From assembly GCA_019155205.2 (NCBI GenBank), contig JAHNZQ020000079.1, forward strand, positions 1,177,710-1,241,709: 64,000 bases of DNA. Reading direction: 5' to 3'. Every line of letters begins with the position of its first letter. The stretch's first letter is position 1. Shown piece after piece: positions 1 through 64,000 of the stretch. The stretch comes from Gracilaria vermiculophylla. Taxonomy: Eukaryota; Rhodophyta; Florideophyceae; Gracilariales; Gracilariaceae. The notes beneath the pieces were generated by a model. The model saw only the letters and a list, made by a program, of their open reading frames with translations. It had not been told where the DNA came from and ran no database searches. The position numbers and the translations under genes were made by a program.

Positions 1-843
1 GTGTGTACAGGCGCAGTATCCTGTTGAAAAAAGAAAATTTCTTCATGAAAACATAAACCAAGCGGTAGCAAATAACTTTATAGAACTTCTTGATATTTTT
101 CCGCACTCATGTTTGTTTCAATAAAGGAGATTTTCGTCAAACCTTTTTTAGAAATGCCTGCCCAAACCATTACAGAGCCTCCACCTGAATGCCTGGTATA
201 AAATTCATGACGTTTTTTACGAAGATCGTGCCAATAAAATTTATAGCAATCTGGTTCGTCCAAATTGAACTTCTTTTCATCAGTAAAAATAATATGTTCC
301 CATTTTTTTCTCCAGTAGGCTTTTCCAGAACACCTGACAACCCTCTTGGGCTTGTGTTGGTCTTGGAGAAAGAAAGTGTTTTTCATTTTTTTATATTTAA
401 ATAAGTTTGTGCTGTTTATCTGCCTCCATATATTTGATTTAGAAACGTTAAGATTAAGATTAATTCTAATTTTTTTGCACGATACTTTTCTTTTGCACAG
501 CTTTCTTTTTAATGCCTCTCTTATCTACTGGGCTGAGCTTCTCTGGGCGTCTAAAATATGATTTTAAGCCATATAGAGTCGGGTTTTATAGAAAAGTAGC
601 AATTGTGACCCTAGAACGCTTTCATGTTTTAGCGATAGCACTGTAGGAATGTTTCTTGGCGTTTGACTTAACGATTTGAAGCTGTTCATGCTTGAAAAGT
701 GGCGGGCGTCGAGCCATTTTTATTATAAAGAAGACGGTGTATATATCTTTTTGAAACGATTCTACATAGACTATGTGAAAAATCTAGTCTACAGTACAGT
801 TTTGGCGCACTTTTGAGGGGTAATATGTTTTTGAAACGCACTG
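1..843 (-). mobile_element. Tc1/mariner element, copy A, cut by window edge
   Basis: The right end at 787-843 is an inverted copy of the terminal repeat that opens the Tc1 copies at 6352 and 38628, followed by the TA target (844-845). The minus strand then runs through an N-terminal DNA-binding region beginning near 717 and the catalytic core at 78-386. The left end lies outside the window. At least four members of this subfamily are present here, which makes the assignment secure. Confidence 0.85.
78..717 (-). pseudogene. Tc1-type transposase, broken
   Basis: This encodes a DDE transposase that would cut and paste its element at TA sites. The start is the ATG at 717, whose first residues (MARRPPLFKHEQ) match the starts of the other copies. 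The best-preserved piece is 78-386, which holds the first catalytic aspartate in FTDEKKFNLDEPD and the conserved stretch GGGSVMVWAGIS. The second Asp and the third acidic residue would lie further left, past the window edge. Between 386 and 717 the frame is interrupted by several stops. No function is expected from this copy. Confidence 0.85.
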
Positions 844-1145
844 TACCTGAACAGCCCATCCGTCCATCCACCTCCCCAGGTTCATATTGACCCATCCATA
901 GCACAACGGATCAAGTCGGTGGTCGGCCACGTGTGATCGTCACACGTGCCCGGCCCCGGCCTGTATTTTTATTTGAGTGTGGCGAATGCCCCTAGGTAGA
1001 GTACGGCGTACACACTTACTGTGCTGTGGCTAATCCGTCTAAGTCGTTGGCCGGTGGTGCCCAGCCGGCTAGTGCTGTCTGGCTCGTAGTATTAGGCTTG
1101 GTGCCGCTTCGCTGCGTTGCAGGGGCGCGGCGTCTTGGCCCCTGC

Positions 1146-1201
1146 GCGGTAGTGCGGTAGTGCGGTAGTGCGGTAGTGCGGTAGTGCGGTAGTGCGGTAG
1201 C
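1146..1201. repeat. Octanucleotide tandem array 1
   Basis: About seven consecutive copies of the 8-bp unit GCGGTAGT (read on the plus strand) lie in the 3' untranslated part of the LINE. The last copy is imperfect. The same octamer core, GTGCGG, is used in array 2. Confidence 0.9.
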
Positions 1202-1275
1202 GCGGTGGCCCGGTTGACCAGTACTTCGATAGCGAGGCAACGCGGCGGTGCGGATCTGGTTCTGTGGCGTTGCGG

Positions 1276-3333
1276 CTATTCAGAGGTATGGCCTAGCGGC
1301 GGCGTTGTGCTTTGCCGTGCTGGGCTTCCGTGCCGTGGCGTTTCGACGTGGTGTGTTCCCTGTGTGGTGGTGCCATGGTGGGGCCATGCTGTGATACCAC
1401 GGGGCGGCTGTGCGACCGTGCGTCTGTGCGACCGTGCACCTGTGCGACTGTGCGACTGTGCGGCCGTGCGGCCGTGCGGCCGTGCGGCCGTGCGGCCGTG
1501 CGGCCGTGCGGCCGGTGGGGGTCGAAGTGCGGTTGCGATGTCGGTGAGTATTCGCTTCACGGTGCGTGCTTGTGCCTTTGTCCATTTCCCCTTCTCCAGT
1601 AACGCTTTGAGCGTTCGTCTGTCCGTTGTGCTCTGGGTGATGCAGTGTTGCGGTATGGTGTTCATGAGCCACATCGCGTATACCCGTCGTCCTGTGTCGC
1701 CGAGGTGCGTGTTCCAGAATTCGTTTGCGTGGGTGGGTGCGGTTCCGGGGAGATGTCGGGCTCGGTTCCGGTTGAGGTGTTGCACCAACTGGGTCCGGCG
1801 GTGTGTTGCTCGGCGACTAAAATAGCCTGGCTCCTCTGCGGCTCTTAGTGTGTCGATGGGGAAGCGGCGGAGATGCTGGAAGGTCGTGGCATAGATCCGG
1901 GTCTGGCTCCATTGCGCATTCCGGCTGGCGAGCTCCCGTTGTTGTGCCGGCGTTCCGCCGTATTCCATAGCGTCTTCCGGTTCTGTCACGGCCTTGAGGC
2001 GTCGACGGCACCACGACTCCAGCCGTGCCGTCCGCCGACTTTCGTGTCCTTCCAGGCCCATTAAGAATTCGAGTCGGCTTGTATCTATTCGCCCCCGGAG
2101 CCTCAGGACCCAGCGTACGGCCGCTTGGTCTAGTCGTTGTAAAGCGGCTGTCCATGCTGGGGTGTGTGCGGCGAGCTCGCTCCCGTAGTCTGCCGATGGG
2201 TAAACCGCGCTGCGCACTAGGCTCTTTCGTACTCTCATGTTCGTGATACCATATGCGTTACATGCTCGGGCGAGACCATTGAGCCGTCCATCTGCTTGCC
2301 GGACGCGTTGGAGCTGTGCTGTGGTGCCAGCGCCACTGCGCGTGAGTGTAACTCCGAGGTAGGTGGCCTCTGCTGTGGTGGAGAGGCGTGTACCACTGAG
2401 CGTAATTGGGGTGCTGCTGTCCGTGAGTACCACGGATTTGGCAGCGTTCCAGGTCATGTCGTAATTCTCGGCCCAAGCAGATGCCATGTCCAGCTGACGT
2501 TGTAACCGTGCTGCACTCCGCCCTAAGAGGATAACGTCGTCGCAGTAGCAGGACGCAGTGCATGTCCCCCTGTGAGCCTCCTTATTGTCGTGATCTCTGA
2601 GGAATGTTTCCATGAACGCGTTGAAGAGTAGCGGGCTGGCGGAGTCTCCCTGCGGTACTCCGACTGTCAGTCGCACACCCTCCCGGTCCTTCGGGTATCC
2701 CTTGGTGTACGAGCGCGTGTTCACGAGCAGGGCTTGAAGCATGCTGTGCAGTATGGTGTTGACGCCGCCCTGCAGTTCGCTCATGATCGTGTCGCGGCGC
2801 ACGCAGTCGAAGGCACCGGTTAGATCTAGCACCGCGATGTGGGTTGCGCCGTCCCTGATGAGTGACTGCGCGTGTGCAATGGCGTCCTCGGTGGACAATC
2901 GGGCCCGATCTCCCCATTGGTATCGGCTCTACTCAAAAACCTCTTATAGGAGGCGTCCCACCGCTGACGCGATGATCTTGCGGAGGATACTGAGTAGTGC
3001 CACTGGGCGATACGAGTTCGGTCGGCTGCTGTCGCCCTTCTCGAATAGGGGTCTGATCCAGCCTGTGCGCAATACGGTCGGGAGATAACGGAGTTCCCCC
3101 ACCTTTCGCCACAGAGAGTCTAGGGCACCAGCCATGGTCTTTGGAGATAGGCGGAGCATTTCGTTCACGATCTCATCTGGTCCGGGCGCTTTCCGCAGGT
3201 TGGAGCGATTGATAGCTGCTTCGAGGCGGTCCCTGAAGTCGGGCGGAGGGGTGAAGGGGCTGGGGCGGAGCTGGGCATCATGTGTTTGCTTCGTTCTCAT
3301 GTAGCGGGACCACTCAACGGGATCCACGTTCAC
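1276..3333 (-). pseudogene. LINE reverse transcriptase ORF with two in-frame stops
   Basis: This is the reverse transcriptase of a non-LTR element, which would copy its RNA into a nicked target. Frame is kept from 3333 to 1276 apart from two stops, TAA at 2944-2946 and TAG at 2929-2931. The first part contains RKAPGPDEIVNEML and NSYRPVALLSILRKI, typical of the LINE RT N-terminus. The second has block A (LDLTGAFD), block B (GVPQGDSASPLLFN) and block C written CYCDDVILL near 2536-2550. The usual F/YADD is therefore YCDD here. The last 60 or so codons are low-complexity sequence made by octanucleotide repeats, ending at TGA in a Pro/His-rich tail. No RNase H or zinc-knuckle domain was recognised. 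The 5' side is frameshifted. Confidence 0.85.
1408..1513. repeat. Octanucleotide tandem array 2 inside the LINE ORF tail
   Basis: Seven perfect GTGCGGCC units lie at 1458-1513. They are preceded by two GTGCGACT units and by degenerate units (GTGCGACC, GTGCGTCT, GTGCACCT) back to about 1408. Because 8 is not a multiple of 3, the array translates on the minus strand as a repeating eight-residue peptide of His, Gly, Arg, Thr, Ala and Pro (HGRTAARP). Confidence 0.9.
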
Positions 3334-3661
3334 ATCCGAGCGAGCTGTAGAGGGGGGAAGGTTCCGTTCGTTCTCCCTGTGGAGCCGGAGCGTTTCCAGT
3401 GTGGCTGCGGAGGGATCTTGCTGCGCCAGTTCTTGGAGGCGGCGTGTGTTGATCTGCCGCCTGCGGCGTCGGTACTCGCGTTGTATGTCTCTGTCGAGGC
3501 GTCGGAGTTCTTCCCGCCGGCGGTCATGGTCCCGTGTGTGTGGATTCCGCGCCAGTTCTCGCCTGCGTGTTCGCCTCCTCCGGCTGCGCTGGTCAAGGTC
3601 CCGTGTCCATCCCGGACGGAATCATGGTGGTTTCGGGCGTGCTCGGATCAGGAAGGGGTGC

Positions 3662-3999
3662 TTAATGGCGTAGACCAGGTCTGCTGCCACATCTTCTAGC
3701 GCTTTGGTGTCGCAGACGGTGTCGATGCGCTGGGTCAGCCGAGGTAGGCTGATTCCATAACTGCTGACGGCCTCCATCTGACAGCGGTGTGTTCGGAGGC
3801 GATGCCGGGAGATTTGCTAGGTCAACCCGGTACGGCGGGGGATAGTGATGTCGGACAGGAGCAGATGGTGGTCGGAGTGCTGGGTTTCCATAGCAGTATG
3901 CCTCCGTCCATGAGAGCACAAACCCTCGCCCACAACGCAAGAATCAAAAAGCGAAAAGAAGAAAAGGTCAGAAGAGCAAAAGCCCTGTCGCTTATTCAA
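3662..3999 (-). pseudogene. Remnant of LINE endonuclease C-terminus
   Basis: On the minus strand the peptide METQHSDHHLLLSDI (about 3849-3893) carries the SDH signature that ends apurinic/apyrimidinic-type endonuclease domains of LINEs. The flanking coding sequence continues toward the RT in other frames, so this part is frameshifted. The rest of the endonuclease is missing because the element is truncated at about 3895. Confidence 0.6.
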
Positions 4000-5829
4000 A
4001 AAGGTGTTAGTGCCTTAAAAGCCTCTACAAAGACAGGGGTTTCCAGAACCACGACTACGCGCATTAAGAAATTCTTTGACACCTCCAACAAGGTCGAGCT
4101 CGAAAAGCTGCTTGACCCTGTGCTTCACCATGCCGGGCGGAAGACAGTCTTTTCGCCACACGAAGAAGAACTCGTCGTCAAGCGCGCTTTACACGCCGCG
4201 GCGCATGGTTTCGCAGTGGATAGCACTGTCATGAACACTGTACATGCAAAGATAGCAGCCGATAAATGTAACGGATACGCTAACGGTGTGGCCTCCCCTG
4301 ACGCCATTCGATCATTTCGAGCTCGAAACCGGGCCTTGGCGTACAGGGTAGCTGAAAATGTGACCGAGGCACAACTAGCAGCGCAAAACAAGACACATAT
4401 TGAAAGTTTGAAGTACGCGCTGCAGGAGGTAGAGCAACAACATCCAGGTATACTTGCCGATGCCCGTCAAATTTGGAATTGGTATGAAACCGCCGTATCC
4501 GGAGAATATGGAAGGAAAGTCAGATGCTATGCTTTGGCGTCTACGCACAGTGGTGGTGCTAGGAGCAGTATCAGAGACGCTGGGAAACATGTGACAGCCG
4601 GAATCGCTATTTCGGCTGCGGGCAACGTTGCCCCTCTTTTTTTTGTAGCTTCTGGAAAACGAATCGTTAAGACTTGGCGAGACCCTTTACAGAAGCAGGA
4701 CTTCACTAATGCACTCGGAATACCTCACTGGCTTTGCGAAGATAGCTGGTTGCCGCCGGAAACTGCAATCCATGTGACAAAGTCTGGCTCCGTAGACCGC
4801 AGTGTAATTGTGAAAATCGCCGAACATGTAAATGCGCATGCCAGAAAAACCATCCCTTCCGATAAGCACATTTTGCTCTTGGTAGACGGACACAGCTCTA
4901 GAGAAGGCTTGGAGTCGATTGACACATGTCAGCGATTGAAAATTATCGTCGTGCGTCTTCCCGCGAATACAACCCACATTGTACAGCCTTGCGATCAGCT
5001 AGTAAACGGAACGTTTCAGCGCACAGTTCGAAAAACTAGAGATGAGTTGTTGGCCATGGCGCACCTCTCGTGGGCTAATACGTCTTACAAAATCAAGTTA
5101 GCAGTAGCTGGCCATCAAGCGATCACACCAAGCGATGCCAGGATGTCTTTTGTGAAGTACGGGATGTGGCCAATGGACTTCAGATTCGTTCGCTTCGCTA
5201 TTTCTTCAAGACAGATCGATAACCCCTGAACCGAGCACGTAGATGCAGGTCAGACCTTAGCCCAATCTGAAGCTTTGTTGGGCAAGGTCACGGCGGCCAG
5301 GAGTCATAATATTGCGCTGCAGTCTGAAATACATCGCCTTACGGACGGAAGGCACCCTGCCTCTTGAGCTCTTTCCAAGGTTTCTGCTCTTATCCAGACC
5401 AAATATAGGGTCAACACGATTCTCCAGCAGGAGATGCGGGCTCCAAAAAGTGCTAATTGTAGTCGTAAGGCTCGTAAAAACGGCGGAGGCATGCAAAAAT
5501 CCAAGATACTGACCTCGAGGGGACCTGAAACGTCGCTTTGGGATGCACAGTTGTCAAAGTCTAAGATGGAGGATGCCCGGATACTCGGCGTCCAAATCCG
5601 AGAGCTATGTGACAGGAGTGGATTCGATAAGGAGAATGTTGAACCGGTAGGTCTTGAAAACGTAACCCGTTATGTAGAGTCCACAGTTGACTACTACTTT
5701 GACGATATTCCTATTGGTCTAAGGCGCAGGCGATTTGCGTCAGGTGCGTCGGAGAAAGGAATGTTCTGCCGCACAGAATTGCATCATGATGCTGCACGGT
5801 CTTTGCTGGGATTGTCACAGCTTCGATAG
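3898..5829 (+). pseudogene. pogo/Tigger-like (DDE_1) transposase, catalytic Asp lost
   Basis: The longest open stretch ends at 5229. I place the start at ATG 3898 (or 3910), because the 37 codons upstream in the open frame are antisense LINE sequence. An N-terminal helix-turn-helix (about 3940-4080, ALSLIQKGVSALKASTKTGV) is followed by a DDE_1 catalytic domain. Visible blocks are HVTAGIAISAAG, LLLVDGHSS with Asp at 4885-4887, and NTTHIVQPCDQL with Asp at 4993-4995. The first acidic position, normally Asp before Glu-Thr, reads NWYET with TAT at 4483-4485. The same frame continues past TGA 5227-5229 and TGA 5365-5367 to 5829 through a Ser/Lys-rich tail. Terminal repeats were not found. Two TGA stops and the missing Asp indicate an inactive copy. 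Confidence 0.8.
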
Positions 5830-5984
5830 ATATGTCGCTGCCGGGGTGCTCAAATTGAGCCCGATGGCGTCTGCTGCGCTCAGAAACAGAAAATTTGGTA
5901 CCCCAAAAACGGCCTGCATGGGGGCTAAATGGCAGATTTTACATAAAATGTTAACGTGACCAAATCAAGCCTGTGAGAAGGGTA

Positions 5985-6351
5985 CAGTGCGTTTCAAAAT
6001 CACATTACACGTGAGGAAAGAAGTGTGCCAAAACTGTACTGTGGGATAGTATTCGCAAATCGTCTATGTAGAATTGGTCCAAAAAGATATGTACATCGTC
6101 TCTTTCCAGTAAAAACGGCTCGAGGCCCTTCATTTTCCAAACAAAAACAGCTTCTATTCATCAAATTGAATGTCAAGCATAAATGTACCAGTGCTATCGC
6201 CAAAACAGTTGAGCGCTTTAAGGTCACAATTGCTACTTTTTTCAAAAACATTACTCTTTACGCAGACCAGTGAGCTGCCGTACAGCCTAAGAAGCTCAGA
6301 TCAGCAAACAAATTACTAATAAGTATACATGAATTATGTAAAAGATGCATA
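5985..6351 (+). mobile_element. Tc1-like element, 5' fragment
   Basis: The fragment starts with CAGTGCGTTTCAAAATCACATT after TA (5983-5984), a diverged version of the copy A terminal repeat. The N-terminal transposase reading (ARGPSFSKQKQLLFIK and on) is recognisable on the plus strand near 6118-6280. The next Tc1 copy (6352-7631) inserted at a TA at its right end. I could not find the rest of this element after 7633. Confidence 0.75.
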
Positions 6352-7631
6352 CAGTGCGTTTCAAAAACATATTACCCCTCAAAAGTGCGCCAAAACTGTA
6401 CTGTACGCTAGATTTTGCACATAGTCTATGTAGAATCGTTTCAAAAAGATATCTACACCGGCTTCTTTCTAATAAAAATAGCTCGAGATCCGCCACTTTC
6501 CAAGCAAGAACAACTTCAAATCGTTAAGTTTAACGCCGAGAAACATTCCAACAGTGCTAATGCTAAAACATTGAAGTGTTTTAGGGTCCCAATAGCTGCT
6601 GTTCTCCAAAATGCGACTCTTTATGGATTAAAACGATCTCCTGGAGGCCCTAAGAAGCTCAGCTCAGCAGATAAAAGAGTAATTAAAAGAGTGTTATGCA
6701 AAGGAAAAGTATTGTGCAAAACAAAATTGGTATAAATCTTAATCTCAACGTTTTTTAATCAATTATATGAAAGCAGAAAAACAGCACAATTTTTTTTAAA
6801 TATAAAACAATGAAGAAAACTTTCTTTCTCCAGGACCATCACAAGCAAAAGAGAATTGACAGGTGTGCCGGAAAAGCCTACTGGAAAAAGGAATAAGAAA
6901 TTTTTATTTTTACTGATGAAAAAAAGATCAATTTGGACGGACCAGATTGCTACAAGTATTATTGGCACGAATTTCGTAAGAAACGTCATGAACTTTATAC
7001 CAGGCGCTCTGGTGGAGGCTCTGTAATGGTCTGGGCGGGCATTTCTAAAAAAGGTCTAACGGAAATTTCCTTCATTGAAACGAACCTAAATGCAGAAAAA
7101 TATCAGGAAGTTCTATATAGCTATTTGTTACCTTTTGGTCTATGTTTCCATGAAGAAATTTTCATTTTCAATAGGATAATGCGCCTGTATACACTGCATC
7201 TTTAATCAAAAATTGGCTACAGGAGTCTAAGGTATCTGTTTTAGAGTTGCCAGCGCGCTCACCAGATTAGAAACCAATCGAAAACGTTTGGAGACTGCCG
7301 GCAAGGATGGTTTATGCGCATGGAAGGCAATTTCAGACAGTTTTTGAACTCAAAAACTGTATTAAAAATTGCTAGAAATCTACAACAGTTTCAACTGTGG
7401 AAAAGTAGATCAATTCGATGCCGAAACGCTGCATCAGCGTTATATTGCAAAAAAGATGCGAAATAAACTATTGATCGTCGCGCAGTAAAGAATTCATATT
7501 GATGACCATATGTTTTTGAAACAGTTTTTTTACTCTACTTTTTTCTGAAACCTATTTTTGTAGGCGTACAGTATACATTTGTTCGTTTTTTTGAGATTTC
7601 ACAGCATGTCGTATGTTTTTGAAACAGTCAG
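6352..7631 (+). mobile_element. Tc1 element, full length, dead transposase
   Basis: This 1280-bp element is bounded by TA at 6350-6351 and 7632-7633. It opens with CAGTGCGTTTCAAAAACATA and closes with an imperfect inverted version of it. The transposase (about 6476-7405) is decayed. Its initiator ATG is ATA, there is a stop in the core near 6893, and a frameshift affects the second-Asp region near 7165. The first catalytic block (FTDEKK), GGGSVMVWAGIS (7010-7045) and PIENVW (near 7275) are still readable. The copy at 38628 is its closest relative here. Confidence 0.88.
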
Positions 7632-7852
7632 TAAGACGCACAAAACTTTTTTAAAACACGTAGGCAAAACGATCATATTGTGAGACTAAGCAGCATATTT
7701 CAATTATAAACTATCCTGTAAAATATGTTGCGCTCCTTCAAAGTGCGAAAAGTTTCCATAGTAATCGATCACAGTCATTAAATCTGAAAATTATGTTTAC
7801 CGAATCCAAGGTTTTCATAAAATAGTGGATTCGTATACTGCCATTTACATTT

Positions 7853-8401
7853 TGTAGTACAGTGTATCGTAAGGTGATACATGGTGTGGCTTCACGACGA
7901 AATATTCCTAAGGAGAGCTCGCATTTTATAAAATGAGCCACGTGGTGCATAACTCGGCCCATGTGCGCTACAGTACCCTGAAGAACGGTAGATTTTTGAT
8001 GTATTTTAATTACTTTGTGCAAGTAGTTACTACAGTAGTGAGACCTGCCGAGGCGGGCTCCCAGCGTAATGCTTATTCTGTCGGTCCAGCTCCACGTCTG
8101 GGGAAGTAAACCAAGCACCCTTGAGTCTACGTCTATTTTTCCAGTTGGAGACTCTTGTCGAACATCCTAAGGTTTCTAAGCCGCCGATCCCCAGGTCGCC
8201 TCGTAGCAACGCCTGTAGGAGCATTGTTCGCCCAGTGAACCTCTCTCTCGGCTGGTGTTTGCGGACCTCCTTCCAAATTTTCCCGGCTCGTGACAGCCAC
8301 TATCGAAGACCACCTTTAGGAACCCGTGCCTTTAGAGTCAACAAAAACTCCTAACGGATGCTGTGCGCTTTTACCTCGACAGAAGAACTGACCGTACCAC
8401 A
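7853..8401 (+). mobile_element. Solo LTR of the Gypsy-1 family
   Basis: It begins TGTAGTACAGTG and ends CCGTACCACA, as the Gypsy-1 LTRs do, and aligns along its length with those at 12524-13645 and 22975-23527 (for example GAGACCTGCCGAGGCGGGCT near 8040). No internal element sequence follows. Flanking pentamers do not match, so the target-site duplication has decayed or been lost. Confidence 0.88.
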
Positions 8402-8897
8402 CTTTACACTGTAAAAGAAGTGCTATTTCCAACGACCTTTCAAAGAATAAGATTATTTAAATGAACGTAACGATCTTTTCCCTCTTCTTATTCACAGCTT
8501 CATATTATGTTATTCACGATGAAGTCTGTAAAAGCTCTCACAAAGGCTCTTACGTAAATTGAAAAGAGAAAGGTAATTGATATAAATAGCGACGCATGTT
8601 CTGCATCTCAAATGGAGAGAATGTTGCAGCGTTGTCGATTCGTTATTCGTAACTTTTTACAACGGCCCCATTTTTCTCACAAACAACGATTGAACGCCAA
8701 ACTAAAACCATTTCTTCAACGATTTAAAGAGCAGTCGTTCAAGCTGCTACACTTCAGAATAAATCAGCTGAATAAATTAAAAAAGAAACATAAACTTTCG
8801 GTTACAGTTCAAAAACTATAAATATTTTAGAAAAGACTTCATATTTAAGTGCGGGGAACTGAAAACTGGTATGGTGATGAATTCAAAACACAAATAC
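8402..8897. other. AT-rich spacer between two opposed solo LTRs
   Basis: Nothing recognisable was found. A 69-codon Lys-rich open frame at 8612-8821 has no motif that I know, and chance is a sufficient explanation for it. Confidence 0.5.
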
Positions 8898-9451
8898 TGT
8901 GGTACTGTCAGCCCTCCTCTCGAGGTAGGAAAGCACAACGTCCGTTAGGAGTTTTTGTTGACTCCAAAGGTGCGTGTTCCTAAAGGTGGTCTCCGGTATC
9001 CGCTGTCGCGAGCCGGGGGAATTCTTAAAAGGGATCCGCAAACACCGAGCGGAGGGGGAGGTTCACTGGGCGGACAATGCTCCTACAGGCGCTGCTATGA
9101 TACGACCTGGGGATCGGCGGCTTAGAATCGTGAGTTGATCGACGAGAGACTCCACCCAGAAAAGTAGATGAAGACTCAAGGGAGCTTGTCTTTACTTCCC
9201 CAAAGGTGTAGCTCAACCGGCACATTAAGTATCAAGCCGGAAGCCCGCCTCGGCAGGTCTCGCTACTGTACTAATTACCTGCATGAATTAACTAAAATAA
9301 ATAATAATTCTACCGTCCCCAAAGGATACTGTAGCGAACGCGGGCGGAATTATGCACTACGTGGCCCATCTAATAAAATACGAACCCTCCTAAGGAATAT
9401 CATACCATAAGTCCTCACCACCATTTTTTCCTTAGGAGCCACTGTACTACA
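8898..9451 (-). mobile_element. Solo LTR of the Gypsy-1 family, reversed
   Basis: Read on the minus strand it starts TGTAGTACAGTGGCTCC at 9451 and ends CTGACAGTACCACA at 8898, matching the Gypsy-1 LTR throughout. It fixed the LTR termini for the family. Flanking bases (AATAC left, AGTGG right) do not form a duplication. Confidence 0.9.
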
Positions 9452-11429
9452 AGTGGTGCAAGCGGGACTGGGCGGTAGGCTCACAGAGTTCGGCGGGTTA
9501 AGGGAGCACAGGAGTGGCTAAACCTAGAAATTAAGACTAAGTGGTACTTAGAATGTAAGAGGGCGCACCAAAACGGCAGTTTGAAACAAATGGCCGGCAA
9601 GCATACGGCAACGAATTGATAATGGCGGATGCAGCGATTGCGGTTCAGTGAGCTTTATTCGTATATCTGGTTAACATGCTGGTTGACTGTAAAAAGGATA
9701 GGGGTTGAGACTAAAGCAAAAGGTTCGTAGTTTTACTTAGTAATGCGACAGGAGCTCGCACTTCTCTAAGTATGACGTGGAGCTCTGATTCCCCTCCAAC
9801 CATGTACGTGGCAAAAGCGTTAATAATGTCGGCTCCAGCCACGCTGCTTACTCTAGTGATCCAGCATATGTAAAATTCTACCCTTTTTACAAGGACCAGA
9901 CTCTGAAAAATGAACTTGAAGCCCTCTAGCTACGCAACACGTAGAGCCAACACCTAGGCCAATCAATATTCTACACCAGTCTAGAAACCGGGTCCAGAGT
10001 GGGATTCTGCTAGACGAGCAAGGGTGTCCAGCGAATTCTGTGCAGCGGGATTTCTCTCTGTAATGCAATCAAGTACAGCCGAAGTTGAATACACTTATAG
10101 CCACGTTTTGATTAGAACACCTTTGTTATAGAAGGTTATTGATGTGCAATGGTCGCTGCCGCTGCACTGAGTATAGTAGATAGCCTACTGTGATAGCTTA
10201 ATTAATTTATAAATAGATTGCTATCCTCTATCGACGACAACAGCCTTTGCGTATTTCACGTGTAGAATTCATTGTCTCAGCACTTCCAGGCAAGCCGGGT
10301 CACTGTACTATGGATGAATCGGGCCATTGAGAGAATAACCCAATCCTTACAGACCATCCACAAAGAGCGTACACTACACAAGTAAAAAATATTTTCGAAA
10401 ACATAGGACGTTTCACATTAAAAAATCAATATCTATTCGTTAATAAGAGAGGATTTTCTTCTGTTTGCAGAATTTCCGTAATGCAACACGTATGGGTAGA
10501 ATTCATGTAGGAATGAAATGCTGAAGTATAGACAGCTTTCCTGTAATTATCAGGACACTTATTAATATCAAAAACTGTTTTAGTAGCCTTTCATGGGCAT
10601 AAACAGTCTCTTGCCAGTAAACTCTTGAGACCACCTTTTGGGTTTATATCCGTCGATCGGACATCCCCTCGCATGAAACTCTTATCCAGCTCAGAAAACC
10701 ATTCTTTTGTCAGTGTAAATATGTTAACGGCTATATTATCTCGATTAAGAACGAAATCGGTTTCATGCCAACAATATGCAAATGGTAAGTGATATTTGTG
10801 TAAAACATTTCTATATCATTTCGAGAGCACACTACCTCCAATGAAGACTAGATCAGAAGAATATTTTTCAAAGATCTCGGTAAAGACCACAGCATAGATT
10901 TTATTAGAGTGCCTGGATATGAAAGGTTTTTTTCTTCTTAACAGTATGCCAATAATATTTGTAGTAATATGATCCGTCACGATAAATCATTATTTATCCG
11001 AAAGTATTTGATATTTCGAATCATTTTTTCAAGAGACCGTCTGAAACTTTCAAGAAACCCAATATGTTTTTAAAACGTCTTTCAATACGAATGATTTATC
11101 GTTATTAGTAAAATGATGAATATTGATCCGCATGACCGTCGGGAAACATTTTGCTTTTGGGACTATATTTAGAAGCATCTTTGTATCTTCTAGCATGTAA
11201 TGCTTTTACGAAATGCTTCGCCATTAGCGCAACATGCTTTCGCTGCTTTAAGACTTTTTGGGGAACCGCTTGGACGTTTAGTTCTATATTATTCTTTATT
11301 TGAAATAAAATATGGCAGAATATGCCGAAAACGGTCATTTATTTCGAGGAATACTGAAAATGTTAAAATGTTTACCTTTATTTTGAAAAATGTGATATTT
11401 TGACAAAAAGGAAGACTTTCTCTGGTCCT
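9452..11429. other. Unassigned decayed DNA left of B1
   Basis: No coding sequence is recognisable. A roughly 200-bp stretch at 9700-9910 resembles two other places in the window (see the dispersed repeat entries). By its position this interval should hold the 3' LTR of the minus-strand element B1, but I could not delimit one. Confidence 0.4.
9700..9910. repeat. Diverged dispersed repeat, copy 1 of 3
   Basis: It shares the path GAGCTC...CACGCTGCTTACT...GTAAAATTCTACCC with 32740-32960, and more weakly with 29310-29530. It could be an old LTR or a gag fragment of the B family. Divergence is too high to decide by eye. Confidence 0.45.
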
Positions 11430-11701
11430 AATTGAGCTATAATATAGAATATGTTATATTTTGGAAACGCAGGTTTGAGGATCGTAACGTAGAGAGGTCG
11501 CTACAGTACGCAGAAACCAGCACTTTGGCGCGCTTGGTTATCGTGAACGCAGCGGTATTTGCGTCCGAGGTCCACTGGCCTCTCCAGATAAAACTTGTTC
11601 CGAGTTCCATATGTTTTCCATTATCGTACCATTCAGGGTTTCGATAATTTCCAGCGATGAGATTGTGAGAGCTCTGCGCACATTGCGATCCACAGGGTTT
11701 C

Positions 11702-12523
11702 ATGAGCGGCCCCAGAAAGGTGGTGAAGCCTATCTTGGTCTTCTGCAATCGATTTCAAAAGGCGCTACATCCCTTTTATTACGGTGACTCTTTCGATGGT
11801 ACCGTTGAACTTAGGGTTTGTCTAGGGTCCCCGCAAACGAGAACCCTTCACCGATTGGTTCCGATGCTGAGCCACGTGGCTCTGTGCAACAGGATTTGTC
11901 GCGCTATGACTAAGATTTTCTGCTTTGACAATCTGTTCCTTACCGATTGGTTCTTGGATCGAGAGCGCCTGGCTGTAGAAACGGGTGACGGGGAATGGCT
12001 CAGGTACCAACGGCAAAACTTGCGAACCATGCATACATACAACACTTTCGAGGTTCTGTCTAAAGAGAGACACATTCTTCTATCATTTTATGTCCTGTTT
12101 TTCGGGCGGTGGAGCCCCAATGAAATATTCCAGTACCTGGTTTTATTCCCTCCCTCGGTCCAGGGGTAGTTCTGCAGCTATACGTGCCGAGGCCATCCGC
12201 TTGCAGTTACAATTTGACCGGTTTCTATTCCGGGGAATGTCGCTATGGTCCTACCGTTGTTTCTGCATGTTGCCGGGGAGGGCTTTAAAGGGCTTACTAT
12301 GTGCCCAAACGAAATTTTCTGGCTAGCGGTTTATCTCCAGTTTGTCGTTTATTTTGTTTCCCAAACTACTTGGCTGCACTCACTCATGTGGTACAATGTA
12401 TCGTTCCAGGTCACGAACGCACTGTATACTGACGTTGAGAGCTAGCAGATGAGCTATATGTGCTACACGCTTTTATGGCACAAGGCCTGCAGTTCCCTAT
12501 TTGAACTATCAACACGTCCTCTC
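11702..12523 (+). pseudogene. Antisense accessory ORF of B1, first part
   Basis: The function is unknown. The frame 11702-12169 and its continuation in shifted frames match the antisense frame of Gypsy-1. YNTFEVL at 12038-12058 corresponds to YHTFEVL at 21535-21555. FLDRER (near 11954) corresponds to the WLDRNR segment. PGRALKGLL at 12273-12299 corresponds to PGRLLSLL at 21349-21372. TTWLHS followed by WYNVSFQV (12359-12410) corresponds to TTWSES followed by DYNLQVAW. Order and spacing agree. The coding strand is opposite to B1 pol. It is cut at 12523 by the insertion of Gypsy-1 and resumes at 23528. Frameshifts show it is no longer functional. Confidence 0.6.
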
Positions 12524-13645
12524 TGTAGTACAGTGTATTGGAGGTCAGAGGGGCAAGGTAAAGTTGGAGGGATATTAAGAATGTTCGCCAGCTCTGGCTT
12601 GGATTTACTTTGAAGTGCCTCGACCATGACTTATACAGTGGTTCAGTCGCACCGACTGGGTTGCATCAGAAATTACACTACAAAGGCGAGACACTCAATA
12701 CTACCAATCATATTGTAACATGACATAAATGTACTAGCCACAATTCAATAATGCTTACAACAGCAAGGCACAACAAGGCATGACAGTTCCGTACACTCAC
12801 GAGACCATGACAATGCACAAACTCACCCAACCACCTTATACTCTCTGTATTCCGCCACCACTCGTGTCCATACAGCAATGTGTGTGTATAGTTACCGTGA
12901 CGAGGCACATTACACTAAACCATATCCGGTGTACACTTAGCTGAGTTTGCATTGTGTACACCTGGAAACGATATGGTAGTGAACAACGTGCCGAACAGCA
13001 CACCTGCACACGTGTACTAGACAGAGTCAACATTCAACGCAGCCCATGGTCCCCGGGACATTTAGTTGTCAGTGAAAGCACAGGCACTTCATCCAACACA
13101 GTGGCTCCTAAGGAAATAGGGAGGTTTGACCTTATGGTCTAATATTCCTAAGGAGGGCTCGTATTTTTTTAGCTGGGCCACGTGGTGCATAATTTCGCCC
13201 ACGTTCGCTACAGTATCCTTTAGGGACAGTAGAGTTATTATTTATTTTAGTTAATTTATGCAGGTAATTAGTACAGTAGCGAGACCTGCCGAGGCGGGCT
13301 CCCGGCTTGATACTTAATGTGCCGGTTGAGCTGCACCTCTGGGGAAGTAAAGACAAGCACCCTTGAGCCTTCAACTACTTTTCCGGTTGGAGTCTCCCGT
13401 CGATCAACTCACGATTCTAAGCCGCCGATCTCCAGGTCGTATCATAGCAGCGCCTGTAGGAGCATTGTTCGCCCAGTGAACCACCCCACCCTGCTTGGTG
13501 TTTGCGGATCCCCTTTAAGAATTGCCTCGGCTCGTGAGAACGAATACCGGAGACGACCTTTAGGAACACGCACCTTTGGAGTCAACATAAACTCCTAACG
13601 GACGTTGTGCTTTACTACCTCGAGAGGAGGGCTGACAGTACCACA
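12524..13645 (+). repeat. 5' LTR of Gypsy-1, interrupted
   Basis: The LTR consists of 12524-12535 plus 13104-13645, 554 bp in total, against 553 bp for the 3' LTR. It is split by a 563-bp foreign solo LTR and one copy of its CAGTG target duplication. Without recognising that insertion the left end would be misplaced by about 570 bp. Confidence 0.9.
12536..13098 (-). mobile_element. Solo LTR of another retroelement family inside the Gypsy-1 5' LTR
   Basis: The insert starts TATTGG and ends CCAACA on the plus strand. It is flanked by CAGTG at 12531-12535 and 13099-13103. On the minus strand it therefore opens TGTTGG and closes CCAATA, an LTR with one terminal substitution. A minus-strand TATAAGG box (about 12834-12840) fits an LTR promoter. 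No internal sequence of this family was recognised in the window. Confidence 0.75.
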
Positions 13646-13647
13646 AC

Positions 13648-13658
13648 TGGTCTCCCGG
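13648..13658 (+). other. Candidate primer-binding site of Gypsy-1
   Basis: TGGTCTCCCGG lies two bases inside the 5' LTR, where the 3' end of a primer tRNA (ending CCA) would anneal. I could not assign the tRNA. Confidence 0.45.
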
Positions 13659-13800
13659 CCTAGAAGGTCACAGTTCCTAAAGGATTCGCACAAGTCGCAG
13701 CAGAACCGTGTTTCTAGTATGCAACGAGCAACCCCAACAGTGGAATTCTTCCTTAAGGTGATTCCGAAGTGGAAGCAAATCGCCCCCGACCTACTCCTCT

Positions 13801-16017
13801 ATGGACCCCTCAGAACCCCCAATGGAAACCCCCTTACAGGATCCTCAAGAAACCGACTCCGTTGGTGGGCGCAGCACGCGCAGCGCTCCCCAGGAGAGGG
13901 TTGCCACATTGGAGGACCCTGAAAGTCTCCTTCGAAATCCTGGCTCCTCTGTGGAGCATTTCAGGAATCGCCTTAGGATAATGCATGATCGGAGGCAAGC
14001 GGAATCCCCCGCGACACCTCTGGAGAACGCCGACGTGGAGGTTGGAGAACCGCACACGGCATCGGAGCCACCACCTCAGGAGCTGCAGGGACGGGAACAC
14101 CCGGAGTCTAGCTTTCTCCTGGAGTCACTGGCCCCGCGCCTTACGGATTGGCTCTCCCAAGAGCTGGTCGAAAGAATACCTGCAGGTGTTGAAGCCCACT
14201 TTGGAGCGCGCCGCCAAGCCCTTGTGGAGGAAATCGAAACTGAGAGCGCTCATCGTGCTGTGGATGCTTTGCTGGATTCCTATCCTTTCCTCGAGGTGAT
14301 CTCAGGTGTTATCCGAGCGGAGGTTCGCTCCCAAACCGCGCAGCTGCTCTCCGCAGCGGCGTTTCAAAGTTATTCTTCCGTACAGGAGAGGTTCCCTCTA
14401 TCAACACCTAAGGTGACCCCAGGCAGAAAAGGACAAGATACTGCTGTAAGGAAACGGGACCACCTGAGTAATCTTGCTATACACCGTCTGGACCTGACGC
14501 CCCGAGGAAGAGGACAGGATACCGCTCGCGAAGAAGTTCACCTAAGGAGAAAAGGACAGGATACTATTCAGGTGGATCGCGATAACGGGGGTATCGTCAG
14601 TAACCCAGACCACCTTAAGGAAAGACGCCGAAAGAAATGGAGGGAGAACAGAAGAAAACGAGAAACCGATTCGGAGAGAAGCTCAGACTCCGAATCCGTG
14701 AACAGCTCCAGCTCGGAGGACAGTATACCTCCTAAGGAGAGGAGCAGAAGGGTCAGGAAGGTCGTCCCGCTTAACGACCTCTTCGCCAAAGTGGTGGATT
14801 ATGACACGTACAGGTTGAATAATCGCTCCACACTCTACGACGCGTCGGTCACTAAACGACTCACGAAGATGCAGCGCCGTATGGATATTCAAATGAAGAA
14901 GCACTCCTTCTCAAGCGAAGACCCAATTTCGGTGTTGAATTTTCTTACGCGCTTCCGTTCAGCGAGTAATACCAATGGTGTCCATGAAGGTGCCGCCATA
15001 TGGTGCTTTCAGTTCTACCTTACAGGCCAAGCACACTCGCTGGTGCAGCCACGACTCACGCGGGAGAGCACCATTGTGGATGATCCTGAAACGGAGATCT
15101 TGACGACGTACCCGGAGGTAGTCAATTTCCTCCTTAAAAGGTACGCCACGGACGAGGTGATAGCCGATGCCGACGCTGAAGTCACCTCCTATAAGCTGAA
15201 CACCGGAATGACTCAGACGGAATTCTCACAGAAGCTGTGGACGAAGATCCTACGGTGTGGGAATGTGTACTCCGAACGGCTGTTGAAGTCACTGTTTGTC
15301 GAGGGACTCCTTCCCTCGATACGCGCGAGGGTGCGTAATCACTTTAAAACGCATCCAAAGACCACCAATACGGAGCTAGCGCTTTTCGCGGAATCCTATG
15401 GGGATACCCACCGTGTCGCCCGTCGCAGCCATACTCCACTTTCGGAAAAACTGGCGGACTCAAGGAACCGTCGGGCATCCGCCCTGACGTTGGACTCCAG
15501 CACCTCGGAGGAGGTCGACGAGCTCACGCTCGTAGGAGAGCCAGAGGCCTTTGCCCTCACATACGCCTCCTCTCAGGGAGCACCGTCTAGGGCGAGGACA
15601 GTCTCGTCTCCCACTTCATACGCCTCGGCAGAATCGTACAGAAGCGTCCGACTTGCGAACCCTCGAGGCTATCCACCGCCTTGCAGGATTTGCTTGTCAC
15701 GAGAGCCCGTACACTGTATGACTTTCACCCCGGCAATGAGGGCCGCAATCCTGCAGAAAAGAGAGAAAAACTTCCAGGACCTGATGGACATACCAACAGA
15801 TAGCGGGAGTTATCGAACCGCGTATCGCGACATCCGCTCCGCTCAAATAAACAACGGTTCCCGTACTCCACCGGGAGTGCAGCCTGTCCCACTGTCACTG
15901 GCACCCACAACGCAGGTGCCGGTGTCCCAGCCGGTTGCACCTCAAGGGAACACGTTGCATCGCGATGCACAATTGCAGAAGCCCTCCCCGCTTGGAACCC
16001 AGCCCCTCTCCAACTAG
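13801..16017 (+). CDS. gag: Gypsy-1 gag
   Basis: This is the structural polyprotein of the retrotransposon, which would form the particle that packages its RNA. All 738 codons are open from ATG 13801 to TAG 16015, in contrast to the stop-ridden pol. After an acidic, Pro-rich N-terminus come three short repeats built on KGQDT or RGQDT (residues about 208, 237 and 250). A basic Arg/Lys patch and a Ser/Glu/Asp tract follow (about 275-315), and then the Retrotrans_gag core (about 347-545), with blocks such as FLLKRYATDEVIADADAEV. A degenerate zinc knuckle, CRICLSREPVHC, begins at residue 628 and lacks regular CX2CX4HX4C spacing. The gag of B2 and the knuckle of B1 are recognisable relatives. Whether it is expressed is unknown. 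Confidence 0.85.
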   Translation: MDPSEPPMETPLQDPQETDSVGGRSTRSAPQERVATLEDPESLLRNPGSSVEHFRNRLRIMHDRRQAESPATPLENADVEVGEPHTASEPPPQELQGREHPESSFLLESLAPRLTDWLSQELVERIPAGVEAHFGARRQALVEEIETESAHRAVDALLDSYPFLEVISGVIRAEVRSQTAQLLSAAAFQSYSSVQERFPLSTPKVTPGRKGQDTAVRKRDHLSNLAIHRLDLTPRGRGQDTAREEVHLRRKGQDTIQVDRDNGGIVSNPDHLKERRRKKWRENRRKRETDSERSSDSESVNSSSSEDSIPPKERSRRVRKVVPLNDLFAKVVDYDTYRLNNRSTLYDASVTKRLTKMQRRMDIQMKKHSFSSEDPISVLNFLTRFRSASNTNGVHEGAAIWCFQFYLTGQAHSLVQPRLTRESTIVDDPETEILTTYPEVVNFLLKRYATDEVIADADAEVTSYKLNTGMTQTEFSQKLWTKILRCGNVYSERLLKSLFVEGLLPSIRARVRNHFKTHPKTTNTELALFAESYGDTHRVARRSHTPLSEKLADSRNRRASALTLDSSTSEEVDELTLVGEPEAFALTYASSQGAPSRARTVSSPTSYASAESYRSVRLANPRGYPPPCRICLSREPVHCMTFTPAMRAAILQKREKNFQDLMDIPTDSGSYRTAYRDIRSAQINNGSRTPPGVQPVPLSLAPTTQVPVSQPVAPQGNTLHRDAQLQKPSPLGTQPLSN

Positions 16018-16028
16018 AAAAACCCTGA

Positions 16029-19000
16029 GAGCCACGCGTAGAGGCTCCGCGTGGCTGTATAACATCGAGCCTCAGCTCCACGGAGTTCGCATTTGGGAAA
16101 GGGGGAGAGGCCGTCTGCTCCGTCGACGCAGAATCGGCGGGCCCCCCAACCCCGTTTGACCCATTCGACACCTTTGCGGATTCTGTTTGCACGCTCCAAC
16201 GTCAGAATTACAAGGTCTTCGCCTCTATCGGATGTTCCCCGCTCGCCTCCACCACGGTGCGCGCTATCCTCGATACCGGAGCTGGCCCCAATCTGGTGCA
16301 CGCTGACGTGCTCCCACGGTCTGCTATCGGCTCCTTGAGGACTGGCAAGCTCCCTACGGTGCGCGATGCGTTGCGACGAGCCTTGACCATCCTCGGCGCT
16401 ATCCCCTTGTACCTCCGGTTGGGCTCCTTACAGGTGAAAGTGTGGTTCCTCGTGCCGACTAACTTGGTCGCACAACGCATATTGGGCACTTTTTTTGTGG
16501 ATCGCTATGTACGTGCAATCTACCCACGCCTGCGGAAGGTGACGTATCACGACGCCGCCCCTGTAGGTATCGTGCCCGCATCTCCAGGACCGGACGCCAA
16601 CGCGCGTCATGTGGAAACCCTTCCAAAGAAGACGCAGTCGAATAAGCTCCGAGTGGTGAAGAGCACCGAAATACCCGCGAGGAGTCAGGCTGAAGTCTGG
16701 GTGCAGACCTCTGCATCTGGCCTTTCATTCCTACAGGGGAGTCAACACCTGAAGATGAAGCAGCAATCCATGATGGCGAACGATGTTATGGAAATAGTAC
16801 CGAACATTCCCTTCAAGGAGTCGCCGCAACGGCTCCAGAGAGGAATTGCCGTCGGACTGGCACTACCGGCCCCTGCAGGACTGGCTCAACTTCCTCGATC
16901 GGAAGACTTTGTAGACCGCGATGCAATCGCCACCACGGAGGTGGGAGCCACTTCCTCGGCTCCGACGGAAGAGAATCCCGCCACCTGGCAGGAGAAGCTC
17001 CAAATTGGCGAGGATTTTGAAGGGAATCGCCATATGATAGTGGAGATACTGTCCGCATTTAGGGACACGTAGTCTGGTCGCCTGGGTCAGCTCAGCCTGG
17101 CCAAGCACAGGATCCAGCTCACACCGGATGCGAAACCGGTATATCAACTCCCGAGGAGCGCTGGACCCCATGCGCGCGATTTCGAACGCGATGAGGTCTA
17201 GCGGATGCTGGAAAAGGGCGTTATCGAGCCTTCCAATTCCGAATGGGCCTTCCCGATGGTGTTTGCCAAGAAGAAAGATGGCTCTTCAAGGTTCTGTATT
17301 GACTACAGGCGCCTCAACGAGGTGACGGTACGCGATTCGTACCCGATACCCCGTATGGATGAATGTATCGACTCTTTAAGCGATGCGTCCGTTCTCTCCA
17401 CGCTGGATGCCAGTGGCGGCTACTGGCAGATTAAGATGGACGACTCCGATAAGGATAAGACAACGTTCACCTCGCACTGTGGGATCTTCAGATTCCGAAG
17501 GATGCCATTTGGTTTGAAGAATGCACCCACTACGTTCCAACGAGCGGTGGAAATTATCCTGTCAAACGTGAAATGGCAGTAAGCCTTGGTGTATATCGAT
17601 GATGTCAGCATATACTCCCGCAGCGTGGAGGAGCACTTCATTCATATGAAGCCCGTGCTCCAACTCCTAAAGGATGCTGGACTCACCTTGAAGCTGGAGA
17701 AATGTTTCTTGTTCAAGTCGTCGGTGGACTACCTGGGACACGTTGTGCTCCCGGGCCGCCTACAGGTTTCCAGGAAAACTCAGGACGCCATCAAGGAAGC
17801 TCACCCTCCTACAAACCAGACGAAGCTCCGCTCCTTCTTAGGCTTTTGTAACGTCTTCCGGAGCTTTGTACCTAATTTCTTCCGTATAGCGGAGCCATTA
17901 AATCGCCTCTTGGAGAAAGACAAGCCGGCGCAATTGGCTATCTTGACGGATGGGGAGTTTGAAGCTTTCGACACCTTGAAGAGGAGACTAATAGAGCCAC
18001 CAATATTGGTACTTCCGAAGCGGCACGTCCAAATGGTGCTGGACACTGACGTCTGTATATACAAGGTCAGATGTGCCCTCCTAGAGAAGCAACCGGAAGG
18101 TGGACTTCAACCCATCGGGTATTGGAGTCGCAGCCTCACCGCCATGAAACGGAATTATTCCACCTCGGAGCGCGAATGTCTCGCCATCGTGTGGGCGGTT
18201 TTGATTGTACGCCCATACCGGGAAAGCGCGTGTTTCACCTTGAGGACGGACCACGCACCACTGCAGTGGATACTGTCCTTGACGGATGCTTCCGGTCGCC
18301 TGGAAAGGTGGAGGTTACGCTTCCTGAAGTTTGACTTTGACATCCCTCACCGCCCGGGCATTAAACACCAGGCAGCGGACGCGCTCTCGGGAATCTCCAC
18401 CGATAGGGAAGATGAGACACCTTTGGAGGACACCATCCTGTGTCTGGTTATCCAGGACGCCGACGGGAAAGAAAGATCCGATGGAGAATGTTTGGAGTGC
18501 TGTGAACCTGGAGGAAAGTATAGTGGACTCCCTGAGGTGATGGCTCTTATTGAGGAGGAGAAAGAAGTTCTCCCCATCACTGTGGCGGAGCTTCTGATGG
18601 AAGAGAGTACGGATGCGTACTGCAAGGAGTGCCTCGCCACTGTGGGGAGTTTGACATCGTCCTTCGACGTAGACCGAGACTGTGTGCTTGTACGCCGCAC
18701 CCCGCTGGATGGAGCTCTCCAAAAGGTTGTGCCAACGAAGCTATGGGCGAGAGTTTGGTATCTCTCGCACTATTTTCGCCTCGCCGGGCACCCCGGTGGA
18801 TCTCTGATGTATTTCACCATGCGGAGGGAGATCTATTGGCAAAAAATGGCTAATGACGCGTTCCAAACGGCGACGGATTGCTATTCCTGTGCCGCTTCAA
18901 GGGGGAGTATACGGAAACACCGAACGCCGCTCAGGCTGTTTCCACCTTGAGGACCGTTAGAGTTTGTGGCCATGAACATCTTGGGTCCTCTCCCCAAGAC

Positions 19001-20159
19001 AAAGCGAGGGCACCGATTTATCCTCGTGATCAGCGATCGTTTTTCCAAGATCACGCGCGCCATTCCCCTCCGAAGCACTACTGCAGCAGTGATTGCCGAC
19101 GCCTTTTTGGAGCATTGGGTTTACCCCTACGGGATACCGTTGTACCTTTTTACTAACAATAGCCCCCAGTTTGCGGCGAAACTCTTCAGTGCCGTCTCCG
19201 GAATGCTGGGGATGAAACAGTTGTTTTCAACTGCCTATCACCCCCAGACAAACAAACAGGAGGAAAGGTTCAACAAAACCATCGCCTCGAGGCTGAATCA
19301 CTACGTCGCGGACCACCAGAAGGATTGGGAGGCATATGTGGGACCCCTCACGTATGCATACAACCTACAGGTGCACCGCTCCACGGGGACCGCTCCTTTC
19401 AATTTGGTGCTCTCGCGCATCCCACCAAGTGCCGTCATCGCGGCACGCGCCACGGCGCACCCGGCGGATGGGCCATAAGCGCCAAAAGCCGCGCAAGCCA
19501 AACGCTCCATCCTAAGGCGGTATGAGAACGCACTCTCCCTCGCAAAGGAGAGACTCAACGCCTCGCAGATGAGATACAAACAGGACTTCGACCGATAGGT
19601 TATGGAAGGCCCTCATCGGAAGAAAGGCGACGAGGTTTTCATCGACAAACCCGGGAAAACCTCCGATGAACCGCCGGACGTCACGCGCAAGCTAGCGCCG
19701 ACCACCTCAGGACCCTACAAAGTCCTTACAACCTATAAGGATACTGTCCCCATTGAGGTGAACGGGCTCAGGGATGTCATCTCCGGTGATAGGGTGACGA
19801 AAGTCCCAACGCCCAGCCTATCAGGAATACCCGTCACCCCACCTCAGGGACAACGCGCGGAGATTCCTCATCCGACCACCTCAGGCGCGACGACACCACG
19901 GGATACTGGGAACCGAATCACCGTTCTCGGTGAACCATTACTAGAGGCTCCCGAGGCCATACTGACCGCTTAAGGTGACATCCTCTACGCGATGGACCAT
20001 ATCGTCTTCCATCGACAAACCCCTGCAGGAATACTGTACCACGTCCGCCGATATAGGTACAACTCGAAGGACGACACGTAAGAACCTCCGGAACATATCC
20101 CGGAGAACTTCCTTAGGCGATACCACGCCAATCTGGTGCGGAAACGCCTCTCCACATAG
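16029..20159 (+). pseudogene. pol: Gypsy-1 pol (PR-RT-RH-IN-chromodomain), eight premature stops
   Basis: One frame runs from 16029 to 20159 without a frameshift, but has stops at 17070 (TAG), 17202 (TAG), 17580 (TAA), 18948 (TGA), 19476 (TAA), 19599 (TAG), 19971 (TAA) and 20079 (TAA). It lies in a different frame from gag, 12 bases after the gag stop. The protease has ILDTGAGPNLV (near 16266). RT has FCIDYRRLNE, LDASGGYWQIKMD and YIDD at 17592-17603. RNase H follows (RTDHAPLQW near 18246), then an integrase zinc finger (H...H...C...C, about 18760-18895) and the integrase core. At the two core Asp positions the codons are Asn (AAC 18975, AAC 19155), while the Glu in QEERFNKT is kept. The C-terminal piece about 19977-20159 reads as a chromodomain (YHVRRYRYNSKDDT, then EPPEHIPENF). 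Confidence 0.9.
19977..20159 (+). other. Chromodomain segment at the end of Gypsy-1 pol
   Basis: The aromatic and Trp-Glu-Pro pattern of a chromodomain is visible: YHVRRYRYNSKDDT, then a TAA at 20079 where the family has Trp, then EPPEHIPENFLRRYH. Chromodomains of chromoviruses steer integration to marked chromatin. This places Gypsy-1 among chromoviruses. Comparable C-terminal segments occur in B2 (59010-59140) and G (50850-51030). Confidence 0.7.
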
Positions 20160-20667
20160 GCGCTTCCGTTTAGGAAAGGGGGAGGGGGCCCCCAAACGGA
20201 GATGTTTTTCGTCTTCGCCGTCTATTCCCCACCTGGAGTTATCTTTTTTGCCTGCTCCCACGGCGGCACTTCGTGTCGTTAAGCTCGCAGGCACGGCCCA
20301 AGTCATATTGGACCTACCGTCATGGAGCTTTTGCTACTCCCGAAGGATCTTTTATTTGGCAGGTTCCTATCACCTACAGGTCACTGAAGCGAGTAGAATA
20401 CTCCGCTTTGAGGCGCGTTTTTGCCGTGAGCGTTTGGCTATCGAAAAACTCCGACAGGGTTTTCTTGAAGGTCGCCATCGAGGCTCGGTCTGTCCGGGCC
20501 TTGTGGAGCTCTAGGACTTAAGCACGCGCCTTGCGCAGAGCCTCTACAGGAGAAGCCGGTGCAGGACGGTCTGCCACCAGGCATGTCTGCACCAACTCTT
20601 GAAAGGCAACCTCCAGAGCCTCAGAGGAGACTCCTCCCGACGGTGCACCCGGTGCGGCCACCTCCGT
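20160..20667. other. Spacer between Gypsy-1 pol end and antisense ORF end
   Basis: It contains no convincing frame on either strand. It is where transcripts of the two converging coding frames would meet. Confidence 0.5.
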
Positions 20668-22923
20668 TCACGGCGCAAGAGCCCCCACGTAAGGAGCCGC
20701 GGACGGCGGACCAGCTGGGACAGGGGCTCCAGGACAGGATTCCGCGGGTTTCGCAGTAGAGGTTGGCAATGCCAAGTACGCAGTCGGTGACACCGGAGGT
20801 GATGATGGCGTGGGAACTGGAACACTCCGCAGGCGAGGTTGAGGAATAGGCGCAAGGACGCTCCGCATTCGGGGATGCACCACTGGGGCCGAAAGTTCCG
20901 GGACGGAAGCAATCTCGTCCTCTTCCATAGGAGACACTGCGGCTACCACTGCGGGAGTACTCGACACTGCGATGGGCCGCGGAGTTATAACCTCAGGAGG
21001 TGCGCTCATATCCTGGGACGGAGCCGGTAGCCTACAAGGCGCATCATGCACTAGGCTCTCCATCAAGGGGTCGTAGTCGGGCACTGGGAGGCGTGGCACT
21101 TGAGAAACCCGAGAAGGCGCTAGACGGGGAAAGGCAGGGTATGCTCGCCGGTCATCGTCTCCATTCGGACTCCTCACTATGGGGTGGAACGTGTCCTCGC
21201 CGTAGTCGTACTAGAGGAAATTTGGCGTGTCATTCCACGCCACCTGGAGGTTATAATCCAACAGCGTCTCCGCCTCGGACTCACTCCATGTGGTGCGCTT
21301 CACCAGGTTTTGGATGCCAAAGGAGCACAGGACCCGTATGATGGACACCAACAAGGAGAGTAAACGCCCGGGGGCCGGCTGATATGACGAGTCCCAGTAG
21401 AGGCGGCCGTCGCTGCATCTGGTATAGGAGGTTACATCTTCGTCCGCTGCTTGGAGATACGCCATTAGGGTGCCGACCGCGAACTCCGTCGAGGCGACCA
21501 GCATGACAAACCGCCCTAAGGAGTCATGGGGATCCAGGACCTCGAAGGTATGATACGCGAAGGTGATGGGCTTCGCCACGCAGAGATGCGGGGAAACCCA
21601 GTGGTCCCTCCAGGAGTCGTTCACCTTCAGGTAGTACTTCGGACGTTTTCCGGAAGGCATATCATGGAATTCCGTGATATGCCACCCATAGAAGTATTAG
21701 AAGGCGGTGCGTACTCTAGTTTCGTCCGCAAGGTGCGTCCCCCATCGATTCCGATCGAGCCAGTAGAGGCGATCGTATGTGGAATTGACGGGCATCACCG
21801 TTAGGGCAGAGCGCCCGTCGGCAATGCTTCCGGTTCGCCCCGCTCTCTGATGCGCGCTCTCCTTGTGGAGCAGTACCTGGAGTCGCGCCTGAATCTCTCG
21901 TCCCTCAGCGCACTTCAGGTATGGAGTATCGCAGTGTCCCACCGTGGTTGGAGGGTTGTCACCATGTACCGAAGTATGAAGCCAGTGGGCGCGATATGCA
22001 TCCACGCGGTTCCGCTTCTGGCCGTTCCACGCAATCTCCGGTACGGCACGGAATCGCATCGCCTGAAGGTACGGGCCGAAGCGGTGAATGTAATCCTCCA
22101 CGGGACATGGGAGACTCACACGCCTATCGTGGAACGGGACAAACACCCGCGTGGCGCGATGATCGAAATGTTCTCATGGACGGAACGGTGCACCGGTTGA
22201 GGTGTGATACACTACATATTTGAAGGAAATGTAGGCGCCGGAGTCGGAGAGGGCATGCCGAAGGTATACGAAGCCGGGTGAATGGCAACCAAACGCGTGG
22301 TAGCATCTGAGGAGCGAGATCGGACACCACTTGGGGAACGATTCGTAGTTATATGCACTACGGAGGAGGGAGCCACGTCAAGCCGCCATCGTGGAATTCG
22401 AGGAGAAGCCGGGCGACCGGAATAAGGCGTGTCATGGAGGCCCATCGCGAAGCGCGCGTTTCTATCCAACGGAGAACGACGGAGGTGCGGACGAGAGAAT
22501 TATGAGTCGGCACCTTCACGGAGATTGAATGAGTGGACGCGAGGAAGCGGGTGTAGCCAAAAGAAGTAGCCTCGAAGGAGTCGGAGTGGCGAGCGCCTCC
22601 GGGGGGTCGGTATCCCCTTAGGACTGACCCACGCTCCGTCCACGAAAGTTGCACGCGTGCACCACGCACGGTACGCCGTAAGACGCGGACACTCGCGTTG
22701 CCAACTGGCGCAGCAGCACGAATGGGTGACACGAAAAAGGAGCAGACGCAGCCGGGTTAAGGAGGAGCAGGGCCCACAAACGCCCCGACGGATGAAACGC
22801 AAGCCCGGGGCAATACGCCGCGCAGGAGTATGGAGAAAGGAAGGAACGCCTGAAGGAGAGAACTTGCAAACCGCCGAAGGCAGCACTTGCCTCAACACCG
22901 ATAGGAGCCACCCCGGGAATCAA
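20668..22923 (-). pseudogene. Antisense accessory ORF of Gypsy-1, unknown protein
   Basis: This minus-strand frame occupies the 2.8 kb between the pol end and the 3' LTR. It is consistent from 22923 to 20668, with premature stops at 22618, 22516, 22432, 22378, 22174, 21697 and 21211. Open runs of 158, 161 and 180 codons make up its second half. The sequence between the stops looks like ordinary globular protein: SGAYISFKYVVYHTSTG near 22225, YDRLYWLDRNRW near 21750, YHTFEVL at 21535, DGRLYWDSSYQPAPGRLL near 21370. A Pro-rich end follows, with an acidic EEDEIASVPEL at 20893-20925. Matching motifs occur at the corresponding place in B1 and B2. No catalytic motif or known family was recognised. 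The start is uncertain, and frames 1 and 2 are also partly open around 22212-22732. Confidence 0.6.
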
Positions 22924-22961
22924 GAAATCGGAAGATGCACCTCGAGGACATGGTGCAATTT

Positions 22962-22972
22962 AGGAAAGGAGG
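22962..22972 (+). other. Polypurine tract of Gypsy-1
   Basis: AGGAAAGGAGG, followed by TA and then the 3' LTR at 22975, is the expected primer site for plus-strand DNA synthesis. Confidence 0.8.
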
Positions 22973-22974
22973 TA

Positions 22975-23527
22975 TGTAGTACAGTGGCTTCTAAGGAAAT
23001 AGGGTGGTTTGACCTTATGGCATAATATTTCTAAGGAGGGCTCTTATTTTATTAGCTGGGCCAGGTGGCGCATAATCCCGCCCACGTGCGCTACAGTATC
23101 CTTTGGGGACGTTAGAATTATTATTTATTTTAGTTAATTTATGCAGGTAATTAGTACAGTAGCGAGACCTGCCGAGGCGGGCTCCCGGCTTGATACTTAA
23201 TCTTCCGGTTGAGCTGCACCTCTGGGGAAGTAAAGACAAGCACCCTTGAGTCTTTATCTACTTTTCCGGTTGGAGTCTCTCGTCGATCAACTCACGATTC
23301 TAAGCCGCCGATCCCCAGGTCGTATCATAGCTGCGCCTGAAGGAGCATTGTCCGCCCAGTGAATCTCCCCCTCCGCTCGGTATTTTCGGATCCCCTTTAA
23401 TAATTCTCCCGGCTCGCGACAGCGGATACCGGAGACCACCTTTAGGAACACGCACCTTTGGAGTCAACAAAAGCTCCTACCGGACGTTGTGCTTTACTAC
23501 CTCGAGAGGAGGGCTGACAGTACCACA
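22975..23527 (+). repeat. 3' LTR of Gypsy-1
   Basis: It begins TGTAGTACAGTGGC and ends CTGACAGTACCACA, 553 bp. The perfect CTCTC target duplication follows at 23528-23532. Confidence 0.93.
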
Positions 23528-24960
23528 CTCTCGCCCTATACTTCCATATCGAACGATACAAAGAGCATACTGTGGCGAATTCATTGTACTGCTACACATA
23601 TGTACAATTCTTGGAATCAGTTCACTTTTCGGAGTCACACTAAGGGCCTTAGCACTTAGCTGGGCCTATGAACTGTCGGAAAAAAGATAAGATACTTGCG
23701 CCATACTCTCTTGTGACACAGGGCGTAAACTTCATCTGCTGAATTATAGCCTTCCGCAGAACTCGAGGCCAAAATGGGACGAGGGGCCTTCGTACGAGTT
23801 GTAACCGAGGCAGTACTAGGCGGTGTGGAAGCATAGTAACCATTCCGTTGCTTCACAAATAGACCATCAGGTTTGATAATATTTTGTTAAAGGCCACGAT
23901 GATGACGCCTTCGTTGTGGAGGTCCCGATGGTGCATATATCATCGACAAACCACGAGTCCTCTGTGGTACCGCCTTCGTTTTCTGCGACTTTGACGCCAC
24001 CCAAGAGCGGGCCCCCACCAAGAGATTCGGTTTTTCTTACCATTTGAGCTACTTCGGGAAGTCGTGGCCTCTTGATCGCATCTTGGGTCGCTGCACTGCT
24101 CCAGCATTGGCGACTGAAATGGTGAGCTAGTCTTCCGTCTTAAGAAGAATCTCGACCAACTGGCTATCAAAGATGCTCTGCGTCAAATTTCAACAATTTT
24201 TCTTCTGTTTTTGAACCGCTCTGAACATGTGGAGACAGGTTTTACGATTGAAGCATTAATTAGTGGTGTTCACCAACCGGTGCGTTGCGCTGGTATGAAC
24301 ACAGTCATCCGCGAAGCCTGGGACTCGTGTCAGCGACAAAAGCGCCACATCATTTTGGAACTTTCCTACGGTCTCCTGCGCCTGGAGAGTAGCACTCAGT
24401 CGATGGGTACGCACATTGCAAGGCATACAGTCCAATCATTCTAGATCCCGCGCCTTCGTTTGGCGATTCCACTACGACCAGTTTTATTTTTGGGTGGGCG
24501 ACGGTTTCATCTGGTGTTGCTCCTGCATGCCACCTTACAACGCCGATGATTGTTTGTACCCTCTACGAGCAAGCAGATACGTACGCTTTGCATAACTGCG
24601 TGGCTCCGGTACGACCCCTCCTTCCAAGCTCCAACTGATAGCATTCTAAAAGTTTCGGTATGGGTAAGCTACTCACTGGTGTGTCAGCGGCTTTTTGGCC
24701 GTGTGATTGCAATCCTTGACAGGGCTATTACCTTTGCTACCTACTTTTCATTTCAACGTCTTGCGCTTATACAAGTAAAGCTTCTTTGTCTTCTTCTTGT
24801 TTCTTTATTCCATTCTTTTTCGTTACCGTTCCAATCTTTCATCTCTTATAGGTCTTCAACTTCTTTATTTTTTCTGGTTTCTTTGGTTTGGCTCATAAGC
24901 AATATCCGCTCCCTCTTCCTTAACGTGTATGTTCTACAAAGACGCTAAATGCACAAACTG
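23528..24960 (+). pseudogene. Antisense accessory ORF of B1, second part
   Basis: This continues the frame cut at 12523. The clearest anchor is DDDAFVVEV at 23898-23924, which matches DDDDTSVVEV of B2 (60202-60231) at the nucleotide level as well. It is followed in both by a Ser/Pro-rich stretch and a PPKSG or PPKIG motif. Several frames are needed to follow it, so it is decayed. From about 24760 the plus strand becomes T-rich. Its complement is a Lys/Glu-rich tail of pol-strand sequence, comparable to 59210-59360 in B2. I cannot assign a function. Confidence 0.5.
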
Positions 24961-25371
24961 GTGTACACTGATTGAGACTGCGCCAATTTTTGAGGAGAAT
25001 GTGGTGCTCTGTTTGTAACGGAGGTGCTACTTTATCCTGTAGAGCATCAAATTCCTTCCATTGGATTCGATGACGTATCCAAAGGGTAGCGTACTAGTGT
25101 CGTTTGATGTTTTCCCCAACCGCAAAGACAATTTCGAGCTCGGGTCAGGTACATGCGTTAAAACTTAAGTGCTCATGATTTTTGCGCGGTGGCCATCTTT
25201 GTATACCGCTGCCGATGCGTGCCGAGAGAGAGAGGTTCCCGATTGAGAAACAGGGGTTTTAAAGACTCGATTAACGGATACTGCATTATGTAAGCCTTGT
25301 TCCAAAGAACCCACCGGTGTCCCATAACACTGTAACACTTCAAACGGTGCTGTGAACTCGGGCAGCAGCTT

Positions 25372-25683
25372 CTAATTAGTAAAGGGATCTACCAGTTGGT
25401 CTTCGTGAGCTTTTGCCGGACAGGGTCGTGCAATACCGAGATATACGTCGACATAGAAGTAGTCTTCAGGCTTCAATTCGGTCGTATGTTTCACGAAATG
25501 GTCAGTAGAGGCGAAATAGCCTCGATGGGTGTTTCTCATTCGTCTGCTGGCCGTTTTACGGTTCACGGGGAGGCGGTGGAAAATGGACTTATTCACGTGT
25601 ATGGATATTTGAGTTCCAGTTATCTTTTGGTTCGCCAGCCCAACGGTAACAACAAAACCAGGAGACGGACGGGTAGTGCCCAT
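25372..25683 (-). pseudogene. B1 pol tail (post-integrase region)
   Basis: The 103-codon minus-strand frame contains LKPEDYFYVDVYLG, matching LEPGKYVYVDVPRD of B2 (near 58640) in the segment between the integrase core and the chromodomain. The reading beyond its end (EFTAPFEVL) fits the same region. The frame is short and broken on both sides. Confidence 0.6.
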
Positions 25684-27470
25684 TTACATTGTTTCCGTTC
25701 CGGTCAATCGATGTACCTGTCTATTTCACACGTATGTAAATGGATAAACGGAGTATGCTCGGCCGGTTTAGTGCTCAGCATCATTTTGTCAGAGACTCGC
25801 TAGTAGGGTTCTGTTATATCGTTCCTCTTGGCAGTTGGTTTGGGAATCGTACGCAGTCGTGAAGTAATGCTTCAAATTCAGAAGCACACACAAGGATTCA
25901 ATGAGCTTAGAAGCCAGATTGGAGCTTGTTGGGGAACTAAGGATCTTTATGTTCTATACTATCATGTGGGAGAGTGAGGAGATTCCATTAATTGAACTTA
26001 GAACACGGCCCCTCGCTATATGCTTCCTTATACAACGAGACTTGAAATTCACAGTAGTCACGTTGTATTACTGCTCTACTACTGTGAAGTATAATAGGCG
26101 CTGTTTAGTTCTTGAAATTCAATCCAGGGTTCTAGCGTTTAGTTGTGCCCAGAACCTGTTTGGAAACAGATGAGGTATATGCGTTATACTCTATTGTGAT
26201 ACAGAATGCACAGTTCAGTACATGAACGTACAACAGCAACAGCATCTGGCGAGTCTAAACTTTAGTACAAGAGACGCACGGTTGCTTGAGGTTTTCTGAA
26301 GGTCGAGAGAGTCGATATATCAGAGACATGTGCTTCTGTGGTGCAGTATACCTCTATCAGAATGACAATAGCCATTACTGATGTGTCAGACTTAAATGCA
26401 CATCATATGGGCTTCAGAACAGCATATCGTATTGAGGACAGCTAATGTTAAGGCATGATCGCTTACCTGTCAGTCTGCTAACATGATCTTGTAACGGAAG
26501 ACACAGGAGACGATAAACAGGTATGTAGAGAGCAATTGAGTTTTTGCGATGAAACGAGCGACTTGCATACAATGTGTCAGTATCGGGTGGGTAATGGGAT
26601 AAGAATGATGATGGGTCAAATAATGAACTATGCGCCCTGTGTAAAAAGAGATTATATAGCAAATATTTCATCTTTTCTCCAACATTGACTGCTGGCACGG
26701 AAATTGCAGACTTTTTAGAGCTAGTAGTGGATTAAGGGACGGGCAATGAATTTGATGTGTTGGTTTCATATTTTTGTTGATTGATTTTGATATTTTGACA
26801 TTTTGTTACTTTAGTTTGCACGCGCCTTTCCTTCACACCTGAACACAGAAATGATGTGGAGCGTTATGGCGGATTCACCGTCGTCGCCTGCTCCATTGAC
26901 TGTGGACCGTGCGTGGTAGGGGTGATGTAGTTTATAATCCGCGACTGTCGGGTTCGCTGGCCGATTCAAGGCTGACAAACGTCCTTTTTTTACTTTGTTG
27001 TTTTCTTCTCCTCTTTTGTAATTCTGTTTTTCTCTCCATATCTGCGTTTCGCGCGTATGACTGAGGTCCCAGAGCGTGGCCAGCTCGCAAACATCACGTT
27101 CTACTGACGTTCGTTTTTTGAATTGTAGTGTGTTGTGTGCCTACCGAGTGGTTTTTGTACTGGCGCGCAGGGAAGGCCTATCTTTTGTCATTAAACACCC
27201 GGTAAAAGGTATTGATACGATGAAATTCTGCTCTATGATAGTAAAGTACGAAGGTCAATGAAACTGGCTTGGAAGCATTCGAGGACGCTTACCACACCTA
27301 AAAATCGCGCTTTGTGTCATGAGAGTGATCCGCAGGGGTGAACTGGTTGGCTTTTATCTTCGGCTACAACCATTTATCGATGATCACGTAGATACATGAA
27401 AGCACTGCGCTCTGAAGTACGCAAAGCGTTGTAAGGTATCAAATCTGGCGTCATTCGAAGAAAGTCACCT
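25684..27470. other. Decayed interval within B1, no recognisable gene
   Basis: Integrase sequence is expected here for B1, but none is legible. Open frames are short and on both strands, and none shows a known motif. Confidence 0.4.
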
Positions 27471-28048
27471 TTAATCAGTAGTCCTGACCGTATATATAGC
27501 GGATCTATTATCTCCAGTCATTCTACCCGCATAAGAAGCATCTTTAACTTTTATTCTGTTCCGGGCTCGGGATTTATCTCGCTGGTGAGCTTGCTCCAGG
27601 CGTCCTGTAACTGAGTGTCGCCTGCTAAAGCATATGAAACGCGTCACGATGAGCGCCGCAGACTGAGACGACGCAGTCTCTGCCGACATCCTCACTGTTG
27701 AGTGTTGAGTTTAAACTCTACCGAAAGACCATCACGTTTGTGCACGGCATCAACAATAGCTCGTGATGCTTTTTCAGATACCAACACATCATGTGGTACC
27801 GAACTAGCTAGATCCCTTGCTCTGCCACACAACTGAGATTTCAACATAATTCCTCGCAACGTCATCAGAATTATGCCCGACGTGTTATCAGGTAATGTGT
27901 CATGATACAGTTTCCACAGAGACACAGTTTCGGCATATTTCTCTTGAGAACCCTTCCCATCCGTCCACGGAGCACTTCTCAGGTCCCATGAAAACTTAGG
28001 TCTCATTGGCAAATCAGCACCTCTGGCAGCAGAGCCATCTGGGCCCAT
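27471..28048 (-). pseudogene. gag-like fragment of a different retroelement
   Basis: The 118-codon frame 28048-27692 starts with ATG. It has the gag-like pattern RPKFSWDLRSAPWTDG, then YAETVSLWKLYHDTL, then LRGIMLKSQLCGRARDL, then IVDAVHKRDGLSV. In outline this resembles the start of gag in copia-type or related elements: a charged linker, a Trp-rich helix and a GRARD block. It is unlike the gags of Gypsy-1, B2, G or H. Coding-like sequence continues in other frames to about 27471. I take it as an insertion into B1, and its limits and LTRs are not visible. Confidence 0.5.
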
Positions 28049-29309
28049 AACTATGATTTAATGGACAAAGATGAAATAGAACGACACAATTTGCCTTGGA
28101 CAGAAGTCACGTAGGCAGTACACCTTGTGTACGAGTTAATTGTTCATTTGGATGCCTCTTTATTGTAATGAGTCTAGAGTTTATATGCACTTCAGCAGCG
28201 CAATTATTTCATAGATGTAGGAGAGAAAATGAGAGTAAATTCCAGGAGAGGCATGAATACCTAGTGAGAGAGGAGGACAGGAAATAATAATGAAAATAAT
28301 GGGAGAGGAGAGAAAATATTTACGGTGAAAGGAGAAGACTGTCTCTTATCTTTCAACCCACCATTAATAACATTCCTATAAATTATGCCCTTGGAAACGC
28401 GCAAGGTATCTGTAGCACTATGCCCATTGGACTTTAAATACTTTTATATCATAGCTTTTTTATCCTTACCGCTACAAGTGTCCGCCCCCGTAGAGGAATA
28501 TATTCCTTTGGTTTTCCCTGGTTTCTTCGGGTCAGTTACGTGCATGTAAAAGACCTCCGTTACTTTTGATTCGTGGTTGCTCTCCAGCCCTTGGAGTTTT
28601 ACACTGAATTCGCTGAAGTTGGAACCAATTCTCGATCTTGAAGCACCTCCTTTGTAGGGTTTTCCAAAATTCCTTTGGATGATACGCAGAACTTTAGGAG
28701 GAATAGAGATATCTGTTCACTACCTCAATTTTCAAGAAGGGAAGGCTTCAAGTATGTTAAGGTGCATTATCCACTGCCGAATTTTCCTCAACATTGTTCT
28801 TCTCCAGTACCTTTTCAAAGTTGTTTAAAATTGTTTGTTTGGGTGGAGGAGCCCGTTCATCTTCATAGAAACGTGTTGATAAACTTTTGCGGTAGGCATT
28901 ATTATAAATTTTATGAGTAAGCGATTTGTTGGACTGTTTGACAGCAGTCCTTAAAACCAAATTGTATGCAATGCCCTCGTTTCTTTCCGATCTTCTTTTC
29001 TCAAACAGTCGGTTTGTATCCCAACGTTATATATCGGGAGATTAAAATGTGGTACTGCGCGCAGCACACGTATGACAATCGGTAAGCAAGAGGGGGGGCA
29101 GGATGGTCAACGGAGCACCGAGATAGACCGATCTGAAGGAAGAAAACCGCGTGTTACAAAGGATGGTGATGACAGCGCCAGAACGTCTTGAAAATAAGAC
29201 GAACAGTGGGCTGAGAATTACCAGTTGGTTTTGCGCATACGACGCATAAACGATAGCGAGACCTAAGAAACAGCTCGCCAACTTGCAAACGGACTGTAGA
29301 GATGGCAGG
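28049..29309. other. Unassigned AT-rich interval
   Basis: No motif-bearing frame was found. Small frames such as 28675-28920 and 29042-29281 show nothing that I recognise. Confidence 0.4.
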
Positions 29310-29530
29310 GATGACGAGTTTAGGCAGAAAATGCTTGGAGTTTTTCAGGAGGAAAGAAAAAGTCTTATTTAGGTACGGTGCGGAGCTCTATTCTACCCAC
29401 AGTCCATCTAAGTGGCTATTCTATCACCGGAGTGACCCCTGGCGCGCTGCGTATTATAACGTGTCCATATCAGCTAAAACCTAACATTTCTACTTAGTCG
29501 CTTTCAATTAGTTTTTGCATTATTATAATG
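29310..29530. repeat. Diverged dispersed repeat, copy 2 of 3
   Basis: It resembles 32740-32960 along GGCAGAAAATGCTT, GAGCTCTATTC, CGCTGCGTATTATA and TTAGTCGCTTTCAATTAG. It lies between B1 RNase H and integrase positions, so it is probably a separate insertion. Confidence 0.4.
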
Positions 29531-29778
29531 ACCACTGCCCATGCATAGCCAATAGAAAGTTTTCTCACAGTACTATCGACCCCTCTTCTACCGGAAAGCA
29601 TGATCCGAAGCATTGCAAGCCAGTATTGGTTCATGTACCGACAGGAAAAATTAGAACTTTTGCCTTAAAATAGAGTACATAGGTGAACCACCTACATAGC
29701 TGGAGAACACAAAATCATTTGTTCTATGTAATAACTGTCGGCGTTACGACTCGGGGACCATATTTTGGAGCAGGCCAT

Positions 29779-30114
29779 CTAGAGTAGATCCCCGCAACAT
29801 ATATCTCTCGTGGTAGTGGTGGAATAAAATGTCTTCCTGACCGTCCCCTTGAAAACACTGCTTGCAACATCCGTCGGTCGCCTGTTCTTGTGTGAAACCG
29901 CTTTAGTCATCGGCTCCAGAGAAATTTTCGAAACCAATAACATCGTTACTGTTCCGTCTGTTCTGTTTTCTTTATTCCAATGGGCTCTCTTTAGTTCCAT
30001 GCCCGTGTTATATGCATCATTCCTAACGGATCGCACCGTGAAAAATGGGGTTTTGTTCTCAACGGGTTTCTCCTCCAAGCCATCAGTTTGTAGGCGATAT
30101 ATCTCGTCTACCAC
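29779..30114 (-). pseudogene. B1 RNase H to integrase linker
   Basis: The 111-codon frame reads TDGLEEKPVENKTPFFTV, then TGMELKRAHWNKENRTDGT. It parallels GGLEEEPIQDDILGFTI and AGMELKGAFRNKDEDVDDT of B2 (57450-57590). It is a decayed piece of pol, and no complete domain remains. Confidence 0.65.
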
Positions 30115-30799
30115 AAATTGATGTAATCCCGTTTGGTATTGGATTGCATAGAAGAACTTCGGCAGTTGCAGTCTACATCTGCCCAGTCATCCTAATGCGT
30201 CCTTAAGGGCGAGAATCCACTACAAGGCAGCATAGTACGTCTGAAAGGTGAAACGAAATCCATACAGGTAGGGCCTGACCATCAGAATGTTTCAAACCAC
30301 CACGAGGCACTCTTCATTTATTACTAGATTTTTTTGTGCCGTGGTCAGAGCTTTTCTCCATTATGCGACTGGTGATTTATTTTTCTTCCAGCTCTCGCAG
30401 GAGGCAACATTAGACCTGAGCGGGTAGTGGGCCAGGATTCAACAGTACGGACATCCCAACGTGAGCTGGGCTATGACCGGGAGAGTAGGAAGCGGAACCT
30501 CCACGGTCAGAAAAGCCTGTACTTCATCGTCGTGTACGTAAGTGAAGATTTCCGGTTTGCTTTTCTGTTATCTCTTGCCCAGGGAAGGAGCAATCTTGGC
30601 ACATCTTTTGATACACAGACATTATACGCTACCTCAGCCAATATAATAACGGATGTCCATTTGAGTTCTTGGGGTTCTAACTTTTTGGGCCACTCGTATG
30701 CTCATTTTGGCGACTTCCAATCGGCCGGGATCTATGATGGACCCCAAGGACTCTCTTCTCTGGCCAATTTTTTTTTCAGCTTTAGAGTCACTTCTGTCG

Positions 30800-31090
30800 G
30801 TTGCAGCAAGCTAAGTAAAGTCCTCATATTTTTAAAGTAGAAGCTGATTGTGCTAGAGTAGATCAAGACATCGTCGGTGAATACCAGCGCGGTTTATCAT
30901 TGCATACTCAAAAGAATGATTTCAAAAGTTTTCGAAGTGACGGGTGCGTTGCACAACCCAGATAAAATCAGTTTTTATCGGCAGAGATGTGCGTGGCATG
31001 TTAACTTGGTTTTTTCCCTGTCGTCCTCGGTGATGTCCACAGGCGAGTAGCAAAAATTGGCATTCAACATGGTAAATTCGTTTTCATCTT
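30800..31090 (-). pseudogene. B1 reverse transcriptase core remnant
   Basis: On the minus strand, LNANFCYSPVDITEDDREKT (about 31070-31015) matches LNANCGFWQGKISEKDRGKT of B2. It is followed by NAPVTSKTFEIILLSM and, after a frameshift, FTDDVLIYSST near 30875, which is the polymerase aspartate pair. Multiple stops and frame changes make it non-functional. Confidence 0.6.
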
Positions 31091-31463
31091 CAAGCAAGTT
31101 AGGGCACTCGTCCATTCGTGATATTCGGTATGCGTCCCTCACCGTCACGGCACTTAGCTTTCAATAATCAACGCATAACATCATTCGGATATTTCTTTTA
31201 TTCTGGACCAAAACCACAGGCCTGGCTCATTCGAACGTGCCGGACACCATTACGCTTTCCTTGGGCATGTGGGCAACCTCTTTGAGTATTACCTCTTGTA
31301 TTCTTGTTCCGCGCGGTACGGAGCCTGATAGACTGGCTTAGCTCACGGGGTGAGTTCAATTAGGATTTTGATGGCGTTAATCGAACCCAACTGGCCCTGC
31401 TCCATCAAGCTCAATGGATCCAATTGGATGACGTTCTTGCGTCTCAAGACGATTCCTTCGAGT

Positions 31464-32352
31464 CTAATGATCACAATATCCTTCTGATATGTATTCTGGT
31501 CCTTTTCGTAGGCGTATTGGACATCTGCCGCCCACTTTATGGGGTTTTAGGCCTTGTAGACCATTTGCGGTGAAACGGAAACTACTGCAACAGTCGCGCG
31601 GAGAGTCCACCCGAAAAGGATCCGTTTTGGGAAGGTCTACCACGACGTCACCGCAGTTTGTGAGAAACACGTTGAATCATGCGACCGGGAGGCTGTTTAT
31701 GATTCCATTGGCTATTATAGTGAATTGACGTTCCAATAGACTGAAATCGTTCTGGAGACACATGAATCCGCGTTGACCACAGGTATCCTAAACAACCAGT
31801 TCGTATGAGGGATCTAGCACCACATTGTGGGCTATTACTACCTTGCTAGACGTGATATATGCAGGTGAAGGGTTTTCAGTATCCTTTGGTTGTCCGCGCC
31901 GAAGAGGATACATGACCTATAATGGCGATACCGGTGCCATTGTGGAGAGAAATCGTACCTATAGGAAGATAAACTGCCTTCAAGTGGTGACCAGCTAACG
32001 AGGTACCCAGAAAAACTGTCTGTTGGCAATTTTTAACAAAGATGAACTGCGTGCAGACAATCAGACTCCCCAAGGTTACAGGAAAATAAATAGAGCCCAT
32101 GATGGAAAATTGTCGCCGGTCGGTACCTACCACAGGGCTTGACAGAGAAACTTGCTGGAGCTTTTGAAGAGTTCCAGTTGGTACCAGTTTCTGGGCAACC
32201 AAATTATGTCCGTTGCTCTTTTCCAAGACGGCTACAAAGGGTATGTCCTGTGCAACGGGGACTGCAAGGAGGGCAGAGAATTTATAGTTGCCACGCTGCA
32301 TGAAACAAGTTGGATCCACTTTGTTAGTGTTCCGAGCGTCGTTGACAACCAT
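31464..32352 (-). pseudogene. B1 aspartic protease and following linker
   Basis: The 158-codon frame 32352-31876 aligns with the B2 protease. YKFSALLAVPVAQDIP, VLEKSNGHNLVAQKL and FSMGS-like FSIMGSIYFPV correspond to YKVSATLGDFALQDIP, VLDTSAGPNLVAKKL and FSMGAVYLRI. The active-site DTSAG has become EKSNG, so catalysis is lost. Further on, 31670-31464 starts MFLTNCGDVVVDLPKTD, matching MFLTNVSEHIVNLSK of B2 (55850). Confidence 0.7.
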
Positions 32353-32618
32353 TTAGTTTCTAGCTGTTCTAAGTTCCCAGGGATCTGTGTTGCTGTATTT
32401 CGGTGTTCGGTCGGAAGCGTCTTTATGTTCGTCCATTACTCGTATTCCTCCTGTGAGTCCTCCAGGGACTTCGGACTCCCAAAATCCTTGGTAATGACCA
32501 TTGGAAAACTATGTAGCTGATGCTGTGGCGTTTCTCGTTGGTCCACTCTCATCCCCGCTTGTTGCATCCGACGTCCCGTGAGAGGAAGAATCATCTCCCG
32601 CTGGTTTTGTTGTCGAAC

Positions 32619-32804
32619 CTATAAGAGAGTGACGCGTTGTTGCGGCGTTATACTGTGACACACAGTAGCTAAATGGTAGGGTGATAGGCAGAACCGACAC
32701 AGATGGCTACCCGTCGATGGATACATTAAGGCTGATAACTCGAAGGCATTTCGGAGCCAGAAGGTGCTTGTCTTTGCTAGGTAAGGGGAGAGGAGCCCGC
32801 GCAC
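32619..32804 (-). pseudogene. B1 gag C-terminus with CCHC zinc knuckle
   Basis: HLCRFCLSPYHLATVC contains an exact CX2CX4HX4C knuckle, the RNA-binding element of gag. The preceding TFWLRNAFE resembles IFWSSAFWD in B2. The rest of gag is not found to the right, where a solo LTR begins at 33061. Confidence 0.65.
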
Positions 32805-32960
32805 CTTTCTAAGTTATGGACTCCCTACAGTCCCTCCACATGGCTACAGTACCGCAATGGACCAACCTGGCACGCTGCTTACTATAGCGGGCTTACAGTA
32901 ATTAAAATATACCCTTTCTATTTGGTCGCTACTGATTGGTTTTTGAATTTTGTTTAAACG
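32740..32960. repeat. Diverged dispersed repeat, copy 3 of 3
   Basis: This is the best-preserved of the three copies (others at 9700 and 29310). Its left part overlaps the B1 gag reading, so the repeat may be gag-derived rather than an LTR. Confidence 0.4.
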
Positions 32961-33060
32961 GCAACGGCGTATGAAAGACCAGTGCGTTGTTCGCTCACTG
33001 TACTACATTCTGGCACGTTTCCTATTGCAGCGCGCGGAAATCAATTAAAATCTACACTTA

Positions 33061-33555
33061 TGTTAGAACACAGGGTCAATGGTTGAGAACGTGAACGATG
33101 GTGACCAGCCGAGGAGAAGTCGGCGGGTCGACCAGGGTTTATATAGAGAATCAGACCTTCAAAAACGAGGCCACAATAAATGATTTATACGGTACCCCTT
33201 TAGATGCACTACCTATGAAACATCTTATGGCCAGCTATGCAAAGTCGAAACGAATGTCCTTAATGGGACAATTTTTCTTTCCAAGATGCTTCTAGAACAT
33301 TCCGTCGTGGACACGATTCGGATGCTTACATTGACGACAAGAGTGCCAATAGGTTCTTGTAAGGCTTCTGACTTCAAACATAGCATGATGACATGGATTG
33401 TCAAACGTGGTTGTAAAGCCTGTTTAGGGCAAACAACACATCGAATCAAACTGCAATTTCACAAGGAATACATCCAGGCTACGTAAACCATAAAAATTCA
33501 AGTCTATTACTCATGGTGCATATAAGAAAAGCATAAAACAATGTAAATCCTAACA
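33061..33555 (+). mobile_element. Solo LTR, family C, copy 1
   Basis: This 495-bp LTR starts TGTTAGAACAC and ends AATCCTAACA (terminal TGTTAG/CTAACA). It is flanked by a perfect ACTTA duplication (33056-33060 and 33556-33560). A second copy of the same length lies at 46751-47245 in reverse. The internal part of the element has been lost, presumably by LTR-LTR recombination. Confidence 0.93.
33138..33147 (+). promoter_or_regulatory. TATA box of LTR family C
   Basis: TTTATATAGA lies about 80 bp into the LTR and is conserved in the second copy (TATATAAA on the opposite strand at 47161-47168). An AATAAA lies downstream near 33173. Confidence 0.55.
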
Positions 33556-35059
33556 ACTTAGTTCTTAGACTACGGCAACTAACTACTTTTGATGTCGTAA
33601 TGGTCACGTCGCATGACAAACAAATCTGTATTTCGCTCACTGCGATACATCTGTTGCTCGCCAAGAAAAGTAGCCGAAACTCTAATTTCCTCTCGTTCTG
33701 ATTGCCAAATCTTTTTAAAGAATCAAAAGAAATATAACATGCGTAACCGAAAACCAAGTAGCAAAATATTGGCACCGACAGTGAAATAAGCGTAACGTAG
33801 GGCCACACAAACCTCAAGTATGTCTGCAAGAGAGCTCTTAAACTCTCTTTTCTTACCAGTTTCCGTCCATCAAGTGTAACAAAATTTGAAAAAGACAAGA
33901 ATTTAATATAAAATTCAATGAGAACGGAATTAATGATGACAGAACTTCAGTGAGAAAGAAAGCTTTTGGCTAGCAATATCATAAAACGTTTGTAGAGGAA
34001 TGGAGAAAAATAAAATTTTCGGGTAGTAGAACATTTATCTTTGCTGGTCCGGACAGATTCAAATACTATTGAAACGATATCAGTAAAAAGAATGTTACAT
34101 ATTCAAAAAGAAAAGCATGGTGCAGATTTTATCATTTTATGCGAGGCCTGTGTTCTATGAGTTAAGGAAAGTGGTATTTTGCAAAGATATCGCAACACAA
34201 TGAGTGGAGTACCTCATGGTTTTGGCATACGTCATGATCATTTTGACAAAAGTCAAAACTTATTATTACCGACTAAGTAAAACTAGCAGTTATTTATTGA
34301 TGCTGGCACCTTGCATAAAGAAGCGTGCCGGCAACCATTACTGCTGACATTATCACCACGTGGTTCTGTGGCAGAGACTCAAAATTGCACACCATACATA
34401 GAGAGGTGTATGAGCTTCTGCTCCAATACAAAGTAAAGATGAGCACCTTTTGGTTCGTTTTCGACGCCTGTGGTTTCTGCAGCCGACCACAAGAGTAGCC
34501 AGCTATACCAACAGGTTTCACTGACACGCAAGCGCTTCTCATGGTACCAGAAATCGGTTGCAGTAAATCTGAGGGTCATCCTGTGCGTACAGCAGTACCA
34601 GTGCTACCATTAGCATTATACGTACCGTTTGATCTTTTCTTCTATAATGGCCACTTCTGCGCTCCCTAGACCAGGTGCTCCGTTTATGGGTACGGAATTG
34701 TTTTGTGTGTGTCTCTTGCTGTGCCACAGATAATAAAGATTTTAAATACTTTGTAATACTTGAGAACAAAGTGATGCCCTTCGCCAGTTCCACGTTGGAA
34801 ATATCGTTTAAAGTTCACCAACACAGTTCTCCTATCCACTACCTCGTTTAGGATCTAAAGTGGTTAGAATATCGCCATAATGATGTGGGTTTTGGCTGGC
34901 CAAGTCGCCGGTCCTAAATAGGATGGAAAAAGTTTTAGGACTATCAACACGGGGATTTTACGCCAATAAGCGCCATTTTTAGAAGGTTTGCAAAGCATTT
35001 TGAGGTTGTGGTACATTATTGAAACAAGCTGAGAAATGAGAACCTGGAGACGCTGTATA
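33556..35059. other. AT-rich interval, no recognisable gene
   Basis: The longest frame (minus strand, 33898-33479, 139 codons) has a hydrophobic segment but runs into the solo LTR at its 3' end and shows no known motif. Frames at 34294-34793 are likewise unrecognised. This could be unique host DNA or very old repeats. Confidence 0.4.
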
Positions 35060-36230
35060 CAGTCTTTTTCAAATTCATATCACGTTGGTGTCAAAGAAAA
35101 ATGATCGTGAATTTGATACTATACGCGTACAAAGTCAAATTTTAAAATATATTCAAGTCTAAAAATGGTTTCAAAAATATAACATTTTAATCAACTTTGA
35201 GTCTCTGTTGGCGCCTCAGAAACTAATTTTTCCAACGTTTTGCCTAATAACACTAAAGCAGCGTTTAGAAATTGAATAAATGTAGCCATAATTGTCGAAG
35301 TTGAAATATTGCCCCGTAAATTCTTAATATAGTTTTTTAAATAAAAAACTGAGCTAAACGGCCTTCCATGGCCATAACCTGTTATTGAGAATTACTCCCA
35401 TATGTTTTCAATGGGATTGAAGTCCGGTGAGCGAGCTGGCCATTACATCACCCTTGTGGTTGCTTCTTGTAGCTAGTCTGACATCAACTTCAATTTGTGA
35501 ACCGGTGCATTATTATGTTCAAAAATAAAAACTTTTCCGTGTACACAATATCCATAACGTGGCATATAGCTATAAAGAACTTCTTGGTAGCAATTCGAGT
35601 TCTAGTTGCCATCAATAGATGTAATATATGTTTATCCAATTCAGAACCACCTCCACAGTGTTATGTCCAAAACTTAAGAGCATTGTTTTCTAAGATCATT
35701 CCAATAAAATTTATAAAAATCCGGACCACCAAAGCTGAACTTTCATTCCTCGTAAAAAATGACTGTGTCCCATTGACCTTTACGGTACGTCGTGTTTGCA
35801 AACCAAGATATCCTTTTATTTTTATGATGATCTTCCATAAGAAGTACTGTTTCATTTTCTTATAATTAAACAATTTCTTCTTATAGATTTCACACCATAC
35901 TGTTGATTTAGATACATTGAGGTTGATGTTTTGCATTTTCTTCACGGAAATCTTCATGCACACAGTTACTGTTCTGTAATGCGTTTATCTGTAGGGCTGG
36001 GAAGTTGCGGATCCCCCGCAGTAAAATGTATTCCATAGATTGCTGGAATTGTAAGAAAACGGAGAATTGTGACCGTGGGACGGTTCGAATGTCGGCCATT
36101 TTTAGCATACAATGTTCCATCAGCTTTCAACTGTACTATTTAAAGATATTTGGAGCGCAAAAGAGGAGACCTGCGAGCCATATTGATGGATGCTATTGAT
36201 ATAGTGTTAGGATTATGAACCGAATTTTAC
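35060..36230 (-). mobile_element. Tc1-like element F, decayed
   Basis: The left end is CAGTCTTTTTCAAATTCATA after TA (35058-35059). On the minus strand an N-terminal HTH region (from about 36200) leads to a catalytic region ending in WPARSPDFNPIENIWE near 35410-35440, the third acidic block with its Glu intact. An ARRSPLLRSKYL-type start near 36185 matches the fragment at 38280-38627, which marks a second subfamily. Stops and frameshifts are frequent. Confidence 0.8.
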
Positions 36231-36235
36231 TTATA

Positions 36236-36990
36236 TGTGAAATGCGCGCCATTTTTCCGGGGCATTTCCGTATACATACTTACACTGGAAAGCCCGAGAC
36301 AGAAGGCTGATACGATTAAGTCCCGCGCAAGCAGCCGGTGGCACGGAAATCTCTTGGTAGGACCTGTGCCTGGGACAGTGCATGGGTGGTGGCCCAAGTG
36401 GTCGGGTATTTATTTATTTATATTTTTCCCATTTATTCATTAGCTATACATTCTTAAGGGCGCTGGCGTCACCGCCGCCGCTCTCAGTAAAAGTTAACGA
36501 AGGTCCGGGATCTGATCCTTTCGCCGACGTCGGTATTTGCCACTCATGAGGGATGTTTCGTAGCGTACGGTTGCTCATCCGCCTCGTTAGCTGAGAGCGC
36601 CCATACATGGGGATCTTACCAGTCTCACTGTGCTCGCTCCTTGTACAAGGATCTTTTCGGTTTGCCATTGTTTGCTTTACGGCCACCTCCCTTTTTCCCA
36701 ATATGGCGGTACATTTTCTACCTTGTGGATCTAGCGATCCGCGCTTTGCCTTTCTTTCCCATCTTTTCCCTCCAAAGAGGAACCCTAGACTCATACATCC
36801 ACCTAATGGGGATCTTTTCTATATCTCTTTCGCCAGATGCTGCCGGCGCAACCTCGGTCGTACACCCGACATTGTCTTGCGGCACCCTCGAGAGGTCTCT
36901 ACCGCCGAACAACTTCTGCAGAGAAAGATTCAGACATCTCCGTGTGCTTATATCGCTTGCAGGCTATTACACCACAATATAGTATGCATA
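36236..36990 (-). repeat. Retroposon-like repeat R, copy 1
   Basis: It aligns with 45640-46330 over about 600 bp. Both contain a TTTA microsatellite at the left (36405-36425 here) and conserved words such as GTCGGTATTTGCC, GTTGCTCATCCGCC and GCTGAGAGCGCC. The TAAA run on the minus strand suggests a SINE or a 5'-truncated LINE in minus orientation. A 116-codon minus frame (36794-36444) is not recognised. Confidence 0.65.
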
Positions 36991-37009
36991 AGTCACACCA
37001 CAGTCCTAC

Positions 37010-37054
37010 TTTGGTCCATTTTTTAGACGTGATATAAATTCGAACTGGACTGTA
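37010..37054 (-). repeat. Isolated Tc1 terminal repeat
   Basis: TTTGGTCCATTTTTTAGACGTGATATAAATTCGAACTGGACTG ends at TA 37053-37054 and resembles the right terminal repeat of copy A. It is the leftover end of another Tc1 element abutting element E. Confidence 0.5.
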
Positions 37055-38270
37055 CAGTACGTTTTAAATGTATAAAACAAGGCAAAAGCACGCAAAACTA
37101 TGGATTTTTGCCTACTGTAGCCCCCCTTTCTCCGTAGAAAACCTCAAAAACGTGTTTGAAAAAGATGGGACATTCCGGAAAATAGGCCACCACAGATATG
37201 ACGAGAAAAAGTCCTCTTTCGCTTTCGAAACAACACCCAATCCTTTTGTATAAAGGTGGAAAACACAACGTTTTCAATATTGCTGAAAACCTTGGTCGTT
37301 CGCGGCACGTTATAGCATCTTTTCAAAATCAAATTCAACAATATACAGATCTACACGTTCCACAGGGCGCCCAAAATTTTTACAGGCGGCTCATAGGATG
37401 CGTATTGAACAGAGCCTATCGCTAAAAAAACTCCTCGTGTACAAAAAAACCGCAAAAAAGTGCCGATCAAAGGGTCAAAAACAAAGGTATGGCGGACAAT
37501 CAAACAAAAACATTTATATCAATTTCTCAACATGAAGAAAACATTCGCTTTTCGGAACCACCGTAAAGCAAATCGCGTTGCACGTTGTGCTCAGAGGGCT
37601 TGCTGAAAAAATAAATGGAAACATGTTATAATCTTGGATGAAAAGGATTGCAGGTGAGACGGTCCAGGTTGCTTTACCTATCTTTGGCATGATCTAAGAA
37701 AAGAGAAGAAAATTTTCACATCCTGATATTTAACTGCGACTTTTGTTATGGTTTGGGCTGGAATATCTAGAAAAAGCACAATGAATATTGCTTTTTTACA
37801 GGTAACATGAACTCGTAGGTTATCAAAATATTCTATACAAATTTTGTTGCCACTTGCTTGCTGCGTGCATTAAAGCAATTTTGTTTTTCAGAAAGACATT
37901 GCTACTATACATACTTTAATTATATACTCATGAGAGATTGATTCTCTGAGTTTGGTGTAAATTTCATGCAGTGGTCGACGCCATCAGCGGATTTCAACTC
38001 TATTGAAAATGTCTGGGGTGTAATAGCTAGTATGATTTAATACAGTTTTTGGTTTACAAACGTGTATTGAAAATTGCTGGAAAACTATAGATATTTCAAG
38101 TATCGATTCTTACATAGATTTGATGCCAAAGCATTGCATTAGATTAATACAGCAAAAAGGTGCACAAATCATTTATTGAACAAGAGATAATATCTTATAT
38201 CGTTTTTTTCTTATGGTTATCTTCTGAAAAAAATGTTTTAATCATTTATTTAGACTTGAACAATTTTTTT
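37055..38270 (+). mobile_element. Tc1-like element E, decayed
   Basis: It begins CAGTACGTTTTAAATGTATA after TA. The plus strand shows an HTH region (about 37200-37420) and catalytic blocks FVMVWAGISRKS (near 37742) and PSADFNSIENVWG (near 37985), with the Glu retained. Many stops are present and no intact frame remains. The right end is uncertain where it meets the reversed fragment at 38280. Confidence 0.75.
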
Positions 38271-38279
38271 AATGATTAT

Positions 38280-38627
38280 ATGTCAAATTGTTGATTCAGA
38301 AACATTGAGGTCTAAGGTTTTTGCAACTGTTTTGCATGAATCTCTTCTATTACACAGTTTCCGTTTTCTAACACGTTTATTTTCAGGACTTGAGAGGTGT
38401 AAACGCCTTGTAAATGGTTTTGTTCTCCAGGTTGCCGGATGTTTTAGGATACGGGGAGTTGTGACTGGATAACGTTTTAAAAGTCGGCAAATTTCGACAT
38501 ATAATTTTCTATCAACTTTTAGTTGTATGATTTTAAGCTGTTCGGAGCGCGAAAGAGGAGAACGTCGATCCATTACGATGGATGTTCATGATGTAGTGTG
38601 ATAATTATGAAACGGTTTTTACTTATA
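38280..38627 (-). mobile_element. Tc1-like element F, 5' fragment
   Basis: The 96-codon minus frame 38573-38283 starts MDRRSPLSRSEQLKIIQLK and ends in a second helix-turn-helix (VAKTLDLNVSESTI). It is the N-terminal DNA-binding half of a Tc1 transposase. The catalytic half is missing. Its outer end is the TA used by the element that starts at 38628. Confidence 0.75.
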
Positions 38628-39903
38628 CAGTGCATTTCAAAAACATATTACCACTCAAAAGTGCGCCAAAACTGTACTGTAGACTAGATTTTGCACATAG
38701 TCTATGTAGAATCGTCTCAAAAAGATATGTACACCGCCTTCTTTCTAATAAAAATGGCTCGAGGTCCGCCACTTTCCAAGCAAGAACAGCTTCTAATCGT
38801 TACGTTAAACGCCGAGAAACATTCTAACAGTGCTATCGCTAAAAACTTGAAGCGTTCTAGGGTCACAACAGCTGCTTTTCTCCAAATTCCGACTCTTTAT
38901 GGATTAAAATGATCTTTTGGACGCCCTAAGAAGCTCAGCGCAGCAAATAAAAAAGGAAGTAAAAGAGAATTATGCAAAAGAAAAGTATCGTGCAAAAAAA
39001 TTGGAATAAATCTCAAACTCAACGTTTCTAAATCACATATATGGAGGCAGATAAACAGCACAAATTTGTTTAAATATAAACAAATGAAAAAAACTTTCTT
39101 TCTCCAAGACCATCACAAGCAAAAGAGGATTGACGGGTGTGCTGGAAAACCCTACTGGAAAAAGGAATGGAAACATTTTATTTTTACTGATGAAAAAAAG
39201 TTCACTTTGGACGGACCAGATTGCTACAAATATTATTAGCACGATCTTCGTAAGGAACGTTATGAATTTTATACCAGGCACTCTGGTGGAGGCTCTGTAA
39301 TGGTCTGGGGGGACATTTCTAAAAAAGTTCTAACGGAAATTGCCTTCATTGAAACGAACATGAATGCAGAAAAATATCAAAAAGTTCTATACAACTATTT
39401 GCTACTTTTTGGTTTATGTTTCCATGAAGAAATTTTCATTTTTCAACAGGATAATGCGCCTGTACACAATGCATCTTTAATCAAAAATTTGCTACAGGAG
39501 TCTGTGGTATCTGTTTTAGAGTTGCCAGCACGCTCACCAGATTTGAACCCAATCAAAAACATTTGGGGACTGCTGGCAAGGATGGTTTATGCGCATGGAA
39601 GGCAATTTCAGACAGTTTTTCAACTCAACTGTATTAAAAATTGCTGGAAGTCTATAACAGTTTCAACTGTGTAAACGTACATCAATTCGATGCCGAAACG
39701 CTGCATTAGCGTTATACTGCAAAACGGATGCAAAATAAACTATTGACCGTCGCGCAGTGAAAATTTGTTATTGATGATCATATGTTTTTGAAACGTTTTT
39801 TTGACTTCACTTTTTTCTGAAACCTATTTTTGTAGGCGTACAGTATACATTTGTTCGTTTTTTTGAGATTTCACAGCATGTCGTATGTTTTTGAAACAGT
39901 CGG
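38628..39903 (+). mobile_element. Tc1 element, full length, copy at 38.6 kb
   Basis: This 1276-bp element lies between TA 38626-38627 and TA 39904-39905, close in sequence to 6352-7631. The terminal repeat CAGTGCATTTCAAAAACATA and the closing TATGTTTTTGAAACAGTCGG are clear. Confidence 0.9.
38754..39674 (+). pseudogene. Tc1 transposase of the 38.6-kb copy
   Basis: The ATG at 38754 gives MARGPPLSKQEQLLIV. Frame breaks follow near 38910-39080 and there is a TAG at about 39238. The C-terminal 124 codons (39300-39674) are open and carry IFQQDNAPVHNA with the second Asp at 39450. Exactly 34 residues later, SPDLNPIKNIWG has Lys (AAA 39555-39557) where the family has the catalytic Glu. The first Asp block FTDEKKFTLDGPD is present near 39181. 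The Lys alone would abolish catalysis. Confidence 0.85.
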
Positions 39904-39930
39904 TATGTTCTGCAAAAGGCGCACTGCAGT

Positions 39931-39979
39931 AATACTTTGGCGTGTTTTTTAGGCGTGATATGATTTTGAAACGCACTGT
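39931..39979 (-). repeat. Isolated Tc1 terminal repeat
   Basis: The stretch GTAATACTTTGG... to ...TTTTGAAACGCACTGTA matches the copy A right terminal repeat. The following bases 39982-40010 resemble the inner part of another copy, so small Tc1 ends are stacked here. Confidence 0.55.
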
Positions 39980-40249
39980 ACCTTATTACCCCTAAAACGT
40001 GCGCCACAACTGTACAGTGCGCGTCAAAAGTATGCGCCTCAGATAAAAAGGAATAGATAAAACACCTCAAACTAGCATAAAGGTGAAGCTGTTTAAAACT
40101 TGTTTTGAATGAAACGAATCAAGTACAGAAATGAGAAGTACTTCTCATGCAATTTATAAAAACGAAAAGAATATGAAAATAATATAAGATCGAGACAGTT
40201 TTGCTACTGTTTGCGCGAAACAAAGACAGTAACATTTTTTTTATTTATC

Positions 40250-41097
40250 GTGCACACCCTCTTAAAGTGCAAAGCCCTTCCGGGGGATTTCTCACGACTT
40301 AGTCGGTACTTGCACTCCGAAGAGGTATGGTTATTTTGTGAAGGTTACCGCAGCGGTTGCCCGCTGAGGTGCACGCCGGACTGCCGGGTATCACACGTGG
40401 GTACAGTAGGGGTGCATGGCATTGCTGGACAAATTAGATATTTTACTCAGATAATTTTGGGCGGCGAGCCCTACTGTCAGGGTGGCGCGCCGACTACAGT
40501 GTATATACCCCGCTACGGCGGCTGCCCAGTAAACCCTATTACGGCCACCAAAAGGGTCGTGGCTCTGAACTTTTCCGCCTCCGGCGTCGCTTACCGCTGC
40601 TGCGTGTTAGTACCCGTGTGCACGGCAGTTCATCCTCCCTCGAGACTTAGAGAGTGTCACCACAACTTGTGTCTATCCCTTACCGACATTGTCGTGTACT
40701 CGCCCCAGTATTGAGTCCTGTTTTTGTTGCTCTTTTCGTCACGTACCCACACACCAGTGGACACGCTGTCGCTCCGGGTACCTACCGTACCCTTCACTGT
40801 TGCTCGCTCGCGGGACTCCGTACCGATTACTCGTGGTTCCTGCCACTTTGCATTGGAGGAATCTCAGACTCAACACTCTAGGTAACTGCCTGAAGGGATG
40901 CCCTCGATCTTACAAACCGGCTTCGCCGTGGCACGCCCAGAGTGGCTTTGTTTGCTTTGCTACCCTAAAAGGGGAAGATTCCGAACGTCTTTGTGGTGTT
41001 TTCCCGCCTCCGGCTTTGCACTACACCTCTGGCCATACTCTCTGGGCTTCCGTTTCCGTCACAGATTACTGCAAACCTTTACCCATTCCTCTTGGGC
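40250..41097. other. GC-rich insert of unknown type in element D
   Basis: This block is much richer in GC than its surroundings. It lies just before the transposase start of element D and is preceded by a T-rich TTTATTTA run. Frames are open on the plus strand (40211-40714, 40689-41105), but their proteins, rich in Cys, Ser and Pro, have no recognisable motif. It could be a SINE, a truncated LINE or captured host DNA. No second copy was noticed in the window. Confidence 0.45.
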
Positions 41098-41100
41098 CTT

Positions 41101-41722
41101 TCTGACGAATGCAGAAAAAGATACGATTAAAGCTCTTCATGGACAAAACCTATCGCATCAGAAGATTGTTGCAGCTATCAAAAGGTTTAAAATAGTTGTT
41201 ACAAATTACCTAGAAACGTGTAAAACGTTTGAAATGAAAACTAGAAACGGTATACCTCAAAAACTCACAGTCGAACAGAATTGAAAGCTCATTACTGAAG
41301 CTAAACTACCGTAGAGAGTAATCTTTTGCTCTTACATAATCTTCCAGCTTTCCATACCTGGTTCTACTATCTGTCGTGCGCTTGAAGACAAAAAACCATT
41401 TTTTGTAAAGGAAACTGAACCACGCTTTCTTTTTAACGCCAAATCATAAAAGCTCTCGTCTGAATTGGGCTGTAGGATACGTTATTTAGAGATTTTTGCA
41501 TTGGCTCAAAATAATATTTTTTTCTGAAGAGAAAAATTTTAATTTAGACGTCCTTGATGTGTTTTCGTTTTATTGAAATGCAACGGGTTCTCACTAGCGT
41601 TTGTTTTATAAATGTCAGGAAAAAGGTGTCGGTCTTATGGTTTAGGGCATTGTTTTTATTTGTGTAGAGGTCCCCTGGTAGTTTAGACCAGAAATCAGGA
41701 CTCCACAATCTTTACGAGGCTC
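41101..41722 (+). pseudogene. Element D transposase, N-terminal half
   Basis: TNAEKDTIKALHGQNLSHQK starts a homeodomain-like helix-turn-helix, followed by a second HTH region (NGIPQKLTVEQN). Broken frames then give a FFSEEKNF-like first-Asp block near 41520 (D read as E here). The reading is cut at 41722 by the copia insertion. Several stops are present. Confidence 0.7.
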
Positions 41723-41933
41723 TGTTGGAGAGGAACAAGTGAGGTGAAAACAAGACGAGGTGAGTTGAGGACTGCAGGTGTCAGGCAATGGGCACAGAAG
41801 TCTTCGCTTTATAAATGCGGAGGAACGCACGTGAGCATAAGGTTGTCTATGCTCACGTAAAAGAAAGTCTCGTAATCTATTACAAATACAAACTATAAAA
41901 AAAACATAGTTCAAACATTCAAAGTCACTGAGA
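41723..41933 (-). repeat. 3' LTR of copia element
   Basis: This 211-bp LTR reads TGTTGGAGAGG...GTCACTGAGA on the plus strand and matches 44480-44686. Confidence 0.85.
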
Positions 41934-44358
41934 TCCCCCGTCGACCGATAAGGGAGTAACAAGCAGAGAGTCGCGATGTGTACGAACAGCATCGCCAATC
42001 AGAGACTTTGTAAATATGTCAGCTCGATTCTGCGCTGATGCAACGTGTTGTATTGAAACCAATTCACTTTTGACTGCATTCAAAACGTGATGATGTCGGA
42101 TTTCAATATGCTTGACTTCTCGCATTCCAAAATTAGGATTTTTCGAAGATATAGCGCCTAAATTGTCCTGATAAAATGACAGCGGTTGATCAAAATCAAT
42201 TCCAAGTTCCTCAAAGATGTTCTTCAGCCAGCACAACTGCTTAGTGCACTCAGGGAGGGCATAAAACTCAGCTTCGGTTGTAGAGAGTGCCGTAGACGTT
42301 TGCAGCTTTGAGCTCCACACGACGGGTGCATCACCAATGCAGACGACGAACCCCCCCCTGGAGCGACGTTTGTCCAGGTCTCGTCCCCAATCGGCATCCG
42401 ACCATGCTGATAAAGTAGTAGAGCATGGTCGAGGAATCATCAAGCCATAGTCCACCGTGTTGATCAGATATCGAACCACCTCCTCCATGCACTGCCAATG
42501 TTGAGGAAGTGGGTTGTATGCAAACTTATCCAACATTGAAACAGAAGCCGACAAGTCAGGTCTCGTTAGTGTGCTCAAAAACAGCATTGATCCAAGTACT
42601 TCCTTGAAAGGTATATTACTCATGGACGTCAACTCAGACTCAGTGGGAACGGCGGTAGCTTCATAGAGACAATAAGTGGCTGGTGGGGGATAGTCCGATG
42701 GGAGGGCACCATCCATATGGCATAGGCGAACAAGCTTTTCAATCAAAGGACGCTGGTGTACGATGATTGATTCAGACTGTTCTACAATTGAGACTCCTAA
42801 GTACAGGTCCACATGGCCAAGATCGGAAATGTCGTACTGCGCAGCAAGTTGCTTCTTCACCCATTCAGCGAGGTGTGGGGGACCGAATATGCTTAGATCG
42901 TCCACATACGCCAAGACAATGACCGCATTTTGATCAGTTACCTTACCAAAAACAAAAGGTGCTGAATGAAGTGATTTGAAACCAATGGTGCTGAGATAAG
43001 CAGAAATGTTCTCAAACCAAAGTCGTGGAGCTTGGCGTATACCGTACACATACTTCACTAATTTCACGACGCGTCCATCTGCATCATTTATACCTGGGAT
43101 GATCGAAATTTTGATCCCAAATGGAGTTTCTGTAAGCATAGTTGCATGGAGGAAGGCACCTTTCACGTCGACATGCTGACGATCTCAATTCGTAGCATTA
43201 GTAACAATCATCATCACCCGAAAAACCTCGAAGTTTATCAACGGAGAATAGAAGTTGCTTGTATGGGAAACGTCTTGAAAGTTTCCTCTAGCAACAAGGC
43301 GGGATTTAAAACGTTTGGGGCGTCCAGGATGGTCTCGTTTTAGACGGAAGAAAATCCCAGAAGGGATTGGCTGTCCATGATCACTTGTATCATTCTCATA
43401 TGTGCCGAGTGTGTGGATTGTTTCAAATTCACAGCGTATGGCGTCCATCCAGTGACATGCCTCAGGAGACGCAAGGGCTTGACGTAGTGTCTGTTCATCA
43501 GATGTGCTGATTTAGTCCGGAATTTCGCGTGCTGTGTTGACTGCTTTAGCTTCGAAATCGGAGGCGTATTCACCCAAATCGGGGTCATAAGTGGACGGTT
43601 TTTTTGGGTACTGAGTGAGACAAGTACGTATGTCACTTGCAGGTTGACTACCAGAATCGTCATCATCGTCCTCTGAATGGGTAGAATTGGTGTCAGAAAT
43701 AATATTATGGTCGGGTTCATCATCGCTGGGTTCGTATCCAGGGTTTGTTGTTTGGGTACAAGGAGGCGAGGAAGTGCCACTAATGAGTGAAAGACCTGGA
43801 AATTCATCTTCAAGGAATCGAACATGTTTGGTTCGGGTAACGACAGTGTTGGTCAAAATTTGGTACACTCCACCACGAATGTGTCCTAGATTGATTCCTT
43901 CGACCAGTCTAGGTTGCATCTTTTTACGCGTAGACAGAGTTTCTTCAACAAGGGTTTCACAGCCAAAAGGTCGAAGGTGTCGGCCTAAGTTCTGTATAAC
44001 ATCAGAATCTCTCATGTTGATTAGCTCGCACATCTTGACAATATGAGATGCTGATGACGTCGATGCAAAACGTTCATCAAGTCGTTTCAGCATTTTGCAT
44101 GGGTTTCCAATGTCACCCTGCACGACGCGCAGAGCTTCATCAAAAAGAGCAGAGACGATCAGTCCACTAGTTTTCTTTTTGATGAACTCCCGTTCGGCTT
44201 TCTTCTCTTCATCTGAACTGAAAGGATTTCGAGCCTAACTCAGAACCTCTCCAATACCCTTAGCGTGAAAGGCAGCATCAATTCTAACTCTGCAAAGCTT
44301 GTAATCCTGTTTCTCATCAAATGGTTGGATGCGTATTTTCCAACCTTCTGTCTCCATA
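41925..44358 (-). pseudogene. copia gag-RT-RNase H, gag joined to post-integrase region
   Basis: The start is ATG at 44358. A one-base frameshift near 44338 and a TAG at 44235-44237 break the gag N-terminus. From 44123 one frame runs to 41925 with a TAA at 43512 and a TGA at 43185. Gag text (KMLKRLDERFASTSSASHIV) passes at about residue 60 of the 44123 frame directly into the end of integrase (RPFGCETLV, STRKKMQPRLVEGI, TRTKHVRFLEDEF). Zinc knuckle, protease and integrase core are absent. RT follows with VDVKGAFLHATM, GIRQAPRLWF and YVDD (near 42900). RNase H follows with WSDADWGRDLDKRRSRGG, STTEAEFYAL and QDNLGAI. It is non-autonomous. Confidence 0.88.
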
Positions 44359-44479
44359 CTGTAGTGCAATGGATAAATGAAATCGGCAGATTAAAGAAAA
44401 GATGAGGAACAGAAGCAAAGGAAAAAGAAATGATGGTACTTGGTCTCGGCAGTCTGACGTGGGTTGGGCCCATAATCTC

Positions 44480-44686
44480 TTGGAGAGGAATATGTAAGGT
44501 GAAAACAAGACGAGGTGAGTTTAGGACTTCAAGTGCCAGGAAATGGGCACAGAAGTCCTCGCTTTATAAATGCAAAGGAACACACGTGAGCAAAAGGTTG
44601 TCTATGCTCACGTAAAAGAAAGTCTCGTATTCTATTGCAAGTACAAACTTTAAAAAAACATAGTTCAAAATTCAAAGTCACTGAGA
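44480..44686 (-). repeat. 5' LTR of copia element
   Basis: This 207-bp partner of 41723-41933 has its first bases mutated from TGTT to TCTT. GACTC follows as target duplication. Confidence 0.85.
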
Positions 44687-45105
44687 GACTCCTCGCTGAT
44701 AACGCGTTAGATTCGGCCACCATAATGCACGGAGAATTATGGAATTTTCAGCAAGACAACTATGTTATTCATGTATCCAAGCACTTGAAGGACTGGTTTA
44801 CGCCGATAGACATTCGTTTAGTGTCGTGGCCTAGCCGTGCGACCGACATAAATCACATCGAGAATCCTCTGGCTGTTCTGGCACGTTGTGCGTATCACAA
44901 CACACATCCGCTCGGTACTTCAGCAGAGCTAAAAGAACCCATTTCTACTCAGTGGGCAAATAGAAGTGATGAGGTATTGCAAGCTTATATTGACACCATG
45001 CACCATGTTGCGCAGCTGTTCTCACGGCCCAGGGGTCAAAATCAAGTTACTATGCGAGTATTAGAGTTTAAGTTTTGCATCAATAAATTGGTCTTATACT
45101 TTTGA
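44687..45105 (+). pseudogene. Element D transposase, C-terminal half
   Basis: The reading resumes after the copia element. FQQDNYVIHVSKHLKDWF has the second Asp, and 34 residues later ATDINHIENPLAVLAR has the Glu, the DD34E spacing of Tc1. The frame is open to TGA 45103-45105. The first half lies at 41101-41722. Confidence 0.82.
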
Positions 45106-45639
45106 ATTCTTAAAAGTAGTTTTTTATTGAATGTTAGTTTACTATTATGTCATCGAAATCATTTTTGGACAATTTATGCTTTCTTTTGTCTAAAGTACAT
45201 TAGAAAAACGGAAATGGTGTGCCCATTGTGACTCGTATTTCATACATGACCAGTTTTATACTTTTGATGCCCACTGTATTGTAGGCTAGGTTTTGCACAT
45301 CCTCCATATGGAATCGTTAGAAAAAGATATGTATACTGTCTTCTTTCCAGTACAAATGTCTCGACGTTACCCACATATCAAGGAAGCACAACTTCAATTC
45401 ATCAAGATAAACGCCGATAAAATTATAATAGTGCTATCGCCTAAAAATTGAAGCGTTCTAAAGTCACAATTTCTACTTTTCTAAAACACTCGACTCTTTA
45501 TGGATCAAAACGATCTCTGAGACACCTTAAAATGCTCAGACTAGCAGTCAAAAGAATAATGAGAAGGAAGTTGAGCATAGAAAACGTATCGTGCAAAAAC
45601 ATTGGAATTAATCTCAATCTGAACAATCACCTATATGTA

Positions 45640-45732
45640 AAGTGCACGCCTGTTTTTCGGGATAGTCCGCATTTTGGCTCATGCTATGGAATGCGCAGGA
45701 TAGGTGTAATTTGACCAAATCCCGCCGAGTAT

Positions 45733-45763
<31 letters not shown>

Positions 45764-46330
45764 GAATTTTCCCATCTATTTAATTTGCGCTTCAACACTT
45801 AAGGGCGCCGGCATCCCCGCCGCCTCCCTCAGTAAATGCTGAGCAAGGTTCCGGCTTTCAGCCATCCACCTACGTCGGTATTTGCCTCTTGCGAGTGATA
45901 TCCCGTAGCGCTGGTTGCTCATCCGCCTTGTTCGCTGAGAGCGCCGTACTTGGGTATATTACCAGTTTCACTGTGCTCGGTCCTTGTATAACAATCTTTA
46001 CGATTTCTATAATTTTCCTTACGACTAATTTACCTCCCCTTTTTCCCACCTTGGTAGTACATCGTCCACCCGGAGGATCGCGCGTCCCGTGCTCCCCCTT
46101 TGTTTTCCAGCTTTTTCTTTACCAAGGATGCACCACACACCCATACACCCAGCTAGTGGGGATCCTATTTGTACATCTCCCACCAAGTACTACCGGGGCG
46201 ACCTCGGTATAACACCCGAAATTGTCGTGTTGTTCTCTTGAGAGGGCTCTATCGCCGAACTACCTCTGTAGAGAAAAACTCGGACGTCTTCGTGTGCTAT
46301 TCCCATGTGTGGGCTATTGCAAAACATTTT
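45640..46330 (-). repeat. Retroposon-like repeat R, copy 2
   Basis: This is the partner of 36236-36990. It interrupts the Tc1 copy between CACCTATATG and GAGCAACTAAATATC. It includes an eight-unit TTTA microsatellite at 45730-45763. No clear target duplication was found. Confidence 0.65.
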
Positions 46331-46750
46331 CGGAGCAACTAAATATCACAAATTTAATTAAGTATAAAAATGAGAAAAACGTTATTTCTCCGAGACAATT
46401 TTAAGCAAGAACAGGTTGGTGGATGTGCTGGAAAACAATACTGGTAAAAAATAGGTAGATGTTATTTTTGACTGAAGAAAAAAAAAGTTCAATCTGCGCG
46501 CACGAGATTGCCACAAAGTTTATTGGCACGATCTTTGTGAAAAAATTCTGCTTCTTATACCAGGCATTCTGGCGGATGGTCCAAATGAACTGAGCTAACA
46601 ATTCTAAAACAGTTTTGACTGATAATAAATTTATTGAAACATCCATGAAAGCCAAAAAATATCAAGAAGTGCTAAACAATTACATGCTGCGGTTTAGTTA
46701 CTGTTTCCATGACAAAAACTTCATTTTTCCACAGGATAATGCGCAATTGC

Positions 46751-47245
46751 TGTTAGGCTTTACATTATTTTATGCTTTTATTATATGAATCATGAGTAAT
46801 AGACTTGATATTATGTGGTTTACGTAGCCTAGATGCATTCCTCGTGAAATTGCAGTTTGATTCGATGTGTTGTTTGCCCTAGACAGGCTTTACAACAACG
46901 TTTGACAATCCATGTCATCATGCTATATTTGAAATCATAGGCCTTACAGGACCCTATCGGCACTCTTGTTGTCAATGTAAGCATCCAAATTGTGTTCACG
47001 ACGGAATGTTCTAGAAGCATCTTGCAAAGGACAACTGTCCCATGAAGGACATTCGTTTCGACTTTGCATAGCAGGCAGTACGATGTTTCATAGCTAGTGC
47101 ATCTAAAGGGGTACCGTAGAAATCATTTACTGTGGCTTCGTGTTCGAAGGTCTGATTCTCTATATAAACCCTGGTCGACCTGCCGACTTCTCCTCGGCTG
47201 GTCACCATCGTTCACGTTCTCAACCATTGACCCAGTGTTCTAACA
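46751..47245 (-). mobile_element. Solo LTR, family C, copy 2
   Basis: It is 495 bp, the same length as copy 1, and starts TGTTAGAACACTGGG at 47245 on the minus strand. It is flanked by a perfect ATTGC duplication (46746-46750 and 47246-47250), which splits the Tc1 transposase just after its second-Asp block. Confidence 0.93.
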
Positions 47246-47693
47246 ATTGCATACTGCGTCTTTAGAGAAAGTTAAGGTACAAGAGTCAAACGTAACTTTT
47301 CTTGAGGAGCCGGCGCGCTCTCCAGATTTGAACCCCATCGAAAACGTTTGGAGATCGCTGGCCAGGATGATTTATTGCACATGGGAGACAAAATCAGACA
47401 GGGTTTGAACCCAAAAACTTTATAAAACATGGTTGAAATATCAATAACAGTTTCAAATGAGGAAAAGGACCTCGATTCGATGCCAACACGTGGTATAAAC
47501 GTCACGCTGCAAAAAGGATGCAAAAAAAACTGTTTAGCATCTCACATGGAAATTTCATTTTTGATGAATTTATGATTTTGAAACGGTGTTTCGTCTTTAA
47601 CTTTTTCTCAAACCCATTTTTGTAGACAAACAACAAACGTCTGGTAGTTATTGTGACATTTCACAGCATTTCATATTTTTTCGAAATATTCTG

Positions 47694-48779
47694 TATATAG
47701 GGGACAGTTACCTATACTTGAATAAGAGTAATAGTCTTGAGAAGTATACAAACGGCTCCCGTTTAAAATCATCCAGGCAACCTTACGTGGATGTGCAGCT
47801 GGCCAGAAACTCCCATTTATTGACCTTTGCAGCAAGCTTAATCGCATAATTGTCCCAAAAGTATACGACACCTGGCTGTTTAACACTAATCATCGTTTTT
47901 GTTTTGTGTAGCCGAGGTTTTTGCGGATGAAACAAACTTCATTGCATGCCAGGCCGGCGAGAAATGTGGCGTGCACGCCACGTACTTAAGCAAAGCAAAA
48001 CATGAATCCGATCATTCGCCGCCGCCGGCAGGTCTATATAGTGAGAATCTGGCACGCAAAAGATTACAGTGATCCTCGACCCGCCTTTTTCTTGCAGTCC
48101 CCATCAAATGGTTTTAATTACATTCATTTGCTGAAGAGAAAAAGACCAAGCACACAAATGTTTTGCACGCAAAAACATGTCTGCAGCATCAGACTTCTTA
48201 GCGTCTTGTCCTCGCTGTAGAAACATACTGCAAAAGCAAAGCAGGTAGCTCTTGGAAGGAGTTACACCGATGCTGGGATCGATCCAAAATTAATTGTCGA
48301 TTATGCAACCTTCGCTCGTCTTTGCTGGGACGAAGAATTTTATATCGTCACGCTTTTCGTATCAGAACAAATTGATCGGAGCATTAAAAGGAGAATTCTT
48401 AAAAAACCAGAAATCGCCTTTGCGTAAAGGCGTCCAAATATAGAAAAGTAGGAGAGCCGTGTGTGAAAATGATGGGACCTCCTGCAACGCAGCAGGATTT
48501 TGTATGGGATTAAATCAAGCAGCTTTCTCGCTTCGTCACGAGGCACTAGAAAATAAAATGGCTGACTTTACTTTGGTGTGTGACGTTTGGAATTTTTATT
48601 GGTTCGTACTAAACAGCGTCATTGGATCGAGAGAAGAGTTTAGCAAGCTTGTCAAAGGATTTCATGTACGCCACGATGTTTTTGGACAGTATGAAGGTCC
48701 TCCCCCAGCCGCCATTAAGACGGTACAGAGACCGTGCCGAAACCGAAGAGCGAAATAAAATCCGGATAGGGCCGTAGCG
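47694..48779. other. Interval left of B2 gag, unresolved
   Basis: The 5' LTR and leader of B2 should lie here but could not be delimited. A plus frame at 48459-48758 (99 codons) runs into the B2 gag region without a recognised motif. Confidence 0.35.
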
Positions 48780-50310
48780 CAGATCTGACAGACCACTTGG
48801 AAACAGAGAAGGAAATAGTCAGTGTCCAAGTGGCTGTCCCGCGCTCGGAAATCAATGCAATCACCTCCGTATTCATCAACCGCGCCCAAAGGGATTCGAC
48901 AGAGAAGATTTCTTTAGTGGTGTACCAATTTCTGGAACAGAATGTCCGGGCAATTATCAATCAAATGGTAAGGGAAGCTTCTCAGTAACACCAGTTGGCG
49001 ACGCCCTCTCAAAGGTGACCGTCAACTATTACTACAAAACCCGTGGGATCAACGTATGGCCAGGTGGTTGACGAGAGCTTTAACCGGTTTGCTGACCAGA
49101 TTGTTCTTCCAGTAGCCTTGGGCGATGGGCAGCTGCAAGGTCCAGTGAAAAAACGGGCAGAAACTCAGGACGAAGAGGATCTGGTAATGTGTTACTTCCC
49201 ATAACCAACTCGTAAGGCCGCGAAGAGAGCCAGTGGAGGTGACCGCGGTGGTGGGGTTTCATAGGACTCAGAGGACAAGTACCGACGGAAGCCCAGAAGA
49301 AAAAGGAAGAAAACAAATCGAAATAAGAAATGAGCAATAGGATCAGGCTCGGAGAGTTCTAGTCCCCAATCCGAAACGGACGTCCCGACAGACCAACAGG
49401 AATACCGCAGACAGAAAAAGCGAAAGGCATCCTATTGCAAGGGAAAAATGGGCCACAGGGGAAAAAGCAATTGGCGCTCATCGTCATATTCAGATCCTGA
49501 GTATGAAAGTCTGGAGGTATTGCAGCCATCAAATGACCTTTTCAAGAAGGCTGCCTATTAACGCACCAACAGGTTGACCAATCGTGATGCGACATATACA
49601 GAAACGGTGACACAGAAGATATCTAAGCTGCATCGCCGTCCTTGTTTCCAAATGGGAGATATAAATTGTAGTAATGGTGATACCCCCATCCCAATAATTG
49701 ATTTTTTTCAATTAATAACGCTTCTATGTTACCAAAATGGCTTTTCGGAAGGCACTTTCATGTTGTTATTTTAATTCTACATTATGGAACCAGCTGGCTC
49801 CTTGCTACACAATACGATGCAAGGGAACACCATTTTGGTTAATTAGCATGCTATGGAGATGCTGCGCACCTATTGGAAAAAGGTAAATTATGTCTTTTAG
49901 ATTTACGCTACCGATGAGGTCATTCAAGAACTTTACACAAAAATAATGGATTGTTAGAAACGGGGTCTACATACCGAGTTTAACTTCGGTAAGACACTAT
50001 TTCTTACTGCTCCACGAGGTGGGAACGTCATTAATACCGCTCGATTGAAACCACAGTACGCCGGAAACATGGATGAAGCCATCAGGGCACAGGTGCAGAA
50101 ACGTATGGCAAATAATATCCAGATGGATTTCAATACACTTTTCCGGTACGCCAAAGGGATCGATGATGCCCACCCAGCCGGACGACGCATTCCGACATCA
50201 AACAGTGTAATGCCAAGTGGGGAAGCAAAAGCAAAAAGGAAGCTGGTGATAAATTCCCCCTCTGTTTGGGAATGCACAGTACCAATCCGTTTGGATTCTC
50301 CACCCTAAGT
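48780..50310 (+). pseudogene. B2 gag, first part
   Basis: Pieces in several frames follow the Gypsy-1 gag. ISLVVYQFLEQNVRAI matches its DSYPFLEVISGVIRAEV segment. A Lys/Ser-rich basic tract (49280-49530) follows. PSNDLFKKAAY then TNRLTNRDATYTETVTQK corresponds to PLNDLFAKVVDYDTYRLNNRS. YATDEVIQELYTKI (near 49900) corresponds to YATDEVIADADAEV. The frame 50045-50308 covers the gag core end. Stops are numerous. Confidence 0.65.
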
Positions 50311-50439
50311 AGTCACCTGGCTTGACGCAAACGACTTTCAGACGACCGGCGACTCATCTGAGTAGTCGTCTACTGTGCCGTTTACTCCAGGAGTGGTGAA
50401 ACCACTTCTTGTACCTCCGTGCTCTCATAAATTAGTGCC

Positions 50440-50791
50440 TGTAACACAGGAGAGTTGGAAGAAGTCTGACCAGGCCCACGCTCTTCTCCGAGGGGGGTCT
50501 CGCTTTGTTTTATAGTGATTCTTAAAACTAGACGTTAAGCGTCTTACATTCTACTTTATCTACTTGTACGTTCGTAGCGCACGGCGCTCTGTCGTCGTGC
50601 GCTTGAACTGTTCGATGCCTGCTTGAAGTGCCTGAAGCACACGACGAAATGTTGCGCAGTGGCTTGAACCAAGCGTCGTCCTGACAAACGGCTATGTTCT
50701 TGTGCGCCGCGTTGCGCCGTGCAGGGACAAGGCTTGCAGTTTGAAGCGCGACTCGCTTAAATCGCTAGGGTATAAGGCTGGGTTCGTTACA
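50440..50791 (-). repeat. 3' LTR of G
   Basis: It reads TGTAACACAGGAGAG...GGTTCGTTACA on the plus strand (terminal TGTAAC/GTTACA). On the inner side a polypurine tract lies at 50792-50805 (AAAAAGGAGGCGAG on the minus strand). Confidence 0.92.
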
Positions 50792-50819
50792 CTCGCCTCC
50801 TTTTTGGACAAAACTGTCC

Positions 50820-52654
50820 TCAGTGAGGCTTCTGCTGCATGTTGAATTCTGTGACTTTTGCGCAACAGTTCCTAAGCGCCGCGCATGGTAGCCAAATGGC
50901 ATCGGACTCGCGATCGCCGCAGAACTGCGTGAGGTAGTAAACAAGCCGATTGGCGCGTCGCTTGTCCAGAATGCGTTCCACTTCCTGTTCGACGACGCCG
51001 TCATTATTGATAACGATATCAAGAGGGCCTAATGGCTCTCCGTAAAAGCGGCGCAGCTTTGATACTTGGTACACGTCGTGCGCGCGGCGCATAGTTGGCC
51101 GGAGCTCAAGGCGATACGTGACTGGTCCCAGTTTCCTGAGGACGCGAAAGGGTCCTATGAAGCGGGGCTGCCACTTTCGTGGGATTGTAGCCCTTCGCGT
51201 TGTCGTGAAGCGGTCGGCGCGCAGAAGGACGAGGTCGTCCTGTTCCAGGTGTAGTTCGGAGCGGTGGCGGTCGGCGTAATGCTTCTGAAGGGTGACAGCC
51301 ATGGCTAAGTTGTCGCGAGCCAGGGCTGTGAGCGCCTGGCGCCGAGAATCATAGTAGACTGCAGCCTGCGCTATAGTGTTGTCCAGAGCGCGGGTGGCTG
51401 GCGAGATCGGGATGTAGCCAAGACTGATTTCAAAAGGGGAAAGACGGGTGCTGCCATCACGGGAGGAGTTGTATTCAAACTCCAGGGTTGGAAGGGCCAG
51501 GTGCCAATCGGCTGGCGCGGCTTGTATGGAGGAAGGCAGCATCGCTGAGAGCGTCCGGATTAGAGTTTCGGACTGTCCATCTGTCTGAGGGTGGTCAGCG
51601 GTCGAGATATTGTTCCGGATACGCAACAGCCGCGTAAGGGATCGCCAAAAGTGGGAAGCGACCTTGGGGTCGCGGTCTGAGATCATCGTGGTTGGTGTTC
51701 CATACTTGGAAAACAAGTGTGTTTCGAAGAGCCCCAAAGTCTCCTGTGCAGATGCGCCCTTTGAGGTTGGCATAAAAAGGGCTCGCTTTGGGAGTTTGTC
51801 CACGATCACTAGGATGGCATCCTGACCGTTCCTGTTGCGGGGGAGCTCCGTGAGGAAATCGAAAGAGATGATGTCCCAACATCGTTAAGGGATCGGAAGT
51901 TGCTGTAGGCGTCCTGGCGGAGCCACGTTGGGTGTCTTGTTCCCCTGACATGATCGGCATTTGCGGACGAAATTAAAGATATCCCGGTACATCTGGGGCC
52001 AATAAGCGTGGCGCATAACTGTGAAATACGTCTTATCAGCTCCGAGATGCCCGAGTACATGAAAGTGCTGCATTAGCTCCGTGCGTAATGGCCCTTCGGG
52101 GATGTACGTGCGTGCTGGGAGAGTGCCAGTCCAGTAAATGACTCCCTCATTGAATTTGAAATTATTCGGTAGGTGTGTGGACGATTGGTTGGGAGAAGTG
52201 TCGGAGTTGGGTAGTTTTGTAGCAAGAGCATCCGCAGCATACGCAGCCCGTACACGGTTCCGGAGGTCGTCGAACTGTGCCATGAGAGCGCACAGACGCG
52301 GGGGTTCGTGGTCAGGACGGCGGCTGAGGGCATCGGGGGCGACATTCTTGGTCCCAGCGACATGCTTAATGTCGAAGGAAAATTCCTGGATCTCGTCCAA
52401 CCAACGACACTGGCGACCGGACAGCTTGGGTTTTGTCTGGAGGTACGTGATCGGATCATGATCCGTCAAGAGCGTGAAGTGCCGTCCGCGGAGATAAGGG
52501 CTCCACGTGCGGAGTGCAATCATTGCAGCAAGGAGTTCCTGATCGCCGGTATCCCACCGGGTCTCAGTGGGTGAGAGGCGGTGGGATAAGAATGCGATGG
52601 GGTGCTCCGCCTGCGACAGCGTGGCACCGACGGCAAATTGGGAAGCGTCGGTAG
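50820..52654 (-). pseudogene. pol: G pol: RNase H, integrase, chromodomain; one stop
   Basis: The frame from the gap edge to 50820 is broken only by TAA 51885-51887. RNase H has TDASQFAVGATLSQ at the gap edge, DQELLA and LTDHDPITYL. The integrase zinc finger reads HFHVLGHLGADKTYF...CRSCQ (about 52060-51950). The core triad is intact: ISFDFLTELP, ISDRDPK (near 51690) and DGQSETL (near 51590). The linker ends in FIGPFRVLRKLGPV and SKLRRFYGE. The last 60 residues (VEQEVERILDKRRANR to ALRNCCAKV) have the outline of a chromodomain. Unlike Gypsy-1, no antisense frame follows. Confidence 0.88.
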
Positions 52655-52754
52655 NNNNNNNNNNNNNNNNNNNNNNNNNNNNNNNNNNNNNNNNNNNNNN
52701 NNNNNNNNNNNNNNNNNNNNNNNNNNNNNNNNNNNNNNNNNNNNNNNNNNNNNN
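52655..52754. other. Assembly gap (100 N)
   Basis: Exactly 100 undetermined bases, probably a placeholder of unknown true length. The missing part should encode the protease and reverse transcriptase of G, since gag ends and RNase H begins at its edges. Confidence 0.97.
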
Positions 52755-52789
52755 TATCACGCGAGGCATGCACTAGGCGTTTGCGACAG

Positions 52790-54234
52790 GGGTGGTTCGG
52801 ATCACTCCATGAGCGCTGCCCACAGCGCATACACCGGTCATGAGCCCGATAAATGCGGTTGTGGTCTTCATTGAACATCTCTGCTGCTCCCCACGATTGC
52901 GCACTGGCGTCCTTATTGATATCGGCGGGATCAGGGAGGTTTGTCGAACTCGTGCCGGAGCGACGCCCTTGGTGGTTCCGACTGCTCCTTTGGCGAGATT
53001 TTCCAGACTGCTCAGAGGCGCTGGGAGCCGTCGTGCGCCATTTATCAGCTGTATGGAGCGTACGAACAAAGATCAAGGCGTGTTCCAGATCAGAAGGGGA
53101 TCCGGTTGGGTAATGCTCCGATAATTTGCATCTGTAGGATGTCGGGAGAGACAACTGCAGATAGCTTTAGGCCTCGGGAAGGGGGGTTTCACAGGTCTCA
53201 ACAAGGTGTATGAATCGACTGAGATGGTCTTCCATGGGTCCGTGGAGACTAATCTGGATAAGTTTCAAGCGTTCCTTCGCCAGCTCGTTTGCAAGTACAA
53301 ACGCCTGCAGTAGCCCACCTTCGAGAGCCTCCAAAAACCTGAAGGTCTTTCCATGGCGTCTGGCGCGATTGTACCAGCGGTCTGCTGCCTTTCGAAGTTG
53401 GCAGACCGCTATGTGCACTTCCTGGGGTGCCGTTACTGCAGAAAAGAGTAATGTGACTTTGCGGATGCCTGAAATGAAGTCTTTCACGCACACAGAAGAC
53501 CTTTCATCCTGTCGTGCGGCGTATGTGATATTGCACGCGGCTTTAACAGCGATTGCAATATCCGAACGGCTGGTAGGCTGTCTACCTTAGGCACAGAGCT
53601 CGGCCACCGTTGCTGTTGGCTGATCATGTATTCCGGCGACTGTCTGCCCTATTTGGGTGTCCGGGCTAACGACCGGGGCATCCAGGTGCGCTACGACGGG
53701 AGACTTTTCCTGATTCCTGTGCTGAGGCACGTCGAGGGCCACCGCGGTTGGGGTGGTGGGGAGCGGATATGTGCGGTTTTGGGGTACCGCGTATGATTCG
53801 AAAGCTTCAAAACGACGTTTGAGAGTCTCGACTTGCCCCGACATCCGTGTCTCCCAATGTCGCATCTGTACAGCCAGTACCTCCACGGCATTTTGCTGGC
53901 TGCGCAGAGAGCGAAGGATCGCACCGAGTGGGATGGAGTCCCTCGACCCTGACCCATGCTCGACCTCATTCACCAGACGGGGCTGGGAGCGCGGTAATGG
54001 GGCAATCTCCTGAGAGGGCGAGCGTTGGTGTTGGCCAGCCTCTGCGTGGTCGCACACTGCCGGTTCCATTTCAGCAGCGGCCGCAGCAGTTGAAGCAGCA
54101 ACCGCCCCGGCTGTTACTGATCGGGTGCGTGGTCCATCTGGTTCGTTTCCGGACGACGGGGTTGAACGGCGTGGTGCACGACTTGAACTAGACGTAGCGG
54201 ATATTGTCTGTAAACGGGGATCATTAGAGCTCAT
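52790..54234 (-). pseudogene. gag: G gag with two in-frame stops
   Basis: I start at ATG 54234 (MSSNDPRLQ). The open frame extends 32 codons further up into the leader. The frame holds to the gap with TAA at 53587-53589 and TAA at 53167-53169. An Ala/Ser/Pro-rich N-terminus is followed by a coiled-coil-like helix (LRSQQNAVEVLAVQMRHWET) and the gag core (ADRWYNRARRHGKTFRFLEA). The nucleocapsid end reads CMRCGQRSWSDPNHPCRK, a knuckle with stretched CX2CX9HXC spacing rather than CX2CX4HX4C. Downstream sequence enters the assembly gap. Confidence 0.8.
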
Positions 54235-54322
54235 GAGACACGGGGGTAAGGGGGAAAAAGGGGAGAAAGGGGAAGGAGAGAGGGAGGATCCAGCGGAAGG
54301 ATCGTAAAAAGATGCTACCAAA

Positions 54323-54674
54323 TGTAACACAGGAGAGTTGGAAGAAGTCTGACCAGGCCCACGCTTTTCCCCGAGGTGGGTCTGGCTTTATTTTATATTG
54401 ATTCTTAAAACTAGACGTTAAGCGTCTTACATTCTACTTTATCTACTTGTACGTTCGTAGCGCACGGCGCTCTGTCGTCGTGCGCTTGAACTGTTAGATG
54501 CCTGCTTGAAGTGCTTGAAGCACACGACGCAATGTTGCGCAGTGGCTTGAACCAAGCGTCGTCCTGACAAACTGCAATGTTCTTGTGCGCCGCGTTGCGA
54601 CGTGCAGGGACAAGGCTTGCAGTTTGAAGCGCGACTCGCGTAAATCGCTAGGGTATAAGGCTGGGTTCGTTCCA
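54323..54674 (-). repeat. 5' LTR of G
   Basis: It matches 50440-50791. Just inside it, the minus strand reads TTTGGTAGCATC, so TGGTAGCATC three bases in is a candidate primer-binding site. Confidence 0.92.
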
Positions 54675-55090
54675 GTGCCCGCCCATTCCTATGGGATAAA
54701 TACGCCAGCAAACCGCAATGCACCGTACAGAACAGCAATGTCGCAGACCATCCGGGAGCAGCAAGCCCCACGGAAAATCTTCTGGTCATCAGCCTTTTGG
54801 GACTCGTTGACGGGTAACCTCCTATGCTGGGTCTGCCTATCTCCCCACGTTATGGCTTTAACGTGTCCCGATATGACGCCGCATCAAGGTGCAACTCAAC
54901 TTCAGGTTCAGAAATTACTCCAACAGGATAGGATACGGATATAAAAAGGACGAGGGCCGTACCCATCTGTAAGAGGAGCCAAACGACAATACCCTTCGCC
55001 GCCGCAGCGACATAATTTCCAAAGGGTCACTGTACCGGACTCGTAAGCGCTAAAGTACCAGGATAACTGACAGAAAGAGACCTAGAAACG
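54675..55090 (+). pseudogene. B2 gag, second part with knuckle
   Basis: The reading resumes after G. LCWVCLSPHVMALTCPDMTP parallels the B1 knuckle CRFCLSPYHLATVC, but the His of CX2CX4HX4C is displaced by one (PHV instead of YHL), so zinc binding is doubtful. Confidence 0.65.
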
Positions 55091-55159
55091 GTCAAGCATG
55101 AGACCATTCCCAACCCAATACCGAACGGCTGCGATACAGACCCCCAAGAACCTAGGACC

Positions 55160-58100
55160 GGAAAACACGAAGTTGTTGTCATGGGAGCATGGGACACCGA
55201 CCACGTGGAACCGATTGGCTTCATGCCACATGACAACTATAAAGTCTCTGCCACCCTTGGAGACTTCGCTCTACAAGACATACCCAGTATGGCCGTCCTG
55301 GACACAAGCGCCGGACCAAATCTGGTTGCCAAGAAGCTTTTACTAACTGGAATCTTTCAGGAGCCTCAATAAGTGTACCTTCAGAACTCTTTGATATGGG
55401 CCAACCATAGGCCAGTCTTTTCCATGGGAGCAGTTTATCTCCGTATAGCCGTGAGGAATTTGTCCTCCCGGACATAGATTATTGTCGTGAACCAACTGGC
55501 AACAGATTGTATCCTGGGTACCTCGTTCATTGACCGTCGTGCTGAGTTCATTTACCCCCAGATCGGCACAGTTCCTCTTCACAAAGACACCCGTATCGCC
55601 ACCATGTACCACGTGCCTCCACACAAGAAACCAAAAGGTAATAAAAAACAGACCCCTGCATGTAGTACGCCCAACAAAGTACGCTTTGATCACGACGTGG
55701 TGAGTCTACCATCACACAAAATAATTATAAAAGGTTTCCAGTGACCGACCCGGATTTTTGTCGTTGCTAAAATGACTCCGGCCTATTGGAACGTCACTTC
55801 CCCCTAGTGGCCAAGAAGATCGTGGAAAAGAACCGAAACGTATCGTTCAAGATGTTTCTCACAAACGTCAGTGAGCATATTGTAAATCTTTCAAAACAGA
55901 TCATTGTCAGCGGGGCGCTCCCCGCCTCAGGCGTATTATTTGCCGTTTCACCGCAAACGGTCGACAAGGACGAAGACAACAAGGAGGTGGGGCAGATACC
56001 CAATCCGCATATCAGAAGAATCAGATTACCGAATGGAACGAGAATGTCTACATTGGACTTGAAGAAGACGTCTTGCGACCCAAATTCGTTGACCTGTTGG
56101 ACCTATTTTTCGCCATAAGGTCTGTCTAGTTGGGTGGGTTCAAGGCTACAAAGGACCGCATTGAACTCACCCCGAGGGCTCAGCCACTCTATTAGGCTCC
56201 GCACCGCATGACATCAAAAGCACAAGAGGTAGACGTCTAAGAGGTTGGCCGCATGCTTACGAAACACATGATACAACCCGCCACCTCTGAATAGGCCAGC
56301 CCAGGGAAGTCGGTTCAGAGTAAAGAAAATACCCGCATGAGGCTTTTCGTGGAGTACAGGAAGCTTAATGCGTAAATGTGGAGGGATTCATATTAGATAC
56401 CTCAAAGGAAGAGTGCATTGACTGACTATGAGATTCCAGATTGTGTGCCACATTGAATGCAAATTGTGGCTTCTGGCAAGGGAAAATCTCAGAGAAGGAC
56501 AGGGGAAAAACACTTTTCTCGTCCCACGTGGGTCTCTACCGGTTGAGGTGGATTCCATTTGATTTGCGTATTGCACCCGCCACTGTCTGGATGGTGGTGG
56601 TCAATATGCTCTCGAGAGTAAAGTTGGAAACGGCGCTAGTGTACATCGACGATGTCATACTCTACTCCACTACCATGAGGCATAACCGCAACCATACGGA
56701 AACGGTCCTTGTTTTCCTTCAACAGGCGAGAGAAGCTCTGAACTTGAAAAAATGTATGTTATTTGACCAGAAGATGAAGTACTTGGGGCACGTTATAAGT
56801 CCCGGGAGATTGAAAGTCACCAAAAGAAACATCCGAGCGTTTTACGGAGTGAGCATCCCGGAAACGTAGACGGATATCTGTTCTATAATTGGCTCATGTA
56901 AGGTATATCGTCGATTCATGAAGGCATTTTCCAAGATTGCAGCTTTCCCGAATAGAGGATAACAGAAAAATAAACCGTAAACCTTCGATTACTAAATAAC
57001 AATGAGGTGCAGGATTTTCTCACCCTAAGAGCTGCGCTTCTCATCCAACCGTTGTTAGCCCCTTCATAGTCGGGTCATCCATACAAATTGGATACAGACG
57101 CCTCAGCCGTGCAGGTGGAATACTGCCTGACGCAGAAGCAAGATGAAGAAAGTAAATAGCCGATTGGATATTGGAGCAGGTCCCTCACTGCAGCGGAACA
57201 GAACTATTCCGGTACAGAAAAAGAATGTTATGTAGTAGTATGAGGCATGCTGATGCCCAGGACCTACCTGCATGGAGTTAAATTCACGCATCGGTCTGAC
57301 TATGACGGTTTGAGGTAAATGCTCGGCGTTGTGGATGCATCCGAACAACAGGTCCGATGGAGATCGGGATTGTCTGAGTTCGACTACGAAGTACAGTACC
57401 GACCGAGAATAAAGCACAATATAGCAGACGCAGTGACTGGCCTGCGGCCAGGTGGGTTGGAAGAAGAACCCATACAGGATGACATCCTGGGGTTCACGAT
57501 TATTTCAACGGGGAATGGTGAAGGCCATGCCGGTATGGAACTCAAAGGAGCCTTTCGGAATAAAGACGAAGATGTTGATGACACGATTATATCCGTGTTG
57601 AAAGTTTCTGATAAACTATGGGAGCCGATAATTATAGAGAGGTCCTTGTGGTTACAAGAGATCCACTGCTATTTGAAAGAATTGCTCCCATTGGTACTTC
57701 CAAAACGGACTCTGTTTGACTATGACCACAAAGAACATTTGGTGCGGAAATCTACTCTACATTTTTATAATTAGGAAAGTAGTTCTCGAGTCACTACGCC
57801 AAGGGGTATGACATCTGGCCTACGTTTCGGTGTTTTTTGGCCATCCCGATAGCTCTGAGTTGTTTCTAATTTTAAGGCGAAATTTCTACTCCCCCCTGTG
57901 GGTACATTTCTTTATACCTTTGTGGCTGACTGCTCGTAGGATTTAAAGACCAGAGTCGTGGTGCATGAGCACAGGAAGTATTTAAAATGTTTCCTGCTGT
58001 CGGCTCATTGGCGTTCATCGCAATTGAGCTACTGGAAAATTAACCGGAATATTGCAAACGGTATAAGCACGTGTTCGTGATCAACAAAAAGATTTCGAAG

Positions 58101-58740
58101 TTGACCAGAGCCGAAGTTTTAAAGAGAACAACTTTGAACTTTTTTGCCGAAGCATGATTGACCAACTGGGTACATCCGTATGGTGCGCCTCTATACGTCT
58201 CTACAAAGAACGGATTCACCGTGGCCCCAAAGTTCTTCAAGTCAGATTAAGTCCTGTTGGGTTCGGGGCCTTACTTCACGTCTGCGGAGCACCCCAGACT
58301 AATTGTCAATTGGAATGATTCAACGAAACCTTTGTGGCGAGCCTCCAATATTATGTAGCGGAATAGCATACCACTTCGGCGGACTTTGGTCAGCCATTAA
58401 CACAATCCTAGAATATACATGTACTAATGTTCAAAAGAACGACACTGTGCGAACTGGGGCCAACTCTTTAACCATACAGAAAAGTCGTTACTGACTGCCC
58501 GAGAAAACAACAGCCAACGATGACTCAAACAACGGTATGGCCAAAGCCTCTCGGAAACCTTTAAAGGTGCAACCGAAGGGATGAAAAATACTCACTAGCT
58601 GTACAATGCGTGCCACGACCAACAGGTGACTTGTGGAGTCCAATTGGAGCCCGGAAAATACGTTTACGTGGATGTACCTCGCGATAGTGTCAAACAAGTT
58701 CCTAAAGAGGACCAGGAAGAGCAGTTGTAAAATAAACTGA
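55160..58740 (+). pseudogene. B2 pol
   Basis: The protease segment (55225-55740) has VLDTSAGPNLVAKKL with a normal DTSAG and DCILGTSFIDRRAEF. RT (56441-56869) has LNANCGFWQGKISEKDRGKT, IAPATVW and ALVYIDDVILYS with its Asp pair. Then come YLGHVISPGRLKVT, RNase H pieces (YSGTEKECYVVV near 57210) and FDYEVQYRPRIKHNIADAV. The integrase is poor: FNETFVASLQYYVAE (58315-58360) matches the last catalytic helix. The tail is LEPGKYVYVDVPRD (58640). More than ten stops and several frameshifts separate these pieces. Confidence 0.75.
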
Positions 58741-59009
58741 GTGGTTCAATGATATTGCCGATTTAGGTTGGCCTACTAATGGTTATCCTATGTGACAGAG
58801 CCACCGTAACCATCACAAAAGGAAATCTTGCCGAAAAAGTTTTAGCTGACCAAGTATCAAAGGCTCCTCTTCCTCTAGTGGTGGCCGGCGCATCATAAAA
58901 CCAGTCGGCGGAAGCCGACGACACTCAAGACCCTTCAACATAAGTATACCGATTTGAAAACAATACCAGCCCCCTACCGAAGCTATAAAATGTCACGCGG
59001 TCGTGGAAC

Positions 59010-59140
59010 CCATTGAAGGTCATAAATATACTAGCGATAGGATACCTTCTCGCATATGTTGGTACGGATATGAGGCCACTTAGGATGCTTTGGAACCCCC
59101 GTGGCGTATCCGATGCAACTTTCTCCTCAGGTCTTGGTGC
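59010..59140 (+). pseudogene. B2 chromodomain remnant
   Basis: RICWYGYEAT, a stop (TAG), then DALEPPWRIRCNFLLRSW parallels the Gypsy-1 chromodomain (RYRYNSKDDT, stop, EPPEHIPENFLRRY). A Lys/Glu-rich stretch follows to about 59370. Confidence 0.6.
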
Positions 59141-59826
59141 CAACCTGATAAATACCCACCTGTTGAAGCATTTGGCGACCCTGTGAAATAACCACGCTGA
59201 GAAGGTGGAAACGGAAATTTTTCGCGCACCAGACCGAACAAGAAACAAAAAAGACAGTGAGAAAAAAAGACAATGAAGAAAATGAAAAAGAGGAAAGAAA
59301 GACTGCGAAAAAATAGAAGAGGGTAAAGAGGAGGAGAAGAGAAGACGAATTAGCTTTACTCGAGAAAGAAGAACAGGAAGATAATACTCGGTTACGAAAC
59401 TATCAGCCTTGGCGAGGAGTCTTACTCCATGACCATTGAGCCACCAACCCATTGATAGGAAGCTCACTCAAATTGCGAGTGTGAGAAAGCAATCCAGGGG
59501 AGGTAGAAGCGAAGATCCCACGGACTCCAAGCTGTGATGGAAAGCATACATGTCTGCCTGATAGTTGAAGAGACAAAAAGGTGTTAGCGCTGCGATATGA
59601 CGCTGCCAAGCGGCGCCAGTTGGAGCGTTTGCGTATCCGAAAGAGACCCAGTTAGAAATAGAAGCGCCGAAAGTTGTCTAAGCATCCGAATGGATCGCGC
59701 TGTAGGCGGTGCGCAGAACCCTTGGTTTATCGATTCCCTCCAAGCACATAAGGATATGTATATGTTAAGTGACAATGTGGTGTGACCGGTGCTGAAAGAG
59801 GTCCCACGCGTCCCTCATGGCTGTGT

Positions 59827-60339
59827 TCATACAGGCCATTGGGCCAGTCGGGAAAGAGTATTCGTTTGTGTATCAATCGCGACAACCACATCCACAATTC
59901 GAGAATGGTTGAAATACTGTAAACAACCCTGATGAAGGCGACGCAGTGCTTCGTCATTAGCGAATTGGGAGGGTACTTCTCGAAAGGTAGAAGGTGGAAT
60001 AACCACCTCAGTCGCAATTGGAGGGCCCGTGTGACGCCCGAAAGAGGTGATGGGAACGCCATGTCTCTTGGATAAAGCCAGATAAGTGCGAAGAACCGAA
60101 CCGATTTTTGGAGGCACGCTTGTACGTGGCATGAAGACTATGGGTATCGAAGCCGGTACCGACGGGGACTCGCCGACTTTCTTACACGAAAGCATTTCTT
60201 GGACTTCGACCACGGACGTGTCATCATCGTCACTGTCAACCAAAGGGCAGCAAACGTGAAGCTCCATTTCAGGAGCAACCCAAAGGATACTTTGATTCCC
60301 TACGGCCCTCTGTAGTGGATGAGAATCATCCACTTCCAA
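59827..60339 (-). pseudogene. Antisense accessory ORF of B2, C-terminal part
   Basis: This is a 170-codon minus frame of unknown protein. It contains VDSDDDDTSVVEVQEML (60231-60190 region), matched by DDDAFVVEV in B1, and PPKIGSVLRTYLALSKRHGVP, matched by a PPKSG segment there. It then has RLHQGCLQYFNHSRIVDVV. The acidic block sits about 1.1 kb beyond the pol chromodomain, as in B1, and 0.75 kb beyond it in Gypsy-1. The N-terminal part, homologous to the TFEVL region, is missing, apparently cut by the neighbouring element H. Confidence 0.6.
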
Positions 60340-60625
60340 AGAAATAGATAGTTACCCGCGATTAGGTGGAGCATTGTGCAGCAGCCACGACATAGGTAGC
60401 GCTGCTTGATTAGCTGGCAGTTAGCTCAGATTGGCGTTTCCCGATTCGGGCACAGCGGCGTCTACTTAAGCCGCCGGTGCGCAGCCCTTCCGTAAACCTC
60501 GAGGGCATCGAACTCAACAGCACACACAAAACTCTCACCGTCAGCCTGCGCGTTCCTCCAAACTGCGCACAGTGCTCACTGTCGATACCGGTTGTATCGC
60601 GTTCATTACCACGTTCGATCATCGA
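60340..60625 (+). other. Leader, possibly LTR end, of element H
   Basis: This GC-richer stretch lies upstream of the H start codon. TGTGCAGCAGCCACG near 60375 could open a short LTR, but the matching 3' LTR is outside the window, so no boundary can be proved. Confidence 0.35.
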
Positions 60626-63600
60626 ATGGCTTCCACATCAACTACGCTCTCACCCGTAATGATGCATGCCGAAAGTTCTGCTGATAAGCAGGACTACATT
60701 CTTCAACCCCCATCTTCCGTTTCTTTTTCAGTTAGCCACCCCAAGCTGACATCAACGACTCCGAAGGCCATCAGAGTTTTTCTTCAACAGTACGATCAAT
60801 ATGCCAAGGAAGTTAAAGCACGAGCGCTTCAACTGGCTGTTGTAGACTCCACCACGACCGAACCGGTCCGTCCCGTCAACCTGTCCTACTGTGTGGACCC
60901 TGAATGGCTAGAGTCCTCCATTGAACTGGAATACATCCCAGGTGTTAAAAGCACGGACGAACTCACGGACGAGAAACTCCGGGCAAATCTTGATTCAGGA
61001 GCCGAAGAGGAAAAGGACATGATGACCATCGCCCACATCGACAATATCATCAAACGAGAAGTCCATATGGACATGACAGATACCTTATCTCGCTCACGCA
61101 TGAAAAGTTTGTTCACGTCATATCTCTCCGCTCTGAGACGCAACGGACTATCTTGGATCATGAAGGAGCATCCGAAACTTGCGGTGAAGCACTTAGTTTC
61201 CGCAGTTAAACCACGATCTTTACAACAACGGCTTCTAACGGATCTTGAACTAGCATATTCTTCTCACAACAACAACGTGAAGGAATTCATGAACCACGCC
61301 ATGACTGTTGCCGAAGCTTTTCAGATCATAGAAAATGGCCCGCTTTCAACATCGCGACACTCGAATTCGCGTTCAGGTCCGTCAGGTGGAGAGACGAGAT
61401 CCACGAAAGAAAACAAAAGAAGCTCTGCAGCATCTGCGTCGTCCGCACGCTCCTCTCGCAAAGATTCAGCACGACCACCTCCGTTCTGTCGGCACCCTCC
61501 TTGCGCAAAGAATGAAGAACGGCATTGGATTGACGACTGCGAGAAATGCACGGATGCCGAGAAGGATACTTTGAAGGCTGAAATACGAGCCAGGATTGCC
61601 GCCAGAAAAGCCGCAGATGTTCCATCGAAGAGCACTAGATCACAGAAAGCCAACACAAATCAGGCCAGGGATAAAAGTGTAGGCCGTCTACGGCCACCAG
61701 TGCAAGGCTCAAGCGCCAGCTGTTCTATCACTGTATCAGATGGGATTAGCTCCATGGAATCCAGTGGCCGATGTGACGACGGAAGCGATGACAGCATCGC
61801 GTCTCCCAAACTCGCGGAATCCGCTGCTATCAAAGGCATTGGAAAGATCGCAGCTATCAATACTGTCAAACTTTCAGTCGCGCTGAAAAAAGATAGGCAA
61901 GACGCCGCCGAACAATTTTCTTTCTCTCGCTTTTGGACTGTGCCACGCACCATCTTACATCTGGCATCCAGAAATCTCGCACTCCACAACATCTCATTTT
62001 TGGTGGCAGACGATGATCTAGCCTGCGAAGTGCTCTTAATCGGCAGACCAGTGCTCGAACACCTTCGAGTCGATACCAATGCGCTTCTGGACAACAACAG
62101 GTTCGCTTTGAACGGCTCGGACTGCTCTGTCGTAGGCAACCCTACCTCTACTGCTAGTGGGGGATACGTCAGCCGACTGATGATCGCCCGTCTAAACGGA
62201 GAAACCTCCGGCGAGCACGCACAGATCGACCACAATAGACCACGAGTGAACTACAACTCAGCTCGTCAGGACGAAGACCCGTTTCCAGACCCGGCATTAT
62301 TCGATTCTGTAGACAGCTACCAACACGAAGATATTCGCGCTGCCGTAAATGGAATGCTACAAATAGCCGCAGACAACGGAATGGCTCCCAAGGACTCGGA
62401 ACATCTGAGACAACTGGTCGACGAGCACATCGATATTTTCAGAACTTTACTTTCATCCGGACCTGCAGCCAAAGTCACGCCCTTGAAAATCACGCTAACT
62501 GCAGATGCTCGCCCTATTCGTGTCCGCCTGCGCAAGTATTCACAGGACCAGCGAAACGTCTTGGCCAAATTCGTCTCTGAGCTCGTTCGTACTGGCATGG
62601 TGTATCCGAATCCATCCTCTCCATGGGCCTCTGCCCCGCTTATCGTGCCGAAACCAGGGCCTGCACGATTTCGATTCACAGTCGACCTACGCCCAGTCAA
62701 CCAGTTTACGGTGCGGCACCAGTTTCCTATGCCCAACATTGAGCAGGAGCTCCTAAAACTCGCGAAGTCGCGCTTTTTTGCTACCTTTGATCTCTCTCAC
62801 GGGTACTGGCAGTTTCCGCTTCATAAGGACTCACAGAAACTTCAGTCACTCATCACGCCAGATGGCGTATTCTCTCCAACTCGAGTTATTTATGGCACAA
62901 CCAACGCCACCACACATCTTCAGTCGGTACTCGCTTCTATTTTCCCGAAGGAACTTTTGCAGCAGTTATTGTACTGGCTAGACGACATCCTTTTACATAG
63001 TTTAACTGTCGAAGGCCTACTCAACGCGATTCGCACTCTGTTTCAAACATGCGCACGGTACTGCATTCGTCTACACCCGAAGAAATGCATTCTGTTTGCG
63101 AAGTCCATTCGCTGGTGTGGAAGAATCGTATCAGCAGCCGGCGTGGGCCACGAACCTCGACACCTTGAAGAACTCATTAATATGGAACCGCCCATAACCG
63201 GAGCACATCTGCAGCAATTCATCTGTGCCATGCAATGGGATAAGACTGGCATTCCCAACTTCCCCAACATCATTGAATGCTTGCATGTGTGCATGGAACG
63301 AGTCTACGAAGCCGCCGGGAAGCGCACCAAACGCGCCGTATCGTCCGTACAGCTGGCCACCTTGGACTGGGATAAACAAGAGCTGGAAAGTTTCCAGAAT
63401 TGCAAACAAGCTCTGGTGGACTGGGTCACACTCGCACATCGCGATGAAGATCAGAGGTTGTGCATCTACACCGACGATTCAGATACAAACTGGGCAAGCA
63501 TTGTCACACAGGTTCCCCATGAAGATCTTCCCAAACCGCACAAAGATCAACGACACAGTCCTCTTGCATTCTGTTCGGGGCGTTTTAACGCAACACAACT

Positions 63601-63988
63601 TGGCTGGTCTACTTTGGAAAAAGAGGGATCTGCAATCATGGCCACAGTCGAGCGCATGCATTGGCTGGTAGCCACGGCCGCTGGTTTCGATCTCGTCACG
63701 GATCACAACAACCTCATCTTCCTCTTCGATCCACTATCTTTAATCCCGGATCTTAGCCATTCATCCACAAGGAAGGTCTTGCGATGGGCAGTTCGATTGA
63801 ATTCCTACTGGTACACCTGCTTCGACATTAGTGGCTTTGACAACGTCTGGGCGGACATGCCAACACGCTGGACCGCACCAACAACAGTCCGCCGTCTAAT
63901 CAACATTGCAGTCTTACCATCCACTAATTCCGAAGAGTTCTGTTGGCCAACGGCGAACGAAATCGCTCAGCACCACACACAAAAATGA
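60626..63988 (+). CDS. H: gypsy gag-protease-RT-RNase H polyprotein, intact
   Basis: All 1120 codons are open from ATG 60626 (an open run of 18 codons precedes it). Gag spans about residues 1-280. A zinc-binding motif CX4CX6HX4C starts at Cys288. The protease-like domain has CDDGSDDSIASP with DDG at 384-386 instead of DTG, then VPRTILHLASRNLALHN and LLIGRPVLEHL. RT spans about 630-860: FTVDLRPVNQFTV, FATFDLSHGYWQFPL and WLDDILLHS (Asp pair 786-787). RNase H follows: YTDDSDTNWA (about 950), STLEKEGSAI and VTDHNNLIFLF. The frame ends with TGA 63986 just where integrase should begin. The style resembles gypsy elements I know from oomycetes. It is the best-preserved gene in the window. Confidence 0.9.
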   Translation: MASTSTTLSPVMMHAESSADKQDYILQPPSSVSFSVSHPKLTSTTPKAIRVFLQQYDQYAKEVKARALQLAVVDSTTTEPVRPVNLSYCVDPEWLESSIELEYIPGVKSTDELTDEKLRANLDSGAEEEKDMMTIAHIDNIIKREVHMDMTDTLSRSRMKSLFTSYLSALRRNGLSWIMKEHPKLAVKHLVSAVKPRSLQQRLLTDLELAYSSHNNNVKEFMNHAMTVAEAFQIIENGPLSTSRHSNSRSGPSGGETRSTKENKRSSAASASSARSSRKDSARPPPFCRHPPCAKNEERHWIDDCEKCTDAEKDTLKAEIRARIAARKAADVPSKSTRSQKANTNQARDKSVGRLRPPVQGSSASCSITVSDGISSMESSGRCDDGSDDSIASPKLAESAAIKGIGKIAAINTVKLSVALKKDRQDAAEQFSFSRFWTVPRTILHLASRNLALHNISFLVADDDLACEVLLIGRPVLEHLRVDTNALLDNNRFALNGSDCSVVGNPTSTASGGYVSRLMIARLNGETSGEHAQIDHNRPRVNYNSARQDEDPFPDPALFDSVDSYQHEDIRAAVNGMLQIAADNGMAPKDSEHLRQLVDEHIDIFRTLLSSGPAAKVTPLKITLTADARPIRVRLRKYSQDQRNVLAKFVSELVRTGMVYPNPSSPWASAPLIVPKPGPARFRFTVDLRPVNQFTVRHQFPMPNIEQELLKLAKSRFFATFDLSHGYWQFPLHKDSQKLQSLITPDGVFSPTRVIYGTTNATTHLQSVLASIFPKELLQQLLYWLDDILLHSLTVEGLLNAIRTLFQTCARYCIRLHPKKCILFAKSIRWCGRIVSAAGVGHEPRHLEELINMEPPITGAHLQQFICAMQWDKTGIPNFPNIIECLHVCMERVYEAAGKRTKRAVSSVQLATLDWDKQELESFQNCKQALVDWVTLAHRDEDQRLCIYTDDSDTNWASIVTQVPHEDLPKPHKDQRHSPLAFCSGRFNATQLGWSTLEKEGSAIMATVERMHWLVATAAGFDLVTDHNNLIFLFDPLSLIPDLSHSSTRKVLRWAVRLNSYWYTCFDISGFDNVWADMPTRWTAPTTVRRLINIAVLPSTNSEEFCWPTANEIAQHHTQK

Positions 63989-64000
63989 TAGCGAGCGCCC

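Follow-up and report, generated by a model that had tools for sequence, protein, structure and literature searches.

Gypsy-1, a retroelement within the window (the whole stretch of 64,000 nucleotides analysed here), and its relatives very probably possess a third gene, which lies antisense between pol and the 3' LTR and whose protein was selected and would serve as an accessory protein of the element. The antisense frame is coding-like and far beyond chance. It would encode a protein of approximately 627 (possibly approximately 695) residues, and the gene appears to be older than the split of the three families, A, B and C, in which we recognised it.

Anatomy of Gypsy-1 and extent of its antisense frame

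Gypsy-1 (family A) is a chromodomain Ty3/gypsy element. Its LTRs form a direct repeat of 548 bp with 91.6% identity (5' LTR, 13098-13645; 3' LTR, 22981-23527; both forward strand), and direct reading of the letters revealed a polypurine stretch at approximately 22962-22972, just before the 3' LTR. Between the LTRs, the forward strand carries pol relics (RT, RNase H, integrase zinc-binding domain and integrase core; 17202-19478) distributed over three ORF pieces (17202-17582, 17583-18950 and 18951-19478). The RT, RNase H, integrase order of Ty3/gypsy chromoviruses was thus found, with RVT_1 (2.2e-17), RT_RNaseH (8.6e-26) and Integrase_H2C2 (8.8e-07) above their Pfam cut-offs and the integrase core (rve, 2e-05) under its curated cut-off. 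The end of pol (19599-20159, forward strand) contains stops in the window copy; it comprises a module that we take to be GPY/F, together with a chromodomain, and terminates at 20159 with ANLVRKRLST and a stop codon. The chromodomain of the window copy is broken yet recognisable, and in a sister copy (L009) the Chromo family (PF00385) was matched above the Pfam cut-off at 2.6e-07. The 751-residue ORF at 13762-16017 (forward strand) matched no Pfam family above cut-off, a single weak match having an E value of 0.2; judged by its position, it is presumably gag.

Several other features were observed in the window. Sequences akin to the Gypsy-1 LTR occur twice more, in opposite orientations, at 7853-8403 (forward strand) and 8898-9451 (reverse strand), with 79% and 92% identity, respectively. 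An open frame of 493 residues at 3748-5229 (forward strand) resembles a pogo-type DDE transposase. The mutually related repeats at 6021-7633, 38659-39905, 45261-47695 and 2-845, some of them inverted, are presumably Tc1/mariner-like. A masked run (read as X) occupies approximately 52564-52772, within another gypsy-type pol.

The antisense ORF of Gypsy-1 occupies 20374-22256 on the reverse strand, from a methionine codon at 22256 to a stop at 20376-20374, and comprises 627 codons in register. As in the plant Retand elements, it is antisense to gag-pol and lies between pol and the 3' LTR. The original prediction had placed the conserved frame at 20668-22923; its lower limit of 20668 sits just past an internal stop, and little or no codon selection was found above approximately 22463, so that the conserved frame instead runs from 22256 down to 20374. 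The window copy is decayed, with five in-frame stops and a frameshift near 22212-22221. Among the 41 aligned copies described below, the start ATG is present in 33 (39 have letters at this position) and the terminal TAG in 29, the codon being complete in 32. Of the 38 copies with letters 68 codons upstream, 35 retain a second in-frame ATG, which the window copy lacks. The possible N-terminal extension (22257-22496, reverse strand) is under weaker selection.

The protein has an N-terminal body of approximately 400 residues, followed by a proline-rich linker that includes an acidic patch; a charged segment of approximately 80 residues forms the C-terminal end. Proline reaches 34% in one 50-residue block of the linker, and the acidic patch (MEEDEI..., 20860-20930, reverse strand) lies inside this long proline-rich stretch. 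One hydrophobic stretch within the body attains 1.72 on a 19-residue hydropathy scale, as scored in one copy. Searches of Pfam, PHROGs, NCBIfam and the PDB, made with single sequences and with profiles, produced no credible match to the antisense protein. AlphaFold models of two stop-free pieces from the window, computed with no alignment supplied, had mean pLDDT values of 44 and 28 and were useless.

Selection on the antisense frame in genomic copies

A 161-residue piece of the antisense frame gave matches at the best 150 of 443 candidate places in the genome, all with E values of at most 3.7e-70 and identities of 68-100%. Forty places (ranks 2 to 41 of the genome match list) were aligned with the window copy to give a set of 41; the sample is therefore biased toward closer copies. 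The antisense region was aligned in all 41. The antisense frame contained 0.49 stops per 100 codons, as against 2.79, 2.82, 1.71, 2.97 and 1.87 in the other five frames. In the 31 copies with more than 590 of the 627 codons aligned, the median was two stops, and three copies were stop-free (frameshifts not counted). Presence in many copies with conservation at the protein level, a trait of antisense additional ORFs (aORF-3R) in general, was found here also.

The ratio of nonsynonymous (N) to synonymous (S) variants, corrected for opportunity, was determined separately for variants found in a single copy, in two or three copies, and in at least four copies. Counted from the methionine, variants shared by at least four copies numbered 111 N and 224 S, giving a ratio of 0.21; the ratio was 0.12 for transversions (26 N and 59 S) and 0.18 for non-CpG variants (77 N and 163 S). 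Singletons, by comparison, numbered 1023 N and 355 S (ratio 1.22; transversions 0.94; non-CpG 1.29), and variants in two or three copies gave an intermediate ratio of 0.74. Shared variants fell at the first, second and third codon positions of the antisense frame 65, 47 and 223 times, respectively. The ratio reached its minimum in the N-terminal body (0.14), with weaker constraint in the proline-rich C-terminal part (0.43); the stretch upstream of the methionine gave 0.54 on only 30 N and 24 S. Fisher tests returned p values of 7e-44 and 1e-17, which overstate the certainty because they are uncorrected for shared ancestry.

A scan of 4.6 kb in the same copies located the signal. At reference positions 1500-2700 the antisense frame had a ratio of 0.06-0.27, rising to 0.43-0.60 at 2700-3300; beyond 3600 the selected frame was the sense frame of pol (ratio 0.20-0.48, with 0.5-1.2 stops per 100 codons). 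In a control at the pol end the sense-frame ratio was 0.36, and in a control on the LTR side the totals were 0.87-0.99 in all six frames, single 300-base windows there being scattered and one falling to 0.23 on 17 variants. The signal of selection passes to the other strand at pol, and the LTR side shows none.

Since shared variants are mostly silent and private variants neutral, we conclude that selection acted on the protein as long as the family was moving and that decay followed: the antisense frame was under purifying selection during multiplication of the element and has undergone neutral decay since. This bears out two expectations of the original prediction, namely that selection had acted while the elements were active and that a conserved antisense frame would be recovered across genomic copies.

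Three observations on neighbouring frames are recorded here. At antisense coordinates 900-1200 (numbering of L012), upstream of the ORF, all three antisense frames are nearly stop-free across the copies, without codon selection; open frames alone are therefore weak proof in this region. At coordinates 1-300 in the same numbering (LTR), one sense frame shows a ratio of 0.38 (18 variants) and few stops (0.6 per 100 codons), probably by chance. An env-like sense gene in the region of the antisense ORF was considered and rejected, the sense frames carrying 1.7-3.0 stops per 100 codons.

Families B and C and relatives beyond this genome

Searches of the genome with pieces of the B1 and B2 elements returned at least 44 and 37 matches, respectively; in many cases two matches were the N- and C-terminal halves of one place. 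B is accordingly a separate family, older than A, whose antisense protein is of the same kind and is kept at approximately 23-55% identity across the B places. The B1 antisense ORF is a pseudogene on the forward strand. Its N-terminal part and core (model positions 1-317) lie at 11534-12481, with frameshifts among frames p2, p1 and p0, and scored an E value of 3.9e-107, partly by construction, as the B1 locus (L057) is in the B set. Its C-terminal part (model 312-411 and 427-483) lies at 23787-24300, with E values of 8e-26 and 8e-05. Gypsy-1 (13098-23527), together with some flanking sequence, interrupts this older ORF.

The B2 element retains pol relics at 56432-57774 on the forward strand, opposite to its antisense ORF. 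RT (56432-56869) matched RVT_1 at 2.4e-12; the RNase H-side piece (57319-57774) had no match in Pfam and finds genome places adjoining B and C antisense ORFs. The C-terminal part of the B2 antisense ORF (model 293-483) lies at 59824-60384 on the reverse strand, its locus (L049) being in the B set, and the matching N-terminal part is approximately 5.4 kb away, outside the window end and beyond an inserted element. An unbroken ORF of 1172 residues at 60470-63988 (forward strand), encoding RT and RNase H of another retroelement, apparently lies inside the B2 antisense ORF; its intactness suggests a recent insertion.

A profile built from 32 B segments and no A sequence, some rows of which run through frameshifts as in B1, found 37 of the 41 A copies at E values of at most 0.01, the lowest being 1.3e-10 when scaled to a nominal 1000 sequences; A proteins that had been shuffled or reversed reached 26 and 1.9 at best, respectively. 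The reverse test, an A profile against the B places, was weak (best E value 0.023), so that the direct evidence linking A and B is one-sided. Four further places retrieved with a B query at 23-28% identity constitute family C. Their E values lie between 1e-17 and 7e-05 against A and between 1e-32 and 2e-09 against B, reversed controls reaching 0.42 at best, and they thus bridge the two families. On these alignments, homology of the A, B and C antisense proteins is well supported, the A-B relationship being distant.

The arrangement relative to pol was assessed from pairs of places. With RT places taken as the best 150 of 954 candidates for a B2 RT query, and the best 150 places of the A antisense piece, 56 pairs lay within 7 kb. 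In 51 of these, RT lay on the C-terminal side and was encoded by the other strand, the distance being 3.8-4.0 kb in 41 of the 51. For families B and C (55 places, being 65 rows minus 10 second pieces), the same arrangement relative to the RNase H side (best 150 of 472 candidates) was found in 19 of 20 pairs; random placement gave a mean of 0.74 and a maximum of 5 in 1000 trials. Against the RT list, only two of five B/C pairs showed the expected arrangement. The majority of antisense places had no pol neighbour among the best-150 pol lists.

When 20 antisense rows were run as a profile against a collection of 5.8 billion, one protein, P0001, was found among the 7992 candidates scored. P0001 is 241 residues long and matched the antisense protein at an E value of 1.3e-36 with 47% identity over 154 residues, a match that includes WNDTPGFLWYDYGED and a DDDG stretch. 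It is a partial sequence from short contigs and suggests that the antisense protein exists elsewhere at real divergence. Single-sequence protein searches with the 161-residue piece (18 candidates) and with a 560-residue frame (7994 scored) found no relative, and in viral contigs two stretches fitted a pattern, neither being confirmed as a relative.

These results permit a reappraisal of the likeness on which the original prediction was founded. It had described a coding-like antisense frame between pol and the 3' LTR in three elements, Gypsy-1, B1 and B2. Such a frame is present in Gypsy-1, and related frames are present in B1 and B2; several details did not hold. A series of motifs was said to recur in the same order in Gypsy-1 and B1. 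The order of parts is indeed the same and the proteins are homologous, but each of the three cited pairings is out of register or out of frame. YHTFEVL (21555-21535) falls at approximately 212-217 of the B model, as against 169-175 for YNTFEVL (12038-12058), some 43 positions apart. PGRALKGLL (12273-12299), offered as the partner of PGRLLSLL, is read in frame p2, whereas the frames that match the model there are p1 and p0, of which p0 fits better by eye; the likely counterpart of PGRLLSLL in B1 is SPVCRLF (p0, near 12331-12354). The TTW of A (approximately 21300) lies at model positions 297-299 and corresponds in the profile alignment to ALY within VTNALYT of B1 (12410-12430), while the TTW of B1 (12365-12373) precedes position 285. 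EEDEIASVPEL (20925-20893), equated with the acidic DD(D)xxVVxV block of B, is approximately 100 residues past the aligned core, whereas the B block is only a few tens past it; NGDDD of A is a nearer candidate, an equivalence that is unproven, the alignment ending before both. The similarity of A and B themselves did survive proper alignment, by way of the 37 A copies and the family C bridge. The conclusion is thus better than the evidence first cited for it.

Alternative readings, proposed role and known antisense genes

The antisense frame might owe its openness to base composition, or mirror a sense gene on the other strand, and remain untranslated. The region is GC-rich, the stretch upstream of the ORF (900-1200, L012 numbering) is almost free of stops in three antisense frames with no selection, and the sense frame that has the same wobble column as the antisense frame gave a ratio of 0.33 over the ORF. 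In windows 2700 and 3000, within the C-terminal third, the two were near-equal (0.60/0.61 and 0.43/0.44), and in window 3300, mostly beyond the stop, the sense frame had the lower ratio. However, this sense frame carries six times more stops (2.97 as against 0.49 per 100 codons), and its ratio is clearly higher over the body (four windows, 1500-2700; 0.16-0.34 as against 0.06-0.27). The B places, moreover, keep the protein, and A, B and C are homologous in the antisense frame; an untranslated frame is already contradicted by the data and scarcely credible. A functional antisense RNA, giving rise to self-limiting dsRNA or siRNA in place of a protein, is very unlikely. The tracking of codon positions by shared variants is not expected from RNA function, although the available text of PMC7264820 proposes a possible simultaneous role for antisense retroelement transcripts, and such a role may exist here in addition to that of the protein.

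Two further readings accept a protein and assign it another origin or nature. A host gene captured by one ancestral element and carried along as a passenger, or an independent transposon inserted into that element, would accord with the lack of any match to known retroelement proteins and with an antisense placement that is unusual for element genes. A passenger, however, is not expected to be under selection through many transpositions or in three families; the geometry relative to pol is constant (51 of 56 pairs for A, 19 of 20 for B and C), and no host gene was recognised among the genome matches listed. We consider this origin unlikely. An envelope-like or other membrane protein, rather than a nuclear regulator, is distinctly improbable. 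An env gene would occupy the same interval, between pol and the 3' LTR, and the hydrophobic stretch noted above might be taken for a membrane segment, but env is not known to lie on the strand opposite pol, as the antisense ORF does; the stretch is a lone, borderline one within the conserved body, and no Pfam envelope or fusion family was matched.

We therefore return to an antisense accessory gene, whose promoter would lie within the 3' LTR or close to it. Its product may be a nuclear protein that regulates expression or silencing of the element itself, as has been proposed for plant antisense ORFs and by analogy with GENE23 of Grande; we regard this as the most likely single role, though at less than even odds, and particle assembly, nuclear import or action as an integration cofactor together take up the remaining probability. 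More broadly, and with slightly less than even confidence, we suggest a new protein family with no catalogued domain, forming an ancient, essential third gene of red-algal chromoviruses that is always antisense. The available portions of PMC7264820 and PMC11963269 argue for function of antisense ORFs from their presence in most copies and from overall conservation. Here, the 41 decaying copies provide an internal clock: on the antisense strand, no more than a few hundred bases from pol, inherited variants bear the mark of selection and private variants behave neutrally. This pattern is direct evidence that the antisense protein mattered for propagation.

For the interval between pol and the 3' LTR, the accessible text of PMC7264820 records antisense ORFs in maize Grande, rice RIRE2, Silene Retand, bean PvRetro13 and Botrytis Boty. 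The statement of the original prediction that plant elements carry antisense ORFs is borne out by that source and by PMC11963269; its further statement that no case with such a protein had been described is consistent with our protein and literature searches, the latter yielding no red-algal case in the available parts of the open-access literature on antisense ORFs, red algae and chromoviruses. An antisense ORF beside pol is hence already known in kind, and, as judged from sequence comparison, it is the protein family of Gypsy-1 that appears to be new. The aORF-3R of Retand and other Tat-type elements, counterparts of which are found in RIRE2 and as gene23 in Grande, resembles the present ORF in being a long antisense ORF in the pol-3' LTR interval of a Ty3/gypsy element, present in most copies and of unsettled function (PMC7264820 and PMC11963269, as available). 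GENE23 is reported there to be nuclear and transcribed from its own upstream promoter (PMC7264820), and 97% of Retand clusters carry Transposase_28 (PMC11963269). This domain (PF04195) was matched by none of the antisense proteins, and the best E value in the whole genome was 0.38, below the cut-off. Retand is, as far as the sources at hand describe it, a non-chromovirus, whereas Gypsy-1 has a chromodomain; with PF04195 absent and a chromodomain present, Gypsy-1 is therefore not a Retand member. The hosts differ also, plants for Retand and, by all appearances, a red alga here: the best solved relatives of two light-harvesting proteins of this assembly are chains of 7y5e, a Porphyridium complex, and of 9kc5.

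A second counterpart is brtn, the antisense extra gene of Boty-like gypsy elements of Botrytis (Zhao et al. 2011, as described in the available text of PMC8365987 and PMC7264820). Its host, a fungus, belongs to a different kingdom. The protein described here would add to these a family for which no relatives are known, from hosts distant from both fungi and flowering plants, and allows the repeated evolution of antisense regulators beside the 3' LTR to be tested. The HBZ-type genes of HTLV are retroviral and encode a bZIP protein much smaller than the antisense protein. Like the gene proposed here they are antisense, and their antisense promoter lies inside the HTLV 3' LTR (PMC7264820, available text). 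If our reading is correct, then, taken with the apparently unrelated genes of Retand and Boty, gypsy elements have repeatedly evolved an antisense accessory gene beside the 3' LTR, in parallel with some retroviruses, which would suggest a shared requirement, for example that sense transcription be controlled from the other strand.
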